A DNA stretch of 53,235 bases from a virus, in IMG/VR virus record IMGVR_UViG_3300008448_013349, positions 1 through 53,235 of that record; one strand, written 5' to 3'. Made by a program: the position numbers and the translations under genes. This document shows positions 1 through 53,235 of the stretch, piece by piece. Position 1 is the first letter of the stretch; each line of letters opens with the position of its first letter. The notes under the pieces are model-generated. The model saw only the letters and a list, made by a program, of their open reading frames with translations, was not told where the DNA came from and made no database searches.

Positions 1-352
1 TATTTAAAAGCTCACCATATTCTTTATCAAATTCAACATACTTCGGATTAATTACTTTACTAATTACGTTACCCTCATCATCTTTAACCTCATTAAACAT
101 CTTAACTAGAATACCACCTTTCTCGTCTTCCTCACCATGTTTTTTGATAAGATCATCTCTTAGTCCGTCTACTTTTCTTCTTTCTTTAGATAAAACTTCA
201 CTAAGTTCTGTTAACTCATATTTTAGAATAATAGTTAAATTTTGCTTCAAAAAACCTTCATAAATTCTTTCTCCAGTTTCTTGGTTTACGAACCCGTTAA
301 TTTCGCTCTCAAGTTGAAGCACATCACCTAATTTAAATTTACTTTTTTCCAT
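1..352 (-). CDS. Hypothetical protein, 3' end beyond window
   Basis: The ATG lies at 352 and the frame stays open for 117 codons to the left edge, so the C-terminus is missing. The product is highly charged and begins MEKSKFKLGDVLQLESEING. Residues 35-75 (around KYELTELSEVLSKERRK) look helical. The GD-LQLE-E start followed by a helical middle is reminiscent of small phage proteins of the DUF1617 kind, but that is only a resemblance. It follows the membrane-protein pair after a 53-nt AT-rich gap that contains no hairpin I can see. Its function is unknown. Confidence 0.65.
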   Translation of the reverse strand, partial: MEKSKFKLGDVLQLESEINGFVNQETGERIYEGFLKQNLTIILKYELTELSEVLSKERRKVDGLRDDLIKKHGEEDEKGGILVKMFNEVKDDEGNVISKVINPKYVEFDKEYGELLN

Positions 353-405
353 AATTTTAATTCTTGTTTTATAATATATATGTTATTTTTTAAAAAGTGA
401 ATAGT

Positions 406-1410
406 TTATAGGATGGTTAAAATTGCAAAAGTTATCATAAGAGATATCCAAACAATTAATGCTTTTAAGTAGGTCATAAATCCAGTATGGAAATACTTTT
501 GACCTATGGGTAAGCACTTATGGGAGGGTGATATCAGATAAGCGGAATACTCTAACGTGAAGAATAGTACAAAATATTCCATACCAAATACTGTTGTTAA
601 TAAGCTAACAATACTAGCATATTTTGCTGATGACCCAAGTAAGAAAGAAGCCATAAACCCAAGCATAGAAACAACCAAGATACTCTCTGGATTTTTATAT
701 TGTTTAATATAGTTTTCAATATCTGAATAATAACTATTGGCTACGTTTCCTATTATAATAACCGCAGCAACAATTAACACCAAGTCCCAATTTATATAGG
801 ATAATAACTTATCCCATAACTTAGAATAACTAATTAAATAAAAGGTGAATACCGTAAATGCTAGAAAGTAATAGTCGGTAAAACAACTAACCAATATCGT
901 CGATAAGAACGGTAAAACCACCAGATATATGTTTTTCCAATTAATCGGTTCATCTTTAACATCAATATCAATCTCATCGTCTTCCAGTGATAAAATATAA
1001 TATGTGATATAAAGACCTGTGATTAATAACAGTGGCCACACATATAACATAAACTTAGAGTATGTCAATCCTAGTACTGCCATAGGAATGATTACAGTCT
1101 TTTCTAATGGGGACCATAGGTAATAATGATGTGTTGCAAGGTAATCGATGATACCAAACTTCTTACGTTTCTTATTATCAACTGGTGCGATACTATTAAG
1201 CATTGATGCGGATAGTGCAACCCTACCAGGAATTGGTAGAACACCACCAAATAATGATACTAAGAAGACAACCATCTTCTTTGATTTAACTTTTTGTTCT
1301 AAAAGTCTAAAAACGTCCATAAGGTATCCTCTTTCTTTGAGGATACCTGTGATGAACATAATGAATATTAAATAGACAAGGAACTCTTGTCCTTTGATTA
1401 AAATCTCCAT
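406..1410 (-). CDS. DUF401-like integral membrane permease
   Basis: A 334-aa very hydrophobic protein with about nine or ten predicted membrane segments, for example residues 8-24, 46-62, 120-140, 160-178, 183-198, 210-225, 245-290 and 312-334. The segment GGVLPIPGRVALSA (55-68), followed by a second conserved polar patch LISPSHKCLP near residue 295, matches what I recall of DUF401 family transporters related to ArsB/gluconate-type permeases. The substrate is unknown. The ATG lies inside the last codons of the upstream outer-membrane gene (13-nt overlap), so the two are translationally coupled and probably act in the same envelope process. A permease is unusual in a phage late region. It could be a host-derived gene that alters uptake or excludes competing phages. 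Confidence 0.7.
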   Translation of the reverse strand: MEILIKGQEFLVYLIFIMFITGILKERGYLMDVFRLLEQKVKSKKMVVFLVSLFGGVLPIPGRVALSASMLNSIAPVDNKKRKKFGIIDYLATHHYYLWSPLEKTVIIPMAVLGLTYSKFMLYVWPLLLITGLYITYYILSLEDDEIDIDVKDEPINWKNIYLVVLPFLSTILVSCFTDYYFLAFTVFTFYLISYSKLWDKLLSYINWDLVLIVAAVIIIGNVANSYYSDIENYIKQYKNPESILVVSMLGFMASFLLGSSAKYASIVSLLTTVFGMEYFVLFFTLEYSAYLISPSHKCLPIGQKYFHTGFMTYLKALIVWISLMITFAILTIL

Positions 1411-2282
1411 CCGAATATAATTAAGGTTCTTGATTGTTTAGCGTCTTGATTTAAGCCTGGCATGTGCTCAATGTTTAGATAACCTTTGTTACTAAAACGA
1501 TATTGAACTAGTGGACCTAGATACCATTCTTGTGACCCCCCATCAAAATCATTATATCTAAACATGTGTGAGACACCAACGGATAAATCATTGTTAATGA
1601 TGTTAGCATAAGATGCGGTATATGCATACTCAGGTTCTCTTTGCTCTTTAGTACTTGCAAGATTACCTTCATAGATTGCATTAAAGCCCCATATGCCTCT
1701 TTCGCCAATTCTATCACCTAATAATAACTTAGGTTCAATACCCCAGCGACCATCTAACATTTTCATTTCGTAGTAAAGTGTTGGGTTACCCCAGATTTTA
1801 CCCCAATCTGCTAATGCATATCTAAGTTCCCAAGAGAAACCTCTCCATTTAAAAGTTTTGGCGCCATCCAAGCCATCATAAACTGTGTGAGAGTATAAAT
1901 CTAATTGAAGTCTTTTACCCAAACCAAATGTAAATTCATCTCTCATTCTGATTTGTGCTGGTCCGTTTCTTCTTTGTCTAATATCAAACCACTTCTCATA
2001 CATCGCAGTACCAGGAGGATTCATTACATAGACTCTTGTGGATGGAAACATTCTGATGGTAGTCCAAAGTGGTTGGCCATATGGCCCTACTTTGGTCATC
2101 AATGGAACTTTTTTAGCTGTTACAATAATCTCTTGTAACTCGTTTTTAGTTGTGTCCTGAGACTTTTTCAGGGCTTGCTCAGATCCCTGTTTGATCGCGC
2201 TGTTACTATATTGACCGAATGACAATGTAGCAACAAACAATAATGCTAACATTAGCGATAGCATTTTCATTGTTTTCTTCAT
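1398..2282 (-). CDS. Outer-membrane beta-barrel protein with signal peptide
   Basis: Starting from the ATG at 2282 gives 294 aa with a textbook signal peptide: KK at residues 2-3, a hydrophobic core at 8-20 and a cleavage site at SFG|Q (residues 21-24). That form is common in Bacteroidota. The mature N-terminus has ELQEIIVTAKK, resembling a TonB-box or plug-type segment. Alternating aromatic/polar strands follow (for example LQLDLYSHTVYD and LGPLVQYRF), and the chain ends ...FGWRF*, a terminal Phe as in outer-membrane barrels. A longer frame open to 2330 starts with TTG upstream of the proposed promoter, so the ATG is preferred. The downstream permease gene overlaps its 3' end. The ligand is unknown. 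Confidence 0.78.
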   Translation of the reverse strand: MKKTMKMLSLMLALLFVATLSFGQYSNSAIKQGSEQALKKSQDTTKNELQEIIVTAKKVPLMTKVGPYGQPLWTTIRMFPSTRVYVMNPPGTAMYEKWFDIRQRRNGPAQIRMRDEFTFGLGKRLQLDLYSHTVYDGLDGAKTFKWRGFSWELRYALADWGKIWGNPTLYYEMKMLDGRWGIEPKLLLGDRIGERGIWGFNAIYEGNLASTKEQREPEYAYTASYANIINNDLSVGVSHMFRYNDFDGGSQEWYLGPLVQYRFSNKGYLNIEHMPGLNQDAKQSRTLIIFGWRF

Positions 2283-2317
2283 CTGTTTTTTTGTTTTTAA
2301 AGAAAGTTTATTACTAT

Positions 2318-2325
2318 CAAATATA
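2318..2325 (-). promoter_or_regulatory. Putative Bacteroidota-type -7 promoter box
   Basis: The minus strand reads TATATTTG here, matching the Bacteroidota -7 consensus TAnnTTTG. It lies 36 nt ahead of the ATG of the outer-membrane gene. I found no clear TTTG at the expected -33 spacing, only a T-rich run. This is a half-match and would also occur by chance in AT-rich DNA. Confidence 0.35.
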
Positions 2326-2349
2326 AACAAAAAAAACGAAAAAAAGAAC

Positions 2350-3015
2350 CTATTTGCCTATTAAAAATACACCTAATCCGTTCCAAAAATCGTCCGGATC
2401 TTCACCTGATGTGAATATTTGTTTAGAATGAAAAAGATTTAATTTGTTTTTATCTAAGAATTGTTCAAAGGCTCCACTATCCCAGTTCCAATCATCCATA
2501 ATTAAAATAGTTTGATCAGAAATAATTGGTAGCATGTTTGTTAATGCTGTATATTGATCGTGAAATTTTGTTTCCCCATCATAAAATATAATATCAACAT
2601 TTGGTAAGGAGCTAAAGTCAAATGTTTGATAATCAGTTTTATATACTGATATCTTATCTACATCACCGAATTTTTTAACATTATTTAAAAATTCTTCTTG
2701 TGGGATAATGTCAATATTGTGTTTATAATAGTTGCCAATTTTTTGACTAACACCTCTCGGGGTTAAATTTGGGGACATGAAATTATCAATCGCGATGGAA
2801 TAAATGTTGTTACCATATATTGCGGAACAAAATGTGGCACCACGAAAGACACCAACTTCAAGATATGTTGCACCTTCGATATCACAAATATTATTTAAAA
2901 AAGATTTGACTTTGTTACTTGTGATTCCATGTATATCTAAAATATCCTGTGTTAGTTTAGATACTTCAAGTCTACCCCACTCAATAGATTCATCAATATG
3001 TTTAATTAAGTCCAT
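2350..3015 (-). CDS. Class I SAM-dependent methyltransferase-like protein
   Basis: A 221-aa protein with the SAM-binding motif I as YLEVGVFRGATF (about residues 59-70), an acidic residue after the second strand (SIAIDNF), and a later DIIFYDGETKFHDQY segment followed by ILIMDDW. This order is typical of the Methyltransf_24 / class-I Rossmann family. The substrate is unknown; members of this family often methylate sugars or small metabolites. I chose the ATG at 3015. A GTG at 3048 would add 11 residues but lie deep in the upstream gene. The 14-nt overlap with the U32-like gene suggests that the two work together with the radical SAM gene before them. Confidence 0.72.
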   Translation of the reverse strand: MDLIKHIDESIEWGRLEVSKLTQDILDIHGITSNKVKSFLNNICDIEGATYLEVGVFRGATFCSAIYGNNIYSIAIDNFMSPNLTPRGVSQKIGNYYKHNIDIIPQEEFLNNVKKFGDVDKISVYKTDYQTFDFSSLPNVDIIFYDGETKFHDQYTALTNMLPIISDQTILIMDDWNWDSGAFEQFLDKNKLNLFHSKQIFTSGEDPDDFWNGLGVFLIGK

Positions 3016-4039
3016 ATGCTTTTTTCTTATGATCAGCAACAATGTCACAGTAATTACAATCCCAACATTGGAACTTACATTTCTTAATTTTATTTCTCCA
3101 ACCTTTTAATTCTTCATGTGGTATACCATCCAAATATATTTCTGATGTCTTAGATAATATTTCTTTACCTTGAACATATGAGTCAACAATTTCAATAGTT
3201 TCATCTAATCTATTAAAACTGTCTCTTCCATGCATTTTAAAGACATCAATATATTCCAGGAATTCATCAAACTCTTCTTTGAATGGTGGAATTGTTCCGG
3301 TTTTGAAAAAGAATGCGTTGATATCTTTTTCCCACTTGTGTTCACAGGTTACCTTAGATATCTCATGATGAAAATATGGTAACTCGTTGTTTGTTCTTAG
3401 GTTGTTATAAGAATAATGTTCATCCATTACTGGGCATCTACCTAAGCAGCCTTCATTAACAAGTAATGATAGTTTTACGTATCTACCTTTTTCTTCGTAG
3501 TATTTTAATTGTGCTCGCTTAATGTTTTTTAATTCCTCAACGTCTCTCATTAGAATTCGATCAAGATTAATGTAATCAAACCCTTGATCAGCATTGTACC
3601 AAAAATCTTGGCCGGTTGCAACCTTTCTTAAGATAGTGTTTTTAATTTCCATTTCTGGAAAGTGTTTCTTTAACCCCATTGCAACCCAATGTCCATGCGG
3701 AATGGTCATGCATCTTAATCCCTTTTCATATAAAGGTTTAAGGTTATCAACAAATAATTTGTAGTTATCAAACCTAGGAGAAACATTGGTATTATTAAAT
3801 GTTGCGCTCACAGTAATCCCCAAAGCTTTCTGTACAATCATTGCATTATCAAAAACAACATCTCTAAATTCGTCAGAGAACGTTGATCCCATTGCGTCTT
3901 GTGTAAATGGGGGTATTCTACAAGTAAAATAAACATCATAAATCCATTCTTTATTTCTTTCTAAGAATGGATAAAATTTGTTCACAAATACTTCTTCTGA
4001 AAGCATTGGATTAAAAGGGATTGAAAATATTTTTTTCAT
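3002..4039 (-). CDS. U32-peptidase-like TIM-barrel Fe-S protein
   Basis: A 345-aa protein starting at an ATG that shares its A with the stop of the preceding radical SAM gene (TAATG). A longer frame to 4081 would only add non-conserved residues. The hallmark is LLVNEGCLGRCPVMDEHY with Cys198 and Cys202, like the N-x-x-C-x-x-x-C-P motif of U32 family proteins (UbiU/UbiV, RlhA, TrhP). More cysteines follow near 244 and a C-terminal cluster KKCKFQCWDCNYC, enough to hold an Fe-S cluster. U32 members catalyse hydroxylation or related reactions on RNA or quinones; here the target is unknown. It sits between a radical SAM enzyme and a methyltransferase in one tight operon. Confidence 0.6.
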   Translation of the reverse strand: MKKIFSIPFNPMLSEEVFVNKFYPFLERNKEWIYDVYFTCRIPPFTQDAMGSTFSDEFRDVVFDNAMIVQKALGITVSATFNNTNVSPRFDNYKLFVDNLKPLYEKGLRCMTIPHGHWVAMGLKKHFPEMEIKNTILRKVATGQDFWYNADQGFDYINLDRILMRDVEELKNIKRAQLKYYEEKGRYVKLSLLVNEGCLGRCPVMDEHYSYNNLRTNNELPYFHHEISKVTCEHKWEKDINAFFFKTGTIPPFKEEFDEFLEYIDVFKMHGRDSFNRLDETIEIVDSYVQGKEILSKTSEIYLDGIPHEELKGWRNKIKKCKFQCWDCNYCDIVADHKKKAYGLN

Positions 4040-5040
4040 TACTTTGATCCTTCTAAACATCCACCACAAATTCCGTTGCATTCGGTCTTATAAAAGACAC
4101 AATCTAAACAGCCTTGCGGTATTGTATAATTTTTATGATTTATGGTATAAAGCTCGTCGAACTTATCCCTTAGGTCTAATATACCGTTTTTTCCTGAGAT
4201 TTCCAAAACATTATCGATCTTTACTTTATCTTGTAAAGGGTAACAATGAATTGAGCTACCGTCGGGAAACACATCTAACGGCATAAAGCCACAGATGGTA
4301 TCATATTCTGGTATTTTAAATGTGGCAAAATTTAAAGAATTTTCTAATACAGCTTTCTTGGTTTTACCTTCCCATAAACATGGAGGTACTTGACAATCAG
4401 AAGTAATCTTAATACCGTTATATAACCCGAATTTAAGGATTTTGGTAATCTCGGCACCCATTTCTTTATTGTTAATCAAATACGTGCCAGTAAGATCTAA
4501 ACCAACTCTAATTGCATTTACTTTACCATCCAATTCATGATATAACCATTTTATATAATCATAAAAGTTTCTATCTTTCCAATCTTTTGACATGGTTATA
4601 GCTAAGTAAAGTCTAGGGTTGGTATCAAACCCCCAGGTATTAGCATAGGCTTTATAAATTTCTAGATAGTTCTTTTTAAAAATAACCATCCTGTTTTTTT
4701 CGTTTAATTCTGCAGCATTTGGGAATACCCATCTAATGTTTTTTATATTATCGATTAAATAATCTCTAGTTGTTTTACCAAATAAAAAATTACTAACAAG
4801 ATTTATCTTCATATTTTTACTGAAGATATAATCAAGTATATCAATAAAATTTGGATGTTGTGTTGGTTCACCACCTAGAATGGTAATTTCTTCTTGTGGT
4901 GTGTTTAAACGATAATGGTTGATAATTTTATCAACCATTTCTATTGTCATGTTACCTAAAGTATGTTTTAATCTTGCGTCTTCTTTAGTAAAGCAAAATG
5001 AACACCCTTTAGCGCACGTCCCATTAATTGCTAAATTCAT
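4039..5040 (-). CDS. Radical SAM protein with C-terminal Cys cluster
   Basis: A 333-aa protein with the radical SAM 4Fe-4S motif C9-x3-C13-x2-C16 (GTCAKGCSFC) right at the N-terminus and the GGEP SAM-contact motif in ITILGGEPTQHP. The C-terminal third carries CGFMPLDVFPDGSSIHC and then CLDC...CNGICGGC, a SPASM-like auxiliary-cluster region. Such proteins modify peptides or act in anaerobic maturation; the substrate cannot be read from sequence. Both ends overlap neighbours by 1 nt (TAATG). It follows two tail-associated genes, so peptide or tail-protein modification is possible but unproven. Confidence 0.85.
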   Translation of the reverse strand: MNLAINGTCAKGCSFCFTKEDARLKHTLGNMTIEMVDKIINHYRLNTPQEEITILGGEPTQHPNFIDILDYIFSKNMKINLVSNFLFGKTTRDYLIDNIKNIRWVFPNAAELNEKNRMVIFKKNYLEIYKAYANTWGFDTNPRLYLAITMSKDWKDRNFYDYIKWLYHELDGKVNAIRVGLDLTGTYLINNKEMGAEITKILKFGLYNGIKITSDCQVPPCLWEGKTKKAVLENSLNFATFKIPEYDTICGFMPLDVFPDGSSIHCYPLQDKVKIDNVLEISGKNGILDLRDKFDELYTINHKNYTIPQGCLDCVFYKTECNGICGGCLEGSK

Positions 5041-5780
5041 TAAAAGTCCATTTTCAGGGTTAAAGGTGTGAATGGCACATTTTCATCTTCTTTTTGTTGC
5101 TTACTCATAGCCACCCCAAATTTCTCATGTTTCAATCTATGGCAATCAGCAATAGTTTGACAAGCTTTAATTCTTTCTTCTAATAATTGTTGTTCTAATA
5201 ACAAGTTTGCTAATTTAGTATTATATGATGTTACGTTGTTAATAATTTTCTGAACAAAAGTTGCTTTGTCGATTCCTCTACCTGTAGATAACACATCTAT
5301 GATCGGTGTTTGATAATCACTATCTGCAGTCCAACCAAAAGCTTCTCTCTTTTGTTCTTCCCAAGTGTCTTTTTCTAATGTGGAAGCGTCAACCATTAGC
5401 TCTTTATATCTTTCAGAAAATCTATCCGCAACAACTTTTTTCATTACTGCTTTGTTGAAAGCAACACCAGCTGCTTTATCTTCATCGGTTAAAAAGTGTT
5501 TTACTTTTTCTTCATCTGTTTCTCCTGATTCAGCTAACTGAGGGATCTCATCCATGATGTGTGAATTTGTTCTAACACTGATATAATCTTTATAGATGTC
5601 AGCAAATACAAACCCTCTAGCAACTTCTGGTGGTATAATAATAGCCCCCATACGGTTGAGCTCTACTCTCATGTCATTATATTCGTCAGCAATTCTTCCA
5701 TAATTGTAGTTTAAGTACATACCCACAACATGAATGTAGCCCGGAACATTACCTTGTAATTTAAAAATAATATGCGTCAT
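5040..5780 (-). CDS. Putative tail-fibre assembly/tail-associated protein
   Basis: A 246-aa protein. The N-terminal half (1-110) is globular with no motif I recognise. The C-terminal half has DTWEEQKREAFGW, then TPIIDVLSTGRGIDKATFVQKI and a helical stretch NTKLANLLLEQQLLEERIKA. This layout (R..y...W..Q..EA..., TP.id.la..R, long helix) recalls small phage tail-assembly chaperone or DUF4376-type domains, so I place it near fibre assembly by family resemblance only. It lies just downstream of the adhesins and a coiled-coil protein, with 1-nt overlaps on both sides. A scaffold protein or minor structural protein is equally possible. Confidence 0.5.
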   Translation of the reverse strand: MTHIIFKLQGNVPGYIHVVGMYLNYNYGRIADEYNDMRVELNRMGAIIIPPEVARGFVFADIYKDYISVRTNSHIMDEIPQLAESGETDEEKVKHFLTDEDKAAGVAFNKAVMKKVVADRFSERYKELMVDASTLEKDTWEEQKREAFGWTADSDYQTPIIDVLSTGRGIDKATFVQKIINNVTSYNTKLANLLLEQQLLEERIKACQTIADCHRLKHEKFGVAMSKQQKEDENVPFTPLTLKMDF

Positions 5781-6541
5781 TATAATAATTTTTCTGTTTG
5801 AATATTATTTGGTTTATCTAACTTCAATTGATTTTTTAATGATTCTTCAATTGAAAAGTGATTTGTTGTTGCTTGTGTCATTAATTGATTAATGTTTCTG
5901 TCAATTGAAATAGTATATGATGAAGCTAAAGATAATACTTGTTTTTGTTGTTCAGGATCCATCATTAAAATTGAATCTAGGTTACCCGTTCCAATTCTTC
6001 CATAAGATATCATATCGAGCATCGCTTGCTTAGCCATACGAACAGTCCAATATTCATGCTCATATTTTTCCTCTAATTCATGGTTACCAAATACATCAAT
6101 TAATTTTGTGCCGTCTGGTAAGATTGAGTCCTCGCTTTCTAAAAATTCTTTAATTAAATCAATGAACCCTTGTCTTTCTCTATAAGCGTCTCTTAAATTT
6201 CTTTTGAATTTTCTTAAATCAATTTGTTTATCAGCAATTGTTAAATCGATCATTTCTTTTCTTTTTGGGTCGGCTATAAATTCCTTACTTTCTTCATCCA
6301 TTTGGATTTCTAATTCCGCTTTTCTAACTGTATACTCTAAATGCTCTACAGCATCCTCTCTACCTCTTAATTCCAATAGCCATTGTTTTAATTTTGCGTA
6401 TGGGGTTATTTGTGCTCCACCAACGAAATTATATGCTTTATACTTTGGTAATGCGAAAGACATATTTTCTGAGATTTTCATCAATTTCTCATCGAATGGA
6501 TTATTTAAATTTTTTGCTCTGTCATATTTGTAACCTTCCAT
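5780..6541 (-). CDS. Conserved phage protein, coiled-coil, tail-adjacent
   Basis: A 253-aa soluble protein. The start chosen is the ATG at 6541 (MEGYKYDRAKN). A longer frame begins with TTG at 6610 and would intrude into the last adhesin gene. Residues about 60-150 are very rich in K/E/D/R and alternate hydrophobics, suggesting a long helical hairpin. The C-terminal part holds EYWTVRMAKQAMLDMISYGR, which looks like a conserved helical core, followed by MMDPEQQKQVLSLA. I recognise no enzymatic motif. Placement directly after three adhesins and before a tail-assembly-like gene suggests a structural or chaperone role. That is an inference from position. Confidence 0.55.
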   Translation of the reverse strand: MEGYKYDRAKNLNNPFDEKLMKISENMSFALPKYKAYNFVGGAQITPYAKLKQWLLELRGREDAVEHLEYTVRKAELEIQMDEESKEFIADPKRKEMIDLTIADKQIDLRKFKRNLRDAYRERQGFIDLIKEFLESEDSILPDGTKLIDVFGNHELEEKYEHEYWTVRMAKQAMLDMISYGRIGTGNLDSILMMDPEQQKQVLSLASSYTISIDRNINQLMTQATTNHFSIEESLKNQLKLDKPNNIQTEKLL

Positions 6542-6591
6542 AAATAAAATTGTTTTTGTTGTAATATAAGTAAAAATTTTCAAATTGTCAA

Positions 6592-7707
6592 CTATTGCCT
6601 CCAGCCGCAATGTCCTGATGATGTCCCCGAATTTACCGCTGGGTTTAATCCGGTTACACTAGAACTTCCACTATCTGTTGCATAAGTAAATTTCCAGCTA
6701 ACATTATTTTGTCCACCACCGTCATAACAGCCTAACATATATTGCCAATCTTGTCCCATAGTAAAATTCTCTTCCCCGCAGTTAGTGTGAGGTTTTGCCA
6801 CATTACCAATATTGGTATCGCTAGCATTGCTCCATCTTCTTAGATTATACCCACCATTATAACTTCCTTCATTACCTGCATATCCTTTACCATGTTTAGA
6901 GCTAATACCTTTTTGCTGAGCATGTGCACTCCAATGAGTTGATGATGATGGTGTCTCGTTTGAAAAATTAAATTTAATACCGGCACTAGATGTCCAAGCG
7001 TATCCAAAACTTTCATCAAAAAATGCTCCACCTCCATCATTTCCACTGATAGATGTTACAGCAAAACCACTTACATAACTTTCGTTCGATAAATTAAATT
7101 TTTCTATTGTTGTTGATCCTCCGGAAATTAAATAAGCCGCTTCAGTTTCTTTTTGCATAGTCGCAACGTCGCTTCGTGCAATACTAGTATTAAACTTTGA
7201 TTGATGTGCGTAATTGGTATCAGTAATCATATTGATCGCTGAAGTTCTTGTTCCGTGAATACTATCCGGACCTTTCCATGCACCATCATCGTTCACGGAC
7301 CAAACAAAGAAAATAGATTTGTTACAAGCGCCAGATGTATATGATGCTGGGTAATCTAGCAACTCGCCAATATGTGTTGTTTGATCGGTAAGGTTGGTAA
7401 CTTTGTGAACATTCTTCCATGGTGACGCATCTTTATAACCACCAGCCAAATAAGAATAGTTAATAATTTGTCTATATCTAAATGCTGTGGGTTGTGTTTC
7501 TTGTGCCGCAATTCTTTCCCAGCCATTATCGATATTTGAAACGCCAGTATATAACATCAAGTAGTTACTACCACTGGTTGTTGTTTCAAGAAATAATGAA
7601 CCTGAGCTTGGATTAGAGGGTCTGCTTGCTCTTGGCCCTCTTGGTGGTCTGTTAACAACTCTATCAGACCTTAAACTACCACTAACTTCTAAATTCTCGT
7701 ATATCAT
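6592..7707 (-). CDS. Virion adhesin / receptor-binding-like protein, paralogue 3
   Basis: A 371-aa protein, third of three tandem paralogues. The N-terminus MIYENLEVSGSL, then a GP.ASRPS linker and LMLYTGVSNIDNGWERI, matches its siblings and resembles the short attachment modules of phage fibres. The next conserved block is YLAGGYK-SPWKNVH, then LDYPASYTSGAC. The middle (about 150-260) differs most between copies. The C-terminus is again nearly fixed: KGYAGNEGSYNGGYNLRRW, NCGEENFTMGQ, and SGHCGWRQ at the end. Conserved cysteines (SGAC, NCGEE, GHCGW) suggest disulfides or metal sites. Likely a surface-binding tip protein; the ligand is unknown. Confidence 0.65.
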   Translation of the reverse strand: MIYENLEVSGSLRSDRVVNRPPRGPRASRPSNPSSGSLFLETTTSGSNYLMLYTGVSNIDNGWERIAAQETQPTAFRYRQIINYSYLAGGYKDASPWKNVHKVTNLTDQTTHIGELLDYPASYTSGACNKSIFFVWSVNDDGAWKGPDSIHGTRTSAINMITDTNYAHQSKFNTSIARSDVATMQKETEAAYLISGGSTTIEKFNLSNESYVSGFAVTSISGNDGGGAFFDESFGYAWTSSAGIKFNFSNETPSSSTHWSAHAQQKGISSKHGKGYAGNEGSYNGGYNLRRWSNASDTNIGNVAKPHTNCGEENFTMGQDWQYMLGCYDGGGQNNVSWKFTYATDSGSSSVTGLNPAVNSGTSSGHCGWRQ

Positions 7708-7719
7708 TTTTATATCTTT

Positions 7720-8826
7720 TTATGCTCTCCAGCCACAATGACCGGAAGATGTACCGCCATTAACACCAGGTGCCAATCCGCTTACGCTTGTTGTTCCAGT
7801 ATCTGTTGCATAAGTAAATTTCCAGCTTGTATTATTTTGTGCTCCGTCATAGTTTCCAAGCATATATTGGTGGTCTTGCCCCATGGTAAAGTTTTCTTCA
7901 CCACAATTTGGGTGTGGTTTAGCAACGTTACCTAGATTTGTGTCGCTAGCGTTGCTCCATCTTCTTAGATTGTATCCGCCCGAATAACTACCTTCGTTAC
8001 CAGCGTAACCTTTACCTACTTTAGAACTAATGCCTTTTTGTTGTGAGTGTGCCCCCCACATACCGGTTGAAGTAAATGTTTCTGAAGCAAAGCTGAATTT
8101 AATTCCTGCACTAGATGTCCATCCATATCCAAAGTTTTCATCAGAAAAAGCGGATCCACCATCACCACCATCTATTGTTGTTAAGTTATAACCGGTCATT
8201 ATTGATTCGTTGCTTAAATCAAATTTTTCAACATAAGAACTACCACCAGTAAACATGTATGCAAATTCAGTTTCTTTATGCATTGTACCCAAATCACTTC
8301 TTGCTGTTGTTATATTAAATTTTGTTTGGTGTGCATAGTTTGTATCATTTGCCATATTAATTGCTGATGTTCTCACACCATTAACATCTGATGGTCCTTT
8401 AAATGCATTATCGGTATTCACTGACCATACAAAGAAAATGTACTTACTACAAGCACCTGATGTATATGATGCCGGATAATCTAATAGTTCACCAATATGT
8501 GATGTTTGGTCTGTTGAATTAATTGTTTTATGTACGTTCTTCCATGGTGAAGAGTTTTTATACCCTCCGGCCAAATATGAAACAGCAATTATTTGTCTAA
8601 ATTTAAAGCCAACATTTGAATTGACTTGTGAGGATACTCTTACCCATCCACTATCACCATTATCTAACCCAGTATAAACCATGAGAAAACTACCACTAGC
8701 CGCTTGTTCCAAATACAAAGAACCAGTAACAGGACTGCTTGGTCTATTTGCCCTACTTCCTGCTGGTGGTTTTGCAATCCCCTGTGCTCTAAGTGATCCA
8801 CTAATCTCTATGTTATCGTGACGCAT
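7720..8826 (-). CDS. Virion adhesin / receptor-binding-like protein, paralogue 2
   Basis: A 368-aa middle copy of the tandem adhesin family. It shares SGSL near the N-terminus, LMVYTGLDNGDSGWVRV, YLAGGYKNSSPWKNVH, LDYPASYTSGAC, KGYAGNEGSYSGGYNLRRW, NCGEENFTMGQDHQ and a terminal GHCGWRA. The stretch between about residues 180 and 260 carries most of the differences, as expected for a host-range determinant with conserved scaffold ends. The ATG at 8826 follows an 18-nt AT-only gap after the upstream stop. No enzyme motif is seen. It is presumably displayed on the tail or fibre tip. Confidence 0.65.
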   Translation of the reverse strand: MRHDNIEISGSLRAQGIAKPPAGSRANRPSSPVTGSLYLEQAASGSFLMVYTGLDNGDSGWVRVSSQVNSNVGFKFRQIIAVSYLAGGYKNSSPWKNVHKTINSTDQTSHIGELLDYPASYTSGACSKYIFFVWSVNTDNAFKGPSDVNGVRTSAINMANDTNYAHQTKFNITTARSDLGTMHKETEFAYMFTGGSSYVEKFDLSNESIMTGYNLTTIDGGDGGSAFSDENFGYGWTSSAGIKFSFASETFTSTGMWGAHSQQKGISSKVGKGYAGNEGSYSGGYNLRRWSNASDTNLGNVAKPHPNCGEENFTMGQDHQYMLGNYDGAQNNTSWKFTYATDTGTTSVSGLAPGVNGGTSSGHCGWRA

Positions 8827-8844
8827 ATTTTATAAATACATTTT

Positions 8845-9978
8845 TTAATTTCTCCAGCCGCAATGCCCCGATGACGTACCACCATTAACCCCTGGAGCTA
8901 GTCCAGCTGGGTTTACGGTTCCCGTATCGGTCGCATAAACAAACTTCCAACTCGTATTATTTTGTAAGCCATCATAGTTTCCAAGCATATATTGATGATC
9001 TTGTCCCATAGTGAAGTTTTCTTCCCCACAATTTCCGTGTGGTTTGGCTACGTTACCTATGTTGGTTTCGTTAAATACATTCCATCTTCTTAAATTATAA
9101 CCTCCATTATATGTGCCCTCATTACCAGCATATCCCTTACCCCATTTTGAGCTAATACCTTTTTGTTGACCGCTTGCACCCCATTGTTGGTTTGTTGTGA
9201 AAGTATCTGTGGCAAAAAACAATTTATTACCACTCTCCGAACCATAACCATAACCATAATTTTCATCTGAAAAACCAGATGCACCAAGAGAACTAGTGAG
9301 GGATGTTTTTAAAGTTAAGTATGGTTGCATATTTGGATAATATACACTATACATAACTTCATTAGTTAAATTAAATTTCTCTACAGTCGCAACACCACCA
9401 CCAAATACCCAAGCAAATTCTGTTTCTTGGAATAATGTACCTAAATCGTCTCTTGCATTTGCTAAATCCCATTTAGATTGGTGTGCATACGCAGTTTCAT
9501 TTACCATATGAACACCTGTTGTATATGTTGAATGTATTTGTGTTGCCGATTTCCATAGACCGTCTGTGTTAGTTGACCATACAAACAATATTGATTTACT
9601 ACACGCACCAGATGTATATGATGCTGGATAGTCCATTAATTCACCTAAGTGAACTGTTTGATCGGTTGCATTTGTTGTGCGGTGTACATTCTTCCATGGT
9701 GAAGAATCTTTATAACCACCGGCCAAGTATGAGAAATTAATAATTTGTCTATATAAAAAACCTATTCTATCTGTATTTTGTGAACCAACTGGCTCCCATC
9801 CATCATCTCTATTTGATGCTGCTGTGTACGTGACAACAAAACTTCCACTACTAGATTCTTCAAGGTAAAGAGATCCTATTTCTGGGCTAGATGGTCTATT
9901 AGCTCTTGGTCCTCTAGGTATTATATATTGTCCACTAACATCTAAAGAGCCACTAACAATTACATTTTCTCTTAACAT
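8845..9978 (-). CDS. Virion adhesin / receptor-binding-like protein, paralogue 1
   Basis: A 377-aa first copy of the tandem family, immediately after the giant tail fibre. It has the same frame of motifs (VSGSLDVSGQ, GSLYLEESSSGS, YLAGGYKDSSPWKNVH, MDYPASYTSGACSK, KGYAGNEGTYNGGYNLRRW, NCGEENFTMGQDHQ, terminal GHCGWRN) and a slightly longer, more divergent middle (about 190-265, with MYSVYYPNMQPYLTLKTSL). Its leader carries GTATATT 5 nt before the ATG. The order fibre then adhesins then assembly-like proteins resembles fibre/tip/chaperone modules of tailed phages. Confidence 0.65.
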   Translation of the reverse strand: MLRENVIVSGSLDVSGQYIIPRGPRANRPSSPEIGSLYLEESSSGSFVVTYTAASNRDDGWEPVGSQNTDRIGFLYRQIINFSYLAGGYKDSSPWKNVHRTTNATDQTVHLGELMDYPASYTSGACSKSILFVWSTNTDGLWKSATQIHSTYTTGVHMVNETAYAHQSKWDLANARDDLGTLFQETEFAWVFGGGVATVEKFNLTNEVMYSVYYPNMQPYLTLKTSLTSSLGASGFSDENYGYGYGSESGNKLFFATDTFTTNQQWGASGQQKGISSKWGKGYAGNEGTYNGGYNLRRWNVFNETNIGNVAKPHGNCGEENFTMGQDHQYMLGNYDGLQNNTSWKFVYATDTGTVNPAGLAPGVNGGTSSGHCGWRN

Positions 9979-9983
9979 ACTTT

Positions 9984-9990
9984 AATATAC
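9984..9990 (-). promoter_or_regulatory. Leader motif GTATATT
   Basis: The minus strand carries GTATATT 5 nt ahead of the ATG of the first adhesin paralogue. The same heptamer occurs at similar spacing before two other genes. It may be a ribosome-loading or late-transcription element, or an AT-rich coincidence. Confidence 0.25.
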
Positions 9991-9995
9991 GTATT

Positions 9996-12900
9996 TTATC
10001 CGGTAACAACAAGTCTTCCTGTTCTATTTGCAGCAAAAGTTACTGTAACTGTTGTTGATGTTATGTTTATTTCAGAAGGGAAAAACATGTTACCACTACT
10101 ATCAAATACTTGTGCAGTTAAGTTTGCTGTTCCTAAATTATGTGTAAAACTAACACTTGAAACGTTAGAAAATGTTGTTGAGTTACTTAATGCTACTCTC
10201 TTCCATGATTGCCATGTTCCGTTATTTTTACCTCTCGCGTACATTATTCCAGTTCTATAATCACCATAAATTTGATGCTGCCAGCTTGAACTATATACTT
10301 GAGAATAAAGTGCCCCATCTGTTGCATTACCTGTTAAGTTGGTTGAACTACCATCAACGTTGGTAACATATGTTGTACCATTCGCATCTAAACTATTTGC
10401 ATTAACACCTTCGTTTGATCCTGTATTTCTAAATGCTCTGCCTTGTATTTGGCTTACGGTTAAAGAAATTGATGTTGTGCCAGATCCTGACGCATCACCA
10501 CTTATTGATATTGATTGGTTTCCTGTTATGTAACCTGGCCCATTTGTAAGTTGATTTAGATTAGTTAAATTTCCTGAATGATATACACTATATTCGGTTG
10601 TGCCTGTCCCAACCCTAACTTTAACACCATTGGTATCCATTGGGTTAAGTACAATCATATCATCCGCATCATTAGAAACGCCAATAACTAATCGATTCGC
10701 TTCACCACTTGATCCACCAATACCATAAGGATGAAATTGTATAAAACCAAAATCTGATGGGTGATTTATATTTGTTCCGTCTTTTTCAGACTCGAAGAAA
10801 ATACCGCTTACGCCTGAAGAATTACCTTTTAGTACAATATTATCTGCACCTGTTACGTAATTAGATGCTGTGGTATACGTTCCTCTTGAAAGTGACCCAC
10901 CAACGGTTAAACCTCCAGTTAATGTAGCGTCTGCAAATGTTGGGGACGCACTTGTTGCCACTGACTGACCAATAGAAACAGTTACTGCTCCGGTTGTTTG
11001 ATTAACAGAAACACCGGTACCCGCACTCACAGATGTTACTTTTGCGTCGGTATATGCTGTACCAATTGAAGTACCATTCCAAACACCTGTTGTAACAGTG
11101 CCCATATAAACTGTACCATCACCGTAAACTCTTAATAAATTATCTGCCCCCCAATGTCCTAAACTTACATAGTTACTATTAGAACCAGCACTAGACCAAT
11201 TATAACCTAAGTAACCTGCGTTTTTAGTACTACCGGATACCCCAACAACAATTAAATTTGTTTGGCCAGCAGTTGTATTTGCTGCAAATGCTTCTATTGA
11301 ATGATTAAAACTAGAAGCGCTTGAGTTATTAACCCTTAATGTTGGTGCATTTCCAGTACCAGTTCCTGATAATGTTAGACCACCAAATGTTGGTGTTGCG
11401 GCAGTATGTATGCTTTGCGGTAATGAGAATGTTACTGCGCCAGTACTTGCACTAACATTTACTTGGTTTGTAGTGCCGGCTACTGATGTTAATTTTGCGT
11501 CAGTATATGTTGTACTTATCGAACTACCATTCCAAGTACCTGAAGTTATGGTTCCGGTAGATACTGTTAAACCATTTATTGTTCCAGCAAAAGTGGCGCC
11601 AGCAAAATCTAAACTTAAATAATCTTTATATGTTGCATCGTCTCTAAATGCACTGAAAACAAATCTAGCGCTAGTTCCATTTAATGAATTTCTAACTAAA
11701 CGAATATCACCAAGTACTCTACCGCTACCGATTGAGCCCCCTGGATTAATTTGTAATGTTATATTTGAATACTGGCCGGCAGCATTTGTTGTGCTTGTGT
11801 TTTGCATAACAAAGAAACGCCCAGCATCTGTTGGATCCGTGTTAGCTGTATATGTTTGTGTTGAGCCGGTTTGAACTGTTAACACACCTCTACTATCTGT
11901 TCCACCTATTTGTGCTCTACCTGTTATTGTTAAGCTAGCGTGTGTTGGTGAGCTTGTTGTTAATAATGCTTGATCAATATATGTTCCAAAACCTGTTGTT
12001 CCAGTTAATGCTACTTGAGCTGAACCGCTAAATGCCCCAATTGCGTTACCGATTGTTGCCGCGCTTATACTGCCGCCCAATGATGTGGATGTATTAGCAA
12101 TGGTGATTGAGCTATTTGTCAAGGAACTATTACCAATGTTTGATAAAGTATTTGATGCACCACTAATTGTTTTATTAGTTAACGTTTGTGATGTTGTTCT
12201 TAATACAATATCATCTTCTGAACCAAGCACACCTGCAATCCATTTATCACTTGTTGTGTCCCATAATAATGAACCAGATGCGTTTGATGGTGAAGTAGCA
12301 TCTCTAACAACAAGACCAGCATTTGTTGCGCCTGTACCATTCAATTGAATGATATTATCTGCAATATTAACCGTTGTTGAATTTACCGTTGTTGTTGTTC
12401 CCGATACAGTAAAGTTACCTTTCACAGTAACATCGGCACCACTTAAACTAAATGCACTATTAAATGAATTTGTAAAACTATTTAAACTACTTGTTGCAGT
12501 ATGGATTGCATTTATGTTAGTTGTATTAGAGCTAGTATAACTGTTCAATGAACCTGTGCTAGTTTCCAATGCACTTAACCTTCCTCCGGTACTACTTGTA
12601 AAGCTATTTAATGACGCTGTTGTAGCTTCAATAACCCCCAATCTAGTATTATTAGAAGATGTATAAGAATTCAAACTACTTGTTGCAGTATGAATTGCAT
12701 TTATATTGGTTGTATTAGAACTAGTGTACGAATTAAGTGAACTAGTTGATGATTCAATTGAAGTTAATTTACTAGAAGCACTCGATGTAAAAGTATTTAA
12801 TGAGCCGGTTGTACTCTCAATAGAATTAAGTCTATTGTTTTGTGTTGTATTTGTACTATTGTTAGAACTTGTGTAACTATTAAAATCTGTTCTAATACTA

Positions 12901-15900
12901 CTACTTGCACTTTCAAGAGAATTTAATCTTCCGTTCGCACTACTTGTAAATGTATTCAAAGAACTTGTGGTGCTTTCAATAACCCCTAATCTGGTATTAT
13001 TAGAAGATGTATATGAGTTTAATGATCCTGTAGAGGTTTCAACATTTCCGATTCTAGTAACGGCATTGTTAAACTCTGTTTCTCTAACAATTCTTTGTTC
13101 TGAACCTAATTGACCCGCAATCCAATAATCATTCGTTGCGTCCCATAATAATGAACCAGAAACTTGATTTGGTGCTGTGGTATCTTTAACTCTTAATCCA
13201 GCAAATGATGCACCATTACCATTTAAATTAATTAGATTATTATCAACATCAAGTGTTGTTGTATTTACATTTGTTGTTGTTCCTTTAACTAATAAGTTAC
13301 CTTTAATGGTTAAGTTAGATCCAGTTAATTCTATTGCTGTTTGTAAAGAAGATGTGTAAGAATTTAACCTTCCAGTTGCAATTTGAATTGCTGTTATATT
13401 CGGGCTTGTTATATTTTGTGTAACAATAAGTGTTCCTGTAACTTCTGTATTTGAATTAATACTTACCTTGGTTCCAGTATCTGTTATATTACTATCATTT
13501 AAATGCTCAATACCTGTTCCTTTTGGTATACGATTTAAAGTTAAGTAAGATTCTCCACCTAAATTGTTGGTTGTTTGAGGACCCATCAATAAAACTGATG
13601 ATGTTATAGCAGATTGATTTTGATGAACAAAAATCCATTGATCATTTACCGAATCAAATAACATCGATCCAGAAACTTGAGGTGATGAGCCACTATCTAT
13701 TACAGCTAAGCCGCCAAATCTTGTTGATGGATTTTGAGCATTTACTGTAATTAAGTTTGTCCCGATGTTTAATGTACTTTGAGAAACGAAATTAATTGAA
13801 GACGAACCACCCACAATTAAATCTTGTGAGATGTATAATGAGCCGGTGATTGTTTGACTACCCTGAAATACATTACTTCCAGTTGTTGCATAACTACCGG
13901 TTTTCCCTTCTAGCGAATTCAATCTACTATCTTGCCCAGCATCAGTTGTTGCTAAAGATGAACTGAATGTTGAATAACCTGTTGTACTTGATAAAGTTAC
14001 TTGTGCTGAGCCCGATATAACATTCTCAGCATTTAATCTATTCTTAATCGTTGTATTAATTGAACTTGTGAAAGAATTCAACGAAGATGTTGCAGTTTCA
14101 ATTGATGCAATTCTAGTATTAGTACTACTTGTATAAGAATTTAAAGATGATGTTGTTGACTCAATTACACCTAATCTAGTATTTGTAGATGATGTGTAAG
14201 AATTTAATGAAGCAGTTGTTGAATTAACACTATTATTAATTGCACTTTGAGAACTTGTGTAACTATTAAGTGAGCTAGTGCTTGTTTCAATAGCATTTAA
14301 TCTATTGTTTTGTGTTGTATTTGTAGAATCGTTAGAACTTGTGTAACTATTAAAATCTGTTCTAATAGAACCGCTTGCTGTTTCTAAACTAGTTAATTTA
14401 TTATTCGCACTACTTGTAAATGTATTTAATGAGCCAGTAGATGTCTCAATTGCATTCAGTTTTACATTTGTACTTGATGTATATGAATTTAATGATGATG
14501 TAGCAGTATGAATAGCAGATAAGCTATTGTTAACGCTAGTGGTAAATGTATTTAAAGATCCAGTAGAAGTTTCAATTATACCTAATCTTGTATTTGTTGA
14601 AGATGTATAGCTATTAAAATCACTTCTAATAGATGAACTAGCGGTTTCTAATGAACTTAGTTTAGTGTTTGTACTTGAAGTAAAAGTATTTAAACTTGAT
14701 GTTGATATTTCAAGACTATTAAGTCTACTATTGTTGCTAGATGTTACTTCTTGAATACTACTTACTCTTGAATCAATTGAAGTTGAGAAAGTATTATATT
14801 CATTGTTTAAAATTATTCTTTCTTCGGTACCTAGCTGTCCTGCCTTCCAATAATCGGATGTGCTATCCCATAGCAACGAACCGGATGCGGTATTTGGTGC
14901 AGTGGGATCTTGAACCACTAGACCAGCATTATTTGTGCCAGTGCCATTTAATTGAATAATGTTATCACCAATATTAACTGTTGTAGAATCTATTTGTGTT
15001 GTTGTTCCCTTAACTAACAAATTACCCTTAATTGTTAAATTAGATCCGGTAACTTCAACCGCCCCCAATATAGAAGAGCTAAATGAATTTAAACTACTTG
15101 TTGCAGTATGAATTGCATTTATGTTAGTTGTATTTGAACTTGTATAGGAATTCAAACTACTTGTTGCAGTATGAATAGCATTAATATTAGTTGTATTAGA
15201 ACTTGTATAGCTATTTAAACTAGCTGTTGCTTGATTTAAAGCTGTTAAGGGAGTTGCAAAATCCAATAACCCAATTTGTTGATCTGTATAGTTTTTAGAA
15301 TCCAATAATGATCTACTAATTGACTGAGAAATTGATGTACTGAATGATGTAAAATCTGTAGTACCCGTAATAGATATTTGAATAGCACCAGACACCACAC
15401 CGTCCGCATCCATTTTGTTCTTAATTGTTGTGTTAATTGAACTCGTAAATGTGTTTAAAGATCCTGTGGATACTTCTAAAGCAGATACCCTACTATCATT
15501 TGATGATGTATATGTATTAAAAACCGTTTCATCTAATTTACCGGTTCCAATTGGCTGACCATTCAATGATATTGACCCCGTTATATTAACAGAACCAGTA
15601 ACAGATAAAGATCCGCTTATTGTTTGTGAACCAGTTAATGAGTTTGACCCGGTTGTTGCTATTCTGGATGGGTCAATATATACAACATTTCTATCCGCTT
15701 CAAGATTTAATAAATCTGATTGAACAGAAATTCCGCTTCCCATTCCTGGGTGTGATGTGCAGAAATAATATAGCGTTGATGGGGTTGTGTCCGTTACAAC
15801 TATTTGAATATAATCTGGGGTAGCTCCTGTGGTTACACCGGTGCTGTATATAACACCGCCATTGTGTGTACCATCATTTGTAGTTGAGAACCTAAATGGA

Positions 15901-16421
15901 TGGGCTCCAATATTTGGAAATAAGAATTTATATGTGAATCCCTTAACTAGGGTTAGTTGTGGGTTTCTAACATTATCAATGAAATATTTTCCCGCTGAAT
16001 CCGTTACTGATACTGTCACCAATCCATTTGTACCAACATTAATGTTATTAACCTTTAAATTACCTGTAATTTCGGTGTTTGTGTTGATTAATAAACCATT
16101 TGCTTGGGATATAGATGCGGTAGCATTACCTTCGGAAATTTGGCTTAAATTAAGCCCTGTTACCCCACTAGCCGGTATATTGTATAAACCAGACCCGTTA
16201 CCGCTAAAAGAGCCGGTAAATGAACCGGTATTATATGAAGAAGTGAACTGATGAAAGCTAGATGTTAGGGTATAGGAAGCGGCATGCGAAGCTGAAACCG
16301 CATTTTCCGCAGTACCAGAAATAGTGGCAAATAATGTACCTAAAACCGTTAAATCGCCCGAAACTTGGCCGGAGCCCGATACCGACAGCGAGCCGGATAT
16401 TTGTGGATCAAAAATATTCAT
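9996..16421 (-). CDS. Long tail fibre protein (2141 aa) with cupredoxin-like domain
   Basis: A giant Ser/Thr/Asn/Gly-rich fibre. The N-terminus has repeated ISGSLSVSGSGQVSGDLTV-type short strands. Residues about 140-232 form a cupredoxin-like domain with His174, Cys221, His224 and Met227. The shaft (about 310-1400) holds some two dozen copies of a ~21-residue unit built on SSLNSYTSS...L..IE (three heptads, trimeric-coil-like). Four TTVNIGDNIIQLNG...SGSLLWD modules interrupt it near residues 457-540, 857-940, 1030-1117 and 1324-1407. The distal part has TSGTWNGSSIS-type repeats, a pyocin-knob-like segment (YARGKNNGTWQSWKRV) and a C-terminal beta-sandwich SFTHNLGTANLTAQVF. The ATG at 16421 follows an AT-rich 57-nt gap. 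Three adhesin genes follow. Confidence 0.88.
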   Translation of the reverse strand: MNIFDPQISGSLSVSGSGQVSGDLTVLGTLFATISGTAENAVSASHAASYTLTSSFHQFTSSYNTGSFTGSFSGNGSGLYNIPASGVTGLNLSQISEGNATASISQANGLLINTNTEITGNLKVNNINVGTNGLVTVSVTDSAGKYFIDNVRNPQLTLVKGFTYKFLFPNIGAHPFRFSTTNDGTHNGGVIYSTGVTTGATPDYIQIVVTDTTPSTLYYFCTSHPGMGSGISVQSDLLNLEADRNVVYIDPSRIATTGSNSLTGSQTISGSLSVTGSVNITGSISLNGQPIGTGKLDETVFNTYTSSNDSRVSALEVSTGSLNTFTSSINTTIKNKMDADGVVSGAIQISITGTTDFTSFSTSISQSISRSLLDSKNYTDQQIGLLDFATPLTALNQATASLNSYTSSNTTNINAIHTATSSLNSYTSSNTTNINAIHTATSSLNSFSSSILGAVEVTGSNLTIKGNLLVKGTTTQIDSTTVNIGDNIIQLNGTGTNNAGLVVQDPTAPNTASGSLLWDSTSDYWKAGQLGTEERIILNNEYNTFSTSIDSRVSSIQEVTSSNNSRLNSLEISTSSLNTFTSSTNTKLSSLETASSSIRSDFNSYTSSTNTRLGIIETSTGSLNTFTTSVNNSLSAIHTATSSLNSYTSSTNVKLNAIETSTGSLNTFTSSANNKLTSLETASGSIRTDFNSYTSSNDSTNTTQNNRLNAIETSTSSLNSYTSSQSAINNSVNSTTASLNSYTSSTNTRLGVIESTTSSLNSYTSSTNTRIASIETATSSLNSFTSSINTTIKNRLNAENVISGSAQVTLSSTTGYSTFSSSLATTDAGQDSRLNSLEGKTGSYATTGSNVFQGSQTITGSLYISQDLIVGGSSSINFVSQSTLNIGTNLITVNAQNPSTRFGGLAVIDSGSSPQVSGSMLFDSVNDQWIFVHQNQSAITSSVLLMGPQTTNNLGGESYLTLNRIPKGTGIEHLNDSNITDTGTKVSINSNTEVTGTLIVTQNITSPNITAIQIATGRLNSYTSSLQTAIELTGSNLTIKGNLLVKGTTTNVNTTTLDVDNNLINLNGNGASFAGLRVKDTTAPNQVSGSLLWDATNDYWIAGQLGSEQRIVRETEFNNAVTRIGNVETSTGSLNSYTSSNNTRLGVIESTTSSLNTFTSSANGRLNSLESASSSIRTDFNSYTSSNNSTNTTQNNRLNSIESTTGSLNTFTSSASSKLTSIESSTSSLNSYTSSNTTNINAIHTATSSLNSYTSSNNTRLGVIEATTASLNSFTSSTGGRLSALETSTGSLNSYTSSNTTNINAIHTATSSLNSFTNSFNSAFSLSGADVTVKGNFTVSGTTTTVNSTTVNIADNIIQLNGTGATNAGLVVRDATSPSNASGSLLWDTTSDKWIAGVLGSEDDIVLRTTSQTLTNKTISGASNTLSNIGNSSLTNSSITIANTSTSLGGSISAATIGNAIGAFSGSAQVALTGTTGFGTYIDQALLTTSSPTHASLTITGRAQIGGTDSRGVLTVQTGSTQTYTANTDPTDAGRFFVMQNTSTTNAAGQYSNITLQINPGGSIGSGRVLGDIRLVRNSLNGTSARFVFSAFRDDATYKDYLSLDFAGATFAGTINGLTVSTGTITSGTWNGSSISTTYTDAKLTSVAGTTNQVNVSASTGAVTFSLPQSIHTAATPTFGGLTLSGTGTGNAPTLRVNNSSASSFNHSIEAFAANTTAGQTNLIVVGVSGSTKNAGYLGYNWSSAGSNSNYVSLGHWGADNLLRVYGDGTVYMGTVTTGVWNGTSIGTAYTDAKVTSVSAGTGVSVNQTTGAVTVSIGQSVATSASPTFADATLTGGLTVGGSLSRGTYTTASNYVTGADNIVLKGNSSGVSGIFFESEKDGTNINHPSDFGFIQFHPYGIGGSSGEANRLVIGVSNDADDMIVLNPMDTNGVKVRVGTGTTEYSVYHSGNLTNLNQLTNGPGYITGNQSISISGDASGSGTTSISLTVSQIQGRAFRNTGSNEGVNANSLDANGTTYVTNVDGSSTNLTGNATDGALYSQVYSSSWQHQIYGDYRTGIMYARGKNNGTWQSWKRVALSNSTTFSNVSSVSFTHNLGTANLTAQVFDSSGNMFFPSEINITSTTVTVTFAANRTGRLVVTG
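12450..15500 (-). repeat. Intragenic ~63-bp repeats encoding fibre shaft
   Basis: Within the fibre gene about 24 degenerate copies of a roughly 63-bp unit encode (T/S)SSLN(S/T)(Y/F)TSS....L..IE. Some copies are nearly identical at DNA level, for example those encoding SSLNSYTSSNTTN around 12500, 12680, 15100 and 15160. They are interrupted by the SGSLLWD modules. Such arrays can change copy number by recombination and set fibre length. Confidence 0.75.
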
Positions 16422-16478
16422 CTAAATATTGTGTTATTTTATTTAGATAAATACTTTGTTATCCTTTCTTGGTTACTT

Positions 16479-16985
16479 CTATATTAGGCTTTTTGCCCCA
16501 TTCCGATATTTTTTATTACTATCAATCTTAAATGTAAATTCAGTATCAAGGTACCCTTCTAACTTACTTAAACCGAAAGGGGTATAGTATAATTCATCAT
16601 ATGTTAGAAATAAGCAATCATCACAACTTAATAGGTATTCATTTTCCTTAATAATTGTTTGTTCCATTTCTAAGATTTTAGAATGATTCTCTAATAAAAA
16701 TGATTTTTCAATGGTATATGGTTCAAATTTTTTTTCAACTAAATCCGCGTATACTCTACTTTCAGCTTGATCTTTAATATTATCCCTAGTTAAAACTATC
16801 TTTTTATCAAAATAAGATTGAATTTCATTATATTTTGATTCAGAGGGGGTTATTTTTATGATAATGTCAGTAGGTAAGGGGTAAATTAAGCTACCTCTGT
16901 GGTAATCACAACCATAATGCGCCATTAACAATTGGGCTAATGCTGTGGACCCCGTTCTATGTGTTGTATAAATTAGAATTTTCAT
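16479..16985 (-). CDS. Sulfotransferase-like protein 1
   Basis: A 168-aa protein starting MKILIYTTHRTGSTALAQLL. The THRTGST loop (about residues 8-14) matches the 5'-phosphosulfate-binding loop of PAPS sulfotransferases. VLTRDNIKDQAES matches the 3'-phosphate-binding R...S motif. It is shorter than usual, so the acceptor domain is reduced. Transfer of sulfate from PAPS to a sugar or protein is the family reaction; the acceptor is unknown. The start overlaps the upstream SGNH gene by 29 nt. Two other proteins in this window share the same motifs, and an APS kinase is encoded about 8 kb upstream in the same direction. Confidence 0.72.
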   Translation of the reverse strand: MKILIYTTHRTGSTALAQLLMAHYGCDYHRGSLIYPLPTDIIIKITPSESKYNEIQSYFDKKIVLTRDNIKDQAESRVYADLVEKKFEPYTIEKSFLLENHSKILEMEQTIIKENEYLLSCDDCLFLTYDELYYTPFGLSKLEGYLDTEFTFKIDSNKKYRNGAKSLI

Positions 16986-17799
16986 TAATATGTTTTAATA
17001 TACTTTCAGCTATAGATAAATGACCGTCATAACTTGGGTGGTAATCTATGATAGCAGAATTTGTATCATGCATAATTGTATGTTTATCTCTAATAATTTT
17101 TTGTAAAATTCCATCTTCACTTGTAGAGATTAGATTTTTTGGTTTCTCATACATACCTGGCCAATAATCTTCGTGTATTAAATAAATCTGTAATCCTAGT
17201 GAGGTTAAAAAATTAGAAAGTTTAATGAACCTCCAAATTTGTCTTTCATAATATTTTTTAGTTGATAAAAACTCGGTAAAAAAATATTTTATAAGATTAT
17301 ATTTTTCTTTGGTCAATTTTAATTCTTTTTTATTTGTTTCACCTGTAGAAAATGTCAAAGCATCTTCTCCGCCATTTTCATATTCTTTCACAATATTTGT
17401 ACTAAAAACGGTTTTAAAGAAATAGGGTGACTTGTTGTCTGGATCATATATATTATCACGACTATTAACTTCCCAGCCACCAAATAACTTTTTTTCCTTT
17501 ACAAATGGAAAGTCATATCTAGCACTTGTAGAAATTTGAATTACAATAATGTCGTCACTTTTAAATTCACTCAAATTATCAAAAACGTAATCAATAATGT
17601 GGTCGTTACTGATACCATTAACACCATAATTTAAAAGGTTTAAACCAAGTGTTGATGCAACATGTTCAGCCCATATTGGTCTATCTAAATCTATGTAATC
17701 CACATACTTTACATTGAATGTATTATCCAAATTACCGGGAAATTTCCTACACCCATATCCAAAAGTAAAACTATCGCCAAATGTCCAAAGGTTATTCAT
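16957..17799 (-). CDS. SGNH/GDSL hydrolase-like protein A
   Basis: A 280-aa protein starting MNNLWTFGDSFTFGYG, giving the block-I GDSFT nucleophile Ser. Block II appears as NYGVNGISNDHI (Gly/Asn oxyanion residues) and block V as DYHPSYDGHLSIAE with the catalytic D..H pair. It is a deacetylase/esterase-type fold; in phages with glycan genes it may remove acetyl groups from a polysaccharide or act on fibre glycans. No signal peptide. The ATG overlaps the stop of the paralogous protein by 4 nt (ATGA). Confidence 0.7.
   Translation of the reverse strand: MNNLWTFGDSFTFGYGCRKFPGNLDNTFNVKYVDYIDLDRPIWAEHVASTLGLNLLNYGVNGISNDHIIDYVFDNLSEFKSDDIIVIQISTSARYDFPFVKEKKLFGGWEVNSRDNIYDPDNKSPYFFKTVFSTNIVKEYENGGEDALTFSTGETNKKELKLTKEKYNLIKYFFTEFLSTKKYYERQIWRFIKLSNFLTSLGLQIYLIHEDYWPGMYEKPKNLISTSEDGILQKIIRDKHTIMHDTNSAIIDYHPSYDGHLSIAESILKHINENSNLYNT
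16997..17003 (-). promoter_or_regulatory. Leader motif GTATATT
   Basis: GTATATT on the minus strand, 11 nt before the sulfotransferase-like ATG and inside the end of the upstream gene. The spacing is wider than at the other sites, so this is the weakest example. Confidence 0.15.
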
Positions 17800-18467
17800 G
17801 ATATGAATTTATAAAAATATTCTGATTGAATCAAGTGTCCCTTTTCACCAAAATGATCATCATTTAATAATCCATTGGTTTCCATTCTAATATCTTCTGC
17901 TCCCAATGAAATTAAATAAGATCTGAGATCGTTATGTTCAGCCCCAATAAATCCAGGTCTATTTAATGTTTGATCAAAAGTCCAATAAAAAAGTTTAAAC
18001 CCCTTTAATTGATGATACCCATTAATTAGATTCATCCAATTATCAATTTCGTTTGCCCATTTTTTATTTACTCTGTTTCTGGATATCTGATTAATTGTTT
18101 CTAATTCAATACCGTTTAATAATCTTGGGGTGTTGGGATTGTTTATTGCGTAAGGTCTTACAGTTATAAAACTTTCTGTATATTCATCATATAACCTATA
18201 GTTTTGAATATTCGCCCATCCAATAATTACTATATCATCTTTTTGAATTTTGTTCGATGCTTTACAAAACCACTCAAAAATATCATAGTTTGATTGACCT
18301 TCAATAGCATAGTTATTTAACTTTAAATTAAGTTTTGATGATAATAACTCTGACCAGGATGGTGGAAAATTATCGTTTCTAAGGCGTCTATAATATTCAT
18401 ATCGCCTCTCTTTAGTTCTACCAAAAATTGAGGATGCATTGTCTCCAAAAACCCAAAGTCTATTCAA
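17796..18467 (-). CDS. SGNH-like protein B lacking the nucleophile Ser (TTG start)
   Basis: A 223-aa paralogue of the next gene. It starts at a TTG: no ATG lies near, and the resulting MNRLWVFGDNASS aligns with MNNLWTFGDSFTF of the neighbour. Block I therefore reads GDN instead of GDS, so the usual catalytic Ser is replaced; the nearby SS could in principle substitute. Block II (NYAIEGQSNYDI) and block V (NDDHFGEKGHL) remain. It may be a binding partner or pseudo-enzyme. The 4-nt overlap with the intact paralogue favours a joint function. Confidence 0.62.
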   Translation of the reverse strand: MNRLWVFGDNASSIFGRTKERRYEYYRRLRNDNFPPSWSELLSSKLNLKLNNYAIEGQSNYDIFEWFCKASNKIQKDDIVIIGWANIQNYRLYDEYTESFITVRPYAINNPNTPRLLNGIELETINQISRNRVNKKWANEIDNWMNLINGYHQLKGFKLFYWTFDQTLNRPGFIGAEHNDLRSYLISLGAEDIRMETNGLLNDDHFGEKGHLIQSEYFYKFIS

Positions 18468-18469
18468 AA

Positions 18470-18568
18470 TTAATTAGAATGTTTAGCTCTAATAGCCGCA
18501 AATAAAATTTGTAAAATGTTTAATGATGCTACTTTATCTGCTTCCGTTGCTGCTGTTTTTATCTTCAT
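18470..18568 (-). CDS. Small hypothetical peptide (32 aa)
   Basis: A short frame from the ATG at 18568 encoding MKIKTAATEADKVASLNILQ and a further 12 residues. It fills an otherwise empty 112-nt gap between a small membrane protein and the TTG-started SGNH-like gene, and its stop lies 2 nt before that TTG. The upstream bases AATATATTGAA resemble other leaders here. The only support is tight fit and composition. It could instead be untranslated leader. Confidence 0.35.
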   Translation of the reverse strand: MKIKTAATEADKVASLNILQILFAAIRAKHSN

Positions 18569-18579
18569 TTCAATATATT

Positions 18580-18789
18580 TTATTTTTTAAACCCTAATTT
18601 TTCCCAAATAATTTTGAATGGGCAAACACCAGTAAGTGCCGCTAATGGTAATATAGTTGGTGGAGCCCAATGCAGCCAACTAACATTTTCAAAACCAGCT
18701 AAACAATTGGCAATAAACACAACAATTCCTACTGATAGAAATGTCATTCTTGCTGACGGTGAGGCATCACCTAAATTAAATAATTTCAT
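18580..18789 (-). CDS. DUF2892-like small membrane protein
   Basis: A 69-aa protein with two membrane helices (about 15-32 and 40-55). The C-terminal LTGVCPFKIIWEKLGF recalls the conserved TG-CP-y-llG ending of DUF2892 / YgaP-type membrane domains, where the Cys is part of the signature. The N-terminal SPSARMTFLSVG also fits that family. Such domains often accompany sulfur-handling proteins, and this window encodes PAPS-related genes, but a link is only suggested. It begins 5 nt after the Hint-domain gene. Confidence 0.55.
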   Translation of the reverse strand: MKLFNLGDASPSARMTFLSVGIVVFIANCLAGFENVSWLHWAPPTILPLAALTGVCPFKIIWEKLGFKK

Positions 18790-18794
18790 AATTT

Positions 18795-20648
18795 TTATTT
18801 TTCTTCATCATAAACTAATATGCCATTAGCATAGAAGTTTTTATTATCTTCAATAAATAAAGTGTATGTTTGAACATCGTTTAACTCTTCGTTAATTGAT
18901 GTTACCTCAACACCTGAGTTATTTTCATCTACACATGTTGTACCAATTGAAAGTTGTGTAACGTCACCTTTATACCATTGCATCGTTTTTTCTGGTAAAT
19001 AAGATGTTAGGCTACCTTCGATGGTATAGTACGGGTGGTCAAATGTATTTTTATTTGTTACACCATTACTAAACCCAACTTCAACAATATCATTATGTAT
19101 TGGCGAAACTACTTGTAAAACTTTTTTAAGTTCTTTAGTTTGTGTTTCAAAATTAAACGACCATACCATGTCACCGACTTTTATGTCTTTGATTAGGACA
19201 TCGCCGTTTTCTGTTGCGACCTTAGTATCTTCAGTAAAACAACAGAAACCAGACCAAGTACATTTGTTGTGTAATAATATGTCACCAACAGTATTTCGGC
19301 TTATTTCGTTTGTTGAGGTTCCAGCAACAAAAACGTCAGCTGGTTCTATATCTAATATTACAACACTACCTGAATACCAAACATTTTCTTTTTTTGTAAC
19401 GGGCAACATTAAATTTTGTGTGGTAATTACCGAGTCGTTTAATGTTGTTTCGTAGGCCGTCTCAAAAGTTATACTACCACTTACTGAACTACTAATAAGT
19501 AAAACTTCAGCACTACCCAATAAGGATGATCCGCTAACTTCATTATTACCATATTCAAGATTAGTTAACCAACCTTGGTAAGGTGTTTTAGTAATGAAAC
19601 GAACGGAAGCCGTTTCGTATGAAATGATATCGCTTAAGCTACCTGTTGCTGACCATTCCAATGTACTCTCCATGGTTGCGTCTACACTTAAATTAGATAA
19701 TCTAGCCGATTTGATTATGTCTCCAGCAACTAGATTCTCTATTGTTGTTGTTTCTTCATTACCTTCACTAACTTTAATAACCTCATAGAAACCAGGAACC
19801 CCCATACCTAATAAATTAGGATTTGAAAAATACATAGCTTTCCACATATTATCTAATTTATTACCAGTATAAGTAATTTTTGATGTGTCTAATGGTAATT
19901 GGTTATTTGTTATTGTTACACCTAGTGGAATAATAGTTTCTACATCTGAAAGTAGAACAATTGTCATTCTAATTACATCACTAATTTGCCCATCAGAGCT
20001 AAGATTATTATTGATCTGATATTCCTGTAACATAACACTGTCTGAGGTGCCTGTTTTTAAATCTGTGAGTTCCTCAGATGTCTGAATATTATAAAAAGCA
20101 GGGAAGTTTAACTTATCGAAATCTGGAAGTATTTTCTTAGCGATAACGTTAGGAGATGGGGCATTACTAATTGGGGTTGTTAAATTATCTAAAATCGATC
20201 CATCCTCACTATATTTTACATATGTTTTAGGTAAAATTGATTGATTACCTGAGTCAAACAATAACTTAACAACTTCAGACTTATCTCTACAATACGTGTC
20301 ATCGATAATCGCAGTAACATCATATGCACATCTTAAATAAAATGCATTTGGTTCTTCGGTGATAGATGGTACTGTAACACTGTTATTCAATATTACAATA
20401 GTTTGTAGTGTGATAGACTTTTCATTACATTTTTCTTGAAATAGATTGATTACATCTTGAGAAATATGCTTTCTTTTATAAATTATAACCAATTTATTGT
20501 ACGAATTTGTCTCCAAAAATGTAAATAATGGGCCCAAATCCAAGTAAGGGATGTCTGGTAAAAATAAGTCAGCATCCGTGTTTATTTCTAGCAATTTATA
20601 CCCATTTTCCAGTTTAAGTATGTCTGCACCAATTAGTACACTTTTCAT
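18795..20648 (-). CDS. Hint (intein-like) domain protein with ATP-grasp-like N-terminus
   Basis: A 617-aa protein. Residues 1-~260 have segments such as AIIDDTYCRDKSEVVKLL, VIAKKILPDFDKLNFPA and DSVMLQEYQIN that resemble an ATP-grasp-type ligase layout (weak). The middle (~280-465) is beta-rich with GSSLLGSAEVLLISSSVSGS, like phage structural repeats. Residues 470-617 are a compact Hint domain: Cys470 in CFTEDTKVATENGD (block A), NTFDHPYYT (block B TxxH) and NFYANGILVYD (block F). The canonical final His-Asn and a +1 Cys/Ser/Thr are absent and the protein ends four residues later. Protein splicing is therefore unlikely, but N-terminal thioester cleavage or self-attachment is possible. No homing endonuclease is present. 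Confidence 0.75.
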   Translation of the reverse strand: MKSVLIGADILKLENGYKLLEINTDADLFLPDIPYLDLGPLFTFLETNSYNKLVIIYKRKHISQDVINLFQEKCNEKSITLQTIVILNNSVTVPSITEEPNAFYLRCAYDVTAIIDDTYCRDKSEVVKLLFDSGNQSILPKTYVKYSEDGSILDNLTTPISNAPSPNVIAKKILPDFDKLNFPAFYNIQTSEELTDLKTGTSDSVMLQEYQINNNLSSDGQISDVIRMTIVLLSDVETIIPLGVTITNNQLPLDTSKITYTGNKLDNMWKAMYFSNPNLLGMGVPGFYEVIKVSEGNEETTTIENLVAGDIIKSARLSNLSVDATMESTLEWSATGSLSDIISYETASVRFITKTPYQGWLTNLEYGNNEVSGSSLLGSAEVLLISSSVSGSITFETAYETTLNDSVITTQNLMLPVTKKENVWYSGSVVILDIEPADVFVAGTSTNEISRNTVGDILLHNKCTWSGFCCFTEDTKVATENGDVLIKDIKVGDMVWSFNFETQTKELKKVLQVVSPIHNDIVEVGFSNGVTNKNTFDHPYYTIEGSLTSYLPEKTMQWYKGDVTQLSIGTTCVDENNSGVEVTSINEELNDVQTYTLFIEDNKNFYANGILVYDEEK

Positions 20649-20659
20649 ATGTTTTTTAA

Positions 20660-21232
20660 TTAAATTATATTCTTTTTATCTGTTTTTTTATATATAAATA
20701 CCTCAAGTTTCTCTTTAGAATCTTGCCCATCATTATAAAATAACATAAATCTGTCCCCAAATTCTTTTTTATAACCCACCATGTTGCTATAAGAAAGATA
20801 CCAGCTATCAATAGTTATGTTATGCGGGTAAGTACGTTCTCTAACCTCAATCCGATCTAAACAAGTTTCTAGATCTGCGTATACCATAATCATAAAAGTC
20901 TGATATCCTCTTTTTTCTAAAAAAGACCTCTGATAAAATATGATCTCCGGGTCCCTCCCAATTGAATCGATTACAATATTATCCTCATTTTCCACAGAAC
21001 TATTGAACTTTTGATCATTAATACCTTTTGATTTTTCAAACAATTCTAATGCTTTTTTACTGTTTTCCGGAGAAAAGTCTTTAATTTTTAGATTAAGGCC
21101 GCACTTTATTAGCTCTTGTTCATATATTAAATCAATATCAATAATTGTGTAGTTTGGAAAATACGTTTTTGCTAAGGTGCTTTTCCCGCTACCCCCACTT
21201 CCACATATGAAATAAGCTTTTTTAGTTTTCAT
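20660..21232 (-). CDS. P-loop kinase, zeta-toxin-like
   Basis: A 190-aa protein with Walker A GSGGSGKS (residues 11-18), a DxD-like IIDIDLIYEQE after strand 2, DSIGRDPE, and a lid Arg cluster DRIEVRERTYPH. This arrangement is that of small P-loop kinases, including phage zeta-toxin-like proteins. The substrate (sugar nucleotide, nucleoside or polynucleotide end) is not evident. It overlaps the upstream nucleotidyltransferase-like gene by 11 nt, so the two may form a two-step unit. Confidence 0.7.
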   Translation of the reverse strand: MKTKKAYFICGSGGSGKSTLAKTYFPNYTIIDIDLIYEQELIKCGLNLKIKDFSPENSKKALELFEKSKGINDQKFNSSVENEDNIVIDSIGRDPEIIFYQRSFLEKRGYQTFMIMVYADLETCLDRIEVRERTYPHNITIDSWYLSYSNMVGYKKEFGDRFMLFYNDGQDSKEKLEVFIYKKTDKKNII

Positions 21233-21680
21233 TTAAGTAGGATTTTATTAGGGTAATGTCTTCGAGGTGTTTGTCCGGGTTATCCCCATGCTTCATTATA
21301 ATCTCTTTATCAAGCAGGTGAAATTTTGGTGCTAAAATTCTTATATTGTCTTTTAAAACATAGATATTGCTACCATAATTAACAAATAAATGAAATTCGT
21401 TTAATTTGGTCTTTTTGTCAAAACAAGTGTAAACATCATATTCTAGCTCACCGTGTCTAATTTGAATTCCTGGATAAATGCGAAAAGATTTTTCTAATTG
21501 ATTTTTATATGTTAACCAATCGAGATGTAAAATATTGACATCTAAATCATTAACATCTCTTTCTATTATATTTTGCATTTTTAACCCCAAGGACCCACTT
21601 AATATGATTTTACCTTCAGTTATATTGTATAACTGATTAAAAATTTCATTATAAGAGCTTGTTGTTATGTTTTCTATCAC
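21222..21680 (-). CDS. Minimal nucleotidyltransferase-like protein (GTG start)
   Basis: A 152-aa protein with ILSGSLGLKMQNII then RDVNDLDVNI, i.e. the GS...DxD layout of the nucleotidyltransferase superfamily (AbiEii/MNT-type). A later acidic residue lies in ELEYDVYTCF and the C-terminus has KHGDNPDKHLEDITLI, resembling the conserved K..H..D of that group. The GTG start at 21680 lies 32 nt inside the preceding sulfotransferase gene. Substrate unknown. Being next to a P-loop kinase, it could act on nucleotides or sugars, or belong to a toxin-type pair. Confidence 0.55.
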   Translation of the reverse strand: MIENITTSSYNEIFNQLYNITEGKIILSGSLGLKMQNIIERDVNDLDVNILHLDWLTYKNQLEKSFRIYPGIQIRHGELEYDVYTCFDKKTKLNEFHLFVNYGSNIYVLKDNIRILAPKFHLLDKEIIMKHGDNPDKHLEDITLIKSYLNEN

Positions 21681-22170
21681 CTTTTCTTAATGTATTATTA
21701 TTATAACCAAAAATATCTTCATAATACATGATTTTCTGGTCTAATCTTGAGGCGATTACTTTTAATTTATTCTCCCACCTTAAAATTTGATCATAAGATT
21801 CATCATAGTTTGGTGTTTTTTCCCAAAAATATTCAGTCTCAAAATCGAACCCGGGGGTTTCGTTTCTTTTATAATTTAAAAACGCCCAGCTTTCAATACA
21901 TGCATTTATATTTTTTCTGCTTAATAAATAAGTTTTATCAAATTGGCTACTGAAATTTACATACCAATCAACATCAAATTCATCATTAATCAACGTTTTA
22001 ACTATTACATTATCTTTGGTGTAATCTGTGTCAAAATTTTTTAGTTTATTGAATTTAGATGCCATTGGGGCAAATGGTTCGAAAACAAAAGATAATAACT
22101 GTTCTTCAGCTAACTTTTTAGAAAAAGAAGTTGACCCTGTTCTTGGTAATGATAAAACCAGAATTCGCAT
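21649..22170 (-). CDS. Sulfotransferase-like protein 2
   Basis: A 173-aa protein with an N-terminal LSLPRTGSTSFSK loop (PAPS 5'-phosphosulfate binding, residues 6-18) and YLLSRKNINACIESW for the 3'-phosphate (Arg and Ser conserved). It ends soon after a KIMYYEDIF motif that is shared with sulfotransferase-like protein 3 (KIYYYEDIF). The ATG touches the stop of the halogenase gene (1 nt), placing sulfation and halogenation in one translational chain. Acceptor unknown. Confidence 0.72.
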   Translation of the reverse strand: MRILVLSLPRTGSTSFSKKLAEEQLLSFVFEPFAPMASKFNKLKNFDTDYTKDNVIVKTLINDEFDVDWYVNFSSQFDKTYLLSRKNINACIESWAFLNYKRNETPGFDFETEYFWEKTPNYDESYDQILRWENKLKVIASRLDQKIMYYEDIFGYNNNTLRKGDRKHNNKLL

Positions 22171-23393
22171 TAAACTAAATTTTTTGTATATATACCCGAT
22201 TTTCCTTTGTGAATCGTCTGCCAGCTTCCCCAGTTAAAATTAGAAAAGTTTAGATCGTGTGCTAACATTTCTTTTACCTTTAAATTATGTGTTGGGAAAT
22301 TAAAGGCACCTTGTTCATTATAAAGCTTTGCTAATTTATCTGGTAGAGGGGTGTTTTTATAGTCTACCCAAAATTTAGTATCTAATCGATCACATGTATA
22401 ATGGTGTCTAACAAACAACATATTTTGTTCATTGTAATTAAACATTCTTTCGTTGTATAGATCTCTATATTTTTCATCGAAGTTATAATCTAACAACCCC
22501 TTTAAAAACATTATACTTGTCATCATAGATGTCGCTTCCATTGGCTCTAGAAAAGACGACGCTAACCCAACAGCAACACAGTTTTTAACCCAAAACTTTT
22601 TATATGTTCCACTTTTAAATTTAAACTCTTTTACTATGTCAAGTTTTCTACCAAAATATTCCTCCGCTTCGGATAGGACTTCTTCTGTTGTTGTATGTTT
22701 GTCTGAGAATACATAACCAGATCCCCATCTATGTTTTAATGGTGCACCCCATACCCAACCATTTTTCATTGATATTCCCTTAGTCCATGTTTTGGTCTTT
22801 TGAATATCAGGGTTATCTTGTGGTAAGAAAAAAGCAATTGCTGAATTACAAAGTAATTGATCAGCATAAGACACCCATTCAGTTTTAAAATGTTTACCGA
22901 TAACTAATTCTTGAAACCCACTGCAATCAAATACAAAGTCGCATTTAACTATTTCACCATTGTCCAGAATTATTTCATTAATACCATTTTCATTCTCATT
23001 AAACCCTTTGATGATAGCGTCTATGCGTTTTATATTTTTATCTTTTGAAAATTCTTCTAAATATTTTGCCACTAATCTGGCATCAAAATGATATGCATAA
23101 ACCAACTCATTATTTTGAAAGTTATGCTTAAATGATTTCCCATCTCCTCTCCAATTGACAAAATCAATACCATACTTTTTTGTGCATCCGGTTTTCTCCA
23201 TAAAGTCCTCTTCATTTATGTTTAACCTTGATAGAATTGTGGGGAAATTTGGTGTTGTTCCTTCTCCGGCGCCTAATATATCTATTTTTGAACTGGCTAT
23301 TAATGTCACATCGATATTAGCCCAAAATTTTTGAGCAAATAATGCTGTTAGCCAACCAACAGTTCCTCCACCTATTACAACAACTTTTTTCAT
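22170..23393 (-). CDS. Flavin-dependent (tryptophan-type) halogenase
   Basis: A 407-aa protein. It has FAD-binding GGGTVG (8-13) and GAGEGTTPNFPTIL (41-54). A Lys at 72-73 in CTKKYGIDFVNW aligns with the catalytic Lys of PrnA-type enzymes. W213-V-W215-G-A-P218 corresponds to the WxWxIP halogenase signature, with Ala for Ile. SSFLEPMEATS matches the substrate-side EPLE region. It would halogenate an aromatic or other electron-rich substrate using FADH2, O2 and halide; a flavin reductase is not seen here. A viral homologue (VirX1 from a cyanophage) is known to halogenate many substrates. It overlaps the DUF6445-like gene by 4 nt. Confidence 0.88.
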   Translation of the reverse strand: MKKVVVIGGGTVGWLTALFAQKFWANIDVTLIASSKIDILGAGEGTTPNFPTILSRLNINEEDFMEKTGCTKKYGIDFVNWRGDGKSFKHNFQNNELVYAYHFDARLVAKYLEEFSKDKNIKRIDAIIKGFNENENGINEIILDNGEIVKCDFVFDCSGFQELVIGKHFKTEWVSYADQLLCNSAIAFFLPQDNPDIQKTKTWTKGISMKNGWVWGAPLKHRWGSGYVFSDKHTTTEEVLSEAEEYFGRKLDIVKEFKFKSGTYKKFWVKNCVAVGLASSFLEPMEATSMMTSIMFLKGLLDYNFDEKYRDLYNERMFNYNEQNMLFVRHHYTCDRLDTKFWVDYKNTPLPDKLAKLYNEQGAFNFPTHNLKVKEMLAHDLNFSNFNWGSWQTIHKGKSGIYTKNLV

Positions 23394-23920
23394 ATTAACG
23401 AACTAGTATTTTTAATCTTCAGTTTACAAAAAAATGTAAACGTTAACCTTCCATTATTAATGTCACTACCAAAAGATTCTTTCAATGAGTGCCACTCATT
23501 TGAGGGGTAGATGACTAGTCTATTATAAATATTTTCAAGATAATGAATTTCAACCCCCCTGTCATTATAAAAAGAGGTCCCCGATTTAGGTGGTGCCCCT
23601 GGACTTAGATAAAGAACCCCAGCGTAATCTGATTTCTCATCTTTATGGATCATATTTTCATTTCCACCATCCTCACTTAACGTGTAGTGAAAATAATATT
23701 TAAAATCTGAATGGGTAAATTTGGGATCTAAAGTTAATAATCTTTGTTTAATTTTATCCCCTAAATTAGACGCTAATTCGTTCTCTTCTAAACATCTATA
23801 ACCCTTCCACCCCTTACTATCAATTGGCGATTTTGTGTATGATAACAACAACGCCTCTTTTCTAACGTGGTCAACATTATCTAAAAAATCATCAATAATT
23901 ATGAGGTCGTTTTTATTCAT
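23390..23920 (-). CDS. DUF6445-like putative Fe(II)/2OG oxygenase
   Basis: A 176-aa protein. H92-x-D94 in MIHKDEKSDYAGVLYLSP, His144 in NEWHS and Arg158 in NGRLTFTFF form the facial triad plus 2-oxoglutarate-binding Arg expected of a double-stranded beta-helix oxygenase, in the pattern of DUF6445. Such proteins are often neighbours of tryptophan-halogenase-like genes. A joint modification of one substrate is plausible. The 4-nt overlap with the halogenase and 8-nt overlap with DUF2061 show tight coupling. Confidence 0.72.
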   Translation of the reverse strand: MNKNDLIIIDDFLDNVDHVRKEALLLSYTKSPIDSKGWKGYRCLEENELASNLGDKIKQRLLTLDPKFTHSDFKYYFHYTLSEDGGNENMIHKDEKSDYAGVLYLSPGAPPKSGTSFYNDRGVEIHYLENIYNRLVIYPSNEWHSLKESFGSDINNGRLTFTFFCKLKIKNTSSLI

Positions 23921-24131
23921 TCGTGTCTTTTTTCAACCCAAATTTTATCCATTTATACCAAACTCTTTCATGTAAAAAGTAGATAAGTGGTTTAATACAT
24001 AATTCAACCATACCCATTGATGATGCTATCACAAAATTACCAGTAAAAATATAACCAATAATTGTTGTTTGCAAAGTGCCAACAAGTCTGTACGAAAATG
24101 CTTTTGCTATGTGTCTTTTAACTTGTACCAT
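23913..24131 (-). CDS. DUF2061 small membrane protein
   Basis: A 72-aa protein with two membrane helices (about 17-32 and 38-55). It has the DUF2061 pattern: basic N-terminus, KAFSYRLVGTLQTTIIGY, and the C-terminal HERVWYKW. I recall DUF2061 occurring beside or fused to APS kinases and other sulfate-assimilation genes; here it lies between a sulfotransferase/APS-kinase trio and the halogenase pair. It may anchor or regulate sulfate activation at the membrane (inference). Confidence 0.75.
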   Translation of the reverse strand: MVQVKRHIAKAFSYRLVGTLQTTIIGYIFTGNFVIASSMGMVELCIKPLIYFLHERVWYKWIKFGLKKDTNE

Positions 24132-24754
24132 TATAATAATTTTGTTTTAATTTCAGATAATCTAACCTTTTTTTCGTCTGAAAATACCCACTCTTCAACT
24201 AATTGAGTGTTCATGTTTATTTTTAAGTAATCAAATATTTCTTTTATTGTTTCAATATTTTTATTGACAAAAATATCTTCATAATAATATATTTTTTTAT
24301 TATGATTTTTAGAATAATCAGTTAATGTTTTTTTACTATACGTTACCCGTTCGTCCCATTCATTAATTACGTCTTCCGGTACAGTCGATAATTTATAAAC
24401 TTGTTTGGTGTGCCAAAATTTATTATTACTATGTGTTAGGTATGCAAAACTTTCAATTTGTGATTTTTTATCTATTCTATCTAATAAGATTATTTTATCA
24501 AAAAAACTAAAAATCCACTCTTCAATGAAATCGTCTGTCTTGTCTAATGGTTTTTGATTTGTAATAGTTTTAATTAAAACATCTTTATGCTTCGATATAA
24601 ATTCTAATTGATTTGAATCAATTTCATTAACCCTATTTATTTTTTCGTTAAATGGTTCGGTAATTGTATAGTAATCTTTAGTAAGATGGGTTTTAATTAA
24701 ATTATATAGTGATGTTGAGCCAGCTCTACCAGTTGAAACAATACATATTTTCAT
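24131..24754 (-). CDS. Sulfotransferase-like protein 3
   Basis: A 207-aa protein, the longest of three. It starts MKICIVSTGRAGSTSLYNLI, with the 5'-PSB loop STGRAGST at 7-14. IILLDRIDKKSQIESFAYL supplies the 3'-phosphate motif. A KIYYYEDIF motif and a helical C-terminus follow. It lies 4 nt after the nucleotidyltransferase/APS-kinase pair, which could supply its PAPS donor directly, making this the best-supported sulfotransferase of the window. Acceptor unknown. Confidence 0.78.
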   Translation of the reverse strand: MKICIVSTGRAGSTSLYNLIKTHLTKDYYTITEPFNEKINRVNEIDSNQLEFISKHKDVLIKTITNQKPLDKTDDFIEEWIFSFFDKIILLDRIDKKSQIESFAYLTHSNNKFWHTKQVYKLSTVPEDVINEWDERVTYSKKTLTDYSKNHNKKIYYYEDIFVNKNIETIKEIFDYLKINMNTQLVEEWVFSDEKKVRLSEIKTKLL

Positions 24755-24758
24755 TTTT

Positions 24759-25121
24759 TTATTCTTTTAAAGTCCCGTCTGGGTTCATTTCTCCGGATCT
24801 AATCGCTGTCCCGCTTATCTTAGAAATATCAGATGGGGGCTCATGATAAATAACCTCATAACCAACACCTCTACCATAGTTTACCGATTCAATATCAGGA
24901 ATAATAGATAAAAGAATCTTATCAAAATTATTTATAAAGAATGGTTCATTTGATAATTCTTTAAGGATTTGCTGTGCAGCCTTAGGGTTGTTTTCATCTT
25001 GCTGAACATCTCGTATTGCTACCCAAACATTTTTACCTTTATCTAATTGTTGGCGAATAAGCCATTCATGGCCAGCATGCCAATTTTGCCATCTTCCGAT
25101 GTACATTGCATATTTCTTCAT
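24759..25121 (-). CDS. HxGH nucleotidyltransferase, minimal ATP-sulfurylase-like
   Basis: A 120-aa protein. YIGRWQNWHAGHEWLI contains the HxGH nucleotide-binding motif (15-18) and KISGTAIRSG (101-110) the matching C-terminal ISGTxxR motif of the nucleotidylyltransferase superfamily (ATP sulfurylase, NMN/PPAT/CTP transferases). It is close to the minimal fold. The 4-nt overlap with APS kinase and the following sulfotransferase make formation of APS from ATP and sulfate the attractive role. Sequence alone would equally allow a cytidylyl- or NMN-adenylyltransferase activity. Confidence 0.65.
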   Translation of the reverse strand: MKKYAMYIGRWQNWHAGHEWLIRQQLDKGKNVWVAIRDVQQDENNPKAAQQILKELSNEPFFINNFDKILLSIIPDIESVNYGRGVGYEVIYHEPPSDISKISGTAIRSGEMNPDGTLKE

Positions 25122-25552
25122 AAGAAAAGCGTATTAAGTAATTTATTAGTGGATTCTTCTATTGATTGATCTGTTGTATTCATATCAAGATACCTTTCTG
25201 TTGGCGGCTCATAGTCATCAACAGCAAAATGTTCTCTACCTCTTGTTTCAGTGGTATGAACATATATTTCTACAACAGAGTTCTCTGATTTAAATTTATC
25301 TCTCTGGTCTTTATATGGTGAAACTAAAGATACAATTACCGAATATCCTTTGGTGTTCAAGAACTTAGCAATATCTTGTGCTCTTTCGATATTCTTTCTG
25401 CGCCCAGCCTCTGAATAATCTTTATTTTTAAACACATCTCTTAGGTGGTCACCATCTATATGTACTGTTGTTGCAGCTGGGAGATGTTTCATTAATTCAA
25501 ATGCCAGCGTTGTTTTACCCGATCCGGGTTGTCCTGTAAACCAATATATCAT
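25118..25552 (-). CDS. cysC: Adenylylsulfate (APS) kinase
   Basis: A 144-aa protein. Walker A GQPGSGKT (7-14), DGDHLR (33-38), GRRKNIERAQDIA (50-62) and SPYKDQRD (78-85) reproduce the APS-kinase signature in order. The C-terminus retains YEPPTERYLDMNT, matching the YE.P..P-l-ldT ending. It is shorter than typical bacterial CysC (about 180-200 aa), with most of the loss in the region before YEPP, i.e. the lid. Reaction: APS + ATP to PAPS + ADP. It is the first gene after a short spacer, so it may start a transcript that includes the nucleotidyltransferase and sulfotransferase. Confidence 0.88.
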   Translation of the reverse strand: MIYWFTGQPGSGKTTLAFELMKHLPAATTVHIDGDHLRDVFKNKDYSEAGRRKNIERAQDIAKFLNTKGYSVIVSLVSPYKDQRDKFKSENSVVEIYVHTTETRGREHFAVDDYEPPTERYLDMNTTDQSIEESTNKLLNTLFL

Positions 25553-25558
25553 AGTATT

Positions 25559-25565
25559 AATATAC
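25559..25565 (-). promoter_or_regulatory. Leader motif GTATATT within a small palindrome
   Basis: GTATATT on the minus strand 6 nt before the cysC ATG. It overlaps a perfect short palindrome AGTAT-TAAT-ATACT at 25553-25566. The same heptamer precedes the first adhesin and the 2OG oxygenase gene. It could be a translation-initiation or regulatory element. Confidence 0.28.
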
Positions 25566-25590
25566 TAAATTTTATTAGAAAAGTCAAATT

Positions 25591-26334
25591 TTATATCAGC
25601 TTTACGGGAGTTTGTTTCGGCCCGCCGTCTTGCATATTAAAATTTATTACGCATCTATGTGACTTACCATAAAATGGCTTAACAGAATGTACAATATCAT
25701 ATGGCCATATTATCAACATACCTTTTTTAGGTCTAATAAAATGTGACATACCTCTTAGGTGAAATGTAAATACACCGCTATACGGATGATCAGATAATGG
25801 TTCACCATCTGATAGATAATAACCACCCACAAAATTTAAGCGCGTTTCTTCCTCTGGAGACCATCTACAATGATTATGTTGATTGTGACCTCTACCTTCA
25901 GTTGGTGAGTAGAATTGTATCCAGCTTTCCGTTATTGATGGGTTCTCGTTATTTTTTAGGTATAAACCGTTTAATAACTCAACAAACCCCTCCTCGCATC
26001 TTTTCCGTATTGTTTTAACACATTCTTCTGTTCTATTTAAAAAGTCATTTGGTGGTACTGAAAATCTACTACCGATTGGGTTATATTCGGTAGGTTCAAC
26101 CCATTTGTCTCTTCTGTCATAGTTTATTGTGTATGTCGATTGTCTGATGTGATCATATTGTTCTGGTAACTCTTGTCCCATCAATTTTTGATTTTCATTT
26201 AATTGATTAAACCCTAAATCATAAACCTCATCATGTAAATCATGATCATCATACTGTTTCATGAAAACAGGTACTGGTGCGAGATAAAATAAATTTTCTT
26301 TATTTGATGGGATTAATGGATCGTGAAAATACAT
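25591..26334 (-). CDS. Putative Fe(II)/2OG-dependent oxygenase (PF13759-like)
   Basis: A 247-aa protein. The core is GHNQHNHCRW (His150/153/155), then GGYYLSDG, GMLIIWPYDIVHSVKPF (distal His216) and SHRCVINFN (Arg227), matching the putative 2OG-oxygenase family that hydroxylates small molecules or proteins. The usual HxD is not visible; HNH stands in that place, so metal binding may differ. It is separated by short AT-rich gaps on both sides. Substrate unknown. Confidence 0.65.
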   Translation of the reverse strand: MYFHDPLIPSNKENLFYLAPVPVFMKQYDDHDLHDEVYDLGFNQLNENQKLMGQELPEQYDHIRQSTYTINYDRRDKWVEPTEYNPIGSRFSVPPNDFLNRTEECVKTIRKRCEEGFVELLNGLYLKNNENPSITESWIQFYSPTEGRGHNQHNHCRWSPEEETRLNFVGGYYLSDGEPLSDHPYSGVFTFHLRGMSHFIRPKKGMLIIWPYDIVHSVKPFYGKSHRCVINFNMQDGGPKQTPVKLI

Positions 26335-26339
26335 AATAG

Positions 26340-26346
26340 AATATAC
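26340..26346 (-). promoter_or_regulatory. Leader motif GTATATT
   Basis: GTATATT on the minus strand 5 nt before the ATG of the 2OG-oxygenase-like gene, in the 12-nt gap after the glycosyltransferase-like gene. Same placement as at two other starts. Confidence 0.25.
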
Positions 26347-27282
26347 TTAAATTAGTTTATTTTTTAAAGGTTTTAATGTTTCCAATTCCACCTTTAATTG
26401 ACTAGTTCTCATTTTTCTAAATTCTTCATTTGTTTTAAATGCGTGTTTACCGAACCAGACGTGTTCATATTCTAAATTTTCAACATGGTTGATTCTATTG
26501 GGGTCTAATACCCAAAATAACCCTTTACCAACTTCTGGTTTTTCTACAGGTAATTCGGGATATGATAAGTACAGTCTGTTTTCTATGGTTTCAACTTTTG
26601 AATTGAACTTTCTCAATGTATATCCTAATATCCCTTGATCAGCAATTAACCACAACCATTCTGGTATGTAATCATATTCTCTATTGATTATGTCTAGATG
26701 TTTTTTCAAATACTCATCTCTTATCTTGATGTCATTCATAAAGATAAATGATGTGTTTGGTATCATCATATTTTGTTGAAAGTCATCAATACCACCTATC
26801 TCATCAATTTTTTGTTTAAAAACAAAAAACTCTCCTCTTTGTATTTCCCATTGAGTGTGGACTAAATCATAGTCCCAGATCCATTTTGGTAATTCACTTC
26901 TAACAATAAAATCTAAATCTAAAAATAGGTATGGTATTGGCTCCTGACCCATAACTATTGATTTACCTGTTGTCCAAAATCTACCTGATTTAATATTTGG
27001 GTGATTTTTATTAAAGTTTTCTAGCACATCAGTATCAATTTCATCCCACAAGTCTAACATGTTCTTTTTCTTGTAAAAATTATAACCAACTAAATCTGTA
27101 TATAATTTAGTTTTACCAATGTGTTTTTTGGCTCTTCTGACCGCTATTTCTTGAATAAGTAATTCGTAATCAACAATATCATATTCATCATCAGGTAAAT
27201 CAAACATTTTTAATTTGTTATACCCTTGAGCATCTTGTTTATAGAAAAAAGGTTTTGTCCAATTAACAAATATTACTTTCAT
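26347..27282 (-). CDS. Glycosyltransferase-like protein (DUF6734-type)
   Basis: A 311-aa protein. YLFLDLDFIVRSELP supplies a DxD metal/sugar-nucleotide motif. MMIPNTSFIFMND and WLWLIADQGILGYTL look like the acceptor-side GT-A core, and the C-terminus has HVWFGKHAFKTNEEFRKM. This resembles DUF6734 / GT-A type enzymes seen in phage and bacterial glycan clusters. Donor and acceptor are unknown. It overlaps the preceding small protein gene by 4 nt. Confidence 0.62.
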   Translation of the reverse strand: MKVIFVNWTKPFFYKQDAQGYNKLKMFDLPDDEYDIVDYELLIQEIAVRRAKKHIGKTKLYTDLVGYNFYKKKNMLDLWDEIDTDVLENFNKNHPNIKSGRFWTTGKSIVMGQEPIPYLFLDLDFIVRSELPKWIWDYDLVHTQWEIQRGEFFVFKQKIDEIGGIDDFQQNMMIPNTSFIFMNDIKIRDEYLKKHLDIINREYDYIPEWLWLIADQGILGYTLRKFNSKVETIENRLYLSYPELPVEKPEVGKGLFWVLDPNRINHVENLEYEHVWFGKHAFKTNEEFRKMRTSQLKVELETLKPLKNKLI

Positions 27283-27851
27283 ATAATGTTTAATAATTTA
27301 AGAACGTATGATAACGCAAGTCCTTCAGCATTATCATACCCAGGATAATTTTGCTGTCTTAATGACATATTTCGAAATATGGGTTGTATGTCTTTCAATT
27401 TTTTAATTATTAATTTTGAATCAATTTCTTTGCTAAAAAATAATTCGGTTTCTCTTATAACTGGTAGAGATTTATAGTCCACATTTTTTTCTTCCCAATA
27501 ATTTATAATCGGCTCAAAAAAATTATATTGAAGGTAGTTTTCAAATATATCTCCATAGGGCCAATGTGATTTATAGTAAAATAATTGATTTTTTGGGAAA
27601 CTTAAATCCACTTCATTTATCTTGGTTACATCGAGATAGAATACATCTTCTTTAAATTTATCGACCAAATCTAAACTAAAGTATAATTTATCGAAATATG
27701 AAAATTTTTCGTTTTCATATTTTTGACAATAAAAAACATCGTCTCTAACTAAATCACTTAGTAAGGATATTTTGTGTGACTTAAACGATTCTATTGCAAA
27801 ATCTAACTTGTTTGTGTATTCTTCGCCGACTGCGACCAATGAAATGATCAT
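27279..27851 (-). CDS. Glycosyltransferase-like fragment or small GT-A protein
   Basis: A 190-aa protein beginning MIISLVAVGEEYTNKLDFAI, similar in style to GT-A N-termini, with DVFYLDVTKINEVD in the DxD position (weak). The C-terminal RNMSLRQQNYPGYDNAEG resembles a catalytic loop. It is shorter than the neighbouring glycosyltransferases and could be a subunit or a degenerate copy. Its stop overlaps the next gene start (ATGA). Confidence 0.45.
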   Translation of the reverse strand: MIISLVAVGEEYTNKLDFAIESFKSHKISLLSDLVRDDVFYCQKYENEKFSYFDKLYFSLDLVDKFKEDVFYLDVTKINEVDLSFPKNQLFYYKSHWPYGDIFENYLQYNFFEPIINYWEEKNVDYKSLPVIRETELFFSKEIDSKLIIKKLKDIQPIFRNMSLRQQNYPGYDNAEGLALSYVLKLLNII

Positions 27852-27853
27852 GT

Positions 27854-27970
27854 TTAATGTTTATAAATAAACGGATCTCTTTTCTGAAGCTCTTTCAATT
27901 TTTTATTGAAACGTCTTTTTTGTTTAAACTCAAATATTTTTTGAGTGATCCACTTAATTATCTTTTTCAT
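27854..27970 (-). CDS. Small basic peptide ending DPFIYKH (38 aa)
   Basis: From an ATG at 27970 it encodes a very basic helix (MKKIIKWITQKIFEFKQKRR...) ending KRDPFIYKH. It exactly fills the gap between the carbamoyltransferase (3 nt before) and the next protein (start 3 nt after its stop). I recall short basic proteins ending in DPFIY next to carbamoyltransferases in marine phages, which supports it being a real gene. The role is unknown. An amphipathic N-terminus suggests membrane or partner binding. Confidence 0.6.
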   Translation of the reverse strand: MKKIIKWITQKIFEFKQKRRFNKKLKELQKRDPFIYKH

Positions 27971-27973
27971 ATT

Positions 27974-29638
27974 TTACTTGTATATTAAATAATTACCCAT
28001 GACTAATAAATCCATTTCGGTATCTCTGAAAGTATCTATTGCGTCTTTAGGTGTTAGAACCATGGTTTTATCTTTAATATTGAAAGATGTGTTTAATAAA
28101 ATAGGATATCCGCTTACTTTTTCAAATTCACATAACAAGTCATATATTATGGTGTTTTTGTATATTGTTTGCACCCTGGCGCTACCATCAACATGGGTTA
28201 CAGCGGGTAATTTATCGATGTATTCTTTTTTAACTTGAACCACTTGATTCATATATGGTACATCATCTGTTAAATCAAAATAAATGTGTTGTTTTTCTTT
28301 AATTACCATTGGCGCAAATGGTCTGAACCCTTCTCTTTTTTTAATTACTTTATTTATTTTATCTTTCATATTAGGTAACAGTGGACTAGCAAGTATAGAT
28401 CTATTACCGAGTGCTCTAGCACCAAATTCAATGTGCCCCCTATACCATCCAACAACCTTTCCTTTATGTATTAATCTGGCGACATTATCTATCAAACGTT
28501 TTTCTGATGTAAACTTAAAAAATTTTAATCCTTTTGTTTTTTTAATGTAATCATCATAAAAATAACTAGGGCCTAAAAAAGGATTTTTTGTAATTCTACT
28601 CTTTAGATTTTTATTTTTAACTAGATAGTGGATGCACGCCCCTATTGATGAGCCAGCATCTGATGGGGCCATTGGAATCCATAGATTATTAAAGTGTGTG
28701 TTTTTAACAACCTTTCCATTAGCAACCCCATTATAAGCACACCCACCAGATAAACATAAATTACCATTATCATTAATAATACCTATAGACTTTATAACCT
28801 CAAGAAATATTTCTTCGTAACGTTTTTGAATAGCGGCCGCTAAGTCCATGTGATTACCGGTTATTGTTTCATCCGGTGTTCTAGGATCAAGATCTAATAG
28901 TTTACTTAATTTATAGTTAAACATTGATTTTGTTGATCTGTCCCAAGTAAAAACATCCATATCACATATTAGTTTGGTGTTTTTAAAAGTAATAAGTTTT
29001 CTTACTTTTTCGATATAGGTGTTAGGATTACCATATGGGGCTAACCCCATGACTTTATATTCCCCTTCATTAGGTTTAAAGCCAAGGAATGACGTCATTG
29101 CAGAATAAAATAATCCTAATGAATGTGGGTATTCAGCTAAACTTATATAATCAATACCAACATTATCCGCTAATCCAATAGACATTGTATCAAATTCCCC
29201 CACGCCATCGATACACAAACACATTGCATTTTGAAAATTAGATGTGTAAAAAGAATAGTATTGATGCGATTTATGGTGTGTGGAATAAAATATATTTTTC
29301 GAATATTTGGTCAAAATTTTAGATAAAACTATTTTATTTTTAACCGATTCAAGATAAGAACCAATTGTATGTATTGGATTGTTTAAAAAATTTCTTTTTA
29401 AATTGTTAACAACTCTTTTGTGTTTTAAATCGGGGGACTCGTAATAGCAAACAGCTTCTATCTCATTTTCCTTTATTTTAAAGGTTTTTAAGATATATTC
29501 TATTGTTTTATATGGAAAGGATTTATCATGTTTTATACCAGTAAACTTCTCTTCTTCACACGCAAACACCAGCGCCCCATTTTTAAACAGACAAGCAGAT
29601 GAGTCGTGATAAAAAGCAGAAATTCCTAGTATATACAT
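27974..29638 (-). CDS. Carbamoyltransferase (NodU/CmcH family)
   Basis: A 554-aa full-length family member. The N-terminal ISAFYHDSSACLFKNG and EEEKFTGIKHDKSFP are the Kae1-like nucleotide-binding start. STHHKSHQYYSFY carries the metal-binding His set, and CLSGGCAYNGVANG follows. The C-terminal WYRGHIEFGARALGNRSI and GFRPFAPMV form the YrdC-like carbamoylation part. It transfers a carbamoyl group from carbamoyl phosphate via carbamoyl-AMP to a hydroxyl of a sugar or small molecule. It shares a TAATG junction with the sugar-dehydrogenase gene, suggesting modification of a uronic-type sugar. Confidence 0.9.
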   Translation of the reverse strand: MYILGISAFYHDSSACLFKNGALVFACEEEKFTGIKHDKSFPYKTIEYILKTFKIKENEIEAVCYYESPDLKHKRVVNNLKRNFLNNPIHTIGSYLESVKNKIVLSKILTKYSKNIFYSTHHKSHQYYSFYTSNFQNAMCLCIDGVGEFDTMSIGLADNVGIDYISLAEYPHSLGLFYSAMTSFLGFKPNEGEYKVMGLAPYGNPNTYIEKVRKLITFKNTKLICDMDVFTWDRSTKSMFNYKLSKLLDLDPRTPDETITGNHMDLAAAIQKRYEEIFLEVIKSIGIINDNGNLCLSGGCAYNGVANGKVVKNTHFNNLWIPMAPSDAGSSIGACIHYLVKNKNLKSRITKNPFLGPSYFYDDYIKKTKGLKFFKFTSEKRLIDNVARLIHKGKVVGWYRGHIEFGARALGNRSILASPLLPNMKDKINKVIKKREGFRPFAPMVIKEKQHIYFDLTDDVPYMNQVVQVKKEYIDKLPAVTHVDGSARVQTIYKNTIIYDLLCEFEKVSGYPILLNTSFNIKDKTMVLTPKDAIDTFRDTEMDLLVMGNYLIYK

Positions 29639-30792
29639 TACATCAAATTATTTTTACCTCCATAATATATAGTATCAGGTTTATTTCTTTCTCGCCAAGG
29701 ATCTAAAATAACACTACCTTCTGGGAAGATGGTATCTTTATACACCCCCATATGACCCAATAGGTATATAGCTGGTCCGATTATTTGGTCATAAGAAAGG
29801 TTATAGTTCCATAAATAATCCCCTATTAATTTAGAATATGAACCGTCAACAAGGGATACCCCTGGCTTATAACTTTCCCCTAAAATAACTATGGGTAATG
29901 CGTGTTCATCAGAAAGGTCCATTAATTTTCTAGCAATATTAAACGCTTGTTTTTCTCTTGATTCAATAATACTATCAAACAAATCGTACCCTAATCCAAG
30001 GTCTTTTGCTAACCATCTTAATGCGATATTATCTCTTGGGTGGCAAGACCCACCATCTCCCATCCCTGCTTTCATATAAGCGGAACTGGTTATTCTTTTC
30101 GAGCTTCTTCCTAATGCCCCGGTAATGACATCAGTATTCATATTTCCATTTTTTTCAGCAACATCCATTATCATATTAACCAATGATAATTTTACTGATA
30201 TAAATGTGTTATAAAAAATTTTAATTGCTTCCGCATCGTCCCATGTTCCGATTTCGTATCTAACATTTTCAGTAGTAAAGGTTTTATAAAAATCAATAAG
30301 TAATTTAGCGTCCCCTGTATAATGCCCAGTCTCTGTGCCTATGATAACCATCTCTGGATTAATCATATCTTCTTTAACTGTTCCCATGGCTATTAGATAT
30401 GGGTTATAAATAAATCTAAAATTATTGATTAGAGGGATGAGCTCTTTTCTTGTGGTCCCAGGTAAAACTGTTGAAATTAAAACAACCAATTGTTGTTTTG
30501 TAGTGTATTCGTTTAACTCTTCTAAAATGTTTTTTACTATAGAGTAATCAAAATCTTTTGGCTCTAAATGTGATGTAGCTTTACTACCATCATAATCTGG
30601 GTGATGAGGTGTCGGAATAGCAATAAAGATAATTTCTTTATCTTCACATAGGTCCTTTAAATTATATTTGATTTCAAATTTCGTGTGGAATATAGGTTTA
30701 ATATCATAACCATGCACTTCGTGCCCAGCTTCGCTCATGACTTCAGCGGCCTCTTTACCCAATTTTCCCAAACCTATAAAACCTATTTTCAT
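29638..30792 (-). CDS. UDP-glucose/GDP-mannose-type dehydrogenase
   Basis: A 384-aa protein. Rossmann GLGKLG (7-12), VVLISTVLPGTTRKEL (about 103-118), and the catalytic Cys250 in GGSCHPRDN match UDP-sugar 6-dehydrogenases. The C-terminal domain has VILGESYKPGVSLVDGS like the conserved G.aYKp...D.R.S, with D-G-S in place of D-x-R. The first domain also has FIYNPYLIAMG where most family members have P-E-f/a. It would oxidise a nucleotide sugar to its uronic acid with NAD+. The exact sugar cannot be read from sequence. Confidence 0.82.
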   Translation of the reverse strand: MKIGFIGLGKLGKEAAEVMSEAGHEVHGYDIKPIFHTKFEIKYNLKDLCEDKEIIFIAIPTPHHPDYDGSKATSHLEPKDFDYSIVKNILEELNEYTTKQQLVVLISTVLPGTTRKELIPLINNFRFIYNPYLIAMGTVKEDMINPEMVIIGTETGHYTGDAKLLIDFYKTFTTENVRYEIGTWDDAEAIKIFYNTFISVKLSLVNMIMDVAEKNGNMNTDVITGALGRSSKRITSSAYMKAGMGDGGSCHPRDNIALRWLAKDLGLGYDLFDSIIESREKQAFNIARKLMDLSDEHALPIVILGESYKPGVSLVDGSYSKLIGDYLWNYNLSYDQIIGPAIYLLGHMGVYKDTIFPEGSVILDPWRERNKPDTIYYGGKNNLM

Positions 30793-31547
30793 ATTAGTTT
30801 TTTGTTAAAAAATTTTTTAAAAACAATATCTGCCCAATATTTTTGACCATCCTCACCCCAGTGAGCAAACTCAACATGGGATGGCATTGGTATTTGAGAT
30901 ATTTTACTCATGTGTTCCCAGAAAGTATCCATCTCTTCTTTAAATCCAATGTATCTATTATCTGGAATTTTTTCACATACATAATCATATAGGGCCATAT
31001 AATCATAATATAAAGTATGTGTATTATCTAGCCACTCTTTTTTTAATGGGGCTGTCATTCCATTAATATAATAGTATTTGATTTTGTTATTTTCCAAAAA
31101 CTCAGTAAAGTTAATCATCATCGTTAAAAACTCAAAAGAACTAAATAAAGAATCATGAAAATCTACAATACTTTGTCCTAATCTCACAATTTCTTTACTC
31201 ATTTGAGTTCTAATATATTCTGGTTTACATAATGGATTTACATCATCTAAAATATTTGTATCATGAAAATAGACCTCTTTCCTATCAAATCCAGACCACA
31301 TTATCATTATAGCCACATCTTCTGGTTTATATTTCTTTTTTATTAAAACATTTTTAATTATCCAACTTTGTGTTGTTCTAATTATTCTTTGATTACTCGA
31401 TCCGGCTTTTGCTATATTAAGATGTTCGCAACCCAATCTATCTGCAACAAATTTTGGCCAAGCTTTTTCATAACAGGTTGGTTGATTTTTATATTCTATT
31501 TCGGCCCCTGCTGTATGACTACATCCGTTTACTAATAATAATTTCAT
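30789..31547 (-). CDS. SGNH-hydrolase-like protein C
   Basis: A 252-aa protein. LLVNGCSHTAGAEI gives block I as GCSHT with Ser9 as likely nucleophile, and NIAKAGSSNQRII gives block II. VEFAHWGEDGQKYWADI provides a terminal His block, with D-x-x-H not exact. It resembles phage SGNH proteins in surface-glycan clusters that are thought to acylate or deacylate. It overlaps both neighbours by 4 nt, between the large B12 radical SAM and the dehydrogenase. Confidence 0.62.
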   Translation of the reverse strand: MKLLLVNGCSHTAGAEIEYKNQPTCYEKAWPKFVADRLGCEHLNIAKAGSSNQRIIRTTQSWIIKNVLIKKKYKPEDVAIMIMWSGFDRKEVYFHDTNILDDVNPLCKPEYIRTQMSKEIVRLGQSIVDFHDSLFSSFEFLTMMINFTEFLENNKIKYYYINGMTAPLKKEWLDNTHTLYYDYMALYDYVCEKIPDNRYIGFKEEMDTFWEHMSKISQIPMPSHVEFAHWGEDGQKYWADIVFKKFFNKKLI

Positions 31548-34500
31548 ATTAATTTGTTGTTACTAATTGGTATTGATATTTTTTTACTTTTATTTCTGTA
31601 TTGCTCGTGTATTGTTTCTTCAACATAATCTTCGTTTGTTTCCCAGTCTTTAATGTTACCTGAAAAACTAAATGTATCTGAAAAACTCATATCGCCATGC
31701 GTGTTCTCTCTCTCCCATTTGTATACACTTTCAATTTTAGGTGTCATCCCAAAATGTTTGAGTTGATGTCTAATATTATAGTTATAGTTACCAAAATTAT
31801 CAATATCAAATTCAACGACGGCCTCATAATTAACAGAAATACTACCCCAAGATGTGATATCTTTATTTGGATCAAAGATTACCTTTAATTTAAATCCTCT
31901 AAAAATTTTATATAGTCCATAAAAAATTGGTAGGAATTCGTTAGCAACGTTAGTACTCAAAAAAGACGTAGATTTGTCTTCGGTTATTAATGTGAAATTA
32001 ATATTACCTTGCTGAGGCATGTACTCATCGATATTCATATTTTGTGTTTTAAAAACATATGAATCGTATATATCATGATGTCTTTGTGGATTATCGATAA
32101 CACTACCCGCATAGTCTTTTAAAATTTCTAACCATATGTGAAACAGTTTTATTCTAATAAATCTATTTAATTGAGTATTTTTATATCCGTGTGTATACCA
32201 GTTACCTAGAAATTGATTATCCCAAACTCTTTCTTTCCATGCGATTCCATATATATCAAATCGTTCTTGTAAATCACTCAAAACACTAGGACCACAACCC
32301 ATACCCGGACTTAGTTGATGAATATATTTTCTAACATTATAAATTAGAATATTACTATGATAGTAGTCAATATATTTTTCGGTTGGGAACCCAATCAGCC
32401 AATTAACGTGAGTCCAAATTTTATTTGTTGTATATGTGTCGCGTAAATTGTTTTCTATCTCCCAGATTTCGATTTTTTTCCTCATATCGTTAAGGACCTT
32501 CTGACTTCCGGATTCTACCCCATAACTTAAAGCGGTGCACCCTGAATCGGCAACCTTTTGAATAAAGTCTCTACTCATTCTACCATCGCAGCGACTATAA
32601 CTATTCCAACCAATTTCAAGTTTATTTTCAATAATTAAATCCACTAACTTCTCAAAGTTCTTTAAATTACCATTCACAAGACTATCAACAAACCAAAATC
32701 TTTTAACACCGTAGTTGTCAATTTGATATTTCATCTCCTCGATAACTCTTTCTGGTGTCATAGATCTAAATCTCCAGAAATAAGTTTCTGCACAAAAACT
32801 ACATTGTGCGACACATCCTCTTGATGTTTCAATACTAACACCATCTCTATGTAAGTATGAATCCAAATCATAGTCTGAGAAATCAGCATACGGTTTTTCA
32901 TCTAAATTAATTTTACTATTAGTGTCACCAATAAAAATACCATCAATTGGTAAAGGTTTTCTATGAGTTTGATCATTTAGGAATTTAACAAAACTATCTT
33001 CGGCTTCACCCTTGAAAAAATAACTAACATATTTTGAAAATTGTTGACTTAATAACCATGACTCAGTTGCAACAGCTGGCCCACCTAAAACAATTGGTAT
33101 GCTTGGTGCTTTTTCTTTTATTTTTTTAACTAAAAGTAAAGTTGCTTGGCTGTTTGTTGTATACATACTGAACCCAACTAATGTAGGATTGTCTGCAATT
33201 ATTTTTTCTGCAGCTTTATCAATGTATGGTTCGATTTCTTTTAATAAATAATTGTTAAAAAACCACGAGTCTTCCCAGTAGAAGAATTTTTCTGATCTCC
33301 AATAATCTTCTCCTGTACGCTCCATTAAATTATGATATAGCTGAACATTTAAATCATATACTTTACAAGAGAATCCTTCGTGTCTAAGAACACCAACAAT
33401 TTTAGAAAGCCCATATGGTGGGAAAATTACCCCCCAACTAGGACATATCGCCATCACTATTCGTTCTCTACCTGGATTAAAATCTTTAAGTGCTACAGGT
33501 TCATCAAAGTTTTGATATTTTAAAATACCAGTTGGCCCACCAAGATGTGCTGATGCATGATTCATTGGGATTTGTCTAGTGCTTCCTGAATCCCTTTCTA
33601 AAATATGTTTTAATATTAATTGATCTCTATCGCCACTAATATTACTTAGTTGTTCTTTAATTTCAGAATCTAAGATAAGTTCATCAACATACTTACACTC
33701 TGGGTTAAAACCAACAAGAACAGTGTTGTTTGGTAAAGAGTCTTTTAGTTCGTCATAATATTTTACAACATTTTTAAGTCCAATAAATGCATTGGTGTAG
33801 TCTGTTGAAAATATATTTGATACACTAAGGTAGTTACTTTTACCGTCTAACTCATTTATGAGTAATGACGGATTGTTAAATAGATCTACATTAATTAACT
33901 TTAAATTCAACTCTTTAAATCTTCTTATTAGTTCATGGAAATTTTCTTCCCCGCCGAAATATTCAAAAGTTCTGTTTAGACTATCTAAAAAATTATTTGT
34001 AAAGTTTCCGTCCATTCCGAAAACTTTTTGACCCATACCTAAGAAATGAAAGTTGTTATTAAATTCAAATTCTTTGATACTTTTCTTTATATTTTGATCT
34101 GAATTTTCAAGAAAGAAAGATATCCAATTTAAGCTCTTAGGATTAAAATCGTATATAACAACTTTACCATTGTCTCTTAAGAAATTGTTCTTAAGGATAT
34201 CTAGAAATTTAAAACCACCTGCTGGTAACGCAATGACGTCAAATTTAGTTTCTTTATGAAGATAGGTTAATAACATATCTTCGGAATTTAAAACCCATAT
34301 TTGGTTTTTTACTGAGAATTGGCTTTGTAGAAGTTTTACTTGATTGACATTAAGTGTTGTATCCACTTCGCCTGTCTTTAAACAATCTAAAAACTTCTGG
34401 CTATCAGACTCTGGATAGTAATATGTTCTTTTGTTTCTTATCCCCTGGTTCCAATTGATAATATCAAAACCATTTTTTAAAGCTTCGTTTATAAAATTCC

Positions 34501-35047
34501 ACCCTTGTTTTTGGTGGAATCTATTTTCGATTAATCCTGTATTTTTAATCCATAGTGGTGTGTAATCATCATGAAAATTTTCAACACTTCTTTCAATAAC
34601 AACCAAATCATCATTCTTACCTTCCCAACCACCATAAAATGGTTTACCAGCTTTTACCCAATTTTTTGTATTAACTAAAACAAATTGGTGATGTAATTCA
34701 TACCAATTTTCCTTCCATTCCAATATATGACCGGCGGCCATATAATTAGGGGTGTTGAGTATTTCTTTCTCGATATCAAATATTATACTACTATCAAATA
34801 TTCTAACACCAGCGGCCATAAATAATATGTGATCATATTTTTCATGGTTGTTGCTTAATGCGTCGTCTATTGAATTTTCTATAAAAATAGGAATGGAATT
34901 ATTACTGATTTCATTTATTCTATACGCATAGAATTTAGTAAAATCAATCATTCTTTCACTCAACTCATCATTGTGTAATGTGTCTGCATGGAATATACAA
35001 ATCGATAGATTAATATTATTGGAAAAGCTATCATTAATTTTGTCCAT
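31544..35047 (-). CDS. Giant B12-binding radical SAM protein (1167 aa)
   Basis: Residues 1-~200 look like a degenerate glycosyltransferase-type region (HILFMAAGVRIFD, FYGGWEGKNDD). Residues ~215-480 hold Rossmann-like segments (FDVIALPAGGFKFLDILKN, VVIYDFNPKSLNWI) that could be a methyltransferase-like module. Residues ~525-670 are a B12-binding-type domain (VMAICPSWGVIFPPYGLSK, VGFSMYTT, VLGGPAVA). The radical SAM core follows with RGCVAQCSFC (C745, C749, C752) and SYGVESGS. The last ~200 residues are unassigned. B12 radical SAM enzymes often methylate unactivated carbons or drive rearrangements. The fused N-terminal half is unusual. Substrate unknown. Confidence 0.8.
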   Translation of the reverse strand: MDKINDSFSNNINLSICIFHADTLHNDELSERMIDFTKFYAYRINEISNNSIPIFIENSIDDALSNNHEKYDHILFMAAGVRIFDSSIIFDIEKEILNTPNYMAAGHILEWKENWYELHHQFVLVNTKNWVKAGKPFYGGWEGKNDDLVVIERSVENFHDDYTPLWIKNTGLIENRFHQKQGWNFINEALKNGFDIINWNQGIRNKRTYYYPESDSQKFLDCLKTGEVDTTLNVNQVKLLQSQFSVKNQIWVLNSEDMLLTYLHKETKFDVIALPAGGFKFLDILKNNFLRDNGKVVIYDFNPKSLNWISFFLENSDQNIKKSIKEFEFNNNFHFLGMGQKVFGMDGNFTNNFLDSLNRTFEYFGGEENFHELIRRFKELNLKLINVDLFNNPSLLINELDGKSNYLSVSNIFSTDYTNAFIGLKNVVKYYDELKDSLPNNTVLVGFNPECKYVDELILDSEIKEQLSNISGDRDQLILKHILERDSGSTRQIPMNHASAHLGGPTGILKYQNFDEPVALKDFNPGRERIVMAICPSWGVIFPPYGLSKIVGVLRHEGFSCKVYDLNVQLYHNLMERTGEDYWRSEKFFYWEDSWFFNNYLLKEIEPYIDKAAEKIIADNPTLVGFSMYTTNSQATLLLVKKIKEKAPSIPIVLGGPAVATESWLLSQQFSKYVSYFFKGEAEDSFVKFLNDQTHRKPLPIDGIFIGDTNSKINLDEKPYADFSDYDLDSYLHRDGVSIETSRGCVAQCSFCAETYFWRFRSMTPERVIEEMKYQIDNYGVKRFWFVDSLVNGNLKNFEKLVDLIIENKLEIGWNSYSRCDGRMSRDFIQKVADSGCTALSYGVESGSQKVLNDMRKKIEIWEIENNLRDTYTTNKIWTHVNWLIGFPTEKYIDYYHSNILIYNVRKYIHQLSPGMGCGPSVLSDLQERFDIYGIAWKERVWDNQFLGNWYTHGYKNTQLNRFIRIKLFHIWLEILKDYAGSVIDNPQRHHDIYDSYVFKTQNMNIDEYMPQQGNINFTLITEDKSTSFLSTNVANEFLPIFYGLYKIFRGFKLKVIFDPNKDITSWGSISVNYEAVVEFDIDNFGNYNYNIRHQLKHFGMTPKIESVYKWERENTHGDMSFSDTFSFSGNIKDWETNEDYVEETIHEQYRNKSKKISIPISNNKLI

Positions 35048-35225
35048 ATAAAGAATAGGTCTGTGATATTGATTTTTGAATTAATTCAGGGTTTATGTGT
35101 CCATGCACTATTAAATGATATCTATCTTCGTTTGAGTTATTCCAAACAGAATGTTCTCTACCTAAATCTAAGAATACACCTCTACCTTGTTTAAATGGTA
35201 CAATACCATCATTTTTAAACGCAAA
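35034..35225 (-). other. In-frame 3' remainder of the interrupted hydroxylase
   Basis: Directly after the TAA at 35226-35228 the same frame stays open for 63 codons (FAFKNDGIVPFKQGRGVFLD...) to a TAA at 35034-35036. It includes REHSVWNNSNEDRYHLIVHG, which is the conserved distal-His/Arg segment of aspartyl/asparaginyl beta-hydroxylases (His190 and Arg200 if the TAA is counted as residue 165). It would overlap the B12 radical SAM start by 14 nt, like other junctions in this operon. It is therefore the rest of the gene, cut off by one stop codon. Confidence 0.75.
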
Positions 35226-35720
35226 TTAGCAACCTTCTGGATTGTTAATTGCAATATTAAATGGACCAAATATTCTACCTTTACCATCTGTATGGGGCAT
35301 TATATAACCGCCGGCTTCCAATTTCATTATTCTAACCCTTCCATAATGTAGATACTCTAAGGATTTAACAAAAGATGTAAGTGTTGGTAAATGTTCACAC
35401 ACCTCAGTCCAATGATAGTTGGCTTCTTCTTCTGATGTAAAACCATACCTATCATAATTCTCTGTTTTATGGGGGTCAATACCATGAAGTGTTACTGCGT
35501 TCCATCCTTCATGAAAATAAGAATTAAGTTTATCTTTATCTCTATGTTTTATGAAGAATGTATTTTCTAATTGTTTAATTTCTTCATGCATCTTTTCAAA
35601 ATCAGCATCAAAATCAATAACAGAATATGGCCATTCACACGCAGAATCAAAAATGTTTTCTGGTATGTTTTTGGGTGTCCATTTATTAGAAGATACCTGA
35701 TCAAAAAACTCTTTTATCAT
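35226..35720 (-). CDS. Aspartyl/asparaginyl beta-hydroxylase-like protein, truncated by in-frame TAA
   Basis: A 164-aa product. The C-terminal RVRIMKLEAGGYIMPHTDGK carries the first half of the iron site (His143-x-Asp145) and then AINNPEGC, after which a TAA ends the frame. The family continues with a strand and the distal H...R motif; exactly that continues in frame beyond the stop. As read, the protein lacks the distal His and the 2OG Arg and should be inactive. A single-base change from AAA, GAA or CAA would create the TAA, so a recent nonsense mutation, a sequence error, or programmed readthrough are the choices. Confidence 0.8.
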   Translation of the reverse strand: MIKEFFDQVSSNKWTPKNIPENIFDSACEWPYSVIDFDADFEKMHEEIKQLENTFFIKHRDKDKLNSYFHEGWNAVTLHGIDPHKTENYDRYGFTSEEEANYHWTEVCEHLPTLTSFVKSLEYLHYGRVRIMKLEAGGYIMPHTDGKGRIFGPFNIAINNPEGC

Positions 35721-35721
35721 A

Positions 35722-36693
35722 CTATTTTATAAATTTTGCCAATTCTGGTTTTCTTTTACTTATTAAAACATCTGTTGCACAATGACAAATGTGCCAAGGG
35801 CACTTTATTGGTTCTTTCGGCCAATTTATTTTATCTAATTCATTAATGTTACCAACGTAAAAACCTAAACAATTACCTCGTTTTATTCCTCCATCAGCAA
35901 AAATGAAAAAAGATTCTAAACCAATATCACACTCCCAACCGAAAAAATCACTAAGTCCTTCATTGATATAATCTACAGCATCACCATTAGCATCAATTGT
36001 ACCATTTTCTAAAATAAAGTTAGATCCAATTTTAGCTGATTCTTTTACTGTTGGTTTAATTGTCATTGTATCAACCCTTGTATCCCCTTTAAACCATTCT
36101 AATTGTTCGTTAGTATAATTTAAGGTTTCTCTATCTTCTTGTTGCCAATCTAAAATTCTTACTGCCTCCATGTTGAAATACTGCATTAGCTCATGGTTTT
36201 TTGTATTATTAAACATTTCAACAGCATGATCCCAATGCTTAGGATCCATCATAATTCTTAATGAACAGTGGCAATTATCAACCGCTGCTTCTATTTTCTC
36301 TAGCACTTTATTTCTATCCCCATATTGTGGATGGTATGAAAAGACGATATAGTTTACATATTTTGATAGTTCTTTGTAATATTCAACATTTCTAGTACCG
36401 TTTGATGTTAAACCAACAGTACTTCCCTTCTCGTGAATCATTTTACATAAATTAAGAAGGAATGGTGACATTGTTGGTTCACCCCCAGCTATTGATACAT
36501 GTATCTTTGGATACCGTTTGAAGATTTCTTCAAAAAATAATTTAACCGCATCCCATTCATAACCGTGGTTAGTTCCAGAGTGTAAATCTGGTACACAATA
36601 ATTACATTTATTTGAACATATTGTGTTTATAACCCAAGTTATCTGAAGGACATCTGGGAAATTATTTACTACTTCTTTTATAGGTACTCTCAT
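35722..36693 (-). CDS. Radical SAM protein with C-terminal Cys cluster
   Basis: A 323-aa protein with TICSNKCNYC (C26, C30, C33), SIAGGEPTMSP as the SAM-contact motif and LTSNGTRN further on. C-terminal CDIGLESFFIFADGGIKRG then CPWHICHC suggests an auxiliary Fe-S site. It is of the MoaA/SPASM type. It lies between an unknown 324-aa protein (TAATG overlap) and the interrupted hydroxylase gene 1 nt away. Peptide or small-molecule modification is likely; substrate unknown. Confidence 0.85.
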   Translation of the reverse strand: MRVPIKEVVNNFPDVLQITWVINTICSNKCNYCVPDLHSGTNHGYEWDAVKLFFEEIFKRYPKIHVSIAGGEPTMSPFLLNLCKMIHEKGSTVGLTSNGTRNVEYYKELSKYVNYIVFSYHPQYGDRNKVLEKIEAAVDNCHCSLRIMMDPKHWDHAVEMFNNTKNHELMQYFNMEAVRILDWQQEDRETLNYTNEQLEWFKGDTRVDTMTIKPTVKESAKIGSNFILENGTIDANGDAVDYINEGLSDFFGWECDIGLESFFIFADGGIKRGNCLGFYVGNINELDKINWPKEPIKCPWHICHCATDVLISKRKPELAKFIK

Positions 36694-37667
36694 TAATCAA
36701 AAATTTCAATTCTTTCGATGCCATTAACTTGTGTGAAAACTTCTCTGTTCCATCTTGTTTTACAACTTTCGTCACCTAGAGCCCAAGCAACAGATGGACC
36801 TGATGGTGTAAACCATTTTGCAATATCTGGTTCAATTTCTTTCATACTATCGTCAATGATAATTCTTCCTAATTTATATCTACCTAAAGATAATTTATGC
36901 ATATTATCAATTGGAACCTTAGCTTGAACATCTGGTGCCAACGTTGTATACCATTCATAAAAACTCTCTCTAATAGTGTTTGTCATATCTGGGCCAAAAT
37001 TCATCCATGTTTCTGGCGCAAATCTAATTTGCGGTCTAACCTCATCACGTGCAATTACCTCCCAATCATTTTCTGGAGCAATTGATAAATAATCCTTTCC
37101 TAATGTATTATAACCACAATAAAGCCCACCCCATTCAAATCTATCTTCTAAAAACAGTTTGTCAACTTCTGTTACTGGTTCATGTAATCCGGCTGGTAAG
37201 AAATCATAAAGACAACTGAAATTTGGGAATTTATGATGTGATCCATGAATTGCTGTTTCAATCATATGGATAAACTCATTTAATGCTAAAAACTTTTCAT
37301 GAAGTTCTTTAGACCATTTCTCAGCTTTTTGAAGTTCCACAATTCTGTCACCATAAACTTCAAACTCTTCATGCAAGTAATTTAAAATAGCGTTATCCAA
37401 TTCTTTAAAGTCAGTAAATGTAGGTAAAACTTTATCATAATTAGCATTTATGAACACAAGAACGTTGTTAATTTGCTCCATCAAATAACCAATATTGTTA
37501 AATTCATTATTTGTGATTCTTGCTTTTATTTCCATTTTATTTCCTAATGACTGCTTTGTCATTTCTATCCATCTATCCACCACTGGATTATTATTGTATA
37601 GATTGTAATGAATGGGTAATAAACCACCGTCTTTTTTAGTCATAACGACTTTTAATACTCGTGCCAT
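36693..37667 (-). CDS. Unknown protein between radical SAM genes
   Basis: A 324-aa soluble protein with no motif I recognise. The centre is helical (ELDNAILNYLHEEFEVYGDR, EKFLALNEFIHMIETAIHG). The C-terminal half holds FEWGGLYCGYNTLGKDYLS and RYKLGRIIIDDSMKEIEPD. It is wedged between two radical SAM genes with 1-nt and 16-nt overlaps, so it is likely their partner or substrate-binding protein. His-rich GSHHKF could bind metal. The function is not assigned. Confidence 0.6.
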   Translation of the reverse strand: MARVLKVVMTKKDGGLLPIHYNLYNNNPVVDRWIEMTKQSLGNKMEIKARITNNEFNNIGYLMEQINNVLVFINANYDKVLPTFTDFKELDNAILNYLHEEFEVYGDRIVELQKAEKWSKELHEKFLALNEFIHMIETAIHGSHHKFPNFSCLYDFLPAGLHEPVTEVDKLFLEDRFEWGGLYCGYNTLGKDYLSIAPENDWEVIARDEVRPQIRFAPETWMNFGPDMTNTIRESFYEWYTTLAPDVQAKVPIDNMHKLSLGRYKLGRIIIDDSMKEIEPDIAKWFTPSGPSVAWALGDESCKTRWNREVFTQVNGIERIEIFD

Positions 37668-38929
37668 AATTGTAATAATTCTTTAAAGGTTTCTTTATGA
37701 TTTAAATTTCTGTATAAATCCATTTTTATAAGATACTCGTCAAATTGATCTAAAAATGATGAGTTGTCTTCAGAGTTCATTAAATTAACCATTTGTAGAA
37801 AATTGGAAACATTCAATGTGTCTTTTTTTGCTTCTACGTAATCTGTTAATTTCTTTGTTATATGGTCCTTTACCTTTTGTGGTAATATTTTGGTGGACAA
37901 ATAATTTGGCCCCCATAAAACACCTGTATGAAATATAGGATCATGTTTTCTATGTACTATGATTTTTTTATAGTTCTGTTGCTCCAACCAATCAGCAAAT
38001 TCAGGTAAATAAAAAATGTTTAATGCTTGGACAGTATATAAAATTTTAAAGGACATATTTTCAGATGAGTTATCATCATACATTCTTAAATTTTTTTCTA
38101 TGATCGAAAATTTAGACGGGTATCTAACATATTCAGTAACTTTATCAATACCATCTATTGAAATAAACAATTCAACTTTCTTGAAGTGTTTCCACAGTTC
38201 CATTAGTTCCGTGTCATATATTGTTCCGTTTGTATGATAGTTAACCTGTATGTTTTTCGCATAACCTCTTTTAACCATCTCTTTAATAATCTCTTTGTGC
38301 TCTTTTATAAGTAATGGTTCTCCGCCAGCAAAAATCATTAAACGCATGCTACCGCAGCTTTCATAAAAGTCTTCGAGGAATTCTTTTCTTTTATACCATT
38401 CAAATTTAGTGATATCTAATTGAGATTTATGTTTCCAGTCCCACTTAGCATTTGTTTCTAGTTCATTAGCAAGTTTCTTTGCTTCATTAAACCATTTAGA
38501 GCTATCTGTTGGTCTACACATAACACAAGCTAAATTACATGTGTTACCTAATCTAAAATCTAAGGTGTATAGTTCATTCTCTATTGTACCATCATCATGT
38601 GTATTTTGAACTAACTCATCAACAAATTCTTTTGTTAAAAGTAAATCCCATAGATGGTTTTCGTTCATTCTGTGACTTTTAACGCCAACACTCTCTTCTC
38701 TCCAACAAACGGAACATCCCTGAAATTTTTCACCATTCAATAAAGACAATCTAGCTTTTTTAAAGTATTCACTATTTTTAACCTCATTGATGGTATTGTG
38801 GTTTAGGTTTAACCCACTATCTGGTTGCGCAACACAACATAGTAATGCTGTACCATCAGTATACGTTGCTGTATGTATCCATGGCAGCACACAGAAGGTT
38901 TCACTTTTATTTCTATCTTTATTTTGCAT
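37652..38929 (-). CDS. Twitch-domain radical SAM protein 1
   Basis: A 425-aa protein. The N-terminal twitch-like domain has FCVLPWIHTATYTDG with Cys13, Cys31-32 (LLCCV), then C72-x2-C75. The radical SAM motif C131NLAC135VMC138 and IFAGGEPLLIKEH follow. IDGIDKVTEYVRYP is the conserved second-half motif of this group. The layout matches the N-terminal-twitch radical SAM family (N_Twi_rSAM) known from phages and bacteria, of unknown substrate. It overlaps both neighbouring genes by 11-16 nt. Confidence 0.85.
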   Translation of the reverse strand: MQNKDRNKSETFCVLPWIHTATYTDGTALLCCVAQPDSGLNLNHNTINEVKNSEYFKKARLSLLNGEKFQGCSVCWREESVGVKSHRMNENHLWDLLLTKEFVDELVQNTHDDGTIENELYTLDFRLGNTCNLACVMCRPTDSSKWFNEAKKLANELETNAKWDWKHKSQLDITKFEWYKRKEFLEDFYESCGSMRLMIFAGGEPLLIKEHKEIIKEMVKRGYAKNIQVNYHTNGTIYDTELMELWKHFKKVELFISIDGIDKVTEYVRYPSKFSIIEKNLRMYDDNSSENMSFKILYTVQALNIFYLPEFADWLEQQNYKKIIVHRKHDPIFHTGVLWGPNYLSTKILPQKVKDHITKKLTDYVEAKKDTLNVSNFLQMVNLMNSEDNSSFLDQFDEYLIKMDLYRNLNHKETFKELLQLWHEY

Positions 38930-40232
38930 AGTGTGCTTTTAAATGTTCATTTAATTCGGTACACGCATCTTCAAATGTTTGTTTTCTATTGGCATCTAAT
39001 ATTTTGGTGTACGATTTGAAATTCTCCAGGTAAAGATCTGATCCAGGAATTCGTTCTTCTTTCAATAAATTAAGTATTGCGTAGGTGCTATTTTTGGTCA
39101 TCTCGTGACCTTCAACTTTTTCTTTATTGTTATTAATGTAATTATTAAGTTTATTCCACGCTGCTTCTTTAATTTCTGTTGGTAATATCTTAATATCCAA
39201 ATATCTTGGATGTGTATCAATTAAGAAATCAATAAAGATTTTTCTTTCAAACCTTTCGCTTACGTCCGCAACATAATCTATAATCTTATCCAAATCAAAT
39301 ATATTATAGATTTGAACCACGGGAGAAACACCAAGGTTGATGTTTTTCATGCTTGCTAACTTTTCAAAATTTTGGCTAATCTTATGCCAATGCGATGGGT
39401 ATCTGATATAGTCATTCATACTACCAAACCCATCTAAGCTTGCGTTGATATCTACTCTATCAAACTTGGATAGTACGTTTGTAAATTTCTCAGTTAGATT
39501 TGAACAGTTTGTATTAAAAAACATCACAATGTCTTTGCGACCTCTTTCAATACATTTTTCCATGAAGTAATAATTGTTTTCAATCAATGTGGGTTCGCCT
39601 CCGGTCATATAAACCTTTTTTAAAGTAGGGATCATTGCTTCAACTTGGTCCCATAACATATCACTTTCAAACCAAGTTTCTTGGTTCTTTAAATGAACCG
39701 GGCTTCCACCATATTCAGAAGAATAAACTCGTTTATATTCAGGATCTTTTTCCCATAGATCAAAGTGTTCTTTTGCAATTGCACTTGAACTATATGGGTT
39801 ACACATCCTACATCTGAAATTACAAAGGTTACCTAATCTAAGGTCTAGGTAAACTGGATTTGATTCTATCACCCCGTCTTTCTCCATCGCCTCTTTAACC
39901 AGTGCGTCCATTTTATCCGCCCCTATTCTCCATATCCATTCTCTGGTCATCATATCTCTATAACCTTCTCTACCGATCTTATTTTGGAGATCGCATTTCA
40001 TACAAGCGTCCACTTGTTCCCCAGCGATCATTTTTTTTCTAACGTCCCTTACGGTATCCGAATTCCACGCATCTAGCAAGGTAGCTGTTGTTGCGTGTAG
40101 TGTTTTACCATCTGTTTTTAGATCTGTATTTTGGGCACCACCTTCAGCTATACAGCAATACTTAAATTTACCGTCGCTGTTGACCATTGTACTAACAAAT
40201 GGCATGGCGCAGAATGTTTTTGAATGTTTCAT
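38919..40232 (-). CDS. Twitch-domain radical SAM protein 2
   Basis: A 437-aa protein from the ATG at 40232 (MKHSKTFCAMPFVS). A TTG 39 nt further up would add a non-conserved stretch. Twitch Cys are C8, C26/27 and C77-x2-C80. The radical SAM motif is C137NFRC141RMC144, then VYMTGGEPTLIENN and ASLDGFGSMNDYIRYP. It is a clear paralogue of the next gene and of the one near 44 kb. After the start the chain is continuous down to the hydroxylase region, so it may lead an operon of radical SAM genes. Confidence 0.86.
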   Translation of the reverse strand: MKHSKTFCAMPFVSTMVNSDGKFKYCCIAEGGAQNTDLKTDGKTLHATTATLLDAWNSDTVRDVRKKMIAGEQVDACMKCDLQNKIGREGYRDMMTREWIWRIGADKMDALVKEAMEKDGVIESNPVYLDLRLGNLCNFRCRMCNPYSSSAIAKEHFDLWEKDPEYKRVYSSEYGGSPVHLKNQETWFESDMLWDQVEAMIPTLKKVYMTGGEPTLIENNYYFMEKCIERGRKDIVMFFNTNCSNLTEKFTNVLSKFDRVDINASLDGFGSMNDYIRYPSHWHKISQNFEKLASMKNINLGVSPVVQIYNIFDLDKIIDYVADVSERFERKIFIDFLIDTHPRYLDIKILPTEIKEAAWNKLNNYINNNKEKVEGHEMTKNSTYAILNLLKEERIPGSDLYLENFKSYTKILDANRKQTFEDACTELNEHLKAHYAK

Positions 40233-40275
40233 GTGTATCTTAAATATATATATTTTATTCGATAAAGTCAACTTT

Positions 40276-41133
40276 TTAAAACATGATTTTACTCATGTAG
40301 GAGGGGTAAAAACCAAAGTTTTTTATAACAAAATCATAAACCAATGGAGCCTCGGTTTTTAACTCTTCAGCTATCTTTTTTCTATTTGCTAGTTCATACC
40401 TAAAACCGGTATAATGGTGACATTTACCAGTATATAAATCCTCCCAACAATAGTAAGGTTCAACATCATATTTTGTTAATTGACCACTAAATAAAAATTG
40501 CTCGAGAAACATTGTCATTAATGGTAATTGATTTAAAAATTTGACATTTTTAATGTAGAAATCAGATATTTTGATATACGATTCTTTTATAATATCTAAT
40601 CTCTTTCCACCATAAATTGACATGTTTATTGAATACTCTTTATTTACATTTTTTAATACCTCTATATCGCCCCCAAGTTCTTTAACCACACTATCATATG
40701 TGGGTAAATAGGTATTCATATATGCACTCTCTTTTGTAAATTCTTTAAATGAAAAAACAAGATCTTTTGTTTTAATTTCATCTAAAAAGTCTTTATCATA
40801 TATTATAAAATCATGATCTATCATTATAAATGGTACATTTTGTTCGGCGGCCACAAAAATTTTATAAATACTATTTTTGTGACAAAATTCATAGGCTTGA
40901 TTTGATAGGTAATTTTCTATATTTGGCACCTCTGTGTATTCATCAAATAGATTGATGTCTTTAAAGTATCCTAAGAACTCTTCGGTTGAATAAAATATGA
41001 TTTTATCTTCTGGTGTTGTTATCTGTTTAAGTTTAACAACACTCAATAATAGTAATATAACATCAATTAAATAAAACTCAGAATCTAATTTCTTGTCATC
41101 ATTTTTCGGCACATATGTATATATAAAGTTCAT
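40276..41133 (-). CDS. Glycosyltransferase-like protein (DUF6734-type)
   Basis: A 285-aa protein. MNFIYTYVPKNDD begins a GT-A fold. PFIMIDHDFIIYDKDFLD holds a DxD at the position used by such enzymes. EYSINMSIYGGKR, then PLMTMFLEQFLF and CHHYTGFRYELAN resemble the acceptor-side motifs. It is related in plan to the protein at 26.3 kb. A 43-nt gap separates it from the next gene. Its ATG overlaps the upstream stop by 1 nt. Confidence 0.62.
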   Translation of the reverse strand: MNFIYTYVPKNDDKKLDSEFYLIDVILLLLSVVKLKQITTPEDKIIFYSTEEFLGYFKDINLFDEYTEVPNIENYLSNQAYEFCHKNSIYKIFVAAEQNVPFIMIDHDFIIYDKDFLDEIKTKDLVFSFKEFTKESAYMNTYLPTYDSVVKELGGDIEVLKNVNKEYSINMSIYGGKRLDIIKESYIKISDFYIKNVKFLNQLPLMTMFLEQFLFSGQLTKYDVEPYYCWEDLYTGKCHHYTGFRYELANRKKIAEELKTEAPLVYDFVIKNFGFYPSYMSKIMF

Positions 41134-42485
41134 TAGTTTATTAATTTATTAAAAAATGATTTTGTTGATTTATCTTCCATTAACATGTTAAAGTTGTGAA
41201 TCAACGTTTCTTCCATTTCTGTTAATGTTCTTTTTATTTTATCCGAATCCCATTCTGAAATGTCTTCTAGAACTTCTATTATTTTTTCAAATCTGCTTTG
41301 ATATTTTAACTCGTCATAGCTCTCGTCCCACCATTTATCAAACGTCTTAAACCCATATTCTTTTAGTTTTTTTAAACTGTTTCTGTTACCCACTAAAATA
41401 AATGGTTGCAATGAGAATATTGGTTTTATAATTTTTTCCGAGAAAAATATCAAATTTTCACTGGTGATTGTTTCTGTAACAACATTACAAAAAGTCTTAT
41501 GATGCACGTCCAAGTTAATTCGCACAGATTGTTCTTGTTCCATGGATTCTGTGTCATATAGATAATCTTTATTTGGGTCTAAATTATCTACAAACTCATA
41601 TAGTCTTTCATGACCGTGTTTATAATTTTTATCTATAAATCTTCTAACAGCTTCTCTATGGTTCTGCCCGTTGATCATATTTTGATTACCTAATGTCACT
41701 ATTGTTTTGTCTTTTAATTTTTTGTTTGTTATTATTTCAGCAAACAATGCGACCCTGTGATCATGTGGTTTTCTATTGAAGCATAAGAAGTGTTTTTCTT
41801 TTGGTGTGGCTCTAAGCTTATGTAAATTTTCTACTAAAATATTCTCATACAAGTGTTTTGAACTTTCTTTATGAAAATTTTCTTTAAAAAACCATAACCT
41901 ATGGAAAAAATAATTGAATTCAATTATCTTAAAATTATCAATTATGATTTTTTCTTTAACATATTCATCTTTTACCTCTGGTGCGATTAGATTAGATGAA
42001 ACGAAAATAAAGTTATTGTTATTAAGTTCGTTTTTAGATGAAAAATTAGATAACCATTCATAACAGTGTTGATACATGAACCAGGGTTCGGTTATGTAAA
42101 AAATCACAAACTTACACTTACCTTGTTTTATCTGGTTTTTTACTTTAGGTGGTATATCTAAGTTAATGTCTTTATCAAAAATATCATTATTCCATATTAA
42201 TATTGAATATAAAAAATCTAAATTATTATCGATGTAATAATCAACGGTGTTTATATCAATTTTATAAAGATCTGTATTTAAATTCGAAAAAATACTTTTA
42301 CCGTTTAGAAAAATAAAATCATCTTTATGTATTTGATCAATTTGCGCCGGGAAGCCACCATATTTTTTATTGTATGGCTCAATATCAAATCCATATACGT
42401 CTTTAGAAAACATATTTGGGTATGGTACTAAGAATTGATTGTCTTCACCAACTACAAGGGGGCTATCAAAACCAAAATTAATCAT
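41133..42485 (-). CDS. GT-B-type glycosyltransferase-like protein
   Basis: A 450-aa protein. The N-terminal half is unassigned (MINFGFDSPLVVGEDNQF). KEKHFLCFNRKPHDHRVALF and then FFSEKIIKPIFSLQPFILVG-N plus GFKTFDKWWDESYDE form the EK..kP....PFI...GF.TF...dESYD signature of fucosyltransferase/exostosin-like GT-B enzymes. An addition of deoxyhexose or other sugar to a glycan is the family role. It has 1-nt and 4-nt overlaps with its neighbours. Confidence 0.68.
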   Translation of the reverse strand: MINFGFDSPLVVGEDNQFLVPYPNMFSKDVYGFDIEPYNKKYGGFPAQIDQIHKDDFIFLNGKSIFSNLNTDLYKIDINTVDYYIDNNLDFLYSILIWNNDIFDKDINLDIPPKVKNQIKQGKCKFVIFYITEPWFMYQHCYEWLSNFSSKNELNNNNFIFVSSNLIAPEVKDEYVKEKIIIDNFKIIEFNYFFHRLWFFKENFHKESSKHLYENILVENLHKLRATPKEKHFLCFNRKPHDHRVALFAEIITNKKLKDKTIVTLGNQNMINGQNHREAVRRFIDKNYKHGHERLYEFVDNLDPNKDYLYDTESMEQEQSVRINLDVHHKTFCNVVTETITSENLIFFSEKIIKPIFSLQPFILVGNRNSLKKLKEYGFKTFDKWWDESYDELKYQSRFEKIIEVLEDISEWDSDKIKRTLTEMEETLIHNFNMLMEDKSTKSFFNKLIN

Positions 42486-43177
42486 AGAATATACTCTTTT
42501 GGTACAAGTTCACAAAAATTAAAATTAGATGATTCATCAAAAACATCTTTTCTTACATTGAGTGTCTCAAAATCGTAGTAACATAAAACGTTTTTATCCT
42601 TCTTATTTATTGTCTTCAACTTTTTAATATTTGTTTCGTTTTTGATTATTGAAAATAAAGAAATCTCTACTTGAGAGAAACATCTATCTTTTGGGTCCGC
42701 TGCACCTGGATTCAAAGCACCTAAAAAAAATGGTGAATTTTTGTATTCATCGATAAAATCACCATTACATTTATAGTACTTAACCAACTTGTCATTTACA
42801 TATATCATAATAATATTATCAATTTTAGTGAATATAAAATTAATCCCACTATCAATTGTGTCAGAATTAATTTTTTCAAAAATCATACAGTTAAACTCTA
42901 CAGGATCTTTTTTTGTTCTGAATTCAAAAACTAACGAATCTATATCACTATCAAAATTTAACCCAAAATTTTGTCCGGATTTCCCGAAAATACCGGCTTT
43001 AGTGTCCTTGATAAATTCTTTTTTTATTCTAAAATTACATAGAATAGCAAAATTATCTCTAAATAAAATATTTTGTAGATCGATATTGTCTCGCTTAGCA
43101 ATATCGGTCTCACTATCAAATTTATTTATATCCCATTTGTATTTTATCCAATATGGTTTTTTATACTCTATGACCAT
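42482..43177 (-). CDS. LamG-like (concanavalin fold) protein
   Basis: A 231-aa protein if the ATG at 43177 is used; a TTG three codons upstream is also possible. Alternating beta-strands include FAILCNFRIKKEF, LVFEFRTKKD, IIMIYVNDKLVKYY and CFSQVEISLFSII, followed by LCYYDFETLN. This is the LamG-like pattern (ligand-binding sandwich with the ..i.vNd.lv.. hairpin). No catalytic motif. It probably binds a glycan, and the two GT7 proteins 1-3 kb upstream contain the same fold. Confidence 0.5.
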   Translation of the reverse strand: MVIEYKKPYWIKYKWDINKFDSETDIAKRDNIDLQNILFRDNFAILCNFRIKKEFIKDTKAGIFGKSGQNFGLNFDSDIDSLVFEFRTKKDPVEFNCMIFEKINSDTIDSGINFIFTKIDNIIMIYVNDKLVKYYKCNGDFIDEYKNSPFFLGALNPGAADPKDRCFSQVEISLFSIIKNETNIKKLKTINKKDKNVLCYYDFETLNVRKDVFDESSNFNFCELVPKEYIL

Positions 43178-44573
43178 GTTTTTCAATAAATTTTTCTAAT
43201 TCTGGGAAATAGTCTAAGCAATTCATACCCCTCCTTATTTCATATTCGGTAATAAATTTATTAAAGTTCTTTATGTCCGTATAGTGTTGTGTATTTTTAT
43301 CAACCCCTTTAATAAAGTATTCTTTTAACCTTGTTATTTTTTCAATTTCTTTTAGCGAAAACCCAACATCTTCAATAGATTGAGGTTGGTAAAAATTCAG
43401 GCTTCTGTAACTAGAATTAAATAACATAAATTTTTCAAGCTCAATAAATCTATTAATATCAATAAAATCAATTAATAATTTGAAACTTAAAAAAGATGGG
43501 TATCTTAAATATGATGTATCTAAGATGATCGGAGAATTCCAATACCTCTCTGTGTTAAAATGTTTAATTTTTAAATCTGATATTGTTTTAACCAACCTAT
43601 CATAAGAAAAAATACTGAATATGTTAAATGTGGACATTACAACAACTGTAACCTTGGGTAACTTTTCTAAAATCTTATCAATATTAGAAAATAATTTATC
43701 AAAATTTAATCCGTGTCTAATGTACTCAGCTTGTTTACCATACGTGTCACATGATGTATATATTATACATTCTTTTACTCGTTCTTCCTCAATAATTCTA
43801 TCAAGATTTTCTATTAGCTTATCAATTAGCCCATCTTCAACACCTAGATTGCTGTTGATAGATAATTTTAAGTTTTTATTTGGGGATTCTTTTGATAAAA
43901 TATCATTTAATAAAGCCCAGAAATCTTTTGATAATAACGGCTCTCCTCCGGTAATTCTAAACGTATCTAAGTTTGAATATAGTTTTGGCCACCACTCCCA
44001 AAAAGCGTCAACATAAGGGTTTTGATCTGAATGTTTGTACGGCTTAGTTTTATTTTTTTCGATTTCCGTTAAACCGTTATATTCTGTTGATTGTAATTTG
44101 TACCCACCATACTTATTTACCTCTTCCATCCATTTTGACGAATATATTGGGCCGCAATAAGCACACTTAAAATTACAGATATTGGAAAAACTAACTTCAA
44201 CATATTTTGGCATATAGTTCTCCCTCCAATGCATATCAGTAATCTCTTTAAAATATGGTTCTGACCATGGCTCTGATGATTTAAAAATCCTATCTGAAAA
44301 GGAATCCGAATTATCTTCTATATTCCAGCAATATTGACATTCGCTTGGTCGTTTACCCTCAAGCATCTCTTTTCTGGCTTGTTTTTTTTGCGTGCTGTTG
44401 TGTAGTGCTGTAGGATCTCTTTTAATTTCAGCTAAACTTACTTTATGGGGCGCAGGGTGATGACATGAATGTGTCATTCCATTATGCAGGTGCATAGTAA
44501 CTTGAGTCCATTTGGCTAAACAGAACCCACACCCAATAGCATTAAGCTTTATTTTAGTTTCCTCGAACCCCAT
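43161..44573 (-). CDS. Twitch-domain radical SAM protein 3
   Basis: A 470-aa protein. The N-terminal twitch part has C15-x2-C18, HSC37HHP and C79-x2-C82. The radical SAM motif is C133NFKC137AYC140, then FRITGGEPLLSKDF and IYTSCDTYGKQAEYIRHG. The C-terminus ends with FPELEKFIEKHG. It is longer at the C-terminus than its two paralogues. It is coupled to the GT7-LamG gene by TAATG, so its substrate may be glycan-linked, but that is only context. Confidence 0.85.
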   Translation of the reverse strand: MGFEETKIKLNAIGCGFCLAKWTQVTMHLHNGMTHSCHHPAPHKVSLAEIKRDPTALHNSTQKKQARKEMLEGKRPSECQYCWNIEDNSDSFSDRIFKSSEPWSEPYFKEITDMHWRENYMPKYVEVSFSNICNFKCAYCGPIYSSKWMEEVNKYGGYKLQSTEYNGLTEIEKNKTKPYKHSDQNPYVDAFWEWWPKLYSNLDTFRITGGEPLLSKDFWALLNDILSKESPNKNLKLSINSNLGVEDGLIDKLIENLDRIIEEERVKECIIYTSCDTYGKQAEYIRHGLNFDKLFSNIDKILEKLPKVTVVVMSTFNIFSIFSYDRLVKTISDLKIKHFNTERYWNSPIILDTSYLRYPSFLSFKLLIDFIDINRFIELEKFMLFNSSYRSLNFYQPQSIEDVGFSLKEIEKITRLKEYFIKGVDKNTQHYTDIKNFNKFITEYEIRRGMNCLDYFPELEKFIEKHGHRV

Positions 44574-45970
44574 TAATTCATTTTTACATTAATAAATTTA
44601 GTATTTGGATACATACTATCATCAATATTGTCGATAGATAGTGTATTCATAATTTGAATTAATCCATCGTTTTTATAATCAATTTTTTTCTGTTGCATCT
44701 GAGTAACAAATCTTTTTTCATTTCTGGCAGTTGTTTCACCTTTTGCCCATGTACCATTAACAAATCCTTCATCAATGTGTGGTAAACAATAAAATCTACT
44801 TTCTCTACGATACGGAATTACGTTTTCAATAACTTCAATATCTTCTTTTGTAAAAAATACGTTTTGATTTATAAATGCTTGGTTGTTAAAATCGCTTTCT
44901 AAAACCAAATTCTCTCTATTGGTTTCCATATCTTTTATATTACTAAAGAATGTGTTGTATATTTTGATATCAGATATTTTACCTTTATAATACACATTTG
45001 AGTGGTTACAAAAACCAATTAAAAATGGTTTAACCGAATCGTGAGTTCTTAAGTCGTTTCTAACCGGGAACGGTAAATTTTGCTTTACCCCATTCATTTG
45101 ACAAATTAATTCGTCATTAACATAGAAATAAACATTCTTTTCTTCACTATTAAACGTCATTGTAACTTGTGTCCATAATCCTTCAAATCTTTTTGCCCAA
45201 TTATAATGATGCATATTATTTCTATCGAACAGCTGCATAGTAACTGCTCTAGAATTGTTAAAAGACATACCCCATGTCCAACTACCGTCTTTTCTTATTA
45301 GTGGATATTCAACAAATACTCTTTGTTGATCACCAACAAGCCAAATGGGTACCTTATCATTTTGTTGTTCAGCATTAAAGGTGATGGTAATTGTGTGATC
45401 CTTGTGTAAACATGAACTTATTTCTCTATTTGTTGGGAACATTAGATACGAGTTGTTTCCATTGAAATTTGCAACAATTTTATCAGATTGTTTTTTAATA
45501 ACCCTACCTGTGGTTAATCCTTCAAAATAACATCTCCAGAAAAGGTCATCATCTTCTTGTCCCCAATCCCAATAATCATTTGAATAACCATTAGATAATT
45601 CTGCTTGTTCTTTGGTAAAAAGAACAACACCACCAAAGTATTGATCATAACCTAAGTTATAACCATATTTCGATAGCTTTGTGGCGATGTGTATTGGGGT
45701 ATCTGTGGGATATGAATAATCAGCTTCCTCGTGTGGCAACATATCAACATCGTGCCACGCTATGTAATCACAACCATCTTCAAAAGCAATGTGCGCGGCA
45801 ATGTTTTTCATTGCCCCTCGATTAAATAATTTATCATCTACTTGATGACCGACATAAAATGTGTGTTCAATTCCTCTTTCATTTAAGTGTTTAGTTAGAT
45901 GAGGAATTAACCTGTCAATATGATCTTTTCTATTCCGATAGGGAATACAAATTCCTAGTTTGTGTTTCAT
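44573..45970 (-). CDS. GT7 galactosyltransferase-like enzyme with inserted LamG domain (copy A)
   Basis: A 465-aa protein. The N-terminal half reproduces the beta-1,4-galactosyltransferase fold: PYRNRKDH (10-17), FNRG (49-52), DVDM (74-77, metal site), YFGG (111-114), YWDWGQEDDD (133-142). A LamG-like domain then starts with ANFNGNNSYLMFP (~167-365). The GT7 C-terminus resumes with RFYCLPH, ARNEKRF and YKNDGLIQIM, corresponding to the R-M-I-R-H, QRF and SDGLNSL parts of animal enzymes. Cys stands where those have the metal-binding Met; the His is kept. An insertion into the catalytic fold is unusual. It may add galactose or GalNAc to a glycan bound by LamG. Confidence 0.82.
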   Translation of the reverse strand: MKHKLGICIPYRNRKDHIDRLIPHLTKHLNERGIEHTFYVGHQVDDKLFNRGAMKNIAAHIAFEDGCDYIAWHDVDMLPHEEADYSYPTDTPIHIATKLSKYGYNLGYDQYFGGVVLFTKEQAELSNGYSNDYWDWGQEDDDLFWRCYFEGLTTGRVIKKQSDKIVANFNGNNSYLMFPTNREISSCLHKDHTITITFNAEQQNDKVPIWLVGDQQRVFVEYPLIRKDGSWTWGMSFNNSRAVTMQLFDRNNMHHYNWAKRFEGLWTQVTMTFNSEEKNVYFYVNDELICQMNGVKQNLPFPVRNDLRTHDSVKPFLIGFCNHSNVYYKGKISDIKIYNTFFSNIKDMETNRENLVLESDFNNQAFINQNVFFTKEDIEVIENVIPYRRESRFYCLPHIDEGFVNGTWAKGETTARNEKRFVTQMQQKKIDYKNDGLIQIMNTLSIDNIDDSMYPNTKFINVKMN

Positions 45971-47394
45971 ATACCAACATTAACATGTAATATTTTATCT
46001 CTATAAGTTTTACCATGTTCAATAAACTCTAGAGTAGATAATCCATCTGATTTTAATAATTCGTTATTTAAAAAAACTTCATTATGATATCTTAATTGGT
46101 TCCATCTTGTTGCTTGATCCTTCCATTTATTACCTAAAAATCCATTCTCCTCATGTTTTAATGACTTAAAGAGAGATTTTCTTCTATATGGTATCTTAAC
46201 TTCGGTAAACTCATCATATTCTTCATCAATAATTTCGCAATTAACTATCTTACCGTTATTATCATTATTAGTTAAATCGGTCAACTCATAGTTGTCGATA
46301 AAATTTGCATCATAATAAATTTTTAAAGAGTCTTTGGATTTATATTTTCCAAATGATTTATTTAAATAAAATTTATCATTGTTGGATATTTCCTTAATCT
46401 CATCATCATTTAATATTTCATCATAATATGCAAAAGAATCAATTGTACCTTTAAATAAATTAGGTATTTTTTCCCTATTTGGTTTACCAACACCTAAATA
46501 AAAATTGGGTTCTTTTCTGTAAAAATATAGTTTCTTAAATCTTCCAGTTTGGCCAATTAATTCACCGTCTTGATAGACTTTAATTATGTTTTCGCTTTTA
46601 TCTAAAACGATAACCATATTAGTTTTATAATTTGTTTTTATTGGAGAATTAACAAAGTATGGTGTATTATTAGAGTCAAAGGCACAAAAATTATATCTTG
46701 AAAACGAATTATAACAAATACCAAAATCCCAACCAGGGATGCTAAATGCAGTAAATTCATCAGACTCTTTTGTGTGATCTAATACTAATTTTTCGGGATA
46801 AAAAGAAATAAAAAACGTACCATTGTTATTTAAATCGATGGTGTTTTTACATTCAACATATGAATCAACACCATTAAATTTAAGTGACTTACCTTTTCTA
46901 CCGATATTTTTAATATGTAGTTTATCTAAACCTATTCCACTCACCTTGCATCTTAACAATAAATCGGTATCTTCATATCCCCATCCCCAGTATTTGTTTG
47001 AATAGCCATCTATTTTTTCAAAATCTTCGGTAGTAAACATTGTTACACCACCAAAATATTCCTCAAATATTTCCCTGGTTTTTTCTCCCGGCTCTAAAGT
47101 AAAATTAGTAGCTAGGTGTAATGGTTTATCATAGTATGAGTAGTCAACATCAATTGGTAACATATCGACATCGTGAAACACAACATAATCACATTTTAAT
47201 TTTTGTGCATATTTGAAGCCAATGTTTAGCAACATGCCCCTATTAAACTGTTTTGCGTTATCTTGGTCCACAACGATTATCTCATACTTTATTTCTTTTT
47301 TTTTTAGATAATCGGTCATATGTAATAGAAATTTATCTAAATGATTTTTTCTATTTCTATATGGAACAATAATACCTAACTTATGTTTATCCAT
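45967..47394 (-). CDS. GT7 galactosyltransferase-like enzyme with inserted LamG domain (copy B)
   Basis: A 475-aa protein from the ATG at 47394; a TTG just upstream is less likely. The same architecture as copy A: PYRNRKNH (11-18), FNRG (50-53), DVDM (75-78), YFGG (113-116), YWGWGYEDTD (135-144), closest to animal WGWGGEDDD. LamG starts with LKFNGVDSYVEC (~171-182) and runs to ~365. The GT7 tail resumes with SLKHEENG (His kept, Ser at the metal-Met position), LRYHNEVF and KSDGLSTLEF. The overlap of 4 nt with copy A implies co-translation. Two diverged copies suggest different linkages or acceptors. Confidence 0.84.
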   Translation of the reverse strand: MDKHKLGIIVPYRNRKNHLDKFLLHMTDYLKKKEIKYEIIVVDQDNAKQFNRGMLLNIGFKYAQKLKCDYVVFHDVDMLPIDVDYSYYDKPLHLATNFTLEPGEKTREIFEEYFGGVTMFTTEDFEKIDGYSNKYWGWGYEDTDLLLRCKVSGIGLDKLHIKNIGRKGKSLKFNGVDSYVECKNTIDLNNNGTFFISFYPEKLVLDHTKESDEFTAFSIPGWDFGICYNSFSRYNFCAFDSNNTPYFVNSPIKTNYKTNMVIVLDKSENIIKVYQDGELIGQTGRFKKLYFYRKEPNFYLGVGKPNREKIPNLFKGTIDSFAYYDEILNDDEIKEISNNDKFYLNKSFGKYKSKDSLKIYYDANFIDNYELTDLTNNDNNGKIVNCEIIDEEYDEFTEVKIPYRRKSLFKSLKHEENGFLGNKWKDQATRWNQLRYHNEVFLNNELLKSDGLSTLEFIEHGKTYRDKILHVNVGI

Positions 47395-47590
47395 CAATTG
47401 TTGGGTCTTTTGGTTTTACTGATTTGTGAAATTCATGTAAATAAAACTGAATTCTGTCGCTCCATTCTTGTTTATCGATTTCTTCAAACCAAATAGTTAA
47501 TGCATCTAGCGAATTAGCTATCTTTTCGAGAGCTTTTACTTTTTTTTCTTCTAACTTTAAAAGTTGTTCTTCTTTTTCTGCCTTTGTCAT
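47387..47590 (-). CDS. Small coiled-coil protein
   Basis: A 67-aa charged protein. MTKAEKEEQLLKLEEKKVKA forms an obvious heptad helix, continuing to about residue 40, then EWSDRIQFYLHEFHKS. There is no motif. It is joined to neighbours by 8-nt and 4-nt overlaps. Possibly an adaptor for the glycosyltransferases on either side. Confidence 0.6.
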   Translation of the reverse strand: MTKAEKEEQLLKLEEKKVKALEKIANSLDALTIWFEEIDKQEWSDRIQFYLHEFHKSVKPKDPTIDG

Positions 47591-48438
47591 ATTGATATGA
47601 TTTTTTTTATTAATTTATCCCATTGTCTATATCTTTTGAATTCAGCTTGTCCATCGCTTTTCTCAAACATAAATTCTGGGTTATCTAGATTTATCTTGAA
47701 TCTTGATTTACCTAGTTCTTTATACATTAATCTATATTCTTCAGAGTACGCGTATTCTTGGCTAACACTAGCAACCGCTTTAACTCTATCTATAGAAGTT
47801 TTATCCCACTTAAAATGGTGAACTTGTACATATGAATGTGGATTAATTAATGGGTGATTCCATCCCTGCCATCTCCAGGTTGTTTGGCCATTAATTTTTG
47901 CGTAATGTTGGCCAGCTGTTATTTCAATATAGCCTTTCATTACACAAACTTTATTTGGACAGGCTTTGCTCATCGGGTATCTAAAAAATCCCATGTTAGG
48001 AAATTGTTTAAAAATACTAACGTCATCTTTTAGCTCAGAAAATTCACCGTCTGGGCCTATTCTATCAATAAATCCACCTCTAACTAGATCCCATCCAAAT
48101 TTTTCACAATTACTAATTAATTTTTTTAAATCATCATTTGGATATAGATGAAACTCATCAATATCGGCAATCACCCACCAGTCATTTGGGTTTTTTGATT
48201 TTACCATATTGTACAATGTGGTAACCTTTTCCCAATCAAAAACCCTGTCTTCAATTGTTTTCACAATCTTAACATTTTTGTGATTTTTTATGATTTCTTT
48301 TACTTCTTCAATTAAAGATGGTTGTATAACTGATTGATATACAACGAATTGTATTTCGTCTACATACCGAGAGTAGTGATCAATAAAATGCGGAATTAAA
48401 TTTGTTCCGTGGCCTATAACTGAAAGCGCTCTAATCAT
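47587..48438 (-). CDS. Glycosyltransferase (GT2/GT92-like)
   Basis: A 283-aa protein. The N-terminal MIRALSVIGHGTNLIPHFIDHY and DWEKVTTLYNMV precede WWVIADIDEFHLYP, the DxDE motif of GT92/GT2-type enzymes that act with UDP-sugars. WRWQGWNHPLINPHSYVQVHHFKW supplies the acceptor-side His/Trp part. A soluble enzyme without membrane segments. 4-nt overlaps with both neighbours. Exact sugar unknown. Confidence 0.68.
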   Translation of the reverse strand: MIRALSVIGHGTNLIPHFIDHYSRYVDEIQFVVYQSVIQPSLIEEVKEIIKNHKNVKIVKTIEDRVFDWEKVTTLYNMVKSKNPNDWWVIADIDEFHLYPNDDLKKLISNCEKFGWDLVRGGFIDRIGPDGEFSELKDDVSIFKQFPNMGFFRYPMSKACPNKVCVMKGYIEITAGQHYAKINGQTTWRWQGWNHPLINPHSYVQVHHFKWDKTSIDRVKAVASVSQEYAYSEEYRLMYKELGKSRFKINLDNPEFMFEKSDGQAEFKRYRQWDKLIKKIISI

Positions 48439-49163
48439 TTTTTTCGATTAATAATGGTAATACCACTTGACGATGGTTTATCCATTAATATACGAAAATT
48501 ATGCAAATTAATCAAGTTCCAGTCATTGTTTTTCTCAAGTTCTTTTACTAACCTAGATGGCCCGTCAAATTTGTAGAAGTCTTTCTTAGCGTCTTCGGAA
48601 ACAATTAGTGTTTCTTCATAACTTGAGTCGGTGTCGTGAAGAACTATCACACCGTTATCTGATAAAAGTTTAGAGTAAAGATCAAAATCCTGTTTTACTC
48701 CTTCGTACGAGTGATCCCCATCAATAAATAATAAATCTATTTTAATATCTTGTCTAACAAAAAAATTATAATACGCATCGACTGAAGTCGATTTAATAAG
48801 ACGCGGGTAGAATTTGCTACGAAAGAATGAGGATTCGTTTTCAAGGTCGTTAGGGCCACCAACACCATTACATGCATCGACAAGATAAGTGCTACCAATA
48901 TCCCCCCAATTATAATCATTGTTTCCATCAAATATTTTTTGGTTATATAAATCTATTCTTGCTTGTGTCATGATTCTAGGGATATATCCACCTCCAGAGC
49001 CAATACAAACACAAACTTTAGCTCTCATGTGCTGTATAAGAGAATACACAACAATCCCATCTCCCATATGTAAATCTGTTGCCCCATGTGTCCAGCGATA
49101 AGGTACAGATTCATCATTATTGTTAGTGATGTTCTTTCTAATATATTCATTGTTCGTTATCAT
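48435..49163 (-). CDS. Class I SAM methyltransferase (Methyltransf_24/CmcI-like)
   Basis: A 242-aa protein. KVCVCIGSGGGYIPRIM is motif I, DLLFIDGDHSYEGVKQDFDL is the characteristic metal/SAM-site motif of this family, followed by GVIVLHDTD. Such enzymes methylate oxygen atoms of sugars or small molecules. It is overlapped by 4 nt with glycosyltransferase genes on both sides, so a sugar O-methyltransferase is the natural guess. Confidence 0.78.
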   Translation of the reverse strand: MITNNEYIRKNITNNNDESVPYRWTHGATDLHMGDGIVVYSLIQHMRAKVCVCIGSGGGYIPRIMTQARIDLYNQKIFDGNNDYNWGDIGSTYLVDACNGVGGPNDLENESSFFRSKFYPRLIKSTSVDAYYNFFVRQDIKIDLLFIDGDHSYEGVKQDFDLYSKLLSDNGVIVLHDTDSSYEETLIVSEDAKKDFYKFDGPSRLVKELEKNNDWNLINLHNFRILMDKPSSSGITIINRKK

Positions 49164-49903
49164 TTCATCCAGTCTGGCCAGAATTCTGGTCTCGTATATC
49201 TTCTACTTACACTTACCATTTTATCTTTTAATAAATCGTATAGATCCAAATCTCTATTAATTTCAGTTTCAGATAATTTGGCAGCGATCTGCATTGATAT
49301 CCCTTCTCCGGCGCCGTTTATTTCTTTATTCATGGATAAATCAGAAAACTCTTTTGCCAGCTGTAATTTTTCATAGTGTTGATAAAAAGCATCTTGATTA
49401 AATCCATTTTTATTTATTACTAAAAAATATTCCCATATTGTGGCGAAATCGCCATAATTAGGATATATTTTATTTGCATAAGTATGATAAGAATTCCATT
49501 CGGGGTGATTTGCCATAATTAAATCTTTGACCCAAGCTTTTTTACATTTATGGTTTTCTAATGTATCAGTATGACTTATACCCGGTTTAAATGTATAGTT
49601 TTTTAAGTCTTTAATAAATGAATAATCGGTAATATGTGTATCTGCGTCAATCATGACAACAACATCATGATTTTTCAAAATGTATTTTGGTAAGATCATT
49701 TTATCCGCATACGATTTAAATGATCTATTATATTCTATTGTATGTACAAATGATGGGGTGTATTTTTTTTGGAAATATTCGGGGTTTTCAGTTAATACAT
49801 AACAATGGAAACCGTTTTCTAAAATTTTATTGATTTTTTCTGCGGTCCCCTTGTAGTAATATTCTTCGCCAAAACAAAAAAAACCAAAACCTATGTTATT
49901 CAT
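49160..49903 (-). CDS. Glycosyltransferase (GT6-like)
   Basis: A 247-aa protein. NIGFGFFCFGEEYYYKGT, HCYVLTENPEY, RSFKSYADKMILPKYIL and VVVMIDADTHI (DxD) give a GT-A layout resembling GT6 histo-blood-group-like enzymes. INGAGEGISMQIAAK resembles the acceptor loop and the following His/Glu region. It would add Gal or GalNAc in that family; here donor unknown. It is the first gene of the glycan block after the small proteins. Confidence 0.65.
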   Translation of the reverse strand: MNNIGFGFFCFGEEYYYKGTAEKINKILENGFHCYVLTENPEYFQKKYTPSFVHTIEYNRSFKSYADKMILPKYILKNHDVVVMIDADTHITDYSFIKDLKNYTFKPGISHTDTLENHKCKKAWVKDLIMANHPEWNSYHTYANKIYPNYGDFATIWEYFLVINKNGFNQDAFYQHYEKLQLAKEFSDLSMNKEINGAGEGISMQIAAKLSETEINRDLDLYDLLKDKMVSVSRRYTRPEFWPDWMK

Positions 49904-49922
49904 AGGTAAAATGTAGATAAAA

Positions 49923-50099
49923 TTACTCGGATTGTGTAGAGTTTCTTTCTAATATAATTTCGTTATAAAATTCCTGGGCTGCTAAGTCTGTTTCAAACGT
50001 ATCTTTTTGAGTTTCTCCATTTTCGTCAATATATTCAACAATATAATAACCAGAAAAGTTAGAATTATCTTGATACATGTTAATAAATTGTCTAGCCAT
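49923..50099 (-). CDS. Small hypothetical protein (58 aa)
   Basis: From an ATG at 50099 it encodes MARQFINMYQDNSNFSGYYI and continues to ...ERNSTQSE, with a stop at 49923-49925. It is acidic and soluble, with YIVEYIDENGETQKDTFETD like a small beta-hairpin domain of phage proteins. It overlaps the upstream small gene by 8 nt and ends 19 nt before the GT6-like gene. Confidence 0.5.
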   Translation of the reverse strand: MARQFINMYQDNSNFSGYYIVEYIDENGETQKDTFETDLAAQEFYNEIILERNSTQSE

Positions 50100-50214
50100 T
50101 GTTTACAACGTTTTGTGCTTCTTGTAATGTGTAATATATACCAATAAGATCTGCACCGTCAAGTACAAACCAACACTGAAGTCCGTCTTTATCTATACCC
50201 TCTTCTATTCTCAT
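50092..50214 (-). CDS. Small hypothetical protein (40 aa)
   Basis: From an ATG at 50214 that overlaps the previous stop (ATGA) it encodes MRIEEGIDKDGLQCWFVLDG and ends ...EAQNVVNNG, with a TAG stop at 50092-50094. One Cys, no motif. Continuous 4- and 8-nt overlaps with both neighbours support a real short gene. Confidence 0.5.
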   Translation of the reverse strand: MRIEEGIDKDGLQCWFVLDGADLIGIYYTLQEAQNVVNNG

Positions 50215-50414
50215 ATACTAAAATCGTTTTCAACTTCACTAAATTCACCAAACAATTGTGATAGTTGTGTGATTGTGTCATTTATTGATTCGGGGGTAAC
50301 CATTTGTTCACCCATATAGTTATAATAACGTCCAGTATTAAATACAGTATTGTTACCGTCAGTTATTGTTATTTCGAATTTCTCCTCATCAATTTTTTTT
50401 AATGATATTTTCAT
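50211..50414 (-). CDS. Small hypothetical protein (67 aa)
   Basis: A 67-aa acidic protein: MKISLKKIDEEKFEITITDG, then VFNTGRYYNYMGEQMV and a helical end (ITQLSQLFGEFSEVEN). No recognised domain. It follows the fibrinogen-like gene by an 11-nt gap. Its end overlaps the next start (ATGA). Confidence 0.55.
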   Translation of the reverse strand: MKISLKKIDEEKFEITITDGNNTVFNTGRYYNYMGEQMVTPESINDTITQLSQLFGEFSEVENDFSI

Positions 50415-50425
50415 AATATTATATT

Positions 50426-51196
50426 TTAAACGTCTGTAAAAGATAAAAATATTGCACCATATGGATAATTATCACCACTAGAGCCAGACCAATAAACCGC
50501 GCCACTTTGATCAAAACCAAAATAGTTTCCATCCCAACACGCACCATACCACCAAGGATTATTTGCATAAGAAGTTGAACAGTTTGCACCGTATGCGTCT
50601 TGGTCATTATCATATGTTGTTAACGAATAACCATTTGTTGCATGATACCCATATAGTCCTGGTGTTGATCCTCCTACATCGTTGACAATTCCTCTAGGAT
50701 ATAAAAACGCATATGTGGATGACCAGCCACTAAATTTCCATCTTGATCTCTTACTGTGTGAACCAGATAATCCGGTTGCTGATGATGAAACATATTGACA
50801 AATAGTGTTACCTAGATACGGCCAGTACTGTAATCCAACCCATAGATTAAACCCTAAACTTGAATTATAAGTACCAACAGTATTAATTACAGGATTAGTT
50901 GCATTCGCATATGTTAAACTTCCGACAGCACCAGTTCCTTGTCTGTTTGCAATAACCATTACCCAAGCTCTTGTTGAATCGAAATCAAAATTCACATAAA
51001 ATAAATTAGCACCTAACCCACCTGGATTAAGATAGTACATTCCATTTGTTGAAATTCCTGCATTGAATTTCAAATAGTTAGCTGATGGAGCCGCTTTTTC
51101 TGCTGTAGATCCGTCTAATATCAACGTGTAGTTTGATGTTCCTGAAGAATCAAACGACCTTGTACCTAACTGTGATGAACCGATGTATATTGACAT
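50426..51196 (-). CDS. Fibrinogen-like-domain virion protein
   Basis: A 256-aa protein. NGMYYLNPGGLGANLFYVNFDFDS and WVMVIANR match the start of fibrinogen-related (FReD/intelectin-type) lectin domains. NPWWYGACWDGNYFGF, near the end, matches their conserved C-terminal WWY-C-N..G segment. The N-terminus IGSSQLGTRSF has the short adapter look of fibre-tip proteins. It likely binds carbohydrate as an adhesin. It follows two LamG adhesin candidates. Confidence 0.62.
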   Translation of the reverse strand: MSIYIGSSQLGTRSFDSSGTSNYTLILDGSTAEKAAPSANYLKFNAGISTNGMYYLNPGGLGANLFYVNFDFDSTRAWVMVIANRQGTGAVGSLTYANATNPVINTVGTYNSSLGFNLWVGLQYWPYLGNTICQYVSSSATGLSGSHSKRSRWKFSGWSSTYAFLYPRGIVNDVGGSTPGLYGYHATNGYSLTTYDNDQDAYGANCSTSYANNPWWYGACWDGNYFGFDQSGAVYWSGSSGDNYPYGAIFLSFTDV

Positions 51197-51199
51197 ATC

Positions 51200-51997
51200 T
51201 TATGCGTATAATGTTACCCCCATTTGGTTAAATAGGTTACTATAATAATTATAGACCTCGTTTATTCTTGTTGAATTTAAATCAACGTTCCATACCATAC
51301 ATGAATGTAGATATCCAACCTCCATGATACCGGTATAACCATTACCTATTTTTACTGTTGATGCTTGTAAAATATTAGTGTCACTTCTACTTGTATAATT
51401 TGAAACCCAACCAGATGATGATGTATAATAAAATCCTGTGCTGTGATTTGCGTTTCCTTTAATTGCAATAAAATTCCACTGATTTAATGTATATGTTTTA
51501 GTGTCAGCATAATCATATGTTCCTTCTTGTCCACCAGCTCTATACCAACTCATAGTGTTCGCAACTTCCCAAGTACACGCCAATTCTTGTTGATATGATG
51601 CATAAGATGTCCCAGATTTATCAAATAAATTATGTCTTGCACTATTAGATGGAAACCAATAAATTAAAACTAATGTAAACGCACCTCTTAAATCAACCCT
51701 ATTATTCATTGTTGAGTTAGCAGATTCCCACCAACTTTGACCATTAAACGCTATTGCTGGCACACTATTAACCCACACTTTCGGTGTTGGGGTAGTAGTA
51801 TAGGGTTCTCCACTATTTCTTGAATTGAAACACATGCCATACACTGAATCACACCAAGTAGATGAACTTCCTTGGTAGTTGTTGGCATTTAAATCCATTA
51901 CCAACCCATCTGTAGGAAAATTATAAAAAGATCTAATTTCTCCACCAGAATTGGCACTTGATGCCGGTATACTATTTCCACCTATTATTAAACTCAT
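51200..51997 (-). CDS. LamG-like virion adhesin
   Basis: A 265-aa protein. The N-terminal MSLIIGGNSIPASSANSGG resembles a phage attachment segment. LamG-type strands follow, for example GLVMDLNANNYQ, ALVLIYWFPSN-like and WNFIAIKGNANH. It ends with MEVGYLHSCMVWNVDLNSTRIN and a YNYYSNLFNQ tail helix, typical of LamG proteins in fibre operons (i..v.iYn..Ls..ei...y). The start overlaps the upstream stop by 3 nt or less. Confidence 0.6.
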   Translation of the reverse strand: MSLIIGGNSIPASSANSGGEIRSFYNFPTDGLVMDLNANNYQGSSSTWCDSVYGMCFNSRNSGEPYTTTPTPKVWVNSVPAIAFNGQSWWESANSTMNNRVDLRGAFTLVLIYWFPSNSARHNLFDKSGTSYASYQQELACTWEVANTMSWYRAGGQEGTYDYADTKTYTLNQWNFIAIKGNANHSTGFYYTSSSGWVSNYTSRSDTNILQASTVKIGNGYTGIMEVGYLHSCMVWNVDLNSTRINEVYNYYSNLFNQMGVTLYA

Positions 51998-53235
51998 TAT
52001 AAACCGAATCTTGCTTTTTGTGTTCTAAAAGCTTGACCTGCTTCGTCTGCAGATAAAACTCTGTTATATACTTTACATAAACCCATTTGTCCATCAATAC
52101 TAAATCCTGTGTTACCTCCCCATGAACCATAAGGATATAATGTAAACACCCCTGCACCAACGTTAGCATTACCTGATGATGGTGCATCACCTGTAATGTT
52201 ATGATTTTGTGAACCACTAAATTCACCACCGTTTATGTAATAACCCATTTGTGATGAATTTGCCCAACAAACAATATGTGTCCAAGTATTATTTGATAAA
52301 TTTCTAGCAAATGATATACTATTGTCGGTAGAACCAGCATACAAATAAAAAGAACCAGGAAATATCCAAATATTATATTGACCTGATCCGTTCCATGGTT
52401 TTGTGAAAAATACACCATTGGTATCTGTTGATTTGACCCACATTTCAATTGTCATTGTTGATCTACCAATTGCACCATTAGGGGACCACGCAAAATCGGG
52501 AGCACTACCACTAAAAATTCCCATACCACCAACACCATCAAAATTAATTATACCCTCATTACTTGAACTATATGAGTATCCATTGTAAAGTGTTAATGTT
52601 CTACTATTACCACTTAAGTCTGTCATGGACGCTCCGCTACCTGGATAAGAAGCCAATGACGCTGGATCAATCCAAGCTTGTAAACCTCTGGTTATTCCAT
52701 GATATTTTTCTCTTGTTGCAAAATAATTTTGTAAAACTTCAGTTGGGGTTAATGCTCTATTATAAATTCTAACTTCAGCAATACTACCACTAAATTGTCT
52801 TGATGAACCTTCTCGTCCTATGGATAAGTTTGATCCGGATGCGCCCCCATTAGTTGTTGTTGCTGTTCCAACAAAAGTTCCATTAACATATTGATACAAT
52901 CTACCAGCTCTACCATCCCAAACAGTACACCAATGGTGCCATGTTTTTCTTGCAGAAGGGCCGTTTGTTTCATGATACCCATCAGCGCTACTACAATACC
53001 AATAGGTTGACAAATATTGATTGGATTTGTTCCAACTCATATATTGTCCGCAGTTTCCTGTTAATAAAATAATTGTTCCTCTGTCTCCTGATGTTACTTC
53101 CGACGCTGCAGCATAAATCCACGCTTCAAAAGTCCCTTGAACATTTGGTTGTGTACCACTATATGTACCAGTAATCCAAGCACCATCAAAATTCATATTA
53201 AATCCTTTAACACCATTAAATGTTGATGTGCTCAT
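51997..53235 (-). CDS. Two-LamG virion adhesin, possibly incomplete at N-terminus
   Basis: At least 412 aa. Its first visible Met codon is exactly at the right edge, so the true start could lie beyond. Two LamG domains are seen: residues ~1-178, with GTFEAWIYA, WHHWCTVWDG, YVNGTFVG, IAEVRIYNRALTPTEV; and ~179-412, with LQAWIDPAS, STMTIEMWVKS, WTHIVCWAN, YYINGGEF, GLCKVYNRVLSADEAG. Such tandem LamG proteins are glycan- or protein-binding adhesins of marine phage tails. The stop overlaps the next ATG (TAATG). Confidence 0.72.
   Translation of the reverse strand: MSTSTFNGVKGFNMNFDGAWITGTYSGTQPNVQGTFEAWIYAAASEVTSGDRGTIILLTGNCGQYMSWNKSNQYLSTYWYCSSADGYHETNGPSARKTWHHWCTVWDGRAGRLYQYVNGTFVGTATTTNGGASGSNLSIGREGSSRQFSGSIAEVRIYNRALTPTEVLQNYFATREKYHGITRGLQAWIDPASLASYPGSGASMTDLSGNSRTLTLYNGYSYSSSNEGIINFDGVGGMGIFSGSAPDFAWSPNGAIGRSTMTIEMWVKSTDTNGVFFTKPWNGSGQYNIWIFPGSFYLYAGSTDNSISFARNLSNNTWTHIVCWANSSQMGYYINGGEFSGSQNHNITGDAPSSGNANVGAGVFTLYPYGSWGGNTGFSIDGQMGLCKVYNRVLSADEAGQAFRTQKARFGL

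Follow-up and report, generated by a model that had tools for sequence, protein, structure and literature searches.

Two adjacent GT7 glycosyltransferases of an uncultured phage carry a LamG-like domain inserted at the same site of the predicted catalytic fold

The minus strand of the window, the whole 53,235-nucleotide stretch of the viral record IMGVR_UViG_3300008448_013349 analysed here, encodes two neighbouring proteins, A (44573-45970, 465 aa) and B (45967-47394, 475 aa, with its ATG at 47394), each of which is one GT7 fold carrying one LamG-like sandwich inserted at a single site, the same in both (Table 1). Both open reading frames are present where an earlier sequence-only reading had located them, and its central claim, that two adjacent GT7 genes carry a LamG domain between the acceptor-loop motifs and the C-terminal H/DGL segment, so interrupting the catalytic domain, was borne out by sequence, Pfam, profile and predicted-structure tests alike. 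In both proteins, the LamG part comes after the motifs PYRNR, FNRG, DVDM, YFGG and W-x-WG-x-ED-x-D and before the H/DGL segment, which reads CLPH...DGL in A and SLKH...DGL in B. The inserts comprise about 220-235 residues each and adjoin the active site.

This layout is a clear natural example of a GT-A catalytic core that tolerates a complete lectin-fold domain beside the metal site, in a loop considered to be the place where acceptor specificity evolves. Since hundreds of homologues, two paralogues and relatives lacking the insert are available as controls, it is a directly testable system for how glycosyltransferases acquire acceptor specificity through insertions. It also points to a conserved but uncharacterised pathway of glycan modification in large uncultured phages.

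Table 1. Protein parts of A and B and neighbouring genes, in positions of the window
Feature	Coordinates	Strand	Evidence
B, GT7 N-terminal part, aa 1-163	46906..47394	-	PYRNR, FNRG, DVD, EYFGG, WGWGYEDTD; Pfam 7N/7C; PDB matches; model
B, inserted LamG/ConA-like sandwich, aa 164-399	46198..46905	-	Laminin_G_3; model
B, GT7 C-terminal part, aa 400-475	45970..46197	-	metal His414, Ser411 at Met site, DGL; gt7c profile; B4GalT1 alignment to residue 475
A, GT7 N-terminal part, aa 1-159	45494..45970	-	PYRNR, FNRG, DVDM, QYFGG, WDWGQEDDD; Pfam 7N/7C; PDB matches; model
A, inserted LamG/ConA-like sandwich, aa 160-383	44822..45493	-	Laminin_G_3 just under cut-off; model
A, GT7 C-terminal part, aa 384-465	44576..44821	-	metal His398, Cys395 at Met site, DGL; B4GalT1 alignment to residue 465
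Methyltransferase (Methyltransf_24)	48435..49163	-	Pfam 9.4e-13
GT2-type glycosyltransferase (Glyco_tranf_2_4)	47587..48438	-	Pfam 1.1e-6
Twitch-domain radical SAM protein (NF033640)	43161..44573	-	NCBIfam 2.2e-93; start overlaps stop of A
Free-standing LamG-like domain, related to inserts	42482..43186	-	insert profile 1.7e-12; hhalign to family B prob 94.7, E 6e-8

Evidence for a domain inserted into the GT7 fold

A profile of the C-terminal piece (gt7c), built from LamG-bearing proteins alone, recovered the C-termini of ordinary uninserted bacterial GT7s in register, with E values down to 1e-7, which rules out that the segment following the LamG part is an unrelated tail. In the uninserted GT7s the N and C parts abut (offset -9 in 41/42; range -9/-6 residues), whereas 183-249 residues lie between them in the LamG-bearing proteins; the search for other GT7s with an insertion, suggested along with the original claim, returned 368 such proteins, and because all of them have the same gap, chance is excluded. 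A fusion or assembly artefact was also ruled out, the A-B pair being intact in 61 sequence-distinct loci. When the insert was deleted in silico and the halves were joined, bit scores against PDB sequences were little altered and the match ended near the junction, a single-sequence search being too weak for the divergent lid.

The identity of the insert was addressed by profile and by structure. Laminin_G_3 matched residues 217-334 of B (E 5e-8; 33.7 bits against a cut-off of 27.6) and residues 171-341 of A (E 4e-6; 27.4 bits, that is, 0.2 bits under the cut-off), and two relatives, L018 and L093, exceed this cut-off. In the AlphaFold models, residues 167-400 of B aligned with the PAPP-A LamG domain and pentraxins at Z 16-21 and residues ~162-381 of A at Z 16-19.5; with neurexin also among the matches at Z 16-21, both inserts have a predicted jelly-roll sandwich fold. 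Thus, the models support a LamG/pentraxin-like fold, for which a lectin role is putative. LamG folds also mediate pure protein-protein contacts. They are plentiful among phage proteins in the BFVD structure comparison, and another one lies in the window at 51997-53235.

The models, which were built from shallow family alignments and without ligand or complex, reached pLDDT 91.5/91.8 and pTM 0.88/0.86, and in each of them, as the sequence-only reading had anticipated, the GT7 core closes around a beta-sandwich and is completed by the C-terminal segment. Alignment with B4GalT1 (1tvy) spanned residues 1-475 of B (Z 25.6, 213 residues aligned, 2.3 A) and 1-465 of A (Z 27.7, 214 residues aligned, 1.8 A), reaching the last residue of both; since the N-terminal parts comprise only 163 and 159 residues, no fewer than 50 (B) and 55 (A) of the aligned residues must belong to the chain beyond them. 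The best structural matches were closed-state B4GalT structures, 1tvy and 4irq ranking above 1fgx and 4irp. The insertion point in the models falls after the last core strand, which follows the xED helix, and before the lid with the metal-binding His.

Catalytic residues and conservation

Glyco_transf_7N and Glyco_transf_7C matched residues 2-159 of A (E 3e-15 and 9e-19) and 3-159 of B (E 7.5e-25 and 1.4e-18), above the curated Pfam cut-offs, and among PDB sequences B4GalT1 and B4GalT7 were matched by residues 3-158 of B (E to 4e-30) and by the N-terminal part of A (E to 8e-31). Arg, FNR, DxD, W-x-WG-x-ED, the C-terminal His (C-His) and the DGL glycine show no variation across 53 B and 52 A proteins; the xED catalytic base, the Trp-loop Trp and the metal His of GT7 enzymes are thus all present, and the Tyr at the donor-selectivity site is invariant in all 105 proteins, the roles of these residues being assigned from published work (PMC6198961, PMC7185993). 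We infer that A and B are paralogous GT7s, predicted to be catalytically competent, metal-dependent and inverting, with UDP-galactose as the probable donor.

A has Cys395 and B has Ser411 at the site of B4GalT1 Met344, as had been noticed before, but the substitution is not distinctive, because bacterial GT7s rarely carry Met there; the uninserted ones sampled mostly have Ser, Ala or Pro. In the A family both Cys395 and His398 are invariant (52/52), and in the B family the Met site is variable (Ser/Leu/Ala/Pro), so that the absent third ligand may lower metal affinity in B.

The inserts are constrained yet less so than the GT7 parts (entropy 1.74-1.76 versus 0.80-1.45), which fits the expectation for a substrate-facing module. 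Every full-length A and B found keeps the insert, over 39-84% identity, with 39 insert positions in B and 34 in A being 90-100% conserved, and the residues conserved in the two inserts are mostly different. Candidate functional positions are an invariant NNSR motif (aa 238-241) in the insert of A and S230/R233 in that of B. No clear loss of the insert was seen in the trees within the A or B clades; three A entries of the first tree that seemed to lack it were ORFs truncated at contig ends. The tree requires 2-3 changes between inserted and uninserted forms and does not reject the inserted forms as one clade (AU p 0.43), so that the insertion may have had a single origin.

Gene neighbourhood and proposed role of the insert

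The LamG-inserted GT7 family, with hundreds of homologues, is widespread in uncultured 200-335 kb Gp23 (T4-like) phages; bacterial homologues are rare, and no relative was found among 50,697 cultured phage records. The order B then A is kept in 61/61 distinct loci, within a conserved cassette of methyltransferase, GT2, B, A and twitch radical SAM genes: the GT2 gene immediately precedes B and the methyltransferase precedes the GT2 gene, each in 55/57 loci, and the radical SAM gene adjoins A in 54/61 distinct loci. The free-standing LamG-like domain is a further conserved neighbour, and in relatives its counterpart is fused N-terminally to the radical SAM protein, which suggests one shared docking module, and in L018 A and the radical SAM protein share one frame.

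The reading preferred here, with a probability of about 0.5, is that A and B are active metal-dependent GT7s, probably using UDP-galactose, whose LamG module docks the acceptor and which act sequentially. The insertion site lies in hypervariable region HV3 of the GT-A fold, which is known to influence the shape of acceptor sites and in which insertions form such sites in other GT-A enzymes (PMC7948508). Most likely, the module would bind a glycan or glycoprotein that the neighbouring enzymes had modified beforehand and bring it to the active site, much as GALNT and MGAT4A use their appended lectin domains, with A and B acting in succession within a glycan-modifying cassette directed at the virion or the host surface.

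Alternatively, the LamG domain could serve assembly, joining the two GT7s to the radical SAM protein in one complex or tethering them all to virion or membrane. The unbroken adjacency of A and B, the occurrence of related LamG-like domains in both GT7s and next to, or fused with, the radical SAM protein, and the single frame in L018 speak for this possibility, as does the lectin domain of POMGnT1, which is thought to recruit the enzyme and a partner rather than drive catalysis (PMC9296478). However, a position beside the lid and the C-His, instead of at a terminus, would be odd for a simple tether, and two inserts serving as a common dock should have more conserved residues in common than these do, which makes assembly a possible but doubtful explanation. 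It is rather unlikely that a lectin-organised assembly line operates in large T4-like phages, in which the two GT7s and the twitch radical SAM protein, each with a related LamG domain (embedded in the GT7 fold, but N-terminal to the radical SAM protein or encoded beside it), dock on one glycosylated target, docking acting via the lid in the GT7s.

Acceptor docking must also be weighed against explanations in which the module is regulatory, idle or part of a non-enzyme. Lying at the lid root, with the strand that follows the xED helix on one side and the metal His on the other, the insert might let a LamG ligand control lid closure and hence metal and donor binding; the lid of B4GalT1 carries Met340/His343 and its closure creates the metal site (PMC6198961), but the predicted states are closed-like only, and such a gate appears improbable. 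That a mobile phage LamG fold settled in a permissive loop and was kept because it is harmless would agree with the abundance of these folds in phage proteins, with the further copy in the window and with the lower conservation of the insert, but it is quite improbable against the retention of the insert in every full-length A and B, its highly conserved positions and the lack of clear loss within either clade. Finally, the unconserved metal-ligand position in B could mark A and B as catalytically dead, GT7-like binding proteins, a very improbable explanation considering that the DxD, xED, Trp-loop Trp, C-His and donor Tyr never vary in the 105 proteins and that uninserted bacterial GT7s also lack Met at that position.

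Relation to known glycosyltransferases

The animal B4GalT1 and B4GalT7 (CAZy GT7) share the fold with A and B, at ~30% identity over 191-216 aligned residues, together with the DxD, xED, Trp loop, C-His and donor Tyr; unlike the phage proteins, they are Golgi enzymes without a LamG insert, and the third metal ligand of B4GalT1 is Met instead of Cys or Ser/Leu. The N and C parts have homologues, in unchanged order, in uninserted GT7s of Azospirillum, Pelagibacteraceae, Chlamydiota, Planctomycetota, phages (L049, L051-L055) and giant viruses, where no domain separates them. GALNT (GT27, of the same GT-A clade as GT7) and MGAT4A (GT54) also combine a GT-A transferase with an acceptor-guiding lectin domain, although theirs is of ricin B or CBM32 type and appended C-terminally, whereas the module of A and B is LamG and lies inside the fold (PMC9296478, PMC7185993); A and B have no such terminal lectin domain, and the likeness is only in how the module would work. 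The GPI-GalNAc transferase PGAP4 is a precedent for a GT-A fold split by a module thought to bring the active site to the acceptor, but in this eukaryotic Golgi enzyme the insert consists of two transmembrane helices (PMC5785973).

The literature, the PDB and BFVD agree with the statement that no described enzyme has this layout, yet among uncultured phage contigs the arrangement is common. No description of a GT7 with an inserted LamG domain was found in the literature, which is weak evidence since subscription journals are thinly covered; no enzyme with this layout was found in the PDB, and each of the best 50 viral structures listed in BFVD matches a single half only. The available text of a jumbo cyanophage survey assigns LamG domains to tail fibres and virion parts, none to the inside of a transferase, and describes glycan-modification clusters in which several glycosyltransferase genes lie together in large phages, as is observed here (PMC7824862).

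Completeness of the GT7 fold around the LamG domain

A sequence-only reading had proposed two neighbouring GT7 (beta-4-galactosyltransferase type) genes in which a LamG domain interrupts the catalytic fold, and both open reading frames, here A and B, were found on the minus strand of the window, a 53,235-base virus record from IMG/VR, with every motif listed by that reading. In Pfam searches, Glyco_transf_7N and 7C lay within the initial 159 residues of both proteins and Laminin_G_3 in the central portion, and PDB sequence searches retrieved B4GalT7 and B4GalT1 with alignments (E 1e-26 to 1e-31) stopping at about residue 158, one A alignment extending to residue 189. The structures of A and B are AlphaFold predictions, based on 53 homologues of B and 52 of A; mean pLDDT was 91.5 and pTM 0.88 for B, and 91.8 and 0.86 for A. 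Compared by VIA-align with B4GalT1 (1tvy), the B model aligned over 213 residues at 2.3 A (Z 25.6) and the A model over 214 residues at 1.8 A (Z 27.7), the model range being given from first to last residue. Since the N-terminal GT7 part comprises only 163 (B) or 159 (A) residues, no fewer than 50 of the aligned positions must lie beyond it. The central portion of the models alone matched the PAPP-A LamG, pentraxins and other ConA-like sandwiches (Z 16-21). Additionally, a profile of the C-terminal piece, with LamG-bearing proteins as its sole source, matched the C-terminus of ordinary bacterial GT7s, with E down to 1e-7. In proteins lacking the insert, the N- and C-terminal GT7 profiles adjoin, at an offset of -9 in 41 of 42 cases and -6 in the other; in 368 proteins with LamG, a set including some redundancy, they are 183-249 residues apart. 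Models, C-terminal profile and profile spacing thus agree with the earlier proposal that the C-terminal piece is the rest of the GT7 fold, and the LamG insertion occupies a single site.

Coordinates of the features in the window
Feature	Position	Strand	Description
phrog_1417 paralogues	6592-9978		three, in tandem
Carbamoyltransferase	27974-29638		NodU/Nol-like (phrog_1601, 1e-124)
B12-binding/radical SAM protein	31544-35047		1167 aa
Twitch radical SAM protein	37652-38929		NF033640
Twitch radical SAM protein	38919-40271		NF033640
LamG-like product	42482-43186		free-standing
Twitch radical SAM protein	43161-44573	minus	NF033640
A	44573-45970	minus	ORF, 465 aa
B	45967-47394	minus	ORF, 475 aa counted from ATG at 47394
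Fibrinogen_C-like segment	50426-51196		1.5e-5
Laminin_G_3	51997-53235		two stretches, 1.7e-32

Catalytic site, insertion site and possible role of the insert

All 53 B and all 52 A proteins conserve, without exception, the PYRNR Arg residues, FNR, the two DxD Asp, the second YFGG Gly, the two Trp of W-x-W, the xED Glu-Asp pair, the metal His and the DGL Gly. The Tyr of (E/Q)YFGG, likewise invariant in both, is the equivalent of B4GalT1 Tyr285 (human) or Tyr289 (bovine), which controls donor choice (PMC6198961), and UDP-Gal is therefore the likely donor of A and B, as judged from sequence. At the Met position of the metal site, A carries Cys in 52/52 proteins, B carries Ser, Leu, Ala or Pro, and sampled uninserted bacterial GT7s mostly Ser, Ala or Pro. 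Absence of this Met is thus usual among the uninserted bacterial GT7s; the invariant Cys of A is noteworthy.

In both models, the chain runs from the xED helix (B 140-151, A 139-149) through a strand (from 157) into LamG and then to the metal-His segment. This strand is probably beta8, going by the order of elements rather than by residue-level alignment. In the GT-A common core, the hypervariable region HV3 is the tail past beta8, C-His lies within the C-terminal tail, and hypervariable regions are the site of acceptor-specific features (PMC7185993; PMC7948508). In human B4GalT1, the lid comprises residues 338-365 and its initial stretch holds the metal ligands Met340 and His343 (PMC6198961), which, together with the chain order of the models, places the LamG entry directly ahead of the lid.

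The insert profile matched the free-standing LamG-like product of the window (1.7e-12; hhalign probability 94.7). Many relatives have the radical SAM protein extended at its N-terminus by that domain, in one copy or two (e.g., loci L007 8813-10933 and L022 8815-11634), and in locus L018 (4148-6916) a single frame of 923 residues, a putative fusion, spans A and the radical SAM protein. Three cassette enzymes are thus tied to related LamG-like modules.

The best supported reading, with a probability of about 0.5, is that A and B are active GT7 enzymes in which LamG would dock the acceptor, holding it close to the GT7 active site. In its favour are the HV3 position, a constraint on the insert weaker than that on the GT7 parts, and the analogy with the lectin domains of GALNT and MGAT4A, which guide or support catalysis (PMC9296478), although these are appended whereas LamG lies inside the GT7 fold. 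PGAP4, a GT-A fold split by a functional insert, shows that such splitting is possible (PMC5785973). With related modules recurring in the cassette, a role of LamG in assembly or tethering is a less probable but serious alternative. That the insert, entering ahead of the lid, gates it is improbable, and slightly more so that it is a passenger, the insert being under some constraint. The proposal that A and B are dead enzymes, set beside their invariant catalytic residues, is very hard to credit. The GT7 transferase and LamG folds are each known and their layout here is new; no described enzyme with LamG inside GT7 was found in the literature, whose coverage was incomplete.

Ancestry and distribution

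In a tree of the GT7 parts with the insert taken out, A formed a clade (support 100/98) in which the bacterial loci L121 and L125 are basal, and B another (100/99). Two to three changes between inserted and uninserted forms are required, and a single clade of inserted forms was not rejected (AU p 0.43). A and B profiles aligned end to end, LamG included (hhalign E 2e-80). One insertion preceding the A/B duplication would be the simplest reading of these sequences, though not a proven one.

Scanned with single sequences, IMG/VR yielded 55 B loci and 60 A loci. A profile scan raised the number of relatives to at least 569, and the top 80 matched at full or near-full length; many records are fragments. 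No match was found among cultured phage records. Twelve of the largest records (211-336 kb) encode a T4-type capsid Gp23 in 12/12 and a terminase in 11/12, and each carries a pair of GT7s whose open frames, at 459-496 residues, match the inserted form in length; in one record a further GT7 occupies a frame of 820 residues. In a 310-kb phage also carrying A and B, locus L292 (2090-4489) encodes a 799-aa protein that joins a GlcNAc-type transferase (PF11397) to a GT7 in which no insert was noted.

Gene order is conserved, B being followed by A in 61/61 distinct loci and A by the twitch radical SAM gene in 54/61, with GT2 ahead of B and a methyltransferase ahead of GT2 each in 55/57. Upstream of A, locus L093 has two further, divergent GT7 paralogues with an insert at the same site (3-1334 and 2188-3483), the latter occupying the usual position of B. 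In cellular collections GT7s are mostly uninserted, the inserted form occurring in L118-L121, L125 and L188. L125, to which L121 is closely related, adjoins GT2 and an ABC exporter and looks cellular in origin; the others (L118-L120, L188) may be virus contigs that ended up in bacterial bins. The GT7-LamG proteins of L125 (3941-5431) and L121 (400-1881) carry Asn, not Tyr, at the donor-selectivity site.

Other genes in the window

The combination of B12-binding and radical SAM domains is unusual in phage, and the best NCBIfam match of that protein was RiPP maturation radical SAM C-methyltransferase (1.2e-41, below cut-off). The three twitch-domain proteins lie within 7 kb, two of them with a SPASM-like segment at the N-terminus. 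The Fibrinogen_C-like and Laminin_G_3 products both adjoin the cassette and are perhaps fibre or adhesion proteins.
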